Origin: Thermodesulfobacteriota bacterium
Lineage (GTDB): Bacteria > Desulfobacterota > Desulfobulbia > Desulfobulbales > JBFMBH01
Assembly: GCA_040755095.1 (NCBI GenBank)
Contig: JBFMBH010000015.1
Coordinates: forward strand, 1 to 41,882
Length of the DNA: 41,882 nt
Direction of reading: 5' to 3'
Below the pieces are notes generated by a model. It saw only the letters and a program-made list of their open reading frames with translations. It was not told where the DNA came from and did no database searches. The position numbers were made by a program, and so were the translations under genes. Positions 1-41,882 of this stretch are shown in pieces. The first letter of the stretch is position 1; every line of letters starts with the position of its first letter.

Positions 1-1
1 G

Positions 2-457
2 GAGGCCCTCACCGCCGCCGATCCCGGGGGCCATGCCGCCGCGGCCCGGGCGCTTCTGGCCAGCGGGCCACCGGGGCCGGCGTCTGCGCCGGCGACGGCT
101 GAGGACCTGATCCAGGCGGTCCGGCAGCAGCCGGTGCCGGAGGTGGTGGCCATCCTTGCCCAGGGCGTCGATGTGAACGTGGCCGGGGAGGGTGGGCTCA
201 CACCGCTCATGGCGGCCGCCAGCCGCCGGCGGGTGGAGGTCATCAATCTGCTGCTGGCCTGTGGCGCCCGGCTGGACGCCCAGGATGATGCCGGCTTCAC
301 TGCCCTGATGCACGCTGCCCGGGCCGGCAATGAGACCGGGGCCGGAATCCTGCTGGATCGCGGGGCCAGGCGCGACCTCCGGGACCGGGCCGGCCGGACG
401 GCCTGCGAGCTGGCCCTGGTCCACGGCCATCACGGCATGGCCGACCTGCTCCGGTAG
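2..457 (+). CDS. Ankyrin-repeat protein, 3' part (5' end outside window)
   Basis: The reading frame is open from the first bases of the window, so the start lies upstream. About 151 residues are visible. The last hundred form ankyrin repeats: the 'G.TPLMAAA...VEVINLLLACGA' and 'GFTALMHAARAGNETGAGILLDRGA' units are followed by a capping helix pair that ends in 'GHHGMADLLR'. Ankyrin repeats bind other proteins and give no enzymatic clue. The more N-terminal visible part is Ala/Pro-rich and may be a linker or a degenerate repeat. The gene converges on the downstream ATPase gene with a gap of about 20 nt. The family call is secure; the cellular role is unknown. Confidence 0.85.
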   Translation, partial: EALTAADPGGHAAAARALLASGPPGPASAPATAEDLIQAVRQQPVPEVVAILAQGVDVNVAGEGGLTPLMAAASRRRVEVINLLLACGARLDAQDDAGFTALMHAARAGNETGAGILLDRGARRDLRDRAGRTACELALVHGHHGMADLLR

Positions 458-477
458 CCGGTGCCGGCGAGGTGCCG

Positions 478-1674
478 TCAGGTCACCTGGAACCAGGGCC
501 GGACCAGGAGATTTTCCCGCCAGTACAGCGCGTCCCCGCCGTGCACCAGCATCCCGACTTCTGCCGCCGGGGGCCCCAGGGCGATGAAGTACCTGAGGCC
601 GTCGAACAGGGAGCGGTCGACGGTTTCGCTCGATTTCACCTCGATGGGGATGAGACGGGTGCCAGCGTCGATGACCACGTCGACCTCATGCCCTGCCTGA
701 TCCCGCCAGAAGTAGAGCGGTGGCACCTCCCCCCGGTGGGTGAAGGCCTTGAACAGCTCGGCGAGGACAAAGGTCTCGTGGATGGCCCCTTTCATGGGGT
801 GGAAGACCAGGTCGGTCGGCTCCCGCACCCTGAGCAGATAGCACAGAAGACCGGTGTCCAGGAAATAGAGCTTGGGACTCTTGATGAGCCGCTTGGAAAA
901 GTTGGCATGGTGCGGCGGCAGGAGATGGATGATGAATCCGGCCTGCAGGATGGATAGCCAGCTGCGCACCGTGGTGTGGGAGACACCGGTGTCCTGGGCC
1001 AGGGAGGAGAGGTTGAGCAGCTGGCCGCTGCGTCCGGCACACAGGCGCACAAAGCGCTGGAAGGTCTCCAGGTTGCCGATGGAGGCCACATCCCGCACAT
1101 CCCGCTCCACGTAGGTCCGGTAATAGGCGGACAGCCAGTCCTGGGGGGTCAGGCCCTTGTCATGGATACGGGGATAGAGCCCCTGGTAGGTGATCTCTTC
1201 CAGACTGAATGAAGGCTTGGCCAGCGGGGCAGGCAGCTCAGGGAGCCGCCACGGGTCGGATCCTTGGCGCCCCAGCAGCTCGTCCAGGCTGAAGGGCAAG
1301 AGATTGACCAGCGCCGTCCTGCCGGCCAGGGTCTGGGTGACCTTTTCCAGGACCTGGAACTGCTGGGAGCCGGTCAGAATGAAGCGGCCGGGCGCGTCCT
1401 CGCTGTCGACGATTCCCTGGATGAAGGAGAGAAGGGCCGGCGCCCGCTGGATCTCGTCCAGGATCACCCCACTTGAGAAGCGGCGCAGAAACCCTTTGGG
1501 GTCAGCGCCAGCAAATTCCCTCTCGTGGGGATCCTCCAGACTCACATAGGCGTGCTCGGCGAAGACGGCCTTGGCCAGGGTTGTCTTCCCGGACTGGCGC
1601 GGGCCGGTGATGGAGACCACCGGGAACTGTCGCGCCAGCCCGGCGAGCTTGTCCGTGAGGGTACGCCTGATCAT
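478..1674 (-). CDS. AAA_14 / DUF4143 family ATPase
   Basis: A 398-residue protein. The N-terminal P-loop domain has a Walker A 'GPRQSGKTT' near residue 24 and a Walker B 'GVILDEIQ' near residue 70, followed by the sensor-like 'FILTGSQQF'. The C-terminal half is the DUF4143 region: a winged-helix-like segment ('SLAQDTGVSHTTVRSWLSILQAGFIIHLLPP') and then a restriction-endonuclease-like fold ('YFWRDQAGHEVDVVID...LIPIEVKSS'). Length and order match the widespread AAA_14-DUF4143 family, which is common in genomic islands. Its physiological function is not established. It stands alone between two convergent or unrelated genes. The ATG at 1674 is the natural start because the conserved 'R.L...L......FPVVSITGPRQSGKTT' begins right after it. 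Confidence 0.9.
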   Translation of the reverse strand: MIRRTLTDKLAGLARQFPVVSITGPRQSGKTTLAKAVFAEHAYVSLEDPHEREFAGADPKGFLRRFSSGVILDEIQRAPALLSFIQGIVDSEDAPGRFILTGSQQFQVLEKVTQTLAGRTALVNLLPFSLDELLGRQGSDPWRLPELPAPLAKPSFSLEEITYQGLYPRIHDKGLTPQDWLSAYYRTYVERDVRDVASIGNLETFQRFVRLCAGRSGQLLNLSSLAQDTGVSHTTVRSWLSILQAGFIIHLLPPHHANFSKRLIKSPKLYFLDTGLLCYLLRVREPTDLVFHPMKGAIHETFVLAELFKAFTHRGEVPPLYFWRDQAGHEVDVVIDAGTRLIPIEVKSSETVDRSLFDGLRYFIALGPPAAEVGMLVHGGDALYWRENLLVRPWFQVT

Positions 1675-1745
1675 GGCTCCAGCCTAATGGCCAGCCGGGT
1701 GCCCTGTCAATTTGAACCTCCCACTTTCAATCGGTCAGGGTTCCG

Positions 1746-3698
1746 TCAGGCGCCGCGGTCCAGGATCCGGCGGACCATGGTGGCGAGGTCGGCCCGGGTC
1801 CAGGGCTTGGTCAGGAGATCCCGGGCGCCCAGGGCCCGGGCATGGCCGGCGTTCAGCTCCTGGCCGTGGCCGGTGGACAGAATGATGGGCAGGTCGGACC
1901 GCAGGGCCAGGAGATGGCGGACGAGGTCCTCGCCCCGCATCTCCGGCATGGCAAGGTCACAGATCACCAGGTCAAAGGCCTCCGGGTGGTCCTGGACCAG
2001 GGTGAGGGCTTCCGGGGAGCGGGTGCAGGCGGTGACCTGGTAGCCCAGCCGGCCCAGAGACAGCTGGCCCAGGGCGGCCAGGCTGGCGTCGTCGTCCACG
2101 AACAGGATCCGCTCGCTGCCGCCCTGGGTGGCCTCCTCGGTGGCCGGGACCTGGGCGCTCTCCGGCTCGGCGGCGGTGGGCAGCCACACCCGGAAGACCG
2201 AGCCCTGGCCGGGTGTGCTGTCCACGGTGACAAAGCCCCGGTGGCTGCGGGTGATGCCGCCCACCACCGCCAGTCCCAGACCGGAGCCCTGCCCGGCCTC
2301 TTTGGAGGTGAAGTAGGGCTCGAAGATGCGATCGCGGATGGCGGGGTCGATGCCGCAGCCGGTGTCAGCCACCGCCAGCTGCACATACTCCCCGGCCAGC
2401 ACACCGTGGCGGCTGGCCTCCTCAGGCCCCACCTGCTGGGCCGCCAGGCTGATGGTCATGACCCCGGTGTCGCCCATCGCCTGGACGGCGTTGGTGGCCA
2501 GGTTGATGAGCACCTGGTGGATCTGCACCGGATCGGTGCGCACCGGCGGGCAGTCGGCCGTGATCCGCTCGACAATGGAGATCGAGGCCGGCAGGGTGGA
2601 GCGCAGGAGCTTCAACGCCTCCTTGACGATGAGCTGCAGCCGCAGGGGCAGCAGATCCGCCTGCGAGCGGCGGCTGAAGGTGAGGATCTGGCGGATGAGG
2701 TCCCGGGCCCGCAGGCAGGACTGGACCACCATGCGCAGATGGCCCCGGGCCGGGTTGTGGGCCGGCACCAGCTGCTCCGACAGCTCGGCGAAGCCCAGGA
2801 TCGCGGCCAGGATGTTGTTGAAGTCGTGGGCGATGCCGCCGGCCAGGGTGCCGATGGCCTCCATCTTCTGGGCCTGGTGCAGCTGGCTCTCCAGCCGGTG
2901 CCGCTCCTCCTCGCTCCGCCGCTCCTCGGTGACGTCCCGGCCCACCGTGTAGACGGTACCGGTGAGGGGGTCGGGGGTGGCGGTCCAGGATACCTGGCGC
3001 GTGGAGCCGTTGGGGCAGCGGAGGCGGTTCTCGAAGCGGACCACCGGCTCCCCATCGGCCAGGGTCCTGATCTTGGCCGTTGTTGCCGCCTGGTCCTCGG
3101 GCAGAACGAAATCCAGCAGCGGCCGGTTGCAGAGCTCCTCGGCAGGGGCGCCCAGGAGCCCCTCCATGGTCGGGTTGACGGACAGCAGGCGGCCATCGAG
3201 ATCGCACACTGCCAGGAGGTCTCCGGACAGGGCAAAGAAGTTGTTGAGCGTCTCTTCGGTGCGGCGGCGTCTGGTGATGTCCGAGCAGACGATGGCGAAG
3301 CGGCCGGGGGCGGGAGAGAAGGCGGAGATGTGCAGGTGCTTGTGCAGGGGCCGGAAATAGGTCTCGAAGACCGTGGGACCTTCGCCAGCGGCGACCTGGG
3401 CGAAGGTTTCGAGAAAGGGGGCGCTGCCGGTGCCGTAGACGCGGCTGGCCTTCTTGCCCACCGCCTGCCGCCGGCTCAGCCCGCAGATGGCCTCGAAGGC
3501 CGGGTTGACATCGTCGATCGAATAGTCCTTGGCCCGGCCCTTGGCGTCGAAGAGGATGGTGCTGATGGCCACCCCTTCCCGCATGGTGTCGTAAAGACGC
3601 TGGAAGGTGGTCTCCCGGGCGGCCGGCGGCACGGCGCCCGCAGGGCGGCGGTCAGGCGGCCGCGGGGAAGGGCCTTCGGGGATGAGGGGCTTGTCCAT
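1746..3698 (-). CDS. PAS-PAS hybrid sensor histidine kinase with receiver domain
   Basis: A soluble 650-residue hybrid kinase. PAS domain 1 covers roughly residues 30-150 and PAS domain 2 roughly 152-265. The HisKA dimerisation domain has its phosphoacceptor at His291 ('GGIAHDFNN'). The HATPase domain shows an N box ('[10 protein letters not shown]'), G1 ('ADTGCGID'), F ('FEPYF') and G2 ('GSGLGLAVV'). A C-terminal receiver starts at 'RILFVDDD' and carries its acceptor Asp in '[10 protein letters not shown]'. No membrane segment is present, so it probably senses a cytoplasmic cue. The frame stays open to 4022, but that would overlap glnS; the ATG at 3698 has AAGGAG just upstream and begins a plausible leader before PAS1. 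The gene is divergent from glnS. No cognate regulator is adjacent. Confidence 0.9.
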
Positions 3699-3822
3699 GA
3701 CTCCTTGCCGGCATGACGGGGCACAGCCCCGGCTCGGTTGCGAGCAGCCTAGCGCAAAAGGCGGGTGCACGTCAAAGAACCTTTTTGCGAGCCCGCTTGC
3801 GGCTGGCCCAGGGGCGAGCGCC

Positions 3823-3851
3823 TTGCTGGCGGCGGGCCGATCCGCTACAAT
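3823..3851 (+). promoter_or_regulatory. Predicted sigma70-type promoter of glnS
   Basis: TTGCTG (3823-3828), a 17-nt spacer and TACAAT (3846-3851). It lies about 55 nt upstream of the glnS ATG and fits the consensus well. No transcript data were available. Confidence 0.6.
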
Positions 3852-3906
3852 GCCGCCAGCCGCCGTCCGGCGGTCTTGGTTCGACCCTATCCCCAGGAGG
3901 GCTGTT

Positions 3907-5613
3907 ATGAGCGAGCGCGAGCTGTCCCCGGCGGCCAATTTCATCGCCCAGATCGTGGCCGGCGACGTGGCGGCAGGCAAAAACGGCGGCCGGGTGGTCA
4001 CCCGCTTCCCGCCGGAGCCCAACGGCTATCTGCACATCGGCCACGCCAAGTCCATCTGCCTCAACTTCGGCCTGGCCCAGGCCTTCGGCGGCCGCTGCCA
4101 TCTGCGGTTCGACGACACCAACCCCACCAAGGAGGAGCAGGAGTACGTGGAGTCCATCCAGGAGGACGTGGCCTGGCTGGGCTTCTCCTGGGGCGAGCAT
4201 CGCTATTTCGCCTCGGACTACTTCGAGGAGCTGTACCGCTACGCCGTGCTCCTCATCGAGGCCGGCAAGGCCTACGTCTGCTCACTTTCCGCCGACGAGA
4301 TCCGGGAATTCCGGGGCACCCTCACCGAGCCGGGCCGGGAGAGCCCCTACCGGAACCGCTCCGTGGCCGAGAGCCTGGACCTTTTTACCCGGATGCGGGC
4401 CGGTGCGTTTCCCACCGGCAGCCATGTGCTGCGGGCCAAGATCGACATGGCCTCCGGCAACCTCAACATGCGGGATCCGGTCATCTACCGGATCCTGCAC
4501 GCCAGCCACCACCGCACCGGCGATGCCTGGTGCATCTACCCCATGTACGACTTCGCCCACTGTCTGTCCGACGCCATCGAGGGCATCACCCATTCCATCT
4601 GCACCCTGGAATTCGAAGATCACCGGCCGCTCTACGACTGGATTCTGGACCAGCTGCCCGTGCCGTGCCATCCCCAGCAGATCGAGTTTGCCCGCCTGAA
4701 CCTGACCTATACGGTGATGAGCAAAAGAAAGCTCCTGCGTCTGGTCGGCGACGGCCATGTGGCCGGCTGGGACGATCCCCGGCTGCCCACCATCTCCGGG
4801 CTGCGGCGGCGGGGCTATCCGCCGGCGGCCATCCGCGCCTTTTGCGAGCGGATCGGCGTGGCGAAGAAGGACTCCATGGTCGATCTGGCCCTCCTGGAGC
4901 ACTGCGTCCGGGAGGAGCTCAACCGCACCGCCCCCCGGGCGATGGCGGTCTTAAGGCCGGTCAGGGTCGTCATCGAGAACTATCCGGAGGGCCAGGTGGA
5001 GGAACTGGCAGCGGTCAACAACCCGGAGGATCCGGCGGCCGGCAGCCGCACGGTGCCCTTCTCCCGCACCCTCTACCTGGAGGCCGAGGACTTCATGGAG
5101 GAGCCGCCCAAGGATTTCTTCCGTCTCGCCCCGGGCCGGGAGGTGCGGCTGCGCTGGGCCTACTTCATCCGTTGTGTGGGCGTGGTCAAGGATCCGGCGA
5201 CCGGGGCGGTGGTGGAGCTGCGCTGCACCTATGACCCGGAGACCCGGGGGGGCAATGCCCCGGATGGCCGCAAGGTGAAGGCCACCCTGCACTGGGTGTC
5301 GGCGGATCAGGCGGTGCCGGCGCAGGTACGGCTCTACGACACCCTGTGCCGGGTCGAGAATCCGGCCGCCGCCGGCGACGGCACCGACTTCACCAGCCTG
5401 GTCAACCCCCGCTCCCTGGAGGTCCTGGACGGCTGCCGGGTGGAGCCCAGCCTGGCCGCCGCAGTCCCGGGCAGCCGCTGGCAGTTCGAGCGCCTGGGCT
5501 ATTTTTGCGCCGACCGCCGGGACAGCCGGCCGGGTGCCCTGGTCTTCAACCGCACGGTCACCCTGCGGGATCCCTGGGCGAAGATCCAGAAGAAGGGAAG
5601 AACCGCAGAATAA
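3907..5613 (+). CDS. glnS: Glutaminyl-tRNA synthetase
   Basis: A class I aminoacyl-tRNA synthetase of 568 residues that charges tRNA-Gln with glutamine. The HIGH signature is in '[14 protein letters not shown]' (residues 37-50) and the KMSKS-type loop is 'VMSKRKL' near residue 270. The substrate-pocket segment '[20 protein letters not shown]' and the C-terminal two-barrel anticodon-binding domain are complete, ending in '[11 protein letters not shown]'. Length equals the bacterial GlnRS norm. The start was set at 3907 because AGGAGG sits 6 nt upstream; an in-frame extension to 3607 would run across the promoter. Having GlnRS suggests direct glutaminylation, as in gammaproteobacteria and many Desulfobacterota, though the amidotransferase route cannot be excluded from this window. 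Confidence 0.97.
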
Positions 5614-5705
5614 CGAACAAGGAATGTCCAACCGAAGAAGGGGCCGGCAGGACTGATCCGAAACGTCAACTACCGGTCCCTTCGAGATTCGAAATTCCTT
5701 GTTCG
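5614..5705. repeat. Inverted copies of a 'cgaacaaggaat' interspersed repeat between convergent genes
   Basis: CGAACAAGGAAT at 5614-5625 is matched by its exact reverse complement at 5694-5705, with 68 nt between them. The right arm continues as alternating 'ttcgatattcgacattcg' motifs to about 5719. Together they lie at the junction of convergent glnS and the sensor kinase gene. The kinase frame reads through the right arm, which supplies its last ~18 residues ('SNIEQGISNLEG'). That peptide is repeat-derived, not a domain. The pair could fold into a long hairpin and serve as a bidirectional terminator, which is inference. Confidence 0.6.
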
Positions 5706-7609
5706 ATATTCGACATTCGTCCCTCCCGGGGCAGCAGCACGGTGAAGGTGGCGCCCTGGCCAGGCGTTGATTCCACCTCGATGCGGCCGCCGTGGCGTTG
5801 GATGATGCCGTAGCTCACCGACAGGCCCAGGCCGGTGCCTTTCACCGCCGGCTTGGTGGAGAAGAACGGCTCGAAGATCCGGTGCTGGTCCTCGCTCCTT
5901 ATGCCCCGGCCGTTGTCGGTGAAGGTGACTGCCACAAACGCCCCCCGGGTCTCGGCCCGGATGGCGATCCGACCATTCCCCTCGCAGGCATCCACCGCGT
6001 TGTTGAGGAGGTTGAGGAAGACCTGCTGCAGCTGATCGGCTACCGCCGGCACGGCCGGCAGATCGGCAGGGACGTCGCACGCCACCTGGATGCCGTGCCG
6101 CTTGAGATCCGCCCGGTACAGGCCCAGAAGCCCTTCCAGGAGCGGCGGCAGGGAGACCAGGGCCAGACGCCCCGAGCTGGGGCGGTGGAAGTCCTGGACG
6201 TCTTGCACGAGCTTGCGCATCCGCTCGCACTCCTTGAGGGCCATGGCCACCAGCTCGGCGTCCTCCGGCTCCAGCACCGCCCGCCGCTGGATGCCCCGGA
6301 TCACCCCCATCACCCCCTGGAGCGGATTGTTGAACTCGTGGGCGAAGGAGGCGGCGAGCCGGCCCACCGCGGCCAGCTTCTCGGCATGGAGGAGCTGGCG
6401 GCAGGTGGTCTCCAGGGCCTCGGTCCGCTCCTGGACCATGACCTCCAGCTCGGCGTGGGAGCGCTGCAGGGCGGCCTCCGCCTCCTTGCGCTCCGTGATG
6501 TCGTAGGCGATCTCCAGGCGTACCAGCCGGCCGTCCAGCCAGGGGATGACCCGGTCCTGGGCGTCATACCAGCGGCCGTTGACGGAATTCCTGACCTCCC
6601 AGCGCAGGACCCCGGCCGGCCGGCCTTCGCTGTCCAGCAGGCGGTCGTTGGTGCAGAACGGGCAGGGGCCGCTTTGGCCGGCCTGCAGGACCTCCCAGCA
6701 GCGGCGTCCGGCCGGTTCGCCGAACCGGGCCTGCAGGTACCGGTTGGCGAAGAGCAGCCGATGATCCTGCATGTCCGCCACGTAAACGAGTGCCTCCAGG
6801 CTGTTGAGGACGGTGAGCAGACATTCCTGGGAGGCGGCCAGGGCGCCTTGCACGGCGGTCCGGCGGAGGATCTCGGCGCTGGTCTCCTGGCGCATGGCGT
6901 TGACGGCCTCCAGGAGCGCATCCAGCTCGTCGGGCTCGGAAGGCGCGCCTGGCCGCCGCAGGGTCAACGGCCGGGACAGACTGGCCACCCCGGTCTGCCG
7001 GGCCTGGCCGGCCAGCTCCTCCAGGTGTCGCCCCACCAGGCGGTGGTGGAGGACAAAGACCAGGGTCGCCACGCACAGGACCAGAACCCCGTTGCTGGCG
7101 GCGATCTCCAGGGCCCGGGTCAGGGACAGGTGCACCACCTCTTCCAGATCCGCCTCCACCACCAGACGGCCCAGGGGCACCACGTGGTCCCGGTACGGGT
7201 AGGAGAGGGGATATTCCCGGCGCAGGACCCGGCCGGCGGGGCGCGAGCCCACCGCCAGGACGGCCGCGTCCGAGTCGCCGGTCAGCTCCAGATAGCGCAG
7301 ATGGGGACTGGCCAGGAGGCCCTCCATCTGGGCCTGCAGGAGCTGCCGGTTGGACAGCCACAGGGAGGTGCTCATGGCCGGGGCGTGCACCAGGCGGATT
7401 TCTTCCAGATGCTCCTGCACCCGGCGGATGCCGGCCCGGATATCCATGGCCACGTGCACGGCGGACAGGGCAGAGGTGAGAGCCAGGCTGGCCAGGAGGA
7501 TCTGCCGGAGGAGGCGGCCGGCCAGACGGCGGGGGTGGCGGCTGCCAGGGGCCTGGCTCACGGGACTGGTGGGGCTCGCTGCCATCGTCTCCGGCATCTC
7601 CCGGCCCAT
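5666..7609 (-). CDS. Membrane sensor histidine kinase with CPFC-type PAS domain
   Basis: A 647-residue kinase without a receiver. The N-terminus is Arg-rich, followed by a membrane segment ('ILLASLALTSALSAVHVAM', about residues 36-54), an extracytoplasmic sensor of about 130 residues, and a second membrane segment ('NGVLVLCVATLVFVLHH'). A HAMP-like or linker region precedes a PAS domain carrying 'GPCPFCTND'. A coiled coil leads to HisKA ('ASFAHEFNNPLQGVMG') and a complete HATPase domain ('NLLNNAVDAC', 'TDNGRGI', 'FEPFFSTK', 'GTGLGLSVSYGI'). The last residues come from an interspersed repeat, so the C-terminus is probably extended. The start is uncertain: ATGs at 7609, 7597 and 7585 are all possible and none has a clear ribosome site. 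The signal is unknown. Confidence 0.88.
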   Translation of the reverse strand: MGREMPETMAASPTSPVSQAPGSRHPRRLAGRLLRQILLASLALTSALSAVHVAMDIRAGIRRVQEHLEEIRLVHAPAMSTSLWLSNRQLLQAQMEGLLASPHLRYLELTGDSDAAVLAVGSRPAGRVLRREYPLSYPYRDHVVPLGRLVVEADLEEVVHLSLTRALEIAASNGVLVLCVATLVFVLHHRLVGRHLEELAGQARQTGVASLSRPLTLRRPGAPSEPDELDALLEAVNAMRQETSAEILRRTAVQGALAASQECLLTVLNSLEALVYVADMQDHRLLFANRYLQARFGEPAGRRCWEVLQAGQSGPCPFCTNDRLLDSEGRPAGVLRWEVRNSVNGRWYDAQDRVIPWLDGRLVRLEIAYDITERKEAEAALQRSHAELEVMVQERTEALETTCRQLLHAEKLAAVGRLAASFAHEFNNPLQGVMGVIRGIQRRAVLEPEDAELVAMALKECERMRKLVQDVQDFHRPSSGRLALVSLPPLLEGLLGLYRADLKRHGIQVACDVPADLPAVPAVADQLQQVFLNLLNNAVDACEGNGRIAIRAETRGAFVAVTFTDNGRGIRSEDQHRIFEPFFSTKPAVKGTGLGLSVSYGIIQRHGGRIEVESTPGQGATFTVLLPREGRMSNIEQGISNLEGTGS

Positions 7610-7739
7610 GGCCGAACAAGGTGAGGTCCGCCTTCAGGGACCTGAAGGCCGCGGTGCAGGGCGCTGCCCCATGGACAGAAGCCTCATCATTGGTAAGCCA
7701 TGGACCCGCTGGCCGTCAAGGCGGAAGCCAGGGCCTGCC

Positions 7740-7767
7740 TTGACATCCGGCAAAAGCGGTTTATCGT
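7740..7767 (+). promoter_or_regulatory. Predicted groES-groEL promoter
   Basis: TTGACA (7740-7745), a 16-nt spacer and TATCGT (7762-7767), about 95 nt before the groES ATG. No CIRCE inverted repeat (TTAGCACTC-N9-GAGTGCTAA) is present in the 250-nt upstream region, so HrcA control is not supported here. Confidence 0.5.
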
Positions 7768-7860
7768 TTCGCCGATTTTTTGTGGCCGGCCCCGGTGCGG
7801 TTCCTGGCACCGCAGGCTCGGGCCAGTCCTGAACGGAATCCATCGCAAGGAGAAGAAGGC

Positions 7861-9793
<1,933 letters not shown>

Positions 9794-9822
9794 GCCCACC
9801 GGTCTTCCCGTGGTGGCCCGCG

Positions 9823-9864
9823 GCCCGGGTCAGGCAGCCCCATGCCTGGTCCGGGCTTTTTTTT
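9823..9864 (+). terminator. Rho-independent terminator of groES-groEL
   Basis: A 14-nt arm starting GCCCGG (9823) pairs with an arm ending in CCGGGC (9856), with a 6-nt loop and two internal mismatches, followed by eight T (9857-9864). It lies 30 nt past the groEL stop. Confidence 0.85.
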
Positions 9865-9882
9865 GCCTCCGCACCTCCCCCC

Positions 9883-9912
9883 TCGGTCTCGGTATCGGTA
9901 TCGGTCTCGGCT
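9883..9912. repeat. Hexanucleotide tandem repeat (TCGGTN)5
   Basis: Five consecutive hexamers TCGGTC, TCGGTA, TCGGTA, TCGGTC, TCGGCT lie directly downstream of the groEL terminator. The rest of the 9865-10000 stretch holds no recognisable gene. Confidence 0.7.
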
Positions 9913-10003
9913 TCTGGCATGTATTCCCCATGGCCCCTGCCCCCCGTCGGTTGGCCCCTTGTTGCCGCCGGCATCCCCCGGGTCGAGATGCCGAGCAAAA
10001 TCG

Positions 10004-10033
10004 TTGAGCGTGTCCCCGCCCGTCGGCTACAGT
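10004..10033 (+). promoter_or_regulatory. Possible promoter of the MNT gene
   Basis: TTGAGC (10004-10009), an 18-nt spacer and TACAGT (10028-10033), 94 nt before the MNT start at 10128. The match is moderate. Confidence 0.35.
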
Positions 10034-10127
10034 GGAGCCGGCAGCCAACCGCGCATTGCCCCCATTCCCGCCCCCGTTGGCACTGGGCTGACACGCCGTC
10101 AGGCGGATGCCCCTTTGGGAGGAGCCC

Positions 10128-10574
10128 ATGGCCCCATACCGAGTTTCGGCAGCCGAAAAGGAGGCGATCGTTGCGTCCATCCGCGCGGTTTTGCTCCAGG
10201 AGCAGTGTGTCGTGGGACTCCTCTTCGGCTCCTTTCTCACCGGCGACGAGCTCAGGGATAATGACCTGTGTGTGGCCTGGGACCAGGCGCCGGCGGCCGA
10301 CTCCACAAGGACGTCCGAACTGGCGGCGGTCCTGGAAGCCGCGCTCCCCTTCCGGTTCGATGTCGTGCCCCTGAACGTTGAGGACGTGCTCCTGCGCGCC
10401 TCCATCGCTACCCGCTTCCAGCCCATCGTCGATGTGCGTCCTGATCTGATCGATGCCTTTGTCTTCGAGGCCTGGATCGACATCCAGGACTTCCGTCCCA
10501 GGATTGAGGCCTTCTATGCCGAACGTTTCGGGGTTGAACAAGGACAAGCTGCTGCGGCTTTCCGGGACTCTTGA
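10128..10574 (+). CDS. MNT-type nucleotidyltransferase (HEPN/MNT module)
   Basis: A 148-residue minimal nucleotidyltransferase. The diagnostic pattern is visible: 'LFGSFLTG' (the GS motif) followed by 'DNDLCVAW', giving the D-x-D metal ligands, and a third acidic strand at 'RFDVVPLN'. In characterised HEPN/MNT pairs the MNT protein AMPylates and neutralises the HEPN RNase. The ATG at 10128 is preferred over 10107 because GGGAGGAG stands at 10118-10124. The next ORF, the HEPN partner, begins inside this gene (10516) in another frame, giving a 59-nt overlap that indicates tight coupling. This gene looks intact although its partner is truncated. Confidence 0.75.
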   Translation: MAPYRVSAAEKEAIVASIRAVLLQEQCVVGLLFGSFLTGDELRDNDLCVAWDQAPAADSTRTSELAAVLEAALPFRFDVVPLNVEDVLLRASIATRFQPIVDVRPDLIDAFVFEAWIDIQDFRPRIEAFYAERFGVEQGQAAAAFRDS

Positions 10575-10899
10575 CGAGGCCTTGGGGGAGCTGGCCGAAA
10601 TAGCCAGGATCGAGAAGAAGGCCGTGCTGGCATCCCGGGACCGGTTTGCCCTGGAGGATCTCTGGTACCGCGTGGCCATGGCCACCATCGACCTCTGCTT
10701 CCATCTGGTGGCCAAAGGCTACGGCAAGGTTCCTGGCAGCTACCGGCCGGTGCCGCCTATCAGGGCAGCAGGTGGGCCCAGCATTTCGCCTTCTTCCGCT
10801 TCGATCTGGGCGACTCCCGGATCCTGCCCACGGTCTATGCCTACAACAAAGACGCCGGCTGCTGGGATCCGCAGCCGGGCCCTTCCAAGGATCTGGTGA
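10516..10899 (+). pseudogene. HEPN-domain (HepT-like) protein, C-terminally truncated
   Basis: The first ~75 residues look like a HEPN toxin-type helical domain: 'LDEALGELAEIARIEKKAVLASRDRFALEDLWYRVAMATIDLCFHLVAKGYGKVPGSY'. This is the usual N-terminal two-helix half found beside MNT proteins. After about 10740 the frame turns into Pro/Ser/Ala-rich text typical of an out-of-frame read, while a different frame becomes protein-like. The catalytic R-x4-6-H motif of HEPN RNases, which lies in the C-terminal half, is therefore missing. I read this as a HEPN gene cut by a deletion or recombination joint near 10740. The module would then be an antitoxin without an active toxin. Confidence 0.55.
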
Positions 10900-11517
10900 C
10901 CCGGCTGCCGGAAAGGCCCAGGCGCACAACCGTCACCCATGTGCCAGCCACCGGTTTTGATGAGGTCATCAAGAAGAACATCCGTGAGGCCCTGGCAGAG
11001 CAGGAGCAGACTACCCTGGCGAATCTCCTGTGTCGGGAAGCCGAGCGGGACGGGGCTTCCCTGGGCACCGGCGATCTGGCCGACCTGCTCTGTGCGCCCG
11101 GGCAGGCCCTGGACCGGGCGATTGCCTGGCTCACCCTGACGGCCCGGGAACGGTTGAAGGGGCTACAGAGTCGGGAGCCCGGCGCAGTCCCGGCCTGGCG
11201 GCAGCAGCTGCGGGAGGTGCTGGGCTGGCTCGTGTTGCGGGCGGTGGCTCCCGACTGGCTTGCCACCCATCAGGCGGCCTTGCAGCGGGCTGGCGGTGTG
11301 CGGGTGGAGGTGTTTCTCCGGAAGCCCAGCTGTATCGAGGTGATGGTGGCGCGGCTGGAAACCAGGGCCGCTTGCTTCCGGACCGTTGCCGACGACGGCA
11401 GTCGGTTGGGGGAGTGTGCCATCTCCCTGGGCGGCGAGGCAGATCCCGAGCCCGGGGCCACCCTCCAGGAGGCCTACAAGGCCATCTGGCGGGTGGTGGT
11501 CCGTCGGGCCGTGCCCG
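10737..11517 (+). pseudogene. Unidentified protein fragment fused between HEPN and MoxR remnants
   Basis: In this frame the text is protein-like from about 10758 ('AYQGSRWAQHFAFFRFDLGDS') through 'THVPATGFDEVIKKNIREALAEQEQTTLANLLCREAE' to 'EAYKAIWRVVVRRAVPEP' near 11517. It has no start codon that fits its beginning; a GTG at 10896 is the first internal candidate. Both ends coincide with frame changes into other families, so it appears to be an internal piece of a larger gene. I do not recognise the family. Its position just before MoxR suggests the effector or adaptor partner of a MoxR/vWA conflict system, which is inference. Confidence 0.4.
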
Positions 11518-12369
11518 AGCCAGCTGGCCCGGGCCGCGGCCCAGCAGATGGGGCGCCTGTTCGTGGCCGAGGTGGTGCATGCCCGCAGCGAGAGCCAGGA
11601 CCTGCAATGGCATTTCGACGCCATCGGCCGGCTGGGGGATGCCCAGGCCCTGGGGGCGGCATGCCGCCCCGGGCTGGAGGTGGACGTGAAGGCGATGCTG
11701 GCCCCGGCACAGTATCTCGCTCCAGGCGCGCTGTGGTGGGTGTTCGACTGGCAGGGTGCCCTGGGCCAGGCCGCAAACTGCAAGTGCAAGCACCGGCAGC
11801 CGGTACCGCCTCTTGGCTGGGAGCCGGGCAAGGGCAGCGTGCTTCTCATCGACGAGATCGACAAGGCCGAGGCGGATCTGCCCAACGGCCTCCTGGAGAC
11901 CCTGGGCAACGGCGGCTTTGCCGTTCCCTACCTGGACGAGCCGGTGGCAATCCCGGAAGGGGTGCCGTCGCCCCTGGTGGTCATCACCACCAACGAGGAG
12001 CGGGAGCTGCCGGCTGCCTTTGTTCGCCGCTGCCTGGTGCTGCACCTGCGGCTGCCGGACGGCGATCCCGCCCGCCGCGATCAGCCGGAAGCGGTGCGCC
12101 GGCAGGACCTGGTGGACTGGCTGCTGGCTCGGGGAAAGGACCATTTCGGCCAGCGGATTGACTGCGAGGTGCTGGAGCAGGCCGCCCAGCAGCTCTGGAC
12201 CGACCGCCAACAGGCCCGGAATCTCGGGCTCTCTCCGCCCGGCCAGGCGGAGTACCTGGACCTGCTGCGGGCCCTGGACAGGCTGGCCCACGCTGATGCC
12301 GCCGGTCAGAAGGACCTTCTTGTCCGCATCCAGGGCTTCGCCCTGCGCAAGTTCGCCGGCCTGTGCTGA
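11518..12369 (+). pseudogene. MoxR-type AAA+ ATPase lacking its Walker A region
   Basis: From 'SQLARAAAQQMGRLFVAEVVHARSESQDLQWHFDAIGRLGDAQA' onward this is a MoxR-like AAA+ ATPase of the class found in MoxR/vWA conflict systems. Walker B and its extension are clear ('GSVLLIDEIDKAEADLPNGLLE'). The sensor 1 segment 'PLVVITTNEERELPAAFVRRC' and the C-terminal lid are also present. In relatives, 'GxxGxGK' immediately precedes '(S/T)QLARA', but here the upstream frame is unrelated text ('SVGPCP'). The P-loop and everything N-terminal to it are gone, so ATP binding should be lost. The frame is open from 11386, but 11386-11517 is not protein-like. The stop overlaps the GTG start of the next gene by 7 nt. 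Confidence 0.65.
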
Positions 12370-15300
12370 GCCAGCCCCCGCTGCCGGACCATCCCTTGCC
12401 CACGGCCGAACGGCTGCGGCGCGCCGCCGTCTCCCGGGCAGAGCTGCTCTACTTCGCCGACGCCAGCGGTCCGGAGGCCTTGCGCCGGGCCGCGGAAATC
12501 TTCGGCTTCCGGGCGCCGGTGGAGGAAGAGGAGGAGACGGCCCCGCCAGCTGCTGACCGCTCGCCGAGGGTATCTCCGACTCCAGCCCCCGCGCCGGTCC
12601 AGGCTCCGGAAACAGCGATTCCCGTTGCGGCTGCGCCGTACCTGCGGCTCTGGCGCCGCCAGCGGGTCCCGGACCAGGAGCGGCGCACCGAGGCGCCGGC
12701 CCGGCTTGCCGCCACGCCGCCCCTCAGCCCCGGGTCCGGCCCGCGGGACCTGCCGCCGGACCCGCCCCCCCTCACCCCCTGGCGGCGGCTCTGGCCCTTC
12801 CTGCGGCTGGCCCTGGGCAGCTGCGGTCCGGGCCGCGCCCTGGATATCCCCCGGCTGGTGGCCGATCTCAGCCAGGGCCGCACCTGCCGCCAGCTGCCCC
12901 GGAAGGTCCGCCGCTCCTGGGCGCCTTTGGCCCAGGTCATCGTGGACCAGGATCTCGGCCTCTTCCCTTTCTGGCAGGATTGCGAAGCTGGTGGCCGGCC
13001 TGCGGGGCCTCAGGGGCAGCTCCGGTCTGTCGGTGGTGGGCTTTCCCGAGGGGCCGGACCGGGAGGCCATTCCCTGGGCGCGGGACCGGGAACGGGCGCG
13101 GCGGCGCCGGCCGGAGCCGTACCGCCTGCCCGATCCCGGCACCCCGATCCTCATCCTCGGCGACTGCGGCTGCCTGGCCAAGAGGCCCGGCCCCTGGCTG
13201 GCCTTTGGCCGCCGGCTCAAGGCGGCCGGCTTCCGGCCGGTAGCCCTGATGCCCTGTCCGGCCCGTTACTGGGACCAGGAGCTGGGCCAGCTCTTCCTGC
13301 CGGTGCTGTGGGACCGCCAGGCGCGGCTGCCCCGCTGGCTGGACGCCGGCCAGCCGCGGCCCGAGGCTGCCGCCCCGGATCCGGGCCTGGAGCAGCTCCT
13401 GCGCCTGGTGGCCTGGGCGGTGCGGGTGGAGCCCGGCCTCTTGCGGGCGCTCCGCTTCCGCCTCGGCGCCAGCAGGGCCGACGTGGGCACCGAGGCCGCG
13501 GTGTGGCGGCATCCGGATGTCCGGGATGACGGCCCGACCTGCACCATCCGGCCGGAGCGCCTGGCGGCCATCCGCCAGCAGGCGGTCAAGGAGCTGCAAG
13601 AAGGAGGGCCGGAGGTTCAGGCCCTTTACGCTGACGCGCACCGCTTGCTCACTGCCTTCCACCAGGGGGCGCATCCCACCATCCAGGCCCTGGAGGAGAT
13701 CGTGCGCGCCCAGGCCCTGGCCGTGCCCCCCGCCCCCGAGGCCCTGCACCGCCTGTGGCAGGTGGCAGCCACCCTGGACCGGCCCGGGGGGTATCCCTAT
13801 CTGGCTCGGCTGCAAGCCTGGGTGCTGCGCATGCAGGAGCGTCTGGAGCCGGCCTTCTGGGGCAGTGACACCGCCGAGCCGGTGGCTATCGCCCTCGCCA
13901 CGGTGAAGACGGCCTTGGCAAGGCGCCAGATCGAGATTGCCCTTCCGCCTGGCTTTGACATCAAGCGAGTGCTCTGGGCCCTCGGTGCCACAGGGCTCCA
14001 GTCCTACGAGCTGCGCCAGGAGGTGACCCCCCAGGGCGAGCGGCGGCTGGTGCTCACCCCCCCGGGACCGCCGGCAACCGATGGCCCGTCGGGTCGTGGG
14101 AACATCCTGGTGGCGCCCCTGTCCCTGGCTGCCTCCAGCCTGGAGTGGCAGCATCAGGATGACGCCGGCCCGGCCGGCCCCGTCCAGGTGCTCGATATCC
14201 GGCAGGAGCAGGCCATCCCGGTGCCGCCAGCCGGCCGCCTCCGGATCGACAGCGACTACGAGCACCTGGAGATCGATCTCCTGGACAAGCCCGCCTGGGC
14301 GCTCCGCATCGAGCAGGGCCGCAGCCCAACCGGCGAGGACCGGCTGATCCTCACCCCCCGGGACCGCCCCGACCGTCCCCTGTGGTGGCTGCCACCGGCG
14401 GACTATCCTGTCCTGGACCGAGCCAACCGGGTAGTGGGTCAGCTGCCGATCACCGAAGGCCGCTGGGTCAGTTCTGAGACGTACCAGGAGCTGCGGGGCG
14501 TTGGCCTGCGCCAACCCGACTGGGCCCAGGCCATCGGCCAGGACCAGTACGGCCTCTTTGCCGATTGGGTGTACCAAGGCGTCACCCAACGCTTCCGCTG
14601 GATCCCGCCCGGGCAGTTCCGGATGGGCTCACCGGAGGATGAGCCGGAGCGCTGGCAGGACGAAGGCCCCCGGCACGAGGTCTTGCTCACAGAGGGCCTC
14701 TGGCTGGCGGACACCGCCTGCACCCAGGCCATGTGGCAGACGGTGATGGGGAAGAACCCGAGTCGTTTCCAGGGCGCCGACCGGCCGGTGGAAAAGGTGA
14801 GCTGGAATGACGTGCAGCGGTTCCTGGAGCGGATCAACAGGGAGTGGCCGGGGTTGGAGCTGCGGCTACCCTCCGAGGCGGAGTGGGAGTATGCCTGCCG
14901 GGCCGGGACCGAGACGCCCTTTCCCTTCGGGACCACCATCACCCCGGAGCAGGTGAACTACGACGGCAACCGCCCGTATGCAGGGGGCGAGAAGGGGCTG
15001 TACCGGCAGGAGACCGTGGCGGTGCAGGCCCTGCCCGCCAACGCCTGGGGGCTCTACCAGATGCACGGCAATGTCTGGGAATGGTGTGCCGACTGGTACG
15101 GAGCCTATCCGGCCGGGCCGGTGATCGACCCCGCGGGGCCGGAACGAGGCACCGAGCGGGTGCTCCGTGGCGGCTGCTGGATCTTCTACGCCAGGAGGTG
15201 CCGTTCGGCCCTCCGGTACTGGTTCGGGCCCGGCAGCCGCTTCGTCATTACCGGCTTCCGCCTTGCCCGAGGTCAAACAGGGAAGCAGGCAGGGCGGTAG
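12363..15300 (+). CDS. vWA-like (SAV_2336-type) / FGE-fold protein, frameshifted, putative DGR target
   Basis: Two ORFs (12363 to about 12981, then about 12982-15300) read as one protein of roughly 978 residues if one base is skipped at 'caggat|t|gcgaag'. The N-terminus carries the usual helical start and a Pro-rich linker. Next comes a SAV_2336-like segment with a vWA-type fold: 'AQVIVDQDLGLFPFWQD' + 'AKLVAGLRGL', 'TPILILGDCGCLAKRPGPWLAFGRRL' and 'GFRPVALMPCPARYWDQ'. The last ~240 residues are a formylglycine-generating-enzyme-fold (SUMF1/EgtB) domain: 'FRMGSPEDEPERWQDEGPRHEV', 'LPSEAEWEYACRAGTE', '[12 protein letters not shown]', 'RVLRGGCW' and 'GFRLAR'. Codons 15175-15261 resemble a DGR variable region. 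It is coupled to MoxR by overlap. The frameshift could be decay or a sequencing error. Confidence 0.75.
15170..15264 (+). other. Putative DGR variable region in the FGE-fold C-terminus
   Basis: The segment between 'RVLRGG' and 'GFRLAR' has the fixed framework of DGR-diversified FGE folds: W, AR, CRSA, R, P, R, GFR. The positions that are usually Asn (AAC/AAY) in DGR template repeats are occupied by mixed residues: I F Y, L, Y W F, G S, F V I T. Most of these codons keep a C or T third base (atc ttc tac, ctc, tac, ttc, ggc agc, ttc gtc att acc), as expected from adenine mutagenesis of AAC. No reverse transcriptase or template repeat was found in the window. Confidence 0.45.
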
Positions 15301-15399
15301 CCGGGGGCGCAGGGCCGCCGGACAGCCGCCGTCGCGGAGCAGGCGGCGGTCAGGCGGGCCGGCGACCCCGGCGGAGCGGCTGGGCACGGAGGGCTTCGC
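15301..15399. other. Non-coding stretch between the FGE gene and the interspersed repeat
   Basis: Very GC-rich. It begins 'cggtagccgggggcgcag', which shares CGGTAGCCGGGGG with 15625-15636. I see no gene here. Confidence 0.4.
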
Positions 15400-15597
15400 G
15401 CGGGGCGCACCCGAATGGGTGCAACGCCGGAAGCTGGCCATGGTGGCCTCCCATAAGTCCCATAGGTCCTGTAAGTCCCATGGGTCCAAGAGAGCCATGG
15501 GAGCTATGGGAATCATGGGATTTGTGGATTGCCATGCGCGGGGCGCACCCGAAGGGGTACCATGCCGGAAGTCCGCCCTGAAGGCCGTTGTTTCTTG
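15400..15597 (+). repeat. Interspersed repeat, copy A (headers plus 9-bp array)
   Basis: The element has two 34-bp headers (15400-15433 and 15538-15571), each starting GCGGGGCGCACCC and ending CCGGAAG. The first header contains a GCACCC-GAAT-GGGTGC hairpin. Between them lies 'ctggccatggtggcctc', then four 9-mers CCCATAAGT, CCCATAGGT, CCTGTAAGT, CCCATGGGT (15450-15485), then an imperfect 'catggga' stretch ending 'atgggatttgtgg'. After the second header comes 'tccgccctgaaggccgttgtttc'. An inverted copy with the same order lies at 29698-29860, so this is a dispersed family. Confidence 0.8.
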
Positions 15598-15628
15598 AGA
15601 GCCTCGCGCAGCGAGAGCAGATACGGTA

Positions 15629-15650
15629 GCCGGGGGATTCATCCCCCGGC
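15629..15650. repeat. Hairpin, 9-bp stem
   Basis: GCCGGGGGA (15629-15637), loop TTCA, TCCCCCGGC (15642-15650). It is REP-like and lies between the repeat copy A and the FGE fragment. No T-tract follows. Confidence 0.6.
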
Positions 15651-15788
15651 AGGAGGCGCCGGCGACAACCTCGACCGCCGCACCCCCCCGGTGCCGGACA
15701 CACCCCCTTGCGGCCGGACACCCTGGCGGGCATCCGCCGCACAGGCCGAAACCGCGGCGGCTGCCGGGGGGCGTGGCCGGTGCTTCCC

Positions 15789-15810
15789 GGCCGGCCTTGA
15801 AAGGCCGGCC
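15789..15810. repeat. Hairpin, 9-bp stem
   Basis: GGCCGGCCT (15789-15797), loop TGAA, AGGCCGGCC (15802-15810). It stands just upstream of the FGE fragment and may mark the edge of a rearrangement. Confidence 0.6.
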
Positions 15811-15833
15811 AACCACGCTGGGGGGAAGAAGGG

Positions 15834-15968
15834 GCGTTACCGGCAGCAAACCGTGCCAGTGCAGGCCCTGCCCGCCAACGCCTGGGGCCTCTACCAGATG
15901 CACGGCAATGTCTGGGAATGGTGTGCCGACTGGTACGGAGCCTATCCGGCCGGGCCGGTGACCGACCC
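15834..15968 (+). pseudogene. Second FGE-fold fragment (remnant of another target gene)
   Basis: About 135 bp closely matching 14988-15130 of the upstream gene. The shared translation is '[32 protein letters not shown]' followed by 'TDP' in place of 'IDP'. The match begins near 'ggggcgttaccggcag' and stops at 'gaccgaccctaat', just before the place where the variable region would start. It has no start and no downstream half. It is a remnant of a paralogous FGE gene or of a local duplication, cut on both sides and abutting the Uma2 gene tail. Confidence 0.7.
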
Positions 15969-16610
15969 TAATGGGCCGGTGGGGCTCATCCCCACCCGCG
16001 GCCGCTGCGGTGGCCCGGGACAGTGGCTGGCAGCTGTGCCCTCCCCGCGGCCGGCGCAGCACAAGCCCTGGCAGGCCATCAGGACCCCCGGCAGGCGGTC
16101 CTCCAACCAGAGGTTGGCCAGGTCGATGTCGATCTCGGAGAACGGCTCGGCGCGCACCTTGTCGTCTTCGGCAAAGTCGCCAAGGGACAGCCAGCGCCCG
16201 GCTTCGAGCTTGAAGACTTGCAGCAGCCGGTCCCGCGGATCGATCAGCCACAGATACGGAATGCCGTGCCTGGCGTAGCTTCGGGCCTTGGTTATGCGAT
16301 CATGGCGAATACTGCCCGGAGAGAGAATTTCGCATATCCAGTCGGGGAACGGCAATCCAGTTCTGTCCTTTCTCCAGCCGGAGATGTCGGGAGCAAACAG
16401 ATCGTCCTCAAGTCTCACTTCCACTTCCCCGAGGATGATCCAGCCGCCTGGCCCGCCTTGACCGAACCGGTACGGCGGCACCAGGGCGCCACCGAGATTT
16501 GAAGCAGCACCGCAGTCGCTCCCCTGCGGCGCATCTTCCGCTGGCGGCGGGGTCACCAGGATGCGAGCCTGGCAGGGACAATTAACCCAATTCTCACATT
16601 CCCCCTCCAT
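15942..16610 (-). CDS. Uma2-family (DUF820) PD-(D/E)xK endonuclease, N-terminally truncated
   Basis: The core is a Uma2/DUF820 nuclease-like protein: '[29 protein letters not shown]', '[35 protein letters not shown]', then '[17 protein letters not shown]' and '[14 protein letters not shown]'. The nuclease acidic/Lys residues are visible: D in 'APDISGW', E in 'CEILSP' and K in 'ITKARSY'. Relatives have ~30 more residues before the 'ILVTPPPA' strand. Here that part is replaced by '[14 protein letters not shown]', so the 5' end seems lost near 16575. The C-terminus also looks unnatural: past 'LWLEDRLPG' the frame reads antisense through the FGE fragment. It is probably non-functional or altered. 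The family's biological role is unsettled. Confidence 0.6.
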
Positions 16611-16774
16611 AATGGTGGTGTGCTTCTGTGCCAGGGCCAAGCCAGGCCCGCCGGCAAGGCTCTTCTGTTGTCGAGGCGAGGAGCCGCCGCCGGGCCCGGT
16701 TCCGGCAGCCCGGACCGGGTGGCGATGCCCGCCGCCGGGCGGACCAGCGCCGCCTTTGTCCAGGGGAGACCTCG

Positions 16775-18370
16775 ATGGACCACCTCGATCTCGCGCCATA
16801 CATCGCCGCCGTGCGGCCCATCTCCGCTGCCATGGACATGCACGAGGTCTTCGCCCGCTTCCGCAGCGACAAGACCTCGTCCTTCTTCCCGGTGGTGGAC
16901 CTCACCGGCCGGCCCCTGGGCATCGTCCGGGAGCTGGAGCTCAAGGACTACGCCTACGGCATGTTCGGCCGGGAGCTGATCAAGCGGGAAAGCGTCACCG
17001 CCTTTGTGCGGGGCTGTCTGACCGTCGAGTACCAGACCCCCATCGATGAGATCCTGATCCGGCTGGGTAGCCAGCCTCTGAGCGACGGCATCCTCATCAC
17101 CAGGAATGGCATCTACGCCGGGGTCGTGTCCAACCTCTCGCTTCTCGCCCTCTATGAGCAGGTGCGCATCCGGATGCAGAGCCAGCTCTCCCAGGTCCAG
17201 AAGATGGAGGCCATCGGCACCCTGGCCGGCGGCATTGCGCACGATTTCAACAACATCCTTCTGCCGATCATGGGCTATGCCGAGCTGATCAAGAAGCTGT
17301 TGGGGGTGGAGCAGCCGGCGATTGTGGGCTACGTCGATCAGATCCTCACCGCCTCGAAGCGGGCCAAGGAGCTGGTGCGGCAGATCCTGACCTTCAGCCG
17401 CCAGCGGAGCAGCGAGCGGGTGCCGATCAGCCTCGCTCCCGTGGTCCGGGAGGTGATGCAGCTCTTGCGCTCGTCGCTGCCGGCCACCATCACCATCGCC
17501 ACCGAGGTCCTGATCGAGGAGGCCACGGTGGTCATCGATCCGGCCGAGGTGCACCAGATCCTCATGAATCTGTGCACCAACGCCGCCCACGCCATGCGGG
17601 GGGGGGGCGGCCGGTTGACGGTCTCCCTCCGGGAGGCCAGCGGCCCGATGGTCGATCACGATGGCGGTGCGCTGCTGCAGGAGCGGCCCTGCGTCCGGGT
17701 TTCGGTGCAGGACACCGGCCACGGCATCGAGCCGGCGCATCTGGCCCGGATCTTCGAGCCGTTCTTCACCACCAAGGGGCCTGGCGAGGGCACGGGCATG
17801 GGGCTGTCCGTGGTGCATGGCATTGTCACGGGTTGCGGCGGCGGCGTCAGAGTCGAATCCGCACCAGGCCAAGGCAGCACCTTTCACATCTACCTGCCGC
17901 TGTCGCGGCGCATGACCGACCATCCCGCGCTCGTCACCAGCGGCCGGCCGACCCATGGCGGCGGCATCCGGGTTCTCCTGGTGGACGATGAGCACATGAT
18001 CACCGAGCTGGCCTCCGCCTACCTGGCGGAGGTTGGCTTCCGGGTCACCGTCAAGAGCAGCAGCCTGGAGGCCCTGGTGCACCTCCGGGCGAGGCCTGGG
18101 GACTTCGATGTGCTGGTGACCGACCAGACCATGCCGGAGCTGACCGGGATCAAGCTGGCCCAGCGGGCCCTGGAGGTCCGTCCCGACCTGCCGATCATCC
18201 TGGTGACCGGCTACAGCGACATGGTGTCCGAGGATGTGGCCAGGGCCTGCGGGGTCCGGGAGTATATGCTGAAGCCGTACACCTTTGGTCTCCTGGCCTC
18301 CAAGGTGGTTGCCCTGGCCGGGTCCGACGGGGCGAAGGGAGGGGCAGCCGTAGCCGGCGCCCGGTGCTGA
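16775..18370 (+). CDS. CBS-domain hybrid histidine kinase with receiver
   Basis: A 531-residue soluble hybrid kinase. Residues 1-125 resemble a CBS pair ('PISAAMDMHEVFARFRSDKTSSFFPVVDLTGRPLGIV' and 'TPIDEILIRL...DGILITRNGIYAGVVSN'), a module that usually binds adenosyl nucleotides. A short coiled coil leads to HisKA with the phosphoacceptor His156 ('GGIAHDFNN'). HATPase shows 'NLCTNAAHAM', 'QDTGHGI', 'FEPFFTTK' and 'GTGMGLSVVHGI'. The receiver starts at 'RVLLVDDE' with its Asp in 'VLVTDQTMPEL' and Lys in 'YMLKPY'. The start is supported by GGGGAG at 16763-16768; the longer frame from 16628 overlaps the Uma2 gene. A CBS-type sensor suggests an energy or nucleotide cue, which is inference. Confidence 0.87.
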   Translation: MDHLDLAPYIAAVRPISAAMDMHEVFARFRSDKTSSFFPVVDLTGRPLGIVRELELKDYAYGMFGRELIKRESVTAFVRGCLTVEYQTPIDEILIRLGSQPLSDGILITRNGIYAGVVSNLSLLALYEQVRIRMQSQLSQVQKMEAIGTLAGGIAHDFNNILLPIMGYAELIKKLLGVEQPAIVGYVDQILTASKRAKELVRQILTFSRQRSSERVPISLAPVVREVMQLLRSSLPATITIATEVLIEEATVVIDPAEVHQILMNLCTNAAHAMRGGGGRLTVSLREASGPMVDHDGGALLQERPCVRVSVQDTGHGIEPAHLARIFEPFFTTKGPGEGTGMGLSVVHGIVTGCGGGVRVESAPGQGSTFHIYLPLSRRMTDHPALVTSGRPTHGGGIRVLLVDDEHMITELASAYLAEVGFRVTVKSSSLEALVHLRARPGDFDVLVTDQTMPELTGIKLAQRALEVRPDLPIILVTGYSDMVSEDVARACGVREYMLKPYTFGLLASKVVALAGSDGAKGGAAVAGARC

Positions 18371-18431
18371 TCGCCTGGCCGGGCGGGCGGCGGTGCCTGG
18401 CGCCACCGGGGCGTCTCTCGCGCCCAGCGCG

Positions 18432-18474
18432 CCGATGCCGGCAGCCCCCGGTGCACAGGGCCTGCCGGCATCGG
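18432..18474. terminator. Perfect 13-bp inverted repeat between convergent genes
   Basis: CCGATGCCGGCAG (18432-18444) and its exact complement (18462-18474) with a 17-nt loop. It sits between the convergent hybrid kinase and NosL-like genes. There is no T-tract, so factor-independent termination is uncertain. Confidence 0.45.
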
Positions 18475-18505
18475 GCCGATCGCCCGCAAAGGACCGGGGC
18501 TTGGC

Positions 18506-19453
18506 CTACTTGCCGTTCCGGATCATAAGCGAGGTGAGATCCTGGAAACGGACCACCTGGCCGCCTTTCTCCTTGGCCAAGGCCTCGGCAGCGGCCTTGA
18601 GGCGGAAGGGCAGGGCCTCCGGACCCATGCTGCCCATGACCGAGGAGCCGACCAGGTAGTAGAGCCCGGACGCGTAGTCAAAGCCGCCCTCCGGATAGAC
18701 GGTGACCCAGGCGTCACCAACCTGCTCCTTGGCGCCGCCGAAGTCGGCCGGGTTGTCCAGGTAGCGGACCAGGCAGCTGGTGGAGCAGAAGTGCAGGCGC
18801 TGGCCATCCCTGGTGATGAGCTGGCAGCTGTGCTTCGGGAACTGGGCGGGCTTCATGCCGCAGGTGACGCAGGCGTCCTGCAGGGTCGCCTCCACGATCT
18901 TGCCCTTCTTGAGCCGGTTGGCGGCAATGGTCAGCCGCTCCTCGGGCAGCGTCGTCATGGCCTTGTCCAGGGTCGCAGCGAAGCCCTGCACCTCCCCTCC
19001 GTACTCCTTGCTGAAGGCCTCGGCCTCGTCGCGGCTGGCAAAGGCGATCTTGGAGACCATGCTCATGGTGCCCCTGGCTGTTGAGCCCACCACGTAGCTG
19101 GCGCTGGCGGCATCCACCATCTTCTCCGGCGCCAGATAGACCGCGGCCATGACCGCCTGCGGCTTCTCCCCGGCCTTGGCGGAGACGTCGGCCAGACAGT
19201 GCAGGGAGCAGACGTGGTGCTCGCCATCGGCGATCCTGAAGCTGTGCCTGGTGCGGGCCCACATGTTGAGCCCCATGCCGCAGTTCTCGCACTTGCCTTT
19301 GTCCGTGAACATGGCCGGCTTCATGATGGGGTGCTCCACATCCGGCACCCTGGGGTCTTCGGCCTGCACCCAGGTGCCGGACAGCACCGCCAAACCCACC
19401 ACGAGCAGCACGGTCACGACCATCCCCACCAGCCTTCCGTTCCAGTCCGTCAT
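18506..19453 (-). CDS. Tandem NosL-domain protein, exported
   Basis: About 315 residues. An N-terminal membrane or signal segment ('VGMVVTVLLVVGLAVLSGTWVQA') is followed by two NosL-like domains. Each has a CxxCGM metal site, a second Cys pair, a 'YxVGSxxxGxM' strand and the closing 'EAFSKEYGGEV' / 'EALAKEKGGQVVRF' helix-strand. Domain 1: 'CENCGM' ... 'HHVCSLHC'. Domain 2: 'CVTCGM' ... 'LHFCSTSC'. Single NosL proteins are outer-membrane or periplasmic copper chaperones linked to nitrous-oxide reductase, but no nos gene lies nearby, so a general copper-handling or other redox-metal role is possible. Two ATGs compete; 19453 has better spacing to GGGAGGG than 19459. Confidence 0.85.
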   Translation of the reverse strand: MTDWNGRLVGMVVTVLLVVGLAVLSGTWVQAEDPRVPDVEHPIMKPAMFTDKGKCENCGMGLNMWARTRHSFRIADGEHHVCSLHCLADVSAKAGEKPQAVMAAVYLAPEKMVDAASASYVVGSTARGTMSMVSKIAFASRDEAEAFSKEYGGEVQGFAATLDKAMTTLPEERLTIAANRLKKGKIVEATLQDACVTCGMKPAQFPKHSCQLITRDGQRLHFCSTSCLVRYLDNPADFGGAKEQVGDAWVTVYPEGGFDYASGLYYLVGSSVMGSMGPEALPFRLKAAAEALAKEKGGQVVRFQDLTSLMIRNGK

Positions 19454-19574
19454 CGTCATCGCCCTCCCTCATTGGCTCTTGTTGCCGCCCCTGGGGCCTG
19501 TCCCCCTTCCGGGCCCACCGGCGCCGTGCGGCCGCCGGGCATCGGGTGACCCGGCCAGCGCTCCGCCGTTCGAG

Positions 19575-19604
19575 ATCATCGCCAACGCGGGGGTTGGGTG
19601 TCAA
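19575..19604 (-). promoter_or_regulatory. Possible promoter of the NosL-like gene
   Basis: Read on the minus strand: TTGACA (19604-19599), an 18-nt spacer and GATGAT (19580-19575), about 120 nt before the start. The rest of 19605-19790 shows no gene. Confidence 0.4.
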
Positions 19605-19794
19605 TGGCAAAACAGGGCAGACGGCCCGTTGTGCCCCCATCTGCTCCGGGATGCTGGCGGCTTTTTGGGCCGGGTGGGGGCGACGCATGCGTCGCCCTGC
19701 GGACTGGACCTCTGCTTATCGAATATCCGGACGCAATCCCGGCAAGCGGCGGCCGGGGCCAGCCGGGCCGGCACGTGGCTGCCGCTTTTACGGA

Positions 19795-19840
19795 ATGCTC
19801 ACAACATCTTCATCAAATCGTAACGGATCCGGTCTATCCT
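19795..19840 (+). promoter_or_regulatory. Predicted PhoB box and -10 of pstS
   Basis: Direct repeats with an 11-bp period: ATCTTCA (19806-19812), TCAA, ATCGTAA (19817-19823), and a weaker upstream unit ATGCTCA (19795-19801). A -10-like TATCCT begins at 19835, exactly 11 nt after the last unit, with no -35 element. This is the layout of PhoB-activated promoters and matches the sites before pstC and the PIN-PhoH gene. Confidence 0.7.
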
Positions 19841-19929
19841 TGTCCCAGGCACGACACGGGTGCGGGTGGCGCGGGCACGCGGCTCCCGGCCCGGGCACCC
19901 ATCCATTCACCCTGTTGGAGGAATCGATC

Positions 19930-20916
19930 ATGATGAAAAGCGTGTTGGCGAGAACGGCGATGGTCGCGGGAGCCATGCTCCTGACCGGCCTGGGGGGAGG
20001 CGCCGCCCAGGCGGCCGAGGTCAAGGTGGATGCGGCCATTCCGGCGTACCAGCAGGCCACCGGCGTCGCCGGCAACCTCAACTCCATCGGCTCCGACACC
20101 CTCAACAACCTCATGACCTACTGGGCCGAGGGCTTCCGCAAGGTCTATCCCAACGTCAACATCCAGGTGGAGGGCAAGGGCTCCAGCACCGCCCCCCCGG
20201 CCCTGCTGGCCGGCACCGCCCAGCTGGGCCCCATGTCCCGGCCCATGAAGGCCTCGGAGATGGAGGAGCTGGAAAAGAAGTACGGCGCCAAGCCCACCAG
20301 CATCGGCGTGGCCCTGGACTCGCTGGCGGTGTTCGTGCACAAGGACAACCCGGTGCAGGCGCTGTCCCTGCCAGCGGTGGACGGCATCTTCTCCAAGACC
20401 GGCAAGAGCGGCCATGCGCCGGTGAATACCTGGGGCGAGCTGGGGGTGACCGGCGAGCTGGCCGGCCGGCCCATCAGCCTGTACGGCCGCAACTCTGCCT
20501 CCGGCACCTACGGCTATTTCAAGGAGCACGCCCTGGCAAAGGGTGACTTCAAGGATACGGTGAAGGAGCAGCCGGGGTCGGCGGCAGTGGTCATGGCGAT
20601 CACCGAGGACAAGGCCGCCATCGGCTACTCGGGCATCGGCTATCTGACCTCCGGCGTCAAGGCCCTGGCCCTGTCGGCGGCCGACGGCAAGCCGGCCTTC
20701 GAGCCCACCTACGACAACGTCCTGTCCGGCAAATACCCTTTGAGCCGGATGCTCTACATCTACGTGGTCAAGGATCCGGCCAAGCCCCTGGACAGCCTGG
20801 TGAGCGAATTCCTGCGCTACGCCCTGTCCCAGGAAGGCCAGCAGATCGTGGTCAAGGACGGCTACCTGCCGCTGCCGGCCGCCGTGGTCACCAAGGAGCT
20901 GGCCAAGCTCCAGTGA
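19930..20916 (+). CDS. pstS: Phosphate ABC transporter substrate-binding protein PstS
   Basis: A 328-residue periplasmic phosphate-binding protein. A signal peptide is evident (MMK, then a hydrophobic core 'TAMVAGAMLLTGLGGGAAQA', cleavage near Ala28). Ligand-site segments include 'GSDTLNNLMTYWAEGF', 'GKGSSTAPPALLAG', 'GPMSRPMK' and 'GRNSASGTYGYFKEHAL', which carries the Ser/Arg/Thr phosphate contacts. The C-terminus 'FLRYALSQEGQQIVVKDGYLPLP' is typical. The start is at 19930 with GGAGG 8 nt upstream; a second ATG follows directly. It has its own PhoB-box promoter and is closed by a strong terminator, so it forms a separate transcription unit from pstCAB. Confidence 0.95.
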   Translation: MMKSVLARTAMVAGAMLLTGLGGGAAQAAEVKVDAAIPAYQQATGVAGNLNSIGSDTLNNLMTYWAEGFRKVYPNVNIQVEGKGSSTAPPALLAGTAQLGPMSRPMKASEMEELEKKYGAKPTSIGVALDSLAVFVHKDNPVQALSLPAVDGIFSKTGKSGHAPVNTWGELGVTGELAGRPISLYGRNSASGTYGYFKEHALAKGDFKDTVKEQPGSAAVVMAITEDKAAIGYSGIGYLTSGVKALALSAADGKPAFEPTYDNVLSGKYPLSRMLYIYVVKDPAKPLDSLVSEFLRYALSQEGQQIVVKDGYLPLPAAVVTKELAKLQ

Positions 20917-20974
20917 GCGGGGCCGGAAGAGGCGCCGGCCCGACCCTTGCTGCCCTTCTTCCCACCTTGCCGGA

Positions 20975-21012
20975 GCATCCCCCCGGGGCTTTCCCGGGGG
21001 GATGCTTTTTTT
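20975..21012 (+). terminator. Rho-independent terminator of pstS
   Basis: A 13-bp perfect stem with outer bases GCATCC...GGATGC, a short pyrimidine loop, then seven T (21006-21012). It lies 59 nt after the pstS stop. It may pass some read-through to pstC, but pstC has its own promoter-like site. Confidence 0.9.
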
Positions 21013-21052
21013 GCCCGCACCTGCTTGCCGTCCTTCATCGAAGCCAAATAGA

Positions 21053-21087
21053 ATCGTAATCAAATCTTAACAAGAGACATCTATTGT
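21053..21087 (+). promoter_or_regulatory. Predicted PhoB box and -10 of pstCAB-phoU-phoB
   Basis: ATCGTAA (21053-21059), TCAA, ATCTTAA (21064-21070), then TATTGT at 21082-21087, again 11 nt after the second unit. The four-base linker TCAA is identical to the pstS site. Confidence 0.7.
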
Positions 21088-21157
21088 GGCCTTCGGCCAT
21101 CGGCCGGCTCGGCTTTCGAGCGGCTTTGCACCGCATCAGCCCCGGGACCTTCCACTC

Positions 21158-23410
21158 TTGCCCCAGACACCCTTCGACCCGTCCCTGTTCACGGACCGCC
21201 GCCAGATCCAGCGCCGCCAGCGCCTGGATCGCCTGGCCCGCCAGGTCATCACCCTGGGCGGCATCCTGGTGATCGGCTGCGTGCTCGCCATCATCGTGCT
21301 CATCGCCCGGGTTGCCCTGCCGCTCTTTCTGCCGCCTGCCACGGAGCTGGTCCGGGAAGGCGCCGTCTCCCCGGAGCCGGGGGGAGGGGATGTCCTTCTG
21401 GCCGGGGTGGACGAGACCATGGCCCACGCCTATCTGCTGCGGGCGGACGGCGCTTTTCTGACCTTCCGGCTGGCCGATGGCCAGGAGACCCACCGGGAGC
21501 GGCTCCGCCATCCCGGCGGCGACGAGGCGGCTACGGTGCGCCTGGCCCGGGCCGACCGGCCGCGGCAGGTGGTGGTGCTCTGGAGCGACGGGGCGATCTC
21601 GGTCCTGTCCTTGTCCCTGGCGCCTGTTGGCGAGCGCCCCATCCTGGCGGAGGCGGTGTGGCTGCTGCCCGGTGATGGCGCCGGTCCGGCGGCGGTGCGG
21701 GCGGCCGCTGCCGGCAGCGTCGAGGAGGGCCTGACGGTGGCCGTGCTCCGGGCAGACAACCGCATCCTGGTCCACCGCCGGGGCGTCAAGACCGACCTCT
21801 TCGGCGACCAGCAGGAGGTGCTGGAGACGGCCGAGCTGGCCGTGGAATCGGCGGCCGGGGCGGTGACGGAGCTGGTCCTGAGTGCCGGCGGCGAGGCGCT
21901 TTACGCCGGCACCGCCGGCGGCCGCCTGCTCCATTGGCCTCTGGACGATCTCGAGGATCCCCGGCTGCAGGAATCGGCCGCGGCAGGACCGGATCGGCCG
22001 ATCACGGCCCTGGCCCTGGTGCTCGGCTCCCAGTCCCTGGCCGTGGGCGACGGCCAGGGGGGGCTTGCCACCTGGATGCCGGTGCCCTTCGGCGATGCGC
22101 CGGGGGAGGGCAAACGGCTGCAGCCGATCCACCGCCTGTCCGGCCATGACGGCGCTGTCACCCGCATCATCGCCTCGGAGCGGGACAAGAGCCTCCTGAG
22201 CCTGGATGCCAGCGGCGCGGTCCATCTCGATCACATGACCAGCGAGCGCCGGCTGGTGCGCCTGGACTCCCAGCCGGGCCTCAGCCTCTGGGCCCTGGCG
22301 CCCCGCAACAACGGCCTCCTGGGGGTGGCGGCCGACGGCCGTTACCGGCTGTGGACCGTGGAGATGCCCCACCCGGAGGTCAGCTGGCGGACGCTCTTTG
22401 CGCCGGTGTGGTACGAGGGCTACGACCGGCCGGCCCACGCCTGGCAGTCCTCGGCAGCCAACGACGACTATGAGCCGAAGCTTGGCATTGTGCCCCTCAT
22501 CTTCGGCACCTTCAAAGGCACCCTCTACGCCATGGCCCTGGCCGTGCCTTTGGCCCTTTTGGGCGCGGTCTACATCAGCCAGTTCGCCGGCCACCGCACC
22601 CGGGCCCTGGTCAAGCCGGTGGTGGAGGTGATGGCCTCGGTGCCCTCGGTGGTGCTGGGCTTTCTGGCGGCCCTCTGGCTGGCGCCCCTGGTGGAAGGAT
22701 CCCTGGTGGGCGTGATCCTGGCCACGGCTCTCCTGCCTGCCGCCTTCTTTCTGATCATGATGCTGTGGCGGCTGGCCCAGCGGCATGGGGTCGCCAGCCG
22801 GGCCCGCCCCGGCACCGAGTTCTTGTGGGTGATGCCGGTGATCGTCGCCGTGGTCTGGCTGGGCATCGCTGCCGGGCCGCGTCTGGAGGCGGCCTGGCTC
22901 GGTGACTTCAAGCTCTGGCTCTACGAGCACCTCGGGGTGCGCTACGACCAGCGCAACGCGGTGATCATCGCCTTCGGCCTGGGCTTTTGCGTCATCCCCA
23001 TCATCTTCTCCATCGCCGAGGACGCCCTGTCCAGCATCCCCGGCAGCCTGACCGCCGCCTCCCTGGCCCTGGGCGCCAGCCGCTGGCAGACGGTCTGGAA
23101 GGTCATCCTGCCCTCGGCCAGCCCCGGCATCTTTGCCGGCCTCATGATCGGTCTCGGCCGGGCGGTGGGCGAGACCATGGTGGTGCTGATGGCCACCGGC
23201 AACACAGCGATCATGGATCTGGCGCCCTGGAACGGCATGCGGACCCTGGCCGCCAATATCGCCGTGGAGGTGCCGGAGGCGCCCTTCGGCGGCACCCTGT
23301 ATCGGGTGCTGTTCCTGTGCGCGGTGATCCTCTTCCTCCTGACCTTTGTCATCAACACCACGGCCGAGCTGGTGCGCGAGCGGCTGCGGCGCAAATACGT
23401 GCGCTATTGA
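21158..23410 (+). CDS. pstC: Phosphate ABC transporter permease PstC, large form
   Basis: About 750 residues, more than twice the common ~320. After a cytoplasmic start ('[20 protein letters not shown]') comes one membrane segment ('[28 protein letters not shown]'). A soluble domain of ~350 residues follows, with WD/propeller-like strands ('[17 protein letters not shown]', '[29 protein letters not shown]'). The standard PstC permease core ends the protein ('[18 protein letters not shown]', '[22 protein letters not shown]', '[18 protein letters not shown]'). The same large architecture occurs in some Pseudomonas and Vibrio Pst systems. A GTG at 21086 would extend the frame but overlaps the predicted -10, so a TTG at 21158 is preferred with low certainty. 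Confidence 0.92.
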
Positions 23411-23478
23411 GCGACCGCCGCCGCCGGCCGCTGGCCCGGAGGCGGTGGGCCAGCGGCGTCATACCCGGGAGGGTCGTT

Positions 23479-25092
23479 ATGGACGGGCGACAGCAGAGCC
23501 GGTACTGGCGGGAGGGGGAGCCTTGGGTCTGGCTGAGCGCCACGGCCGTAAGCCTGATCCTGCTCATGGCCACCTGCCTCCTGCTGGTGGTGCTGGCCAA
23601 CGGCCTGGGGGTGTTCTGGCCCCACACCCTCACCCGGCTGGAGATGAGCGGCGGGCCGCCGCTCCTGGGGGAAATCCTCCAGGAGGAGGAGCGGCCGGAC
23701 GGCGGCCGGCGGCTGCAGCTCAAGATCGGCAACCGGGACCTCTATGGCCTGGACTTCCGCTGGGTGCCCGCAGACCAGGTGCAATCGACCGCCACGCCAC
23801 CGGAGGCCCTGGTGCTGGAGCGGCAGGAGTACGGCAACTTCTACGGCTTCATTGCCGGCCTGCGGCTGCCGGCGCTGGGAGCCGCCGCCGCCGGCCAGGA
23901 CGGCTGGCCGGGGCTTGCGGCCGCCCTGGCGCGGGTGGCCAGGGAGCGGCAGGAGCTGACCGCCCGCAGCGAGGGCCTGTCCAAGCTCAACCGCCGGTTG
24001 GCTGCCATCAAGGATCGCCGGCGCTCGCTCCTCTTTGCCGGCCAGAGCCCCGACCAGCCGCAGGTCCTCGAGCTGGAGCGCCAGGAGGCGGAGCTGGCGG
24101 CGCTCTTTGCCAGCCAGGCCGGCGAGCTGTCCCGGCGGACCGCGGCCCTGCGCCAGGACGTGGTGCTCATGCAGGATGCCGCCGGCCGGGAGCGCGAGGT
24201 GCCCCTCCTGGACATCGTCCGGGCCTACCGGCCCAACGCCATGTCGCTGACCGCCAAACTGGGCCTTTACCTGGGCAAGCTCAAGGAGCTCCTGCTGGAC
24301 GATCCCCGGGAGTCCAACACCGAGGGCGGGCTCTTCCCGGCCATCCTGGGCACGGTGATGATGGTCTTTCTCATGAGCCTGTTCTCTTTCCCCTTCGGGG
24401 TCCTGGCCGGGATCTACCTGCGGGAGTATGCCAAGCCCGGGCCGCTCGTGCGGCTGGTGCGGGTGGGGGTGAACAACCTGGCCGGCATCCCCAGCATCGT
24501 CTACGGCATCTTCGGCCTGGGCTTCTTCATCTACGGCCTGGGCGCGGCCATCGACCAGGCCTTCTTCCCGGAGCGGCTGCCCACGCCCACCTTCGGCACC
24601 GGCGGCATCCTCTGGGCCAGCCTGACCCTGGGCCTGCTGACCGTGCCGGTGGTGATCGTGGCCACCGAGGAGGCCCTGGGCGCCATCCCCACCGGCATCC
24701 GCGAGGGCTCCCTGGCCCTGGGCTCCACCCGCTTCCAGACCCTGACCCGCATCCTCGTGCCCATGGCCTCACCCGGGATCATGACCGGCTTCATCCTGGC
24801 CATGGCCCGGGCTGCCGGCGAGGTGGCGCCCCTCATGATCACCGGTGTCGTCAAGCTGGCACCGGCCATGCCCGTGGACGGGGTCTTCCCGTATCTGCAC
24901 CTGGATCGCAAGTTCATGCATCTGGGCTTCCACATCTACGACATCGGCTTCCAGTCGCCCAACGTCGAGGCGGCCAAGCCCATGGTCTTCACCACCACCC
25001 TGCTCCTGGTGGGCATCGTGGTGCTCATGACCAGCGGCGCCATCCTGCTCCGCAACCGCATGCGGCGGCACTACTACGTGAGCGGGGTCTGA
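23479..25092 (+). CDS. pstA: Phosphate ABC transporter permease PstA, large form
   Basis: A 537-residue inner-membrane permease. A first membrane segment ('[25 protein letters not shown]') is followed by a large insert (~residues 50-280) with a coiled-coil stretch ('[28 protein letters not shown]' and '[24 protein letters not shown]'). Then comes the PstA permease core: '[31 protein letters not shown]', '[24 protein letters not shown]' and '[41 protein letters not shown]'. This enlarged form pairs with the enlarged PstC. GGGAGGG at 23467-23473 supports the ATG at 23479, 68 nt after pstC. Confidence 0.95.
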
Positions 25093-25133
25093 GGACCGCC
25101 AAGCGCTCCCCGAGCGAAGGTACTGTTATCGCC

Positions 25134-25922
25134 ATGGCAGAAGGAACAGTCCGTATCGCCACTGTGGGCGATCCGATCATCGTCGTCGACCGCTTCAACC
25201 TCTATTACGGCCAGGCCCAGGCCCTGTTCGACATCGCCTTCGGCATCCCCCGCCACGAGGTGACGGCCTTGATCGGGCCCTCCGGCTGCGGCAAGTCGAC
25301 CCTTCTGCGCTGCTTCAACCGCATGAACGATCTCATTCAGGGGGTGCGGGTGGAGGGCAGTATCCGCATCGAGGGCGAGGATGTCTTCTCCCCGGAGATG
25401 GACGTCATCCGCCTGCGCTGCCGGGCCGGCATGGTCTTCCAGAAGTCGAACCCCTTCCCCAAGTCGGTCTTCGAGAACGTGGTCTACGGCCTCCGGGTGG
25501 CGGGGATCAACGACCGTGCGACCCTGGAGGCGGTGGCCGAGCAGAGCCTGAAGCGGGCGGCCCTGTGGGATGAGGTCAAGGACCGGCTGCGGGAATCGGC
25601 CATGGGGCTGTCCGGCGGCCAGATGCAGCGGCTGTGCATCGCCCGGGCCATCGCCGTGGCGCCGGACGTCATTCTCATGGACGAGCCCTGCTCGGCCCTG
25701 GACCCCCGCTCCACCAGCCAGATCGAGAACCTGATCGCCGAGCTGCGGGGCAGCTACACCATCGTCATCGTCACCCACAACATGCAGCAGGCGGCGCGGG
25801 TCTCCGACTACACCGCCTTCATGTACCTGGGCCGCCTGGTGGAGTACGGCGAGACCAAGCAGGTCTTCACGGTACCGGCCTGCAAGGACACCGAGGACTA
25901 CATCACCGGCCGCTTCGGCTGA
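25134..25922 (+). CDS. pstB: Phosphate ABC transporter ATP-binding protein PstB
   Basis: A 262-residue ABC ATPase that powers phosphate import. Walker A 'GPSGCGKST', Q-loop '[16 protein letters not shown]', signature '[16 protein letters not shown]', Walker B '[13 protein letters not shown]' and the H-loop '[13 protein letters not shown]' are all present. The C-terminal '[26 protein letters not shown]' is typical of PstB. The ATG at 25134 starts the conserved region. Its ribosome site (GAAGG about 8-10 nt upstream) is weak, so translation may depend on coupling to pstA 41 nt upstream. Confidence 0.97.
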
Positions 25923-25963
25923 GCCCGGGGCAGGCTGGCTCCACAGCACAAGGGGGATGGCGC

Positions 25964-26665
25964 GTGGGCAAGACGCTGAGCGCAAAGCTTGAGGGGCTGC
26001 GGCGGCAGCTCCTGGTCGTGGGGGCCCTGGCGGGCGAGAGCCTGGAGCAGGCCCGGCGGGCCTTCCTGGCCGGGGACGTGGCCCTGGCCCAGGAGGTGCG
26101 CGAGAACGACCGGCTGCTCAACCAGGCGGAGATCGCCCTGGAGGAGAGCTGCCTGGCGGTCCTGGCCCTTTTTCAGCCGGTGGCCGGGGATCTCCGGCAG
26201 GTGATCACCATCCTCAAGATCAACAACGACCTGGAGCGGATCGGCGATCTGTGCGTCAAGATCGCCTTGAAGGTGGCGCCGATGGCGGCGGCAGCCCGGC
26301 TCGGCGGCCAGGCCGGGCCGGCCCAGACGCCGCCGGAGCTGGTGCAGATGTTCGTCAAGGTGGCGGCGCTTCTGAGCCAGAGCCTGGACGCCTTCGTGCA
26401 CTTCGACGTGGATCTGGCGCACCGGGTTCGGCTCTGGGATGACGAGGTGGACCGGATGAAGGGGGCGATCCGGGCCCGGATCGAGGAGATCATGCAGCGC
26501 TCGCCGGAGCGCTATGCCCAGCTCAACATCCTCCTCGGCGTCTCCCGGGGCCTGGAGCGGATCGCCGACCATGCCACGAACATCGCCGAGGATGTCATCT
26601 ACATGCAGCAGGGCGCCATCGTCCGCCACCGGCCGGAGCCGGGCGACGCTGCCGCCGGCGCCTGA
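25964..26665 (+). CDS. phoU: Phosphate-signalling regulator PhoU
   Basis: A 233-residue PhoU of two three-helix repeats. Repeat 1 holds 'QPVAGDLRQVITILKINNDLERIGDLCVKIA' and repeat 2 holds 'YAQLNILLGVSRGLERIADHATNIAEDVIYM'. The E/D-x-x-R-I-x-D metal-binding signatures are in both ('DLERIGDLCVKI' and 'GLERIADHATNIAED'). PhoU couples Pst transporter state to the PhoR/PhoB system and represses the regulon when phosphate is ample. Translation starts with GTG at 25964, preceded by AGGGGGA. It lies 41 nt after pstB and 20 nt before phoB, in one operon. Confidence 0.95.
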   Translation: MGKTLSAKLEGLRRQLLVVGALAGESLEQARRAFLAGDVALAQEVRENDRLLNQAEIALEESCLAVLALFQPVAGDLRQVITILKINNDLERIGDLCVKIALKVAPMAAAARLGGQAGPAQTPPELVQMFVKVAALLSQSLDAFVHFDVDLAHRVRLWDDEVDRMKGAIRARIEEIMQRSPERYAQLNILLGVSRGLERIADHATNIAEDVIYMQQGAIVRHRPEPGDAAAGA

Positions 26666-26685
26666 AAGAGAGAGGGAGGAGCGGC

Positions 26686-27370
<685 letters not shown>

Positions 27371-27381
<11 letters not shown>

Positions 27382-27796
27382 CGCCGGCTGGCCGGCGGCC
27401 GGCGGCCGGCGGCCGACAAGGGAAGGCGCGCCCGCCCGGGGCCGTCTCCGTTTCCTCCTGGCATTCCCGGCACAGGACGGCAAAGGGCAGCACCGCCAGC
27501 CGGCGCCGGTCGATGGGATTCTCACATTCCCGGCAGATCCCGTAGCCACCCCCGGTCAGGCGCGCCAGCGCCTCCTGCACCTGCTGCATGCGAGCCCGGC
27601 AGGCCTCGGCATGACGGATGCTCACATGGTGGATGGAGTCGACCATGGCGCACTCCGCCTCCTCCATGCCGTTGCCCAGCCCGCGGTCACTCCGGCCACC
27701 CTCCTTGATCTCTTCCCTGAAGGCGTCGATCCGGGCAGAAAAGGCCTGGGCGGCCTGCCGCAGCTCTTGGAGCTTCTCCGCGATGTCAGGCTCCAT
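27371..27796 (-). CDS. DksA/TraR-family zinc-finger protein
   Basis: About 141 residues. A helical coiled coil ('DIAEKLQELRQAAQAFSARIDAFREEIKEGG', then 'HAEACRARMQQVQEALARLTGGGYG') is followed by a C4 zinc finger, 'CRECENPIDRRRLAVLPFAVLCREC'. This is the DksA/TraR plan; family members bind RNA polymerase's secondary channel, some in the stringent response. The tip lacks the canonical Asp pair and may be a divergent paralog. The start at 27796 ('MEPDIAEKL') has GAGGAG about 8 nt upstream and is preferred over 27826. The Pro/Ala/Arg-rich tail overlaps phoB antisense and is probably unstructured. Confidence 0.8.
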
Positions 27797-27826
27797 GGAG
27801 ACGTCTCCTCGTGGTCTGGTGGGCAT

Positions 27827-28045
27827 TCAGGCCGCCACCGGGTCGGTGTGGCCTCCGGTCGGGGGGATAGGCGACGCTTGCGGGCGGGCCATGGCCGCCG
27901 GCCGGAAGGGACAGCCGCTGCCGCTGCCACAGCGCCGGCTCAGCTCAGCGAGACTGGGGATGTAGGTGCAGCTGCGGGCGGTGCAGCACGAAACAGCCCA
28001 GCCGCCCTCGCCGGTGTCGTAGCGCTTCAAGAATCGGCATTCCAT
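27827..28045 (-). CDS. Small Cys-rich protein
   Basis: A 72-residue protein: 'MECRFLKRYDTGEGGWAVSCCTARSCTYIPSLAELSRRCGSGSGCPF', then a loose tail. Eight Cys fall in the N-terminal 47 residues, spaced like a small metal or redox-binding fold. Similar short 'C..L......YIPSL.EL...C.....CPF' proteins occur in Desulfobacterota-type genomes; their function is not known to me. GAGGA about 6 nt upstream supports the ATG at 28045 over the longer frame from 28135. The ORF ends 30 nt before the DksA-like gene on the same strand, so the two may be co-transcribed. Confidence 0.6.
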   Translation of the reverse strand: MECRFLKRYDTGEGGWAVSCCTARSCTYIPSLAELSRRCGSGSGCPFRPAAMARPQASPIPPTGGHTDPVAA

Positions 28046-28193
28046 GGCATTCCTCGCAGGATGGCTGGGGATGGGGAGGCCGGCAGCCTCGACGATTCGT
28101 GTCCAGCATACGGCCCTTGTGTCAGGATTGGGCAAGGAGGTGGTGAGGATTTCGTTAATGCCCCTGGCCCCTACCGCGGGTCCTTCACGGACA

Positions 28194-28237
28194 ATTGATC
28201 AAACCTTCATCCCTCCTTCATCTGGCCCGGGCATAGT
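28194..28237 (+). promoter_or_regulatory. Predicted PhoB box and -10 of the PIN-PhoH gene
   Basis: CTTCATC (28205-28211), CCTC, CTTCATC (28216-28222): a perfect 7-4-7 direct repeat, with a weaker third unit ATTGATC at 28194-28200. Aligned to the pstS site, the last unit ends at 28220 and CATAGT starts at 28232, the same 11-nt spacing. The transcript would have a leader of about 115 nt. Other parts of 28046-28355 show no gene. Confidence 0.55.
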
Positions 28238-28355
28238 GAGCCATGGCCGATTCCTTCCCGCCCGCCATTTCCCGGCCTGACCGCCTGGTTTTCCCGCCCT
28301 GCTTTCGTGTCGAGCCGCGCCGTCCGACATCGCCGGCAACCCTCCAGGAGACCCC

Positions 28356-29681
28356 ATGCCCAAGAGACGCAAGATCTTCGTCCTGGACACCAATGTCATT
28401 CTCCACGATTCGTCGTGCTTCCACCGGTTCCAGGAGCATGACGTGGTCGTGCCCATCACCGTTATCGAGGAGCTGGACGGGTTCAAGAAGGGTGGTCAGG
28501 CGGTGAACTACCATGCCCGGGAGTTCACCCGGGCACTGGATGCCCTGGATGCCGCCAGGCTGTTCAACGGCGGCGTGCCCATCGACCGGGGTGCAGGGCG
28601 GATCATGGTGCGCCTGGAAAAGCCGGTGCACCGGGATCTGCGTCCCCATTTCCATACGGACAGCGCCGACCATCGGATCCTCAACGTCGCCTACCGGCTG
28701 GCCGGCGAGCATCCGTCCCGGCCGGTGATTCTGGTCTCCAAGGACGTCAACCTGCGGATGAAGGCCCGGTCCCTGGGGCTGGCCGCCGAGGACTACACCA
28801 GCGATCACGTCAAGGATCCGGCCACCTTGAACCGGGGCTGCACGGCCGTCGATCATCTGACGGCCGGCGTCATCGAGCAGCTCCACGCCGGCGGGCGCCT
28901 GGAGCCAGGCGAGGCGGGACTGAGCCGCCAGCCGGCGGCCAACGAGTTTCTGATCCTGCGCAACGGCAAGCAGTCGGCCCTGGGCTTCTTCGAGGCCGCG
29001 GCCGGCACCGTCCGCCTGGTCCGGAAAGGGAGCGCCAGCGGGATCACGCCTCGCAACGCCGAGCAGGCCTTTGCCCTGGATGCCCTTATGAACCGGGATA
29101 TCCCCCTGGTGGCCATCACCGGCAAGGCAGGCACCGGCAAGACCCTTCTGGCCCTGGCCGCTGCCCTGGAGCGGCTCCATGACTACCGCCAGATCCTCCT
29201 GGCCCGGCCGGTGGTGCCCTTGTCCAACCGGGACCTGGGCTTCTTGCCCGGGGATGTGCAGGCCAAGCTGCACCCGTACATGCAGCCCCTTTACGACAAC
29301 CTGGCGGTGATCCGGGGCCAGTTCCCGGAAGGCTCCGACCGCCACCGGGCCCTGGGCCGGCTCCTGGCCGAGGGCGGGCTGGTCATCGAGCCACTGGCCT
29401 ACATCCGGGGGCGCTCCCTGGTGAAGCTCTTCGTGATCGTGGACGAGTCCCAGAACCTCACGCCCCACGAGGTGAAGACCATCGTCACCCGGGCCGGGGC
29501 TGGCACCAGGATCGTCCTCACCGGCGATCTGTTCCAGATCGACCACCCCTATCTGGACACCCAGTCCAACGGCTTGTCCCACCTCATCGACAAGCTGGCC
29601 GGCCAGCCCCTCTTCGCCCATGTCCATCTGGCCAAGGGCGAGCGCTCGCAACTGGCGGACCTGGCCTCGGACCTGCTCTGA
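28356..29681 (+). CDS. PIN-PhoH fusion protein (RNase/helicase type)
   Basis: A 441-residue fusion. The N-terminal PIN nuclease domain (residues ~1-135) shows its acidic centre in 'FVLDTNVILHD', 'EELDGF' and 'DSADHRILNVAYRL'. The C-terminal PhoH-like ATPase has Walker A 'AITGKAGTGKT' and Walker B 'IVDESQNLTPHEVK', with 'LARPVVPLSNRDLGFLPG' and 'RIVLTGDLFQID' between and after them. Characterised PIN-PhoH (PhoH2) proteins act on RNA as nuclease plus helicase. E. coli phoH belongs to the phosphate regulon, and a PhoB-like box lies upstream here, so phosphate control is plausible. ATG at 28356 with CAGGAG 5-10 nt upstream. Confidence 0.93.
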   Translation: MPKRRKIFVLDTNVILHDSSCFHRFQEHDVVVPITVIEELDGFKKGGQAVNYHAREFTRALDALDAARLFNGGVPIDRGAGRIMVRLEKPVHRDLRPHFHTDSADHRILNVAYRLAGEHPSRPVILVSKDVNLRMKARSLGLAAEDYTSDHVKDPATLNRGCTAVDHLTAGVIEQLHAGGRLEPGEAGLSRQPAANEFLILRNGKQSALGFFEAAAGTVRLVRKGSASGITPRNAEQAFALDALMNRDIPLVAITGKAGTGKTLLALAAALERLHDYRQILLARPVVPLSNRDLGFLPGDVQAKLHPYMQPLYDNLAVIRGQFPEGSDRHRALGRLLAEGGLVIEPLAYIRGRSLVKLFVIVDESQNLTPHEVKTIVTRAGAGTRIVLTGDLFQIDHPYLDTQSNGLSHLIDKLAGQPLFAHVHLAKGERSQLADLASDLL

Positions 29682-29697
29682 GGGCGGGCGGTCTCTC

Positions 29698-29860
29698 GCA
29701 GGAAACAACGGCCACCAGAGCGGACTTCCGGCGTCTCACCCAGTTGGGTGCGCCCCGCGTATGGCAAGCCACAAATCCCATGGACCCATGGACCCACGGG
29801 ACCTATAGGACCTGCAGGACCTATAGGACTTATGGGAGGCCACCATGGCCAGTTTCCGGC
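29698..29860 (-). repeat. Interspersed repeat, copy B (inverted relative to copy A)
   Basis: Read on the minus strand it starts with the 'gccggaaactggccatggtggcctc' edge. Then come five 9-mers, CCCATAAGT, CCTATAGGT, CCTGCAGGT, CCTATAGGT, CCCGTGGGT, and two CCATGGGT-like units. The 'atgggatttgtgg' bridge follows, then the header GCGGGGCGCACCC...CCGGAAG and the tail 'tccgctctggtggccgttgtttc'. The flanks match copy A closely while the internal 9-mer number differs. It lies between the PIN-PhoH gene and the metK-like gene, ending 16 nt from the latter's stop. Confidence 0.8.
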
Positions 29861-29875
29861 TGGCCGTCCCTTCGG

Positions 29876-31099
29876 CTAGCCCCCCGCCCGTGCCGCCAGG
29901 CCGGCCTCGGCCCGCAGGGCGGCGAGCCGATCCGTGACCTCCCAGGGCAGGCCCATGTCCATCCGGCCCACCTGGCCGTAGGCGGCCAGCTTCCGGTAGA
30001 AGCCGCCCTTGACCGAGGCCGGCAGGTGCCGCAGCCGGAACTGGCGGAGGATGGCGGCGGGCCGGAAATCGAACTGCCGGCGCACCAGGTGGCCGAGGGC
30101 CTCGTCATCCAGGTGACCGGTGCCAAAGCTTTCCACCTGCACGCTCACCGGCCGGGCCACCCCCACCGCATAGCTCAGATGCACCTCGCACTCGCCGGCC
30201 AGCCCTGCCGCCACCAGATTCCTGGCGGCGTACCGGGCCGCATAGGCGCCGGTGCGGTCGATCCGGTTGGGGTCCTTGCCGGAGAGCGCAGCGCCGCTGT
30301 GGCGGGCGTATTCGCCGTACGTGTCGATGGCGTTCTTGCGACCGGTGAGCCCGGAATGGGCGGTGGGGCCGCAGGGCAGGAAGGAGCCGCCGCTGCGGAC
30401 CATGACCAGGGTGGTGCCGTCGGGCTGGATCTCTTCGCCAAAAAAGGCCGGCTCGATCACCGCCGCCCGCACCTCGTTGCCCAGACGATCGGGATCCACG
30501 GCACCGGCGGTGGCGCGCAGGCAGACCTGGAGGTTGACGCTGTTGACCCGCACCGGCCGGCCCTGCCGGTATTCCACCCCCACCTGGGCGCGACCGTCCG
30601 GGGCCAGGTAGGGCAGGATCCCCTGGAAGCGCACCGCGCTCAGGCGGCGGGCCAGCTTGTGGGCCAGCCAGATGGGCATCGGCAGCAGCCCGGGGCTCTG
30701 CCGGCAGGCGAAGCCGAAGACATTGACCTGGTTTCTCGCCCCCACCGCCTCGACGCCGGCCTCGTCCAGGCTGTGCTCGTCGTAGCGCCGGCTCGGGTCC
30801 AGGGGCACGTCATTGAGGCTGGTCAGGACCGTGCAGGTCTTGCCGTTGAAGCCCTCCTCGTTGTAGCCCACCTGGGTGATGACGTCCCGCACCACCTGGG
30901 GGATGTCGATGAGGGCGGTGGACGAGAAGTGGGCGGCCACGAAGACGATGCTCTGGGCCAGGGCGCACTGCGCGGTGATGCGGGCACAGGGATCCTGCTG
31001 CAGGAAGCGATCGACGATGGCGTCGCTGATGAGGTCACACAGCTTGTCCGGATGGCCCTCGGTCACCGATTCGGAGGTGAAGATGAAGTTCTGGCGCAT
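29876..31099 (-). CDS. metK: Divergent S-adenosylmethionine synthetase (MetK family)
   Basis: A 407-residue MetK-family protein. N-terminal 'FTSESVTEGHPDKLCDLISDAIVD' keeps the His/Asp of the ATP and Mg site. C-terminal 'GLTGRKNAIDTYG', 'SGKDPNRIDRTGAYAARY', 'SYAVGVARPVSVQVESFGTG' and 'GQVGRMDMGLPWE' follow the family. Several near-invariant spots differ: 'GAGDQG' is 'GARNQV', 'PDxKSQV' is 'PDGRAQV', the Asp before 'GLTGRK' is replaced (TAHSG), and 'HGGGAFSGKD' is 'HSGAALSGKD'. It is either a divergent MAT subfamily or a paralog with altered chemistry. It lies 24 nt after the P-ATPase gene on the same strand, so it is probably the last gene of that operon. Confidence 0.85.
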   Translation of the reverse strand: MRQNFIFTSESVTEGHPDKLCDLISDAIVDRFLQQDPCARITAQCALAQSIVFVAAHFSSTALIDIPQVVRDVITQVGYNEEGFNGKTCTVLTSLNDVPLDPSRRYDEHSLDEAGVEAVGARNQVNVFGFACRQSPGLLPMPIWLAHKLARRLSAVRFQGILPYLAPDGRAQVGVEYRQGRPVRVNSVNLQVCLRATAGAVDPDRLGNEVRAAVIEPAFFGEEIQPDGTTLVMVRSGGSFLPCGPTAHSGLTGRKNAIDTYGEYARHSGAALSGKDPNRIDRTGAYAARYAARNLVAAGLAGECEVHLSYAVGVARPVSVQVESFGTGHLDDEALGHLVRRQFDFRPAAILRQFRLRHLPASVKGGFYRKLAAYGQVGRMDMGLPWEVTDRLAALRAEAGLAARAGG

Positions 31100-31123
31100 G
31101 GGCCTTCCTCACGGGTTGTGGCC

Positions 31124-34100
31124 TCAGCAGGCCGGCACCGGCGGCAAGGGGGTGGCCGGCGGCCGCCGGGCCGTGGTGGCCTTCTTCACGGTTTCGTTGA
31201 CGACAAGCGGCAGGCCAGCGGCGGCCCCCACCACCAGAAGATCGCTCACCCCCAGGGCGGCCACGCCCAGGAAGGAGCGCAGGCCGGGCACCAGAATGGC
31301 CGCCCCTTGCAGGGCCAGGGATCCCAAAAGGGCCCGGGACAGGTGCCGGTTGGGCGCCAGGTGGCCATAGTCCAGCACCGTGTGGCGGTCGGAGCGGCAG
31401 GACAGGGCGTGCAGGAGCTGGCCGATGGTGAGGGACAGGAAGGCCAGGCCGCCGGCCCGGGGGCCCCGGCCGTAACGGGCCAGCCCGTAACCGTAGGCGG
31501 CCAGGGAGGAGGCCCCCAGCACCGCTGCCTCCCGGCCCAGCCGCGCCAGGTGCGCCCGGTGGACGATGGGCTCCCGGGGGTCCCGGGGCGGCTGCCAAAG
31601 AACGTCTGCCTCGGCCGGCTCCAGGGACAGGGCCAGGCCCGGGAAGATGTCCGTGACCAGGTTGATCCACAAGAGCTGCATCTCGGTCAAGGGCTGGCCC
31701 AGGCCGGCGGCATTGGCGGCGAAGACGACGATGATCTCGCTCAAGTTGGTGGCGAGGAGGAAATGCAGGGCCTTGCGCACGTTGCCGTGGATGGTGCGGC
31801 CCTGGGCCACTGCCTCCAGCATGGTGTCCAGCTGGTCATCCTCCAGGATGACATCCGCCACCTCCCGGGCCACATCGGTGCCGGTGCCACCCATGGCGAT
31901 GCCGATGTCGGCGGCCTTCAGGGCCGGGCCATCGTTGATGCCGTCGCCGGTCATGGCCACCACCCGGCCGCTGGCCTGCAAGGCCCGGACGATCTCCAGC
32001 TTGTGGGCCGGACTCACCCGGGAGAAGACCGCGGCCTGGGCCGCCAGGGCCTGGAGGGCCTCGGGCGGCAGATGGCTGAAGGTGGTGGAGTCCAGGATGC
32101 CAAGGGGCTCCGAGCCGGAGATGTCCAGGGCCTTGCCCACCGCGTAGGCGGTGGGCGACTGGTCGCCGGTGATCATCACCGTCTTGACGCCGGCCCGGTG
32201 GAAGCGGGCGATGAGGGCCCGCACCCCGGGCCGCACCGGATCGGCCATCCCCACCAGGCCCAGCCAGGTGAGCTGGCAGCCGGCCAGGGCCTCCGCGTCG
32301 GTGACGGAGTCGTCCTCGTCCAGGAGGGCGTAGGCCAGACCCAGGACCCGCAAGGCCTTGCCGGCCATGACCTCGTTCTCCTGGCGCAGGAATTCCCGGG
32401 TCTCGTCGTCCAGGGGCCGGACCTCGCCGCCTTGCATATGGCAGGAGGCCAGTGCCAGGACCTCCAGGGGGCTGCCCTTGACGGCTGCCAGGCGCGGGCC
32501 ACCGCCGTTGGTGTGCAGGGTCACCATGAGGTTGCGGCCCTCGGCCCGGTGCAGGATGCTCGCGCGGGGCAGGGCCAGGAGCATGGCCGCCACGTCGAGA
32601 CCGGCATCCATGGCCATGTGCACCAGCGCTTTTTCGGTGGGCGAGCCGCTCACCACCACCTCGCCCTCGCCGGGGATGACCTCGCTTTCGGTGCACAGAC
32701 AGGCCACCGCGGCCAGGGCCCGGGCCTCGTTGGCCAGTCCCTCGCCATCGCCCAGGGACAGGGGGGCACGCGGCCCGTCCAGGGCATGGCTGCGGCCACC
32801 CACCAGCACCTCCACCACGGTCATGCGGTTGGCGGTGATGGTGCCGGTCTTGTCCAGGCACAGCACCTGGGTGGCGCCCAGGGCCTCGATGGCGTCGAGG
32901 TGGCGGACCAGCACCCCCCGGCGGCGCATGGCGCGCACCCCCAGGGCCAGGGTGGTGGTGGCCACCGTGGGCAGCCCTTCAGGGACCGCGGCCACGGCCA
33001 GGGAGATGGCGGCCTTCAGCATGGGGATGAAGCCCTGGCCTCGCAGGAGTCCAAGGACAAAGACCAGGCCGCACAGCACGCCCGAGACCACCGACATCTG
33101 GGTGCCCAGCCGGTCCAGCTGCTGCTCCATGGGGGTGGCCGGTGCGGTCTCCCGGCCCACCATGGTCTGGATGGCACCCACCTCGGTCTGGCTGCCGGTG
33201 GCGGTCACCACCGCCAGGCCCTGGCCCCCGGTGACCAGAGTGCCGAGATAGACCATGTTGCAGCGGTCCGGCAGGGGCATCGCCGCCTCCACCGTCACCT
33301 CGGCCTGCTTGGCCGCGGGCACGCTCTCACCGGTCAAGGCCGACTCGTCGATGGACAGCCGGGCGCTCTCCACCAGCCGGGCGTCGGCGGCGACGTACTG
33401 GCCGGGGCGCAGGACCAGCACATCCCCTGGCACCAGCTCCTCGACGCCGGTGTCCCGGACCTGCCCATCCCGCAAGGTCAGGGCCCGGGGCCGCACCAGA
33501 TCCTTCAGGGCATGGATGGTGCGCTCGGTCTGGCTTTCCGTGACGTAGCCGATGGCGGCGTTGATGCCCACCACCCCCATGATCACCACCGCGTCCACCA
33601 GGCCGCCGGTGGCAGCGGACAGGACCGCGGCCCCGGCCAGGAGCGCCACCGGCACCGAGGCCAGCTGCTCGGCGAGGACGCGCCAGGGCGACCGGGGCAC
33701 TGCCTCGGGCAGCAGATTGGGGCCGTAGCGGGCCAGCCGGCGGTCCGCCTCCTTCTGGCTCAGGCCGGCCGGAGAGGTCGTAAGCGCCTGCACCACCTCC
33801 TGGCGGTCCAGGGCATGCCAGGAGAGGGCGGGGGTCGCGCTGGCCGGTCGGGGCACGCTGGCCCCTGGCGGCCGGGGTCGGGGAGCGGCCACCTGCGGCA
33901 CCGGGGACGGCGGAGCCGGGGTGCCCTTTCCAGCGGCCGCCCCCAGCACGGCCTCGACGCAGGATTTCACCGACCGGCTGGACTGAAGGGAGTTGTAGAA
34001 AACGAGGAGGTGGCCGGTGACCGTGCTGGCCGACACCGGACCGATGCCGGGAAAGGCGAGCAGCCGGCTTTCCAGATGGACCTTCAGGGCCTTGCTGCGC

Positions 34101-34207
34101 CGCAGCCCCGGCACCCGGAAACGGGCTCGGCCCCTGACCGCATCGTGGATGGTGGCGACCACGGACGATGCGGCCAGGGGCCGAGCAGGCGAAGCGCCGG
34201 GCGGCAT
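31124..34207 (-). CDS. P2-type cation-transporting ATPase with Cys-less HMA2-like N-terminus
   Basis: A 1027-residue ion pump. Residues ~15-95 form an HMA2-like ferredoxin fold ('GRARFRVPGLRRSKALKVHLESRLLAFPGI...TVTGHLLVFYN') without the CxxC metal motif, followed by a Pro-rich linker. The pump core has actuator 'ALTGESVP', phosphorylation 'CLDKTGTIT', hinge 'TGDGINDGPALK' and 'MVTLH' nucleotide-domain strands. The membrane motif is 'AVPEGLP' (P2A, not CPx). M5/M6 keep 'NLSEIIVVF' and 'WINLVTDIFPGLAL', the Asn/Glu and Asn/Asp positions that coordinate Ca2+ in SERCA-type pumps. Ca2+ or Mn2+ is therefore more likely than Cu or Zn. It starts 6 nt after the 22-mer repeat gene. Confidence 0.93.
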   Translation of the reverse strand: MPPGASPARPLAASSVVATIHDAVRGRARFRVPGLRRSKALKVHLESRLLAFPGIGPVSASTVTGHLLVFYNSLQSSRSVKSCVEAVLGAAAGKGTPAPPSPVPQVAAPRPRPPGASVPRPASATPALSWHALDRQEVVQALTTSPAGLSQKEADRRLARYGPNLLPEAVPRSPWRVLAEQLASVPVALLAGAAVLSAATGGLVDAVVIMGVVGINAAIGYVTESQTERTIHALKDLVRPRALTLRDGQVRDTGVEELVPGDVLVLRPGQYVAADARLVESARLSIDESALTGESVPAAKQAEVTVEAAMPLPDRCNMVYLGTLVTGGQGLAVVTATGSQTEVGAIQTMVGRETAPATPMEQQLDRLGTQMSVVSGVLCGLVFVLGLLRGQGFIPMLKAAISLAVAAVPEGLPTVATTTLALGVRAMRRRGVLVRHLDAIEALGATQVLCLDKTGTITANRMTVVEVLVGGRSHALDGPRAPLSLGDGEGLANEARALAAVACLCTESEVIPGEGEVVVSGSPTEKALVHMAMDAGLDVAAMLLALPRASILHRAEGRNLMVTLHTNGGGPRLAAVKGSPLEVLALASCHMQGGEVRPLDDETREFLRQENEVMAGKALRVLGLAYALLDEDDSVTDAEALAGCQLTWLGLVGMADPVRPGVRALIARFHRAGVKTVMITGDQSPTAYAVGKALDISGSEPLGILDSTTFSHLPPEALQALAAQAAVFSRVSPAHKLEIVRALQASGRVVAMTGDGINDGPALKAADIGIAMGGTGTDVAREVADVILEDDQLDTMLEAVAQGRTIHGNVRKALHFLLATNLSEIIVVFAANAAGLGQPLTEMQLLWINLVTDIFPGLALSLEPAEADVLWQPPRDPREPIVHRAHLARLGREAAVLGASSLAAYGYGLARYGRGPRAGGLAFLSLTIGQLLHALSCRSDRHTVLDYGHLAPNRHLSRALLGSLALQGAAILVPGLRSFLGVAALGVSDLLVVGAAAGLPLVVNETVKKATTARRPPATPLPPVPAC

Positions 34208-34213
34208 GGGCGG

Positions 34214-34960
34214 CTACTTCTTGACCAAGGCCTTGCGGGCACCGCCCTTGTCTTCCGCGGCCTCGCCTTCAGAAGCCTCGGGAGCGACCGGAGGCACAGC
34301 CGCGGCCGCCGCGGCCTTCGTCGTCTTCGGACTCGGGGCGGAGGGCAGGGCAGCGACGAGCACCTCCTTTGCCCCGCCAATGGCCCCCACCAGCACGTCG
34401 GTGACCGTGCGGCTGGCGGTCTTGCCAATGGCACCGGCGGCCTCGATGGCTCCCACCACCGCGGTGCGGCCGACCTCCTCGATGTTGCCACCCACCTCCC
34501 GGGTGGCCTCCAGGACCCCGTCCACCGTCCGGCGGGCCACCAGGCCCACATCGGCCCCGACCGAGGCCGCGGCCTGCACGGCCCCCCGGGCGGTCTGGCC
34601 GGCCGCGGTCACCAGGTCGCCGCCCACATCGCTCACCCCCATGATCACGCCCTTGGCCACACTCTTGGTGCCCAGGATGAGGCCGGCCCCCACCTCTTCG
34701 GTGGCCTGGATGGCGCCCTTGATGACATCGCCGGCCACGTCGACGGTGCCCTTGGCCACCTCGCCGGTGCTCTTGGCCACGTCACCCGTGGCCCGCAGGG
34801 TGCTGCAGACCACGTTGCGGGCCAGGGCGACGATCTCGGCCTCGATCTCGTTCAAGCCCTTCAGGCTGTGGATGATGCCGTTCTTGATCTGGGTGCCAGC
34901 CTGCTGCAGGCTGGGGCCACTCGCCGTCGCTGTCTGGGTGTCGTCTTCCACGATGACCAT
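34214..34960 (-). CDS. 22-residue-repeat amphipathic-helix protein (apolipoprotein/synuclein-like)
   Basis: A 248-residue Ala/Gly/Val-rich protein. From about residue 82 it consists of consecutive 22-residue repeats, each starting G-A/V-I/V/L and carrying an acidic 'E/D-V-G' near position 8-10: 'GAIQATEEVG', 'GVIMGVSDVG', 'GAVQAAASVG', 'GVLEATREVG', 'GAIEAAGAIG', 'GAIGGAKEV'. Shorter 11-mer-like units precede them ('GDVAKSTGEVAKGTVDVAG'). Such 11/22-mer helices lie flat on membranes or particles. No catalytic motif or signal peptide is seen. The C-terminal tail is Ala/Pro/Glu/Lys-rich and disordered. It lies directly before the P-ATPase gene in the operon. A membrane-surface or scaffold role is inference; the family is unknown to me. 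Confidence 0.8.
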   Translation of the reverse strand: MVIVEDDTQTATASGPSLQQAGTQIKNGIIHSLKGLNEIEAEIVALARNVVCSTLRATGDVAKSTGEVAKGTVDVAGDVIKGAIQATEEVGAGLILGTKSVAKGVIMGVSDVGGDLVTAAGQTARGAVQAAASVGADVGLVARRTVDGVLEATREVGGNIEEVGRTAVVGAIEAAGAIGKTASRTVTDVLVGAIGGAKEVLVAALPSAPSPKTTKAAAAAAVPPVAPEASEGEAAEDKGGARKALVKK

Positions 34961-35016
34961 CGGCTTGCCTCCTCGTCCCTTCGGATGTTCCTCTTCGCCC
35001 CCTGGACAAGGGACAC

Positions 35017-35568
35017 TCAGTCCCGGGAGACTCCCGTCGCAGGACCCTGCGCGCCTGCCGCCTCCGGCCTCCTCCCGCCCACCTGGACCCCGGACAGGAG
35101 GGTGAGGCCGTACCAGAACAGGGTGTACCAGGCCGGAGCCCGCAGATTGCCCCGCAGGATCTGCAGCACGCCGGCCCCCAGAAGGCCGATGCCCGCCAAG
35201 GTCGGCAGGTCAAAGCGGCCGCCGGTGGCCCGGCGCACCTGCTGATCGGCGGCCCGGACCTCCTGCCGCAAGGCCACGGCCACCGAGACCGGGCCCTGGG
35301 CCCACGGGCGCTTGGCCTCCGGCCCGGCGGCAAGATCGAACAGCCCGGCCTGCCGGGCCTGGCGAGCCAAGGCCTGCAGACTGCCGGTGTGGTGCACCAC
35401 CAGGCTGCCTCGGGGGGCATGGCTTACGACGGCCAGGCAGCCGGGCAGGGCCAGAAGCTGCGGCTCCAGGCCGGCGAAGAAGACCGGATCTCCCTGCCGG
35501 GAGGGGATCCGCAGGCGAGCACGGCCGGGGAGCTGGTGGGCAAGCCGCGCCTCAGGCAGGCTGCCCAC
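35017..35568 (-). CDS. HMA2-like domain protein with C-terminal membrane segments
   Basis: About 183 residues. The N-terminal half is an HMA2-type fold: 'ARLAHQLPGRARLRIPSRQGDPVFFAGLEPQLLALPGCLAVVSHAPRGSLVVHH'. There is no CxxC. A linker follows, then a short hydrophobic pair 'DLPTLAGIGLLGAGVLQILRG' and 'WYTLFWYGLTLLSG' likely to insert in the membrane. The GTG at 35568 overlaps the end of the DUF5132 gene by 17 nt and has GAGG upstream. The longer frame to 35853 only shadows DUF5132. The domain resembles the N-terminus of the neighbouring P-ATPase, suggesting a partner of the pump. Confidence 0.7.
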   Translation of the reverse strand: MGSLPEARLAHQLPGRARLRIPSRQGDPVFFAGLEPQLLALPGCLAVVSHAPRGSLVVHHTGSLQALARQARQAGLFDLAAGPEAKRPWAQGPVSVAVALRQEVRAADQQVRRATGGRFDLPTLAGIGLLGAGVLQILRGNLRAPAWYTLFWYGLTLLSGVQVGGRRPEAAGAQGPATGVSRD

Positions 35569-35911
35569 TGTCGGCCTCGTCCACGGCCAGTCGCCCCGCC
35601 TCCGGCTCCGGCTGCTCCTGGGGACAGGCAGCTCCGGTCCCGGCCATGCCAGCAGCCAGGGCGTGCTCCTCCTCCACCTCGGCCTTGGCCTCCGCCCACA
35701 GGTCCTCGACGATCTCGCCGGTCTCGGCAGCCAGCTCTTTGCCCTTTTCGAACAGCACCAGGCCGCTCTTGATGGCCGCCTTGGCCACCGGCTTGGCAGC
35801 CTGGGCCAGCACCGGCAGAAGGCGTGGCGCCAGCACCGCCGCCCCCAGGCCAACCGCCAGGCCCACCAGCGTCTTGCCCTTGAGAAGATCTCCCACCATG
35901 CCCATGCGCAC
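35552..35911 (-). CDS. DUF5132-type protein
   Basis: A 119-residue protein. 'GDLLKGKTLVGLAVGLGAAVLAPRLLPVLAQAAKPVAKAAIKSGLVLFEKGKELAAETGEIVEDLWAEAKAEVE' is characteristic of DUF5132: one membrane-type helix followed by an amphipathic, acidic helix. The acidic, disordered tail ends at 'ADSGQPA'. DUF5132 genes are often found beside HMA2-domain proteins and P-type ATPases, as here. They may act like small pump-associated membrane scaffolds, which is inference from context only. A predicted promoter lies ~100 nt upstream. Confidence 0.8.
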   Translation of the reverse strand: MRMGMVGDLLKGKTLVGLAVGLGAAVLAPRLLPVLAQAAKPVAKAAIKSGLVLFEKGKELAAETGEIVEDLWAEAKAEVEEEHALAAGMAGTGAACPQEQPEPEAGRLAVDEADSGQPA

Positions 35912-36014
35912 CCCCCTTGCTCTGCAGCGTTCCGGTCAGCCCCGGCAGCACGACGCTACCCAAGCCCGAAGGTCGGGTCGGCCACCGGATCGGTGCCTCG
36001 TCTACGGATGCCCT

Positions 36015-36043
36015 ATGGTACGGAGGCGGTTCGGCCCTGGCAA
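36015..36043 (-). promoter_or_regulatory. Predicted promoter of DUF5132-HMA2-22mer-ATPase-MetK operon
   Basis: Minus strand: TTGCCA (36043-36038), a 17-nt spacer and TACCAT (36020-36015), about 100 nt before the DUF5132 ATG. It suggests the five downstream genes can be transcribed apart from the zinc-ribbon/HMA2 pair. Confidence 0.5.
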
Positions 36044-36173
36044 GGACGGATGGCGCCCAGGTAGCAGGTAAATTCATTACTTCCCTGCTCAGGGCACACC
36101 TCATCCTTGCCAGCCCGGACCCGTTTTGAAGGCCTGCTGCCATGATGGCAGCGGGCCGGGCAGGGGAGGGGGG

Positions 36174-36545
36174 TCAGATCAGGGCGGAGAGGAAGGACAG
36201 GCCGGTGCCGGCCAGGGCTCGATCCATGGCCAGGCTCATCACCACCTTGCCCACCAGCTCTCCCATCCTGCCGGAGGTGTGGGCCAGATGCTGGTCGTGG
36301 CTCATGGCCTGCTTCGGATCGAAGAGGCCTTCCCGCTCCAGGAGGCGGAGGATGGCCACCGGGGTGAGGCGCTCCCGATCGTATTGCACGGTGACACTGC
36401 CGGTGACCGGGTTGGCCTGCACCGAGCGCACGCCAGCCAGCTGGCTGATGAGCCGTTCGGTCTCCTGGGCCGCGGCCTCGTTGCGGCGCACCCTTGGACT
36501 CCTGATGCGCAGCCGTCCCGGAACGTGATGCTTGTAGTAGCCCAT
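36174..36545 (-). CDS. HMA2-like domain protein
   Basis: A 123-residue protein. 'MGYYKHHVPGRLRIRSPRVRRNEAAAQETERLISQLAGVRSVQANPVTGSVTVQYD' is an HMA2-type ferredoxin fold without Cys pairs. A short helical linker ('PVAILRLLEREGLFD') follows, then a C-terminal hydrophobic helix ('GELVGKVVMSLAMDRALAGTGLSFLSALI') similar to the membrane-associated ends of pump-linked HMA2 proteins. ATG at 36545 with GAGGAC ~8 nt upstream, only 4 nt after the zinc-ribbon gene stop. It is separated from DUF5132 by 262 nt that carry a promoter-like site. Confidence 0.75.
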   Translation of the reverse strand: MGYYKHHVPGRLRIRSPRVRRNEAAAQETERLISQLAGVRSVQANPVTGSVTVQYDRERLTPVAILRLLEREGLFDPKQAMSHDQHLAHTSGRMGELVGKVVMSLAMDRALAGTGLSFLSALI

Positions 36546-36549
36546 GGTG

Positions 36550-36903
36550 TCAGTCCTCGCAAAGCTCGATCCTGTGATAGGTCCTGCAGATCGGATAGGC
36601 GGCGCAGCGGAGCACCAGGCCCCGTGCGGCCCGCTGACAGATGTGCATCCGGCTGCCACAGACAGGGCAGGCCGGGCGGTCGTCCATTTCCGGCCGGGTG
36701 TGGCCGAGGCTGAACTGGCGGCCGCAGACCTGGCAGCGGCAGCGTCTGGTCCCGTGGCGGTCATGGCCGTAGCGGTAGACCGCGCCGCCGCCGCAGCGGG
36801 GGCAGGCCGGCAGCTCGCTTGCGGCACCGCCCGCAGCTCCCCCCTCCTCTGTCGGCTCGCCGATCCTGCTGTCAGCGTCCATGGATTCCGGCATCTGTTT
36901 CAT
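36550..36903 (-). CDS. Double zinc-ribbon protein (transposase-type ribbon)
   Basis: A 117-residue protein with an acidic, disordered N-terminus. Ribbon 1 is 'CPRCGGGAVYRYGHDRHGTRRCRCQVCGRQF', the type found at the N-terminus of IS1 InsA and other transposases. Ribbon 2 is 'CPVCGSRMHICQRAARGLVLRCAAYPICRTYHRIELC'. No transposase catalytic domain follows, so this is a free-standing nucleic-acid or protein-binding ribbon, possibly a regulator of the HMA2/pump genes. It is 4 nt from the HMA2 gene. Confidence 0.7.
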   Translation of the reverse strand: MKQMPESMDADSRIGEPTEEGGAAGGAASELPACPRCGGGAVYRYGHDRHGTRRCRCQVCGRQFSLGHTRPEMDDRPACPVCGSRMHICQRAARGLVLRCAAYPICRTYHRIELCED

Positions 36904-36967
36904 CGGTCATCAGGATAGGACAGCAGTGTTTGTTTCCGGTTTGGCAAAGATGAGGATTCGGTTAGGC

Positions 36968-37011
36968 CCCGGGTGACCGAGCTGCGGCCGGTATCGAGGA
37001 AGATCGCTGCC
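36968..37011. repeat. 44-bp duplicate of the Lgt-like gene 3' end
   Basis: 36968-37011 equals 37252-37295 with one mismatch (tatcgagg versus tatagagg). The copy lies ~240 nt beyond the Lgt-like stop. The mismatch makes 36991-37004 the exact reverse complement of 37053-37066 in the PIN remnant. Confidence 0.8.
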
Positions 37012-37040
37012 AGCCAGCCACGGCGCGGACATCTCAAGCG

Positions 37041-37210
37041 ATGAAGGACCGCATCTTCCTCGATACCAGCTATCTGCTCGTCCTGGTGGGGGGCTGGTTG
37101 ATTGCTTTTCCTTCCTGGTGATGGAGCAGATGGGGTGCAGACCAGCGCTCACCCTTGATCAGCATTTCCGTCAAGCGGGGTTCATCCTCCTTCCGGAGAC
37201 CATGCCTTGA
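37041..37210 (+). pseudogene. PIN-domain toxin remnant with internal deletion
   Basis: It begins 'MKDRIFLDTSYLLVLV', the first strand and Asp of a PIN domain, then stops after a few codons. In another frame the downstream part reads 'DCFSFLVMEQMGCRPALTLDQHFRQAGFILLPE', the PIN C-terminus (from the final Asp box to the end). About 100 residues in the middle are missing. The antitoxin gene was not seen. It is a decayed VapC-type PIN gene. Confidence 0.65.
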
Positions 37211-37213
37211 CCG

Positions 37214-38269
37214 CTACACCCGCTGGCGCACCACCTCGAAGGCGATACTGGCCCGGGTGACCGAGCTGCGGCCGGTATAGAGGAAGATCGCTGCCCACAG
37301 GCCCTGGAGGGCCAGGATGGCGCCGGGCTGCCAGAGGCTGGCCAGGCCGCGGCGGATGACCGGTGGCGGCATCTGCAGGTCGGCGCCCAGGAGAACGGTG
37401 GTCAGGACCCCGTAGAGCAGACCGGCGGCGGCCATGATCTGGTAGGCGGACAGGCGGCCGCCGCCCCGGAAATCGGCCCGCAGCTGCTCGGCCAGGCAGC
37501 GCCAGCCGAGGCTCAGCCCCAGGGCCACCAGATAGGCGCTGGCATGGCGGCCGGCCAGGAAAAGCCCGGTGCCCGCCAGGGCGGCCAGGGTGTTGACCGC
37601 AGCGGACAGGGACTGCACCGGCACCAGCGGCACCTGGCAGCATCCCCCTTCGTAGGCCGCCTTCTTGGTCTCGCCGGCAAACACAGTGCCATAGCCCCGC
37701 AGGAGCCCGGCCAGCCAAGGCGGCAGGTCGGCCATCCTTTTGCCGTAACAGCAGCCGAAGGACAAACAGGCCAGGCGGCCGACCCCCTCGCCCAGGGCCA
37801 GGGCGATGGCCAGGGCCGCGAGCACCGGCATGACCGGCACCGCCTGGCCCCCCATGTGCCTGGTCACGGCATTGACGCTGCCGATGACCCAGGGGGCGGC
37901 GACGATGCCGCAGAACGAGGCGCCGCCCACCGTGAAGGTGTGGGCCTTTTTTTCCACCAGCCGGGCGACCAGCCGGGCCGCCGGCACGGCCAGGCCGAGG
38001 ATGAGGGCCATGACCGTGGCCAGCCAGAGGAGCGGGATGTCCAGGGAGCGCAGCAGCACCAGGGCCAGGGCCACAGCCAGGACCAGGGCGGTGGCGGTGA
38101 AGAAGCCGTAGAAGGTGTAGTTGACCCCTTGCCACGAGCCGCCGGCCTCCTTGCGGCGCGGCGCCGCTGCAATGATCTGCCAGTTCTCGGCCGGCAGGGC
38201 ATACGCCCCCCAGGCCTGCAGGGTGAAGAGGCTTGCGCCCAACAGGGCCAGAAACAGGGCATTCGTCAT
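37214..38269 (-). CDS. Lgt-like polytopic membrane protein
   Basis: A 351-residue membrane protein with about eight or more helices. It resembles prolipoprotein diacylglyceryl transferase: 'ALGEGVGRLACLSFGCCYGKRM' corresponds to the Lgt Arg/Gly/Cys-Tyr-Gly signature, and 'AEQLRADFRGGGRLSAYQIMA' to the second Arg-containing loop. The order of helices also fits. True Lgt transfers diacylglyceryl from phosphatidylglycerol to lipoproteins; whether this divergent copy does so is unclear. Its ATG overlaps the stop of psd (ATGA), so translation is coupled. Together with psd this suggests a phospholipid-dependent modification pathway. Confidence 0.7.
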   Translation of the reverse strand: MTNALFLALLGASLFTLQAWGAYALPAENWQIIAAAPRRKEAGGSWQGVNYTFYGFFTATALVLAVALALVLLRSLDIPLLWLATVMALILGLAVPAARLVARLVEKKAHTFTVGGASFCGIVAAPWVIGSVNAVTRHMGGQAVPVMPVLAALAIALALGEGVGRLACLSFGCCYGKRMADLPPWLAGLLRGYGTVFAGETKKAAYEGGCCQVPLVPVQSLSAAVNTLAALAGTGLFLAGRHASAYLVALGLSLGWRCLAEQLRADFRGGGRLSAYQIMAAAGLLYGVLTTVLLGADLQMPPPVIRRGLASLWQPGAILALQGLWAAIFLYTGRSSVTRASIAFEVVRQRV

Positions 38270-39309
38270 GACCGGGTCTCCCGGGGTGTGCAGGGCGGCC
38301 GGCGCGCCCGGCCGATGTCGGAGCGCACCTTGACGTCGGTCTCCACCAGGCTGCGGGAAAAGCCGGCACTGAAGCGGCTGGCCACGTCCTGGCGATGGAG
38401 GTTGCGGGTGAGATCCTCGGCAAAGGCCACCCGGCCGGGCTGGAAGAGCAGCACATCCGTCGAGCTCCCCGGCCGGTAGCGGCTCTTGGGCTGGCCTTTC
38501 CGCAGGAACATGCCGGGCCGAGCCGGCCGGGGCAGGTCATACCGGTGGGGGCTGTAGCACTGGACGACCTCGCCGATCATGAGGGCCACCACCTCGATCA
38601 TGGCCACCAGGCCCACTCCGGTGCCGCCCTCCACATCGGTGTCGATGATGGTCACCGTGCGCTTGTTTTTGGAATACGGCGTGGCCATGGCCACCACCGC
38701 GCATGGATTGCACGAATGGTAGAGGCCGTCCACGGTGTAGAAATCCCGCACCACCCCGGCCACCGGGGTGTGGCTGTAGTGGTACTTGTCCGGGGTCAGC
38801 CGGAAGATGGCCCAGTCGCCGCCGGCAAAGGCACTCACCCAGACCGGCCGCGACCGGTCGACCAGTTCCGCCAGGTCGAAGAACTTCTCCTTCAGAAACA
38901 GCAGAGAGGTCTCGGCCAGGGAGCCCAGCAGCACCCGGCTGTCGGCCGGGGAGACCACCGCTCCGGGGTCGGTGCTCATGGGCCGGCAGTCCCAGAAGCG
39001 GATGCGGCGCTCGAAGACCTTTTGCGGCGTGTCCAGCTCGTCCGGATGGCCGAGGCACTCCGCAAGATCCACCCCCACCTGGCTCAGGAAGCGGCGGCCC
39101 ACCGGCAAGAGCTCGGCCAGCCGGCGGTCGTAGTGGAGGTAGGCCAGAAGACGCGACATGCGGGCCGAAGTGAGGGCGCGGAACAGGGCCGGCGTGCGCT
39201 CCCTGGTCTCATCGTAGAAAAAGCGTATCAGGCCGTCCCCGAACAGGTGCTCGGTCCGGACCAGGCTGGTCTCCCGGTCGATGTACTGGTGGACCATGCT
39301 GCTGCTCAT
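38266..39309 (-). CDS. psd: Phosphatidylserine decarboxylase family protein
   Basis: A 347-residue PSD-family protein, which converts phosphatidylserine to phosphatidylethanolamine with a self-made pyruvoyl group. Visible: 'AVVSPADSRVLLG', 'IFRLTPDKYHYSHTPVAG' with the conserved His pair, and the self-cleavage site in 'YRPGSSTDVLLF' (GSS in place of the usual LGST; cleavage would be before the Ser). The long N-terminus (~120 residues) and the 'NKRTVTIIDTDVEGGTGVG' segment match the larger PSD subfamily. It lies 32 nt after the 800-residue gene and overlaps the Lgt-like gene by 4 nt. Confidence 0.88.
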   Translation of the reverse strand: MSSSMVHQYIDRETSLVRTEHLFGDGLIRFFYDETRERTPALFRALTSARMSRLLAYLHYDRRLAELLPVGRRFLSQVGVDLAECLGHPDELDTPQKVFERRIRFWDCRPMSTDPGAVVSPADSRVLLGSLAETSLLFLKEKFFDLAELVDRSRPVWVSAFAGGDWAIFRLTPDKYHYSHTPVAGVVRDFYTVDGLYHSCNPCAVVAMATPYSKNKRTVTIIDTDVEGGTGVGLVAMIEVVALMIGEVVQCYSPHRYDLPRPARPGMFLRKGQPKSRYRPGSSTDVLLFQPGRVAFAEDLTRNLHRQDVASRFSAGFSRSLVETDVKVRSDIGRARRPPCTPRETRS

Positions 39310-39341
39310 GCCGGTTTCATCCTCTGGTCACGGGCGGGGGC

Positions 39342-41744
39342 CTACGCCGCCCGTCCAAGGGCTGCCGCCGGCGGCCCGTCCCGATGCATCCGCCGCTGGT
39401 CGTGGTCCAGGGAGACCAGCAGCAGGCCGATGAGCCGGCGCAGGACCGGGGCATCGGCCCGGCCGTTCGGCACCACGTGGCGGCAGGCGGCCAAAAAGGC
39501 GCTGCCGCTGTCACCGGCCAGCGCCTCGGCCGCGGTCCGGACGCTCGCATCGCCGGCCGCCAGGTCCTGCGCCAGGATTTCCAGGGCCTCGCCGGTCTGG
39601 CGGCTGCGGAGCTGGTGGCGGTAGAAGCCTTCCGCCGCCAGATTGACCTCCTCGGCGGGCAGATCCAGGGGCGAGCGGCCGCCGGCCAGCTCCAGGATCG
39701 CGGCGGTCAGGCGGCCGGCGGCCCCCAGTCCGGCAGGGTCGCGGCTGGCGGCGGCCAGGGCATCCAGGTCCGGGCCGCTGCCGGAGGCTGCCACCAGTTG
39801 GCCGGCCTCTCGGCGCACCAGGCGGAGGAGGGCCTGGCGGTAGTCGTCCAGGCGTACCCGCAGATAGCCGGGGTAGCGCCGGCTGGGCCGGGTCTCTCCG
39901 GTCAGGGCCAGGATCTGGCGCAGCAGGAGGTTGCCGGTGTCCCGGCGTACGAAGAAGGTGGGCAGATCGATGGCCGCGGCGAACACCACCTGCCGCCGCT
40001 CGCTTTCGGTGAACGGATCGTCGGGGAGATCGGCATGGGTGATGCGTCCCGACAGGGCCAGCTGGCAGGCGAAGGCCGTAAGCAGGGCCTGGAGGTCGGC
40101 GGCCACGGCCAGGTCGGCAAAGGAGGGAAACAGGCTGTAATGCCGGCCTTCGAAGCCAAAGAAGCCGGCCTGACCCACCTCCCGGGCCCGGAGCAGAAGA
40201 TAGGTGGCCATCCGGGGATCGAAGACCCCGAGTCGGGCCAGGTCTTCCTTCAGCCGCTCGTGGTTGCCGGGGGTGCCGTCCAGGGCCGGGCAGCCGTCGG
40301 TGGACAGGAGGGCCACCAGGTAGTCCAGCAGGCGGTGGTCCGGGACAAAGTCGCCCTTGAGGCCGAAGAGCCGGCTGAGCAGGCGGTCCAGCCAGGGCGG
40401 CCCCAGGGGGGTGCACGGCTGGCCCAGGATCTGCAAATGCGCCTTCTTGCGCCAGCGGCGCCAGAGCATGCGCAGGTGGGTGTAGTGGAGCTCGTGGGGC
40501 AGGAAGCCCAGCACCCGCTCGGGATGGAAGTCGGTGAAGGCCAGCCGGTACGGGGCAGCGCTCAGCAGCCCGACGAAGAGGGGCAGGAAGTGCTCGACAA
40601 TCTTGATCACCAGGTCGGCCAGGACCTTCTCGGCCAGGGCGCCAAAGCCCGAGCCCCGCTCCTGGCGCAGCGCCGTGAGCCGGCGGCTGCCCAGGGAGAT
40701 ATGGACACCGTTGTTGGCCAGGCTGACGTTGGAGGTGTTGGGCAGGACCACCAGGTTGTTGGTGATGATGCCGGCCTCCCTGAGCTTGATCACCGCGTTG
40801 AGCTGGCTGCGGGACAGGGTCTGGTGGCACAGCCCCATGTAGCGGTGCTTCTCCTCACCCCGGTTCCAGCCGGACAGGCAGGGGCTCATGAACAGCTCCC
40901 GGTAGAAGCTGTCCGAGATGAGGTCGTTGAGCCTTTTCTGCCGCACCGGCGGGTGGGGCGAGAAATAGACCACCGCCTCCTGGCCATGATCGGCCAGCCG
41001 GAACTGGCGGTTGGCGTACGCCACCAGGAGCTGGCTCAGGAGGTAGCGCTTGGCGGTCTCCCGGGCGAGCTCCTGGCCCACCCGGGACTGGCCCTGCACC
41101 ACGTGGCAGGAGAGGGTCTCCGGCGAGGTGTTGTCGGACAGGAAGTGATCCAGCAGCCGGAGGCCGGTCGCCCGCACCGCCGGCAGCCGGCCCTCCTCAT
41201 GGTCGACGGCATCGGCCAGGGCCAGCTTGAGGAGGTAGCTGAGCGGGATGCGCAGCCAGGGCTCGCCGGCCTCTTCGAACAGGAAGCGGTGGGCGTCGTC
41301 GCGCAAGGGGCTGCCCGGCTGTCCCTTGTCCGCCCTGAGGTCCTCCCGGAGCACCTGGCTGGCCAGGGGCGAGAGGGCATGGCGGGGCAGGCGTACCCAG
41401 GAGTTGTCCCAGGCCACCGTGCCTTCGGCGGCCAGGAAGGCATCCAGCTCGGCCAGCATCCGGGGCGAGGTCTCGCCGGTTTCCATCCGCCGGCGGGCCT
41501 GGCGGTAGAAGCTCGACTGCAGGATCGCCTGGGGCAGATCCACATCCCGCGCCCGGCCACACACCACGGCCTGCAGCTCGTTCTCGGCTCCGGCCGTGAG
41601 GTCCTCGCCCAGGAACGGCAGGCGGTCCAGCGGCGACCCGGTGTCCGGGCCTGTCAGGCCCAGGGCGGCCCGCACCCCGGCCAGGGCGGTCTCGACGCCG
41701 GACTTGCCGGTCCGGGAGGCAACAAGCGGTGTCCTGTCGGCCAT
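39342..41744 (-). CDS. 800-residue protein of unknown function in a psd operon
   Basis: A large soluble-looking protein with no family I can name. Distinctive stretches: 'DLPQAILQSSFYRQARRRMETGETSPRMLAELDAFLAAEGTVAWDNSWVRLP', 'VVLPNTSNVSLANNGVHISLGSRRL', 'YRLAFTDFHPERVLGFLPHELHYTHLRMLWRRWRKKA' and 'DYLVALLSTDGCPALDGTPGNHERLKEDLARLG'. It is mostly helical, with no signal peptide, P-loop or obvious membrane helix. The strongest clue is context: it is the first gene of a tight operon with psd and the Lgt-like gene. ATG at 41744 with AAGGAG about 9 nt upstream. A lipid-related enzyme is a reasonable guess, not a call. Confidence 0.75.
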   Translation of the reverse strand: MADRTPLVASRTGKSGVETALAGVRAALGLTGPDTGSPLDRLPFLGEDLTAGAENELQAVVCGRARDVDLPQAILQSSFYRQARRRMETGETSPRMLAELDAFLAAEGTVAWDNSWVRLPRHALSPLASQVLREDLRADKGQPGSPLRDDAHRFLFEEAGEPWLRIPLSYLLKLALADAVDHEEGRLPAVRATGLRLLDHFLSDNTSPETLSCHVVQGQSRVGQELARETAKRYLLSQLLVAYANRQFRLADHGQEAVVYFSPHPPVRQKRLNDLISDSFYRELFMSPCLSGWNRGEEKHRYMGLCHQTLSRSQLNAVIKLREAGIITNNLVVLPNTSNVSLANNGVHISLGSRRLTALRQERGSGFGALAEKVLADLVIKIVEHFLPLFVGLLSAAPYRLAFTDFHPERVLGFLPHELHYTHLRMLWRRWRKKAHLQILGQPCTPLGPPWLDRLLSRLFGLKGDFVPDHRLLDYLVALLSTDGCPALDGTPGNHERLKEDLARLGVFDPRMATYLLLRAREVGQAGFFGFEGRHYSLFPSFADLAVAADLQALLTAFACQLALSGRITHADLPDDPFTESERRQVVFAAAIDLPTFFVRRDTGNLLLRQILALTGETRPSRRYPGYLRVRLDDYRQALLRLVRREAGQLVAASGSGPDLDALAAASRDPAGLGAAGRLTAAILELAGGRSPLDLPAEEVNLAAEGFYRHQLRSRQTGEALEILAQDLAAGDASVRTAAEALAGDSGSAFLAACRHVVPNGRADAPVLRRLIGLLLVSLDHDQRRMHRDGPPAAALGRAA

Positions 41745-41882
41745 CGGGACGTCTCCTTGTCCCGGCGTGTCCGGGACCGATGCAGCTTGCCGCGTGCGGG
41801 AGCTGGATACGGGCGAGGGCCGCCTCTGGCTGGGGCCGGGGGGGGGAGGGCACAGTCGTCGGGTGGTCCCCCGCCCGAGGCG

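Follow-up and report, generated by a model that had tools for sequence, protein, structure and literature searches.

A remote FGE-domain target of an apparently decaying MoxR-linked DGR, very probably rewritten in trans, in a Thermodesulfobacteriota genome

Diversity-generating retroelements (DGRs) are targeted-mutation machines of bacteria, in which the RNA of a template repeat (TR) is copied in an error-prone manner and homing is guided by a constant 3′ end. In the genome of a Thermodesulfobacteriota bacterium (4.5 Mb in 255 contigs, with 3.5% contamination), the C-terminal end of a protein with an FGE-sulfatase domain is encoded by a segment that matches such a TR, which lies beside a reverse transcriptase (RT) gene on another contig, C86. 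The target gene is in the window, by which we mean the whole stretch of 41,882 nucleotides that was analysed (contig C15, positions 1-41882), and the matching segment is very probably a DGR variable region (VR) that was rewritten in trans from C86. Homing in trans is visible here at the level of sequence, as a VR that equals a template on another contig except at one non-adenine site, the putative marker of the homing site. Parts of both loci look broken in this assembly, and the window gene is best read as a remote target, diversified in trans, that belongs to a decaying MoxR/FGE DGR module.

The VR occupies positions 15149-15275 of the window (forward strand, 127 bp) and is the counterpart of the TR at C86:5175-5301. 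Pairwise alignment of the two gives 17 mismatches over 127 bp, 16 of which fall at the 28 template adenines (13 A>T, 2 A>G and 1 A>C; hypergeometric P 5.7e-12), with identity at 98 of 99 non-adenine sites. The first-pass annotation, made from the window alone, had placed a DGR-like hypervariable tail at 15170-15264 and advised searching the genome for an adenine-asymmetric template beside a reverse transcriptase. Both were found, on C86, and the tail is borne out as a VR, at the right location but with a repeat slightly wider than proposed. As that annotation had also noted, no RT or TR was detected in the window, and remnants of RT or HRDC genes, sought within the window, were not found. The mixed residues that it listed at template Asn codons are present, with 8 Asn codons altered, but Ser (S>C, 15175), Arg (R>W, 15220), Glu (E>G, 15226) and Asp (D>V, 15244) codons are altered too; among its variable residues, Ile (15181) and Thr (15250) are unchanged template codons, and the Gly before Ser is constant. 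Read in the frame of the VR, the TR encodes GSWINNARRCRSANRNRNEPGNRNDNTGFRLAR, with 17 variable codons and about 7e13 possible proteins. The single non-adenine mismatch, C>G at 15272, lies at the 3′ homing site, in the constant, IMH-like end of the VR (15252-15275, forward strand), where the VR has G and the TR has C. Because the same contrast, AGCTC in the TR and AGGTC in the VR, is common to VR1 and VR2 of C86 and to the relatives L027, L031, L032, L037 and L078, this mismatch is most simply read as an IMH*/IMH difference, a putative homing-site marker.

Searches of the organism's own genome located RVT_1 in three places, strong matches to the window tail in four places besides itself (three on C86 and a partial FGE copy in the window), and strong matches to the TR repeat only in the three C86 copies and the window. 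On C86, a MoxR-like AAA gene (C86:356-1018), which has its P-loop but a C terminus that is cut off early, is followed by FGE target 1 (C86:1067-3934, with VR1 at 3804-3930), the RT ORF (C86:3977-5143), the 127-bp TR about 30 bp 3′ of it, and FGE target 2 (C86:5415-6548, with VR2 at 6196-6321). The RT ORF scores above the RVT_1 cut-off and has YMDD and LPIGSLTSQ motifs, and PADLOC returned general RT and AAA matches only. Relative to the C86 TR, substitutions at TR adenines make up 13 of 18 in VR1 and 15 of 22 in VR2. The adenine substitutions of VR2 are mostly to G and C (7 G, 6 C, 2 T), and those of VR1 and the window VR together are 23 T, 5 G and 1 C. VR2 also carries a 1-nt deletion exactly at a template adenine, and target 2 therefore runs out of frame. 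Within the RT ORF, the first ~90 residues of an HRDC protein are joined in frame to the RT from about residue 55, and the fused ORF is missing two parts that relatives have, the HRDC domain and about 54 residues at the N terminus of the RT. With these parts missing, the C86 RT may now be inactive. The joint (C86:4260-4300) falls at an LRE-like coding stretch found in both genes, which suggests that the fusion arose by deletion between short homologies.

The MoxR-like AAA gene of the window (11497-12369, forward strand) aligns with residues 68-220 of the C86 MoxR as well as with the MoxR genes of relatives. It lacks its first ~65 residues, including the P-loop, and the residues corresponding to GEPGSGKS of the C86 MoxR are missing; an ORF upstream (10896-12161) had no Pfam match. 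The target gene then runs in two frames. Its N-terminal part (12363-12987, forward strand) is in one frame, with 12420-13067 matching residues 10-229 of C86 target 1, and the second frame (12988-15300, forward strand), with 42% identity to residues 205-955 of target 1, holds the middle region, the FGE domain and the VR. Comparison with C86 target 1 places the frameshift at about 12970-12990, upstream of the FGE-sulfatase domain of C-type lectin fold that bears the VR (14599-15270, forward strand; PF03781, E 1e-44), which is in frame. Directly 3′ of the target stop codon is an imperfect 31-nt inverted repeat (15300-15372, no strand assigned) with arms that are 84% complementary, and no such repeat is present at the C86 VRs. 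Beyond it, a dispersed MITE-like repeat (15399-15601, no strand assigned) occupies the place that HRDC-RT-TR has in relatives of the cassette, and matches at least 49 places across the genome, one of them at C86:7593-7660. This repeat is about 200 nt long and contains inverted repeats as well as a 9-nt tandem (TCCCATAAG-like). A second FGE target survives as a remnant (15739-15979, forward strand) that covers only positions 116-201 of the Pfam FGE profile and ends just before the VR; it has 91% DNA identity to the first window target over 163 nt and might alternatively have arisen by local partial duplication of that target.

Current activity of the DGR is doubtful, given how many of its parts are broken in the assembly. 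The window VR could be a fossil, written when the RT was intact, with nothing diversified now, an explanation that competes with present activity and not with a DGR origin. It would fit the HRDC-RT fusion with its missing parts, the frameshifts in the window target and VR2, the truncation of MoxR at both loci, and the repeat found where RT-TR would be. However, the window VR equals the present TR at all non-adenine sites save the IMH base, the FGE frame is open, the VR interior is free of decay, and intact and broken variants of a DGR locus coexist in one population of published relatives (PMC10907252). We consider the question of a fossil to be evenly balanced. It is rather unlikely that the lesions are instead assembly errors, with both loci intact in the living organism and an active trans DGR. 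Repeats and VRs are difficult to assemble, the assembly is in 255 contigs with 3.5% contamination, and the ORFs are intact in relatives, but five distinct lesions are present, and at some of them the joint shows short homology of the kind seen in real deletions.

The window VR contrasts with its flanks, whose identity is just 72-77%. All 40 non-adenine third-codon positions of the VR are identical to the TR, compared with 109 of 183 (60%) and 120 of 183 (66%) third positions of the flanking FGE core that are identical to the two C86 targets (Fisher P 1.5e-8 and 4e-7, respectively). Because the non-adenine sites of the VR match the TR while the flanks have diverged, the VR appears to have been rewritten from the C86 template after the loci diverged, and its identity is not attributable to shared descent. 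Plain duplication or gene conversion among FGE genes, with mismatches arising by chance, could draw on the paralogy of the FGE cores, which have 72-79% DNA identity, but is highly improbable: the placement of 16 of 17 mismatches at adenines has a chance of about 6e-12, the non-adenine letters of the TR are not reproduced in any other VR, and divergence is much greater in the flanks than in the VR. The restriction to adenines, together with the contrast between VR and flanks, rules out gene conversion without a retroelement. An ordinary FGE-fold enzyme with natural active-site diversity and no DGR, which the Pfam FGE match and the match to solved FGEs (E 1e-24) would favour, has next to no probability, being refuted by the TR with an RT in the genome and lacking, when aligned to the solved FGE 5nxl, both cysteines at the CHESYC positions, a pair that we take to be the copper-binding motif of active FGEs. 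The window FGE domain also matches the structure of TvpA (2y3c), a DGR variable protein, at E 5e-24; in structure models, most of the FGE/VR region is below pLDDT 50.

We assign C15 and C86 to one genome because of their composition (GC 0.693 and 0.691; tetranucleotide r 0.994), the dispersed repeat common to both, and the VR/TR match. The order in which the three VRs were written may also be legible. VR1 and VR2 have letters in common that depart from the present TR (G>C at 80, G>C at 85 and T>C at 101), and at repeat position 103 both differ from the present TR; at all four positions the window VR carries the present TR letters. An older template seems to have given rise to VR1 and VR2, and the present one to the window VR, and because the older template letters shared by the C86 targets are missing from the window VR, it was probably written last. 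Such a readable order of rewriting bears on the upkeep of remote targets and on the decay of DGR modules. We find it improbable that the fusion of half an HRDC protein with the RT on C86 is a working minimal DGR RT, one that carried out the most recent trans rewriting of the window VR and left VR1 and VR2 behind.

In the mechanism that we propose for the trans-diversified target, the RT system of C86 would reverse-transcribe the template RNA to cDNA, with errors at adenines, and the cDNA would replace window positions 15149-15275 in trans, guided by the constant 3′ end with its putative IMH function. Up to 17 codons would be open to rewriting, on the presumed ligand-binding face of the C-terminal FGE/C-type-lectin domain. 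The window locus would be a sister of the C86 module (MoxR, target 1, HRDC-RT-TR, target 2) from which the RT and TR appear to have been lost while the target was retained, and this target would act as a sensor signalling to the MoxR ATPase. Judged from published relatives, the target might well be a sensor and might equally well not be.

The description of the target as a vWA/MoxR conflict gene holds in part. The target does follow a MoxR-like AAA gene at each of the two loci, but both copies of that gene are truncated, with the P-loop missing from the window gene and present in the C86 copy, and Pfam detects no vWA domain in the window target or its homologues. VWA_CoxE has no match in this genome, and no VMAP, which like iSTAND can be the third component of such conflict systems, was found at either locus, the ORF upstream in the window (10896-12161) being without a Pfam match. 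For the homologue L058, the best structure match is TvpA (2y3c; E 5e-6), and weak matches (E 0.01-0.1), which hint at a vWA-like fold, are to chains of the NorQD complex and to an anthrax toxin receptor vWA chain; the matched NorQD chains are probably the vWA protein NorD.

The window and C86 pair clearly exemplifies a known kind of system, with counterparts in Thiohalocapsa, Treponema and cyanobacteria. In Thiohalocapsa PB-PSB1, DGRs 2/4/5 and 8 likewise have a CLec/FGE target beside a MoxR ATPase, and the target of DGR 8, of clade 5A, likewise has an N terminus with no recognised domain (PMC10907252). The RTs of DGRs 4 and 5 are replaced by MITE-like arrays and their VRs equal the DGR 2 TR at all non-adenine sites, a pattern read as activity in trans, and the FGE tail was proposed to form the face with which a sensor, signalling by way of MoxR, binds its ligand (PMC10907252). 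The window locus parallels DGRs 4 and 5 (PMC10907252), with a repeat in the place of the RT and a VR that matches the TR of another locus, but in the present genome even the donor RT looks damaged, and one donor serves one remote target. The TvpA DGR of Treponema denticola shares with the present system an FGE-fold variable protein, remote targets and an IMH/IMH* difference at the 3′ end, and shares with the relatives of C86 an HRDC accessory that overlaps the RT (PMC4891356). In contrast, a MoxR-like gene and an N-terminal region of ~600 residues stand ahead of the FGE domain here, and HRDC and RT, which are separate genes in T. denticola, are fused on C86, apparently by deletion (PMC4891356). 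Cyanobacterial remote variable proteins are also CLec targets paired with a distant TR in the same genome, but have other N-terminal domains (kinases and others), and their TRs were assigned by an identity threshold, whereas the identity here is exact save one non-adenine site (PMC7517822). VMAP/MoxR-vWA ternary conflict systems similarly combine a MoxR ATPase with an FGE-domain protein that is often diversified by a DGR (PMC7159879); at the two loci described here, no VMAP was found and no vWA is detectable by sequence.

A search with the C86 RT identified 58 related loci in gamma- and deltaproteobacteria, Planctomycetota, Verrucomicrobia, Acidobacteriota and others, in genomes none of which is from the same genus or family as the source. 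Scanning for adenine-restricted repeats revealed TR/VR pairs in most of the 58 loci, typically with the TR shortly 3′ of the RT, VR1 before the RT, and often VR2 about 1 kb after it. A separate HRDC protein of ~160 residues precedes the RT and in most cases overlaps it (Pfam HRDC E 3e-17 and 1e-18 in the two relatives tested). Targets in the relatives have 900-1200 residues, with an N-terminal region that is undescribed and an FGE domain at the C terminus, and those loci that extend far enough have a MoxR-like gene upstream. The VR1-HRDC-RT-TR-VR2 cassette of MoxR-linked DGRs therefore spans many phyla; the framework pattern had no match in viral contigs. In 25 VRs of relatives, template adenines are changed to G 212 times, to T 171 times and to C 40 times. 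The RT homologue of L058 (Desulfobacter vibrioformis, 4830-5501) has YMYD instead of YMDD and a shortened N terminus, beside a TR/VR pair, and is probably another dead DGR RT. A second RT of the source genome (C42 locus L025, 8843-10432, minus strand) has 529 residues and a C terminus weakly like MutS domain I. This RT was considered as another DGR and set aside after a search of 20 kb revealed no template repeat. It adjoins a DUF1566/Lcl_C, PEP-CTERM gene with a VR-like end (10475-11308, minus strand), and the start of this DUF1566-like gene is fused to a 300-nt duplicated segment (98%).

Follow-up and report, generated by a model that had tools for sequence, protein, structure and literature searches.

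Rep22, a 22-residue-repeat protein of a conserved bacterial P-type ATPase cassette, as a candidate scaffold of the pump

In carbonate-forming cyanobacteria, calcyanin and the CoBaHMA proteins bring together basic HMA-like domains without CxxC, glycine-rich helical repeats and calcium; in calcyanin, glycine-zipper repeats are fused to the HMA-like domain and the setting is that of intracellular carbonate. The pump of the fez clusters belongs to the P1B-6 class. Ferrosomes are membrane-enclosed organelles, and their fez genes encode a P-type ATPase along with small membrane proteins, as outlined in PMC10979944. In mycobacteria, PacL1 is a repeat protein encoded together with a P-type ATPase, and PMC9374683 presents it as a proposed factor assembling the pump into membrane platforms.

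In our study, a window of 41,882 nucleotides (the whole stretch of DNA that was analysed) was found to carry on one strand a gene cassette in the order DUF5132, HMA_2 protein, Rep22, pump and MetK-like enzyme. By description only, this cassette is similar to calcyanin/CoBaHMA in its basic CxxC-less HMA-like domains, Gly-rich helical repeats and probable link to calcium. It is also similar to the fez clusters in combining a P-type ATPase with small membrane proteins, whereas its pump matches Cation_ATPase N/C, SPCA1/LMCA1 and the Ca-pump NCBIfam models and is not of the P1B-6 type; FezC/DUF4405 was absent from the Pfam matches of the scanned window proteins. Rep22 shares with PacL1/DUF1490 and DUF6110 the position of a repeat-protein gene adjoining a P-type ATPase, a clustering role having been proposed for PacL1. 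On the other hand, PacL1 works with a P1B pump and combines Glu/Ala repeats with a transmembrane helix and a motif that binds metal, whereas Rep22 has no family match (no DUF1490 or DUF6110 in Pfam), lacks a Cys/His motif and accompanies a P2A-like pump. By eye, the DUF5132 protein of the cassette looks more PacL-like than Rep22.

With perilipin 4, alpha-synuclein and the apolipoproteins, as described in PMC5889406, Rep22 shares the 11-residue period, the unbroken register, a V/G/T/A-rich face without aromatics and a low hydrophobic moment. The mean 18-mer moment of Rep22 is 0.28-0.37 on our own scale; PMC5889406 gives Heliquest moments of 0.30 (alpha-synuclein) and 0.257 (Plin4), and the two scales have not been cross-checked. 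In contrast to these proteins, Rep22 is bacterial, and its unit is 22 residues long, so that only every second 11-mer begins with an N-cap. The searches returned no Pfam family at E<=1 (and with it no PAT or synuclein domain), no NCBIfam family at E<=0.1 and no PHROGs family.

Conservation of the cassette

Rep22 is a 248-aa protein encoded at 34214-34960 (-) by an ORF with an ATG start and a GAGGAGG ribosome site directly upstream, and its conservation indicates that the ORF is a real gene. When one genome per species was scanned with exact peptide patterns, a search that detects close relatives only, 27 loci came up at 57-66% identity, labelled as Deltaproteobacteria, Nitrospirota (Nitrospirae/Thermodesulfovibrionales), Candidatus Methylomirabilis, Manganitrophus and Thermodesulfobacteria. 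A profile built from 28 Rep22 sequences found matches in 22 of the 297 genomes sampled from the window's phylum; the matches were strong (E below 1e-71) in 18 of the 297, the window's own genome included, and 17 loci were added in this way. Within the same loci the pump is mostly 46-58% identical to the window copy as against 57-66% for Rep22, which is thus conserved equally to the pump or more. The core of Rep22 has a constant length in the 27 loci, and only the window copy departs from it, by 7 inserted residues.

The linkage of the genes was surveyed in 45 loci (the 27, the 17 and the window), among which L030 and L058 have identical Rep22 and L008 and L012 are 98% alike. The pump was found downstream of Rep22 in 43 of the 45 and in all 43 with at least 1.5 kb of downstream DNA, and the MetK-like gene downstream in 41 of the 45 (39/39 with 4.5 kb). 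Upstream of Rep22, DUF5132 is present in 42 of the 45 loci (32/33 with 2.5 kb) and an HMA_2 protein in 40 (39/42 with 1.5 kb). The exception is L026, a locus with a short flank, where the 0.7 kb downstream of Rep22 holds no pump and DUF5132 is missing on the upstream side. Moreover, DUF5132 lies within 3 kb of Rep22 in 18/18 strong Rep22 genomes and occurs in only 3 of the other 279 in the 297-genome sample. The distances among Rep22 sequences follow those of the pump with a Spearman coefficient of 0.59 (11 genomes), compared with 0.19 and 0.26 when each of the two is set against canonical MetK. The Rep22-pump gene linkage is hence conserved across several phyla, as required by the earlier note, and the neighbours which it had named (DUF5132, HMA_2 proteins and a P-type ATPase) are all present by Pfam. 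In genomes G112 and G235, two cassettes (L084 and L086) hold DUF5132, HMA2, pump and MetK without Rep22; Rep22 is therefore a regular but not an obligatory cassette member, and the pump is not strictly dependent on it. Genome G128 has DUF5132 with a more distant pump and neither Rep22 nor MetK.

In the window, the HMA_2 protein next to Rep22 (HMA2b, 35017-35550 (-), start uncertain) was assigned by PF19991 (E 1.1e-7, match 35104-35544) and bears two hydrophobic segments at its C-end. It is followed upstream by the DUF5132 protein (35552-35911 (-), PF17195 E 9.6e-9), with a hydrophobic N-half and an acidic/Ala-rich C-half; the literature search found no paper on DUF5132. A second HMA_2 protein (HMA2a, 36174-36554 (-), start uncertain, PF19991 E 4.5e-13, match 36309-36533) is accompanied by a zinc-ribbon protein (36550-36903 (-), weak zinc-ribbon Pfam matches), which is found in 16/45 loci. 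This HMA_2 and zinc-ribbon pair (36174-36903 (-) in the window) recurs as a separate unit near the cassette, often convergent with it, in L008, L010, L012, L017, L018, L021, L022 and other loci. Antisense to the entire cassette runs a 1833-aa ORF (29744-35245 (+)), which is probably a product of the high G+C codon bias.

Related repeat proteins were also seen in other arrangements. One cassette (L062) holds two Rep22-like genes in tandem (G342:C34, 13219-13794 and 14260-14886). Stand-alone 22-residue-repeat proteins without a pump occur in genomes G066, G138 and G328; such proteins, apart from the pump cassette and differing in copy number, lie at L063 7118-7627, L064 6976-7824 and L065 about 7790-8330. 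A match of one stand-alone relative to a tape-measure family (PHROGs, E 8.2e-7) was read as a repeat artefact.

Repeats and predicted structure of Rep22

Rep22 contains 22-residue (2 x 11) amphipathic helical repeats, as recognized by repeat and spectrum analysis and by AlphaFold. Six units follow one another in an unbroken series over residues 82-213, each opened by glycine (G82, G104, G126, G148, G170 and G192), which bears out the claim of consecutive repeats of exactly 22 residues with Gly at position 1. The acidic-Val-Gly motif that had been placed near positions 8-10 stands in strict form in three of the six repeats (EVG, DVG and EVG) and is relaxed in the other three (SVG, AIG and EVL). 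Against shuffles, the autocorrelation of the 188-aa core reaches z values of 7.9, 6.3 and 4.8 at lags of 22, 44 and 11, respectively. The hydrophobic period is 98.0-98.5 degrees, with the spectral peak of the core at 98.5; an 11/3 helix, as in synuclein and perilipin, has 98.18, and the power of this peak at 85-115 degrees was reached by 0/1000 shuffles. When 426 other mechanical ORFs from the loci (130 aa or longer) were compared, no lag-22 score as high as that of Rep22 was seen, and three ORFs equalled its helical power, two of them being antisense frames of repeat genes and the third peaking at 103 degrees; this comparison is a rough control only, because the list contains antisense and overlapping frames.

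The hydrophobic face is formed by V/I/A/T at positions 8, 1, 5, 9 and 2 of 11 (65-196 degrees, an arc of about 130 degrees) and the polar side by K/R and then E/D across 229-327 degrees, so that the expected amphipathic face is found on the repeats. The charged positions are strongly conserved. Glycine occupies one position per 22 in 95% of the repeats and another in 81%, an N-cap residue (D/N/S/T) stands at the repeat boundary in 176/225 and Gly follows 11 residues further on in 207/225. The two 11-mers within each 22-mer are therefore non-equivalent, and the N-caps and Gly spacing support a 22-residue helix-turn unit. Rep22 is rich in V/A/G/E/T, with 0.2% aromatics (28 proteins), 22% charged residues, 14% Gly and 32% V/I/T, and the likeness to synuclein put forward in the earlier note holds in this Plin4/synuclein-like composition. 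The mean helix-propensity cost is 0.484, whereas 348 ORFs have a median of 0.451 and the all-helical PhoU lies at 0.39-0.41. Such a composition is that of a poor intrinsic helix former, and weak intrinsic helix formation is expected if a surface or a partner induces the helix.

The AlphaFold models of the window Rep22 and of a Thermodesulfatator homologue, which have most alignment rows in common and are not fully independent, agree on helices of ~19 residues, turns of ~3 residues and disordered tails, and reach a pLDDT of about 90 across residues 100-190. The predicted shape is a compact helical-repeat array and not an extended helix; amphipathic repeats are often folded into bundles by AlphaFold. 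The proposal of a textbook surface-lying helix is thus partly supported, through its amphipathic 11/3 face, whereas the unequal 11-mers and the breaking of the modelled chain into 19-residue helices speak against an uninterrupted one. A Foldseek search of the PDB with the Rep22 model gave no match at E<=0.001 (E-values 0.05 or worse). In a second structural comparison only designed soluble helical repeats, which were nearest with Z 10-11 and rmsd 2.2-3.0 over 117-127 residues, and other helical folds came up; according to the comparison tool, helical-repeat models can commonly give Z values up to about 13. The PDB sequence profile search returned only alpha-synuclein at a non-significant E of 0.96.

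Pump, MetK-like enzyme and neighbouring genes

The pump (31124-34207 (-)) is a P2A-like (Ca-type) P-type ATPase with an N-terminal HMA_2-like domain. It has the Cation_ATPase N and C domains (Pfam) and its closest solved structures are SPCA1 and the Listeria calcium pump LMCA1. Its best NCBIfam models are Ca pumps, with scores below the curated calcium-pump (PMR1-/SERCA-type) equivalog cut-offs (579.5 bits vs 798.3 and 527 vs 703.4). The ion-site motifs M4 PEGL, M5 N..E and M6 N..[ST]D are present in 36/36 sequences, and the M8 site, which we take to be the position of SERCA E908 (SERCA numbering), holds Gln and never Glu in the same 36. These ion sites would fit Ca2+ or Mn2+. The N-terminal domain has CxxC in 0/36 and retains a basic GR.R pattern, and for these reasons is probably not a metal-binding HMA.

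The MetK-like enzyme (29876-31099 (-)) is a second, divergent SAM synthetase by its TIGR01034 score (351 bits vs cut-off 309.4), with a rebuilt methionine pocket. At E<=1e-130 it was found in 20/297 genomes, namely 17 of the 18 strong Rep22 genomes, the Rep22-less G112 and G235, and G177, where it lies at a contig edge; the one strong Rep22 genome without a match, G167, has its cassette broken by contig ends. Contig-edge copies apart, the enzyme occurs only with this pump cassette in the 297 sampled genomes. In E. coli MetK, methionine is held by E55, Q98, D238 and K269, D238 also contacts the ribose, and archaeal MetK enzymes bind methionine through other residues, as described in PMC3853416 and PMC1282579. 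In 39 cassette sequences (the window and 38 relatives, L006-L062), compared with 17 canonical MetK, the catalytic residues H14, D16, K17, R244, K245, K265 and D271 are kept in 39/39 and most ATP/phosphate residues are retained. At the methionine site, E55 is replaced by Arg in 33/39, Q98 is kept in 4/39, and D238 and K269 are changed to His and Arg, respectively, in all 39, so that the pocket has become more cationic. A full repurposing of the enzyme is weakened by the score above the metK cut-off and by the other methionine residues of the archaeal enzymes, and SAM synthesis is possible.

Beyond metK, and convergent with the cassette, lies a pstS-pstC-pstA-pstB-phoU-phoB phosphate regulon (19930-27381 (+); TIGR02136, TIGR02138, TIGR00974, TIGR00972, TIGR02135 and TIGR02154, with the PstC and PhoB matches scoring under the curated NCBIfam cut-offs). 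At least four pst/phoU genes are found near the cassette in 11/25 loci with 6 kb on either side of Rep22 and in 11/45 overall (the window, L008, L010, L014, L016, L017, L021, L023, L031, L046 and L057); independent events are fewer than 11, because 8 of these 11 loci come from related Nitrospirota-type genomes. The pst-phoU genes are divergent upstream in eight loci and in L046, codirectional upstream and directed towards the cassette in L057, and downstream in the window. The chance of a pst operon within a ~16-kb locus of a 3-4 Mb genome was estimated as well under 2%. The Pho-box consensus gave 2 sites in the window vs 1.8 expected by chance, and because of this chance-level count no control of the cassette by PhoB is claimed. 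The literature search found no relevant paper on the MetK-pump-pst combination. As a separate observation, the PstC ORF (21086-23410 (+)) is extended at its N-terminus by several hundred residues, its PstC domain covering only residues 537-766.

Upstream of the cassette, Pfam and NCBIfam identify a lipid triad (37214-41744 (-)) of an LGT-like protein, a phosphatidylserine decarboxylase-like protein and an 800-aa protein without a family assignment. The triad stands beside the cassette in three loci (the window, L057 1-4200 and L062 1-3500), and the 800-aa gene alone at the start of L048.

Possible roles of Rep22 and wider meaning

The constant position of Rep22 beside the pump and the altered MetK, wherever the flanks are readable, suggests a role in organising the pump at the membrane. 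About an even chance is given to Rep22 being a peripheral scaffold of the apolipoprotein/perilipin type for a pump membrane platform, the pump being probably one for Ca2+; membrane binding, clustering of the pump by Rep22 and Ca2+ as substrate are reasoned guesses. The repeats may form amphipathic helices stacked as hairpins when free, which would spread on the membrane or pack against it once bound, and Rep22 may thereby gather the P2A-type pump into a platform that also includes the HMA_2 proteins and the membrane protein with DUF5132. An exchangeable array of this apolipoprotein-like kind, folded up in the free state and opened out on lipid, would account for both the AlphaFold models and the perilipin-like face. 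The scaffold reading is favoured by the gene linkage, by the closer agreement of Rep22 distances with those of the pump, and by PacL1 as a functional precedent.

The hydrophobic face may, however, simply be buried, since the modelled array is compact and, among PDB structures, comes closest to designed soluble repeats. The cassettes that lack Rep22, the locus L026 and the stand-alone repeat proteins also speak against the scaffold reading. The main rival reading takes Rep22 as a soluble, stably folded alpha-solenoid, built from helix-turn units of 22 residues, which stays off lipid and ties together cytosolic components, for instance the MetK-like enzyme, the head of the pump and the HMA_2 domains. 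The agreement of models from two different homologues, the alignment of designed helical repeats, the N-caps at the repeat boundaries and the conserved charged positions all speak for it, whereas the high Gly and V/I/T content implies weak helices, the Z values are common for helical repeats, the Foldseek E-values are poor and the models are partly dependent; it is considered possible, though somewhat doubtful. Proteins of the LEA family are also marked by 11-mer amphipathic periodicity, and the stand-alone repeat proteins found elsewhere would suit an LEA-type desiccation or stress protein, or a generic chaperone, that is incidental in the operon. This is very unlikely, as Rep22 has no LEA family match in Pfam, the linkage is too constant and the core length is invariant apart from the window insertion. 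Right-handed hendecad coiled coils share the 11/3 period, and the hydrophobic positions of Rep22 hold an a/d/e/h-like set, but a long coiled coil forming filaments or spacers is likewise very unlikely given the wider hydrophobic arc, the two Gly-rich positions per 22 and the AlphaFold turns every 22 residues.

A bolder and rather unlikely reading is that the cassette forms a membrane platform or a storage compartment for calcium phosphate of a kind new to bacteria. In it, a Ca2+ pump would load, a perilipin-like Rep22 would coat, basic HMA-like proteins would recognise anionic lipids, the phosphate regulon would supply, and a repurposed MetK, with its triphosphate site kept and a cationic pocket, would act on a phosphorylated or other anionic substrate.

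This study has given a fixed genetic context to Rep22, a previously undescribed and deeply conserved repeat protein. The conserved cassette with its altered MetK and phosphate neighbourhood is a more surprising part of the outcome than the membrane role of Rep22, and a cassette-bound MetK relative with a rebuilt pocket points to unknown chemistry tied to ion and phosphate handling. The context of Rep22 leads to the testable claim that non-mycobacterial bacteria scaffold P-type pumps with amphipathic repeat proteins.
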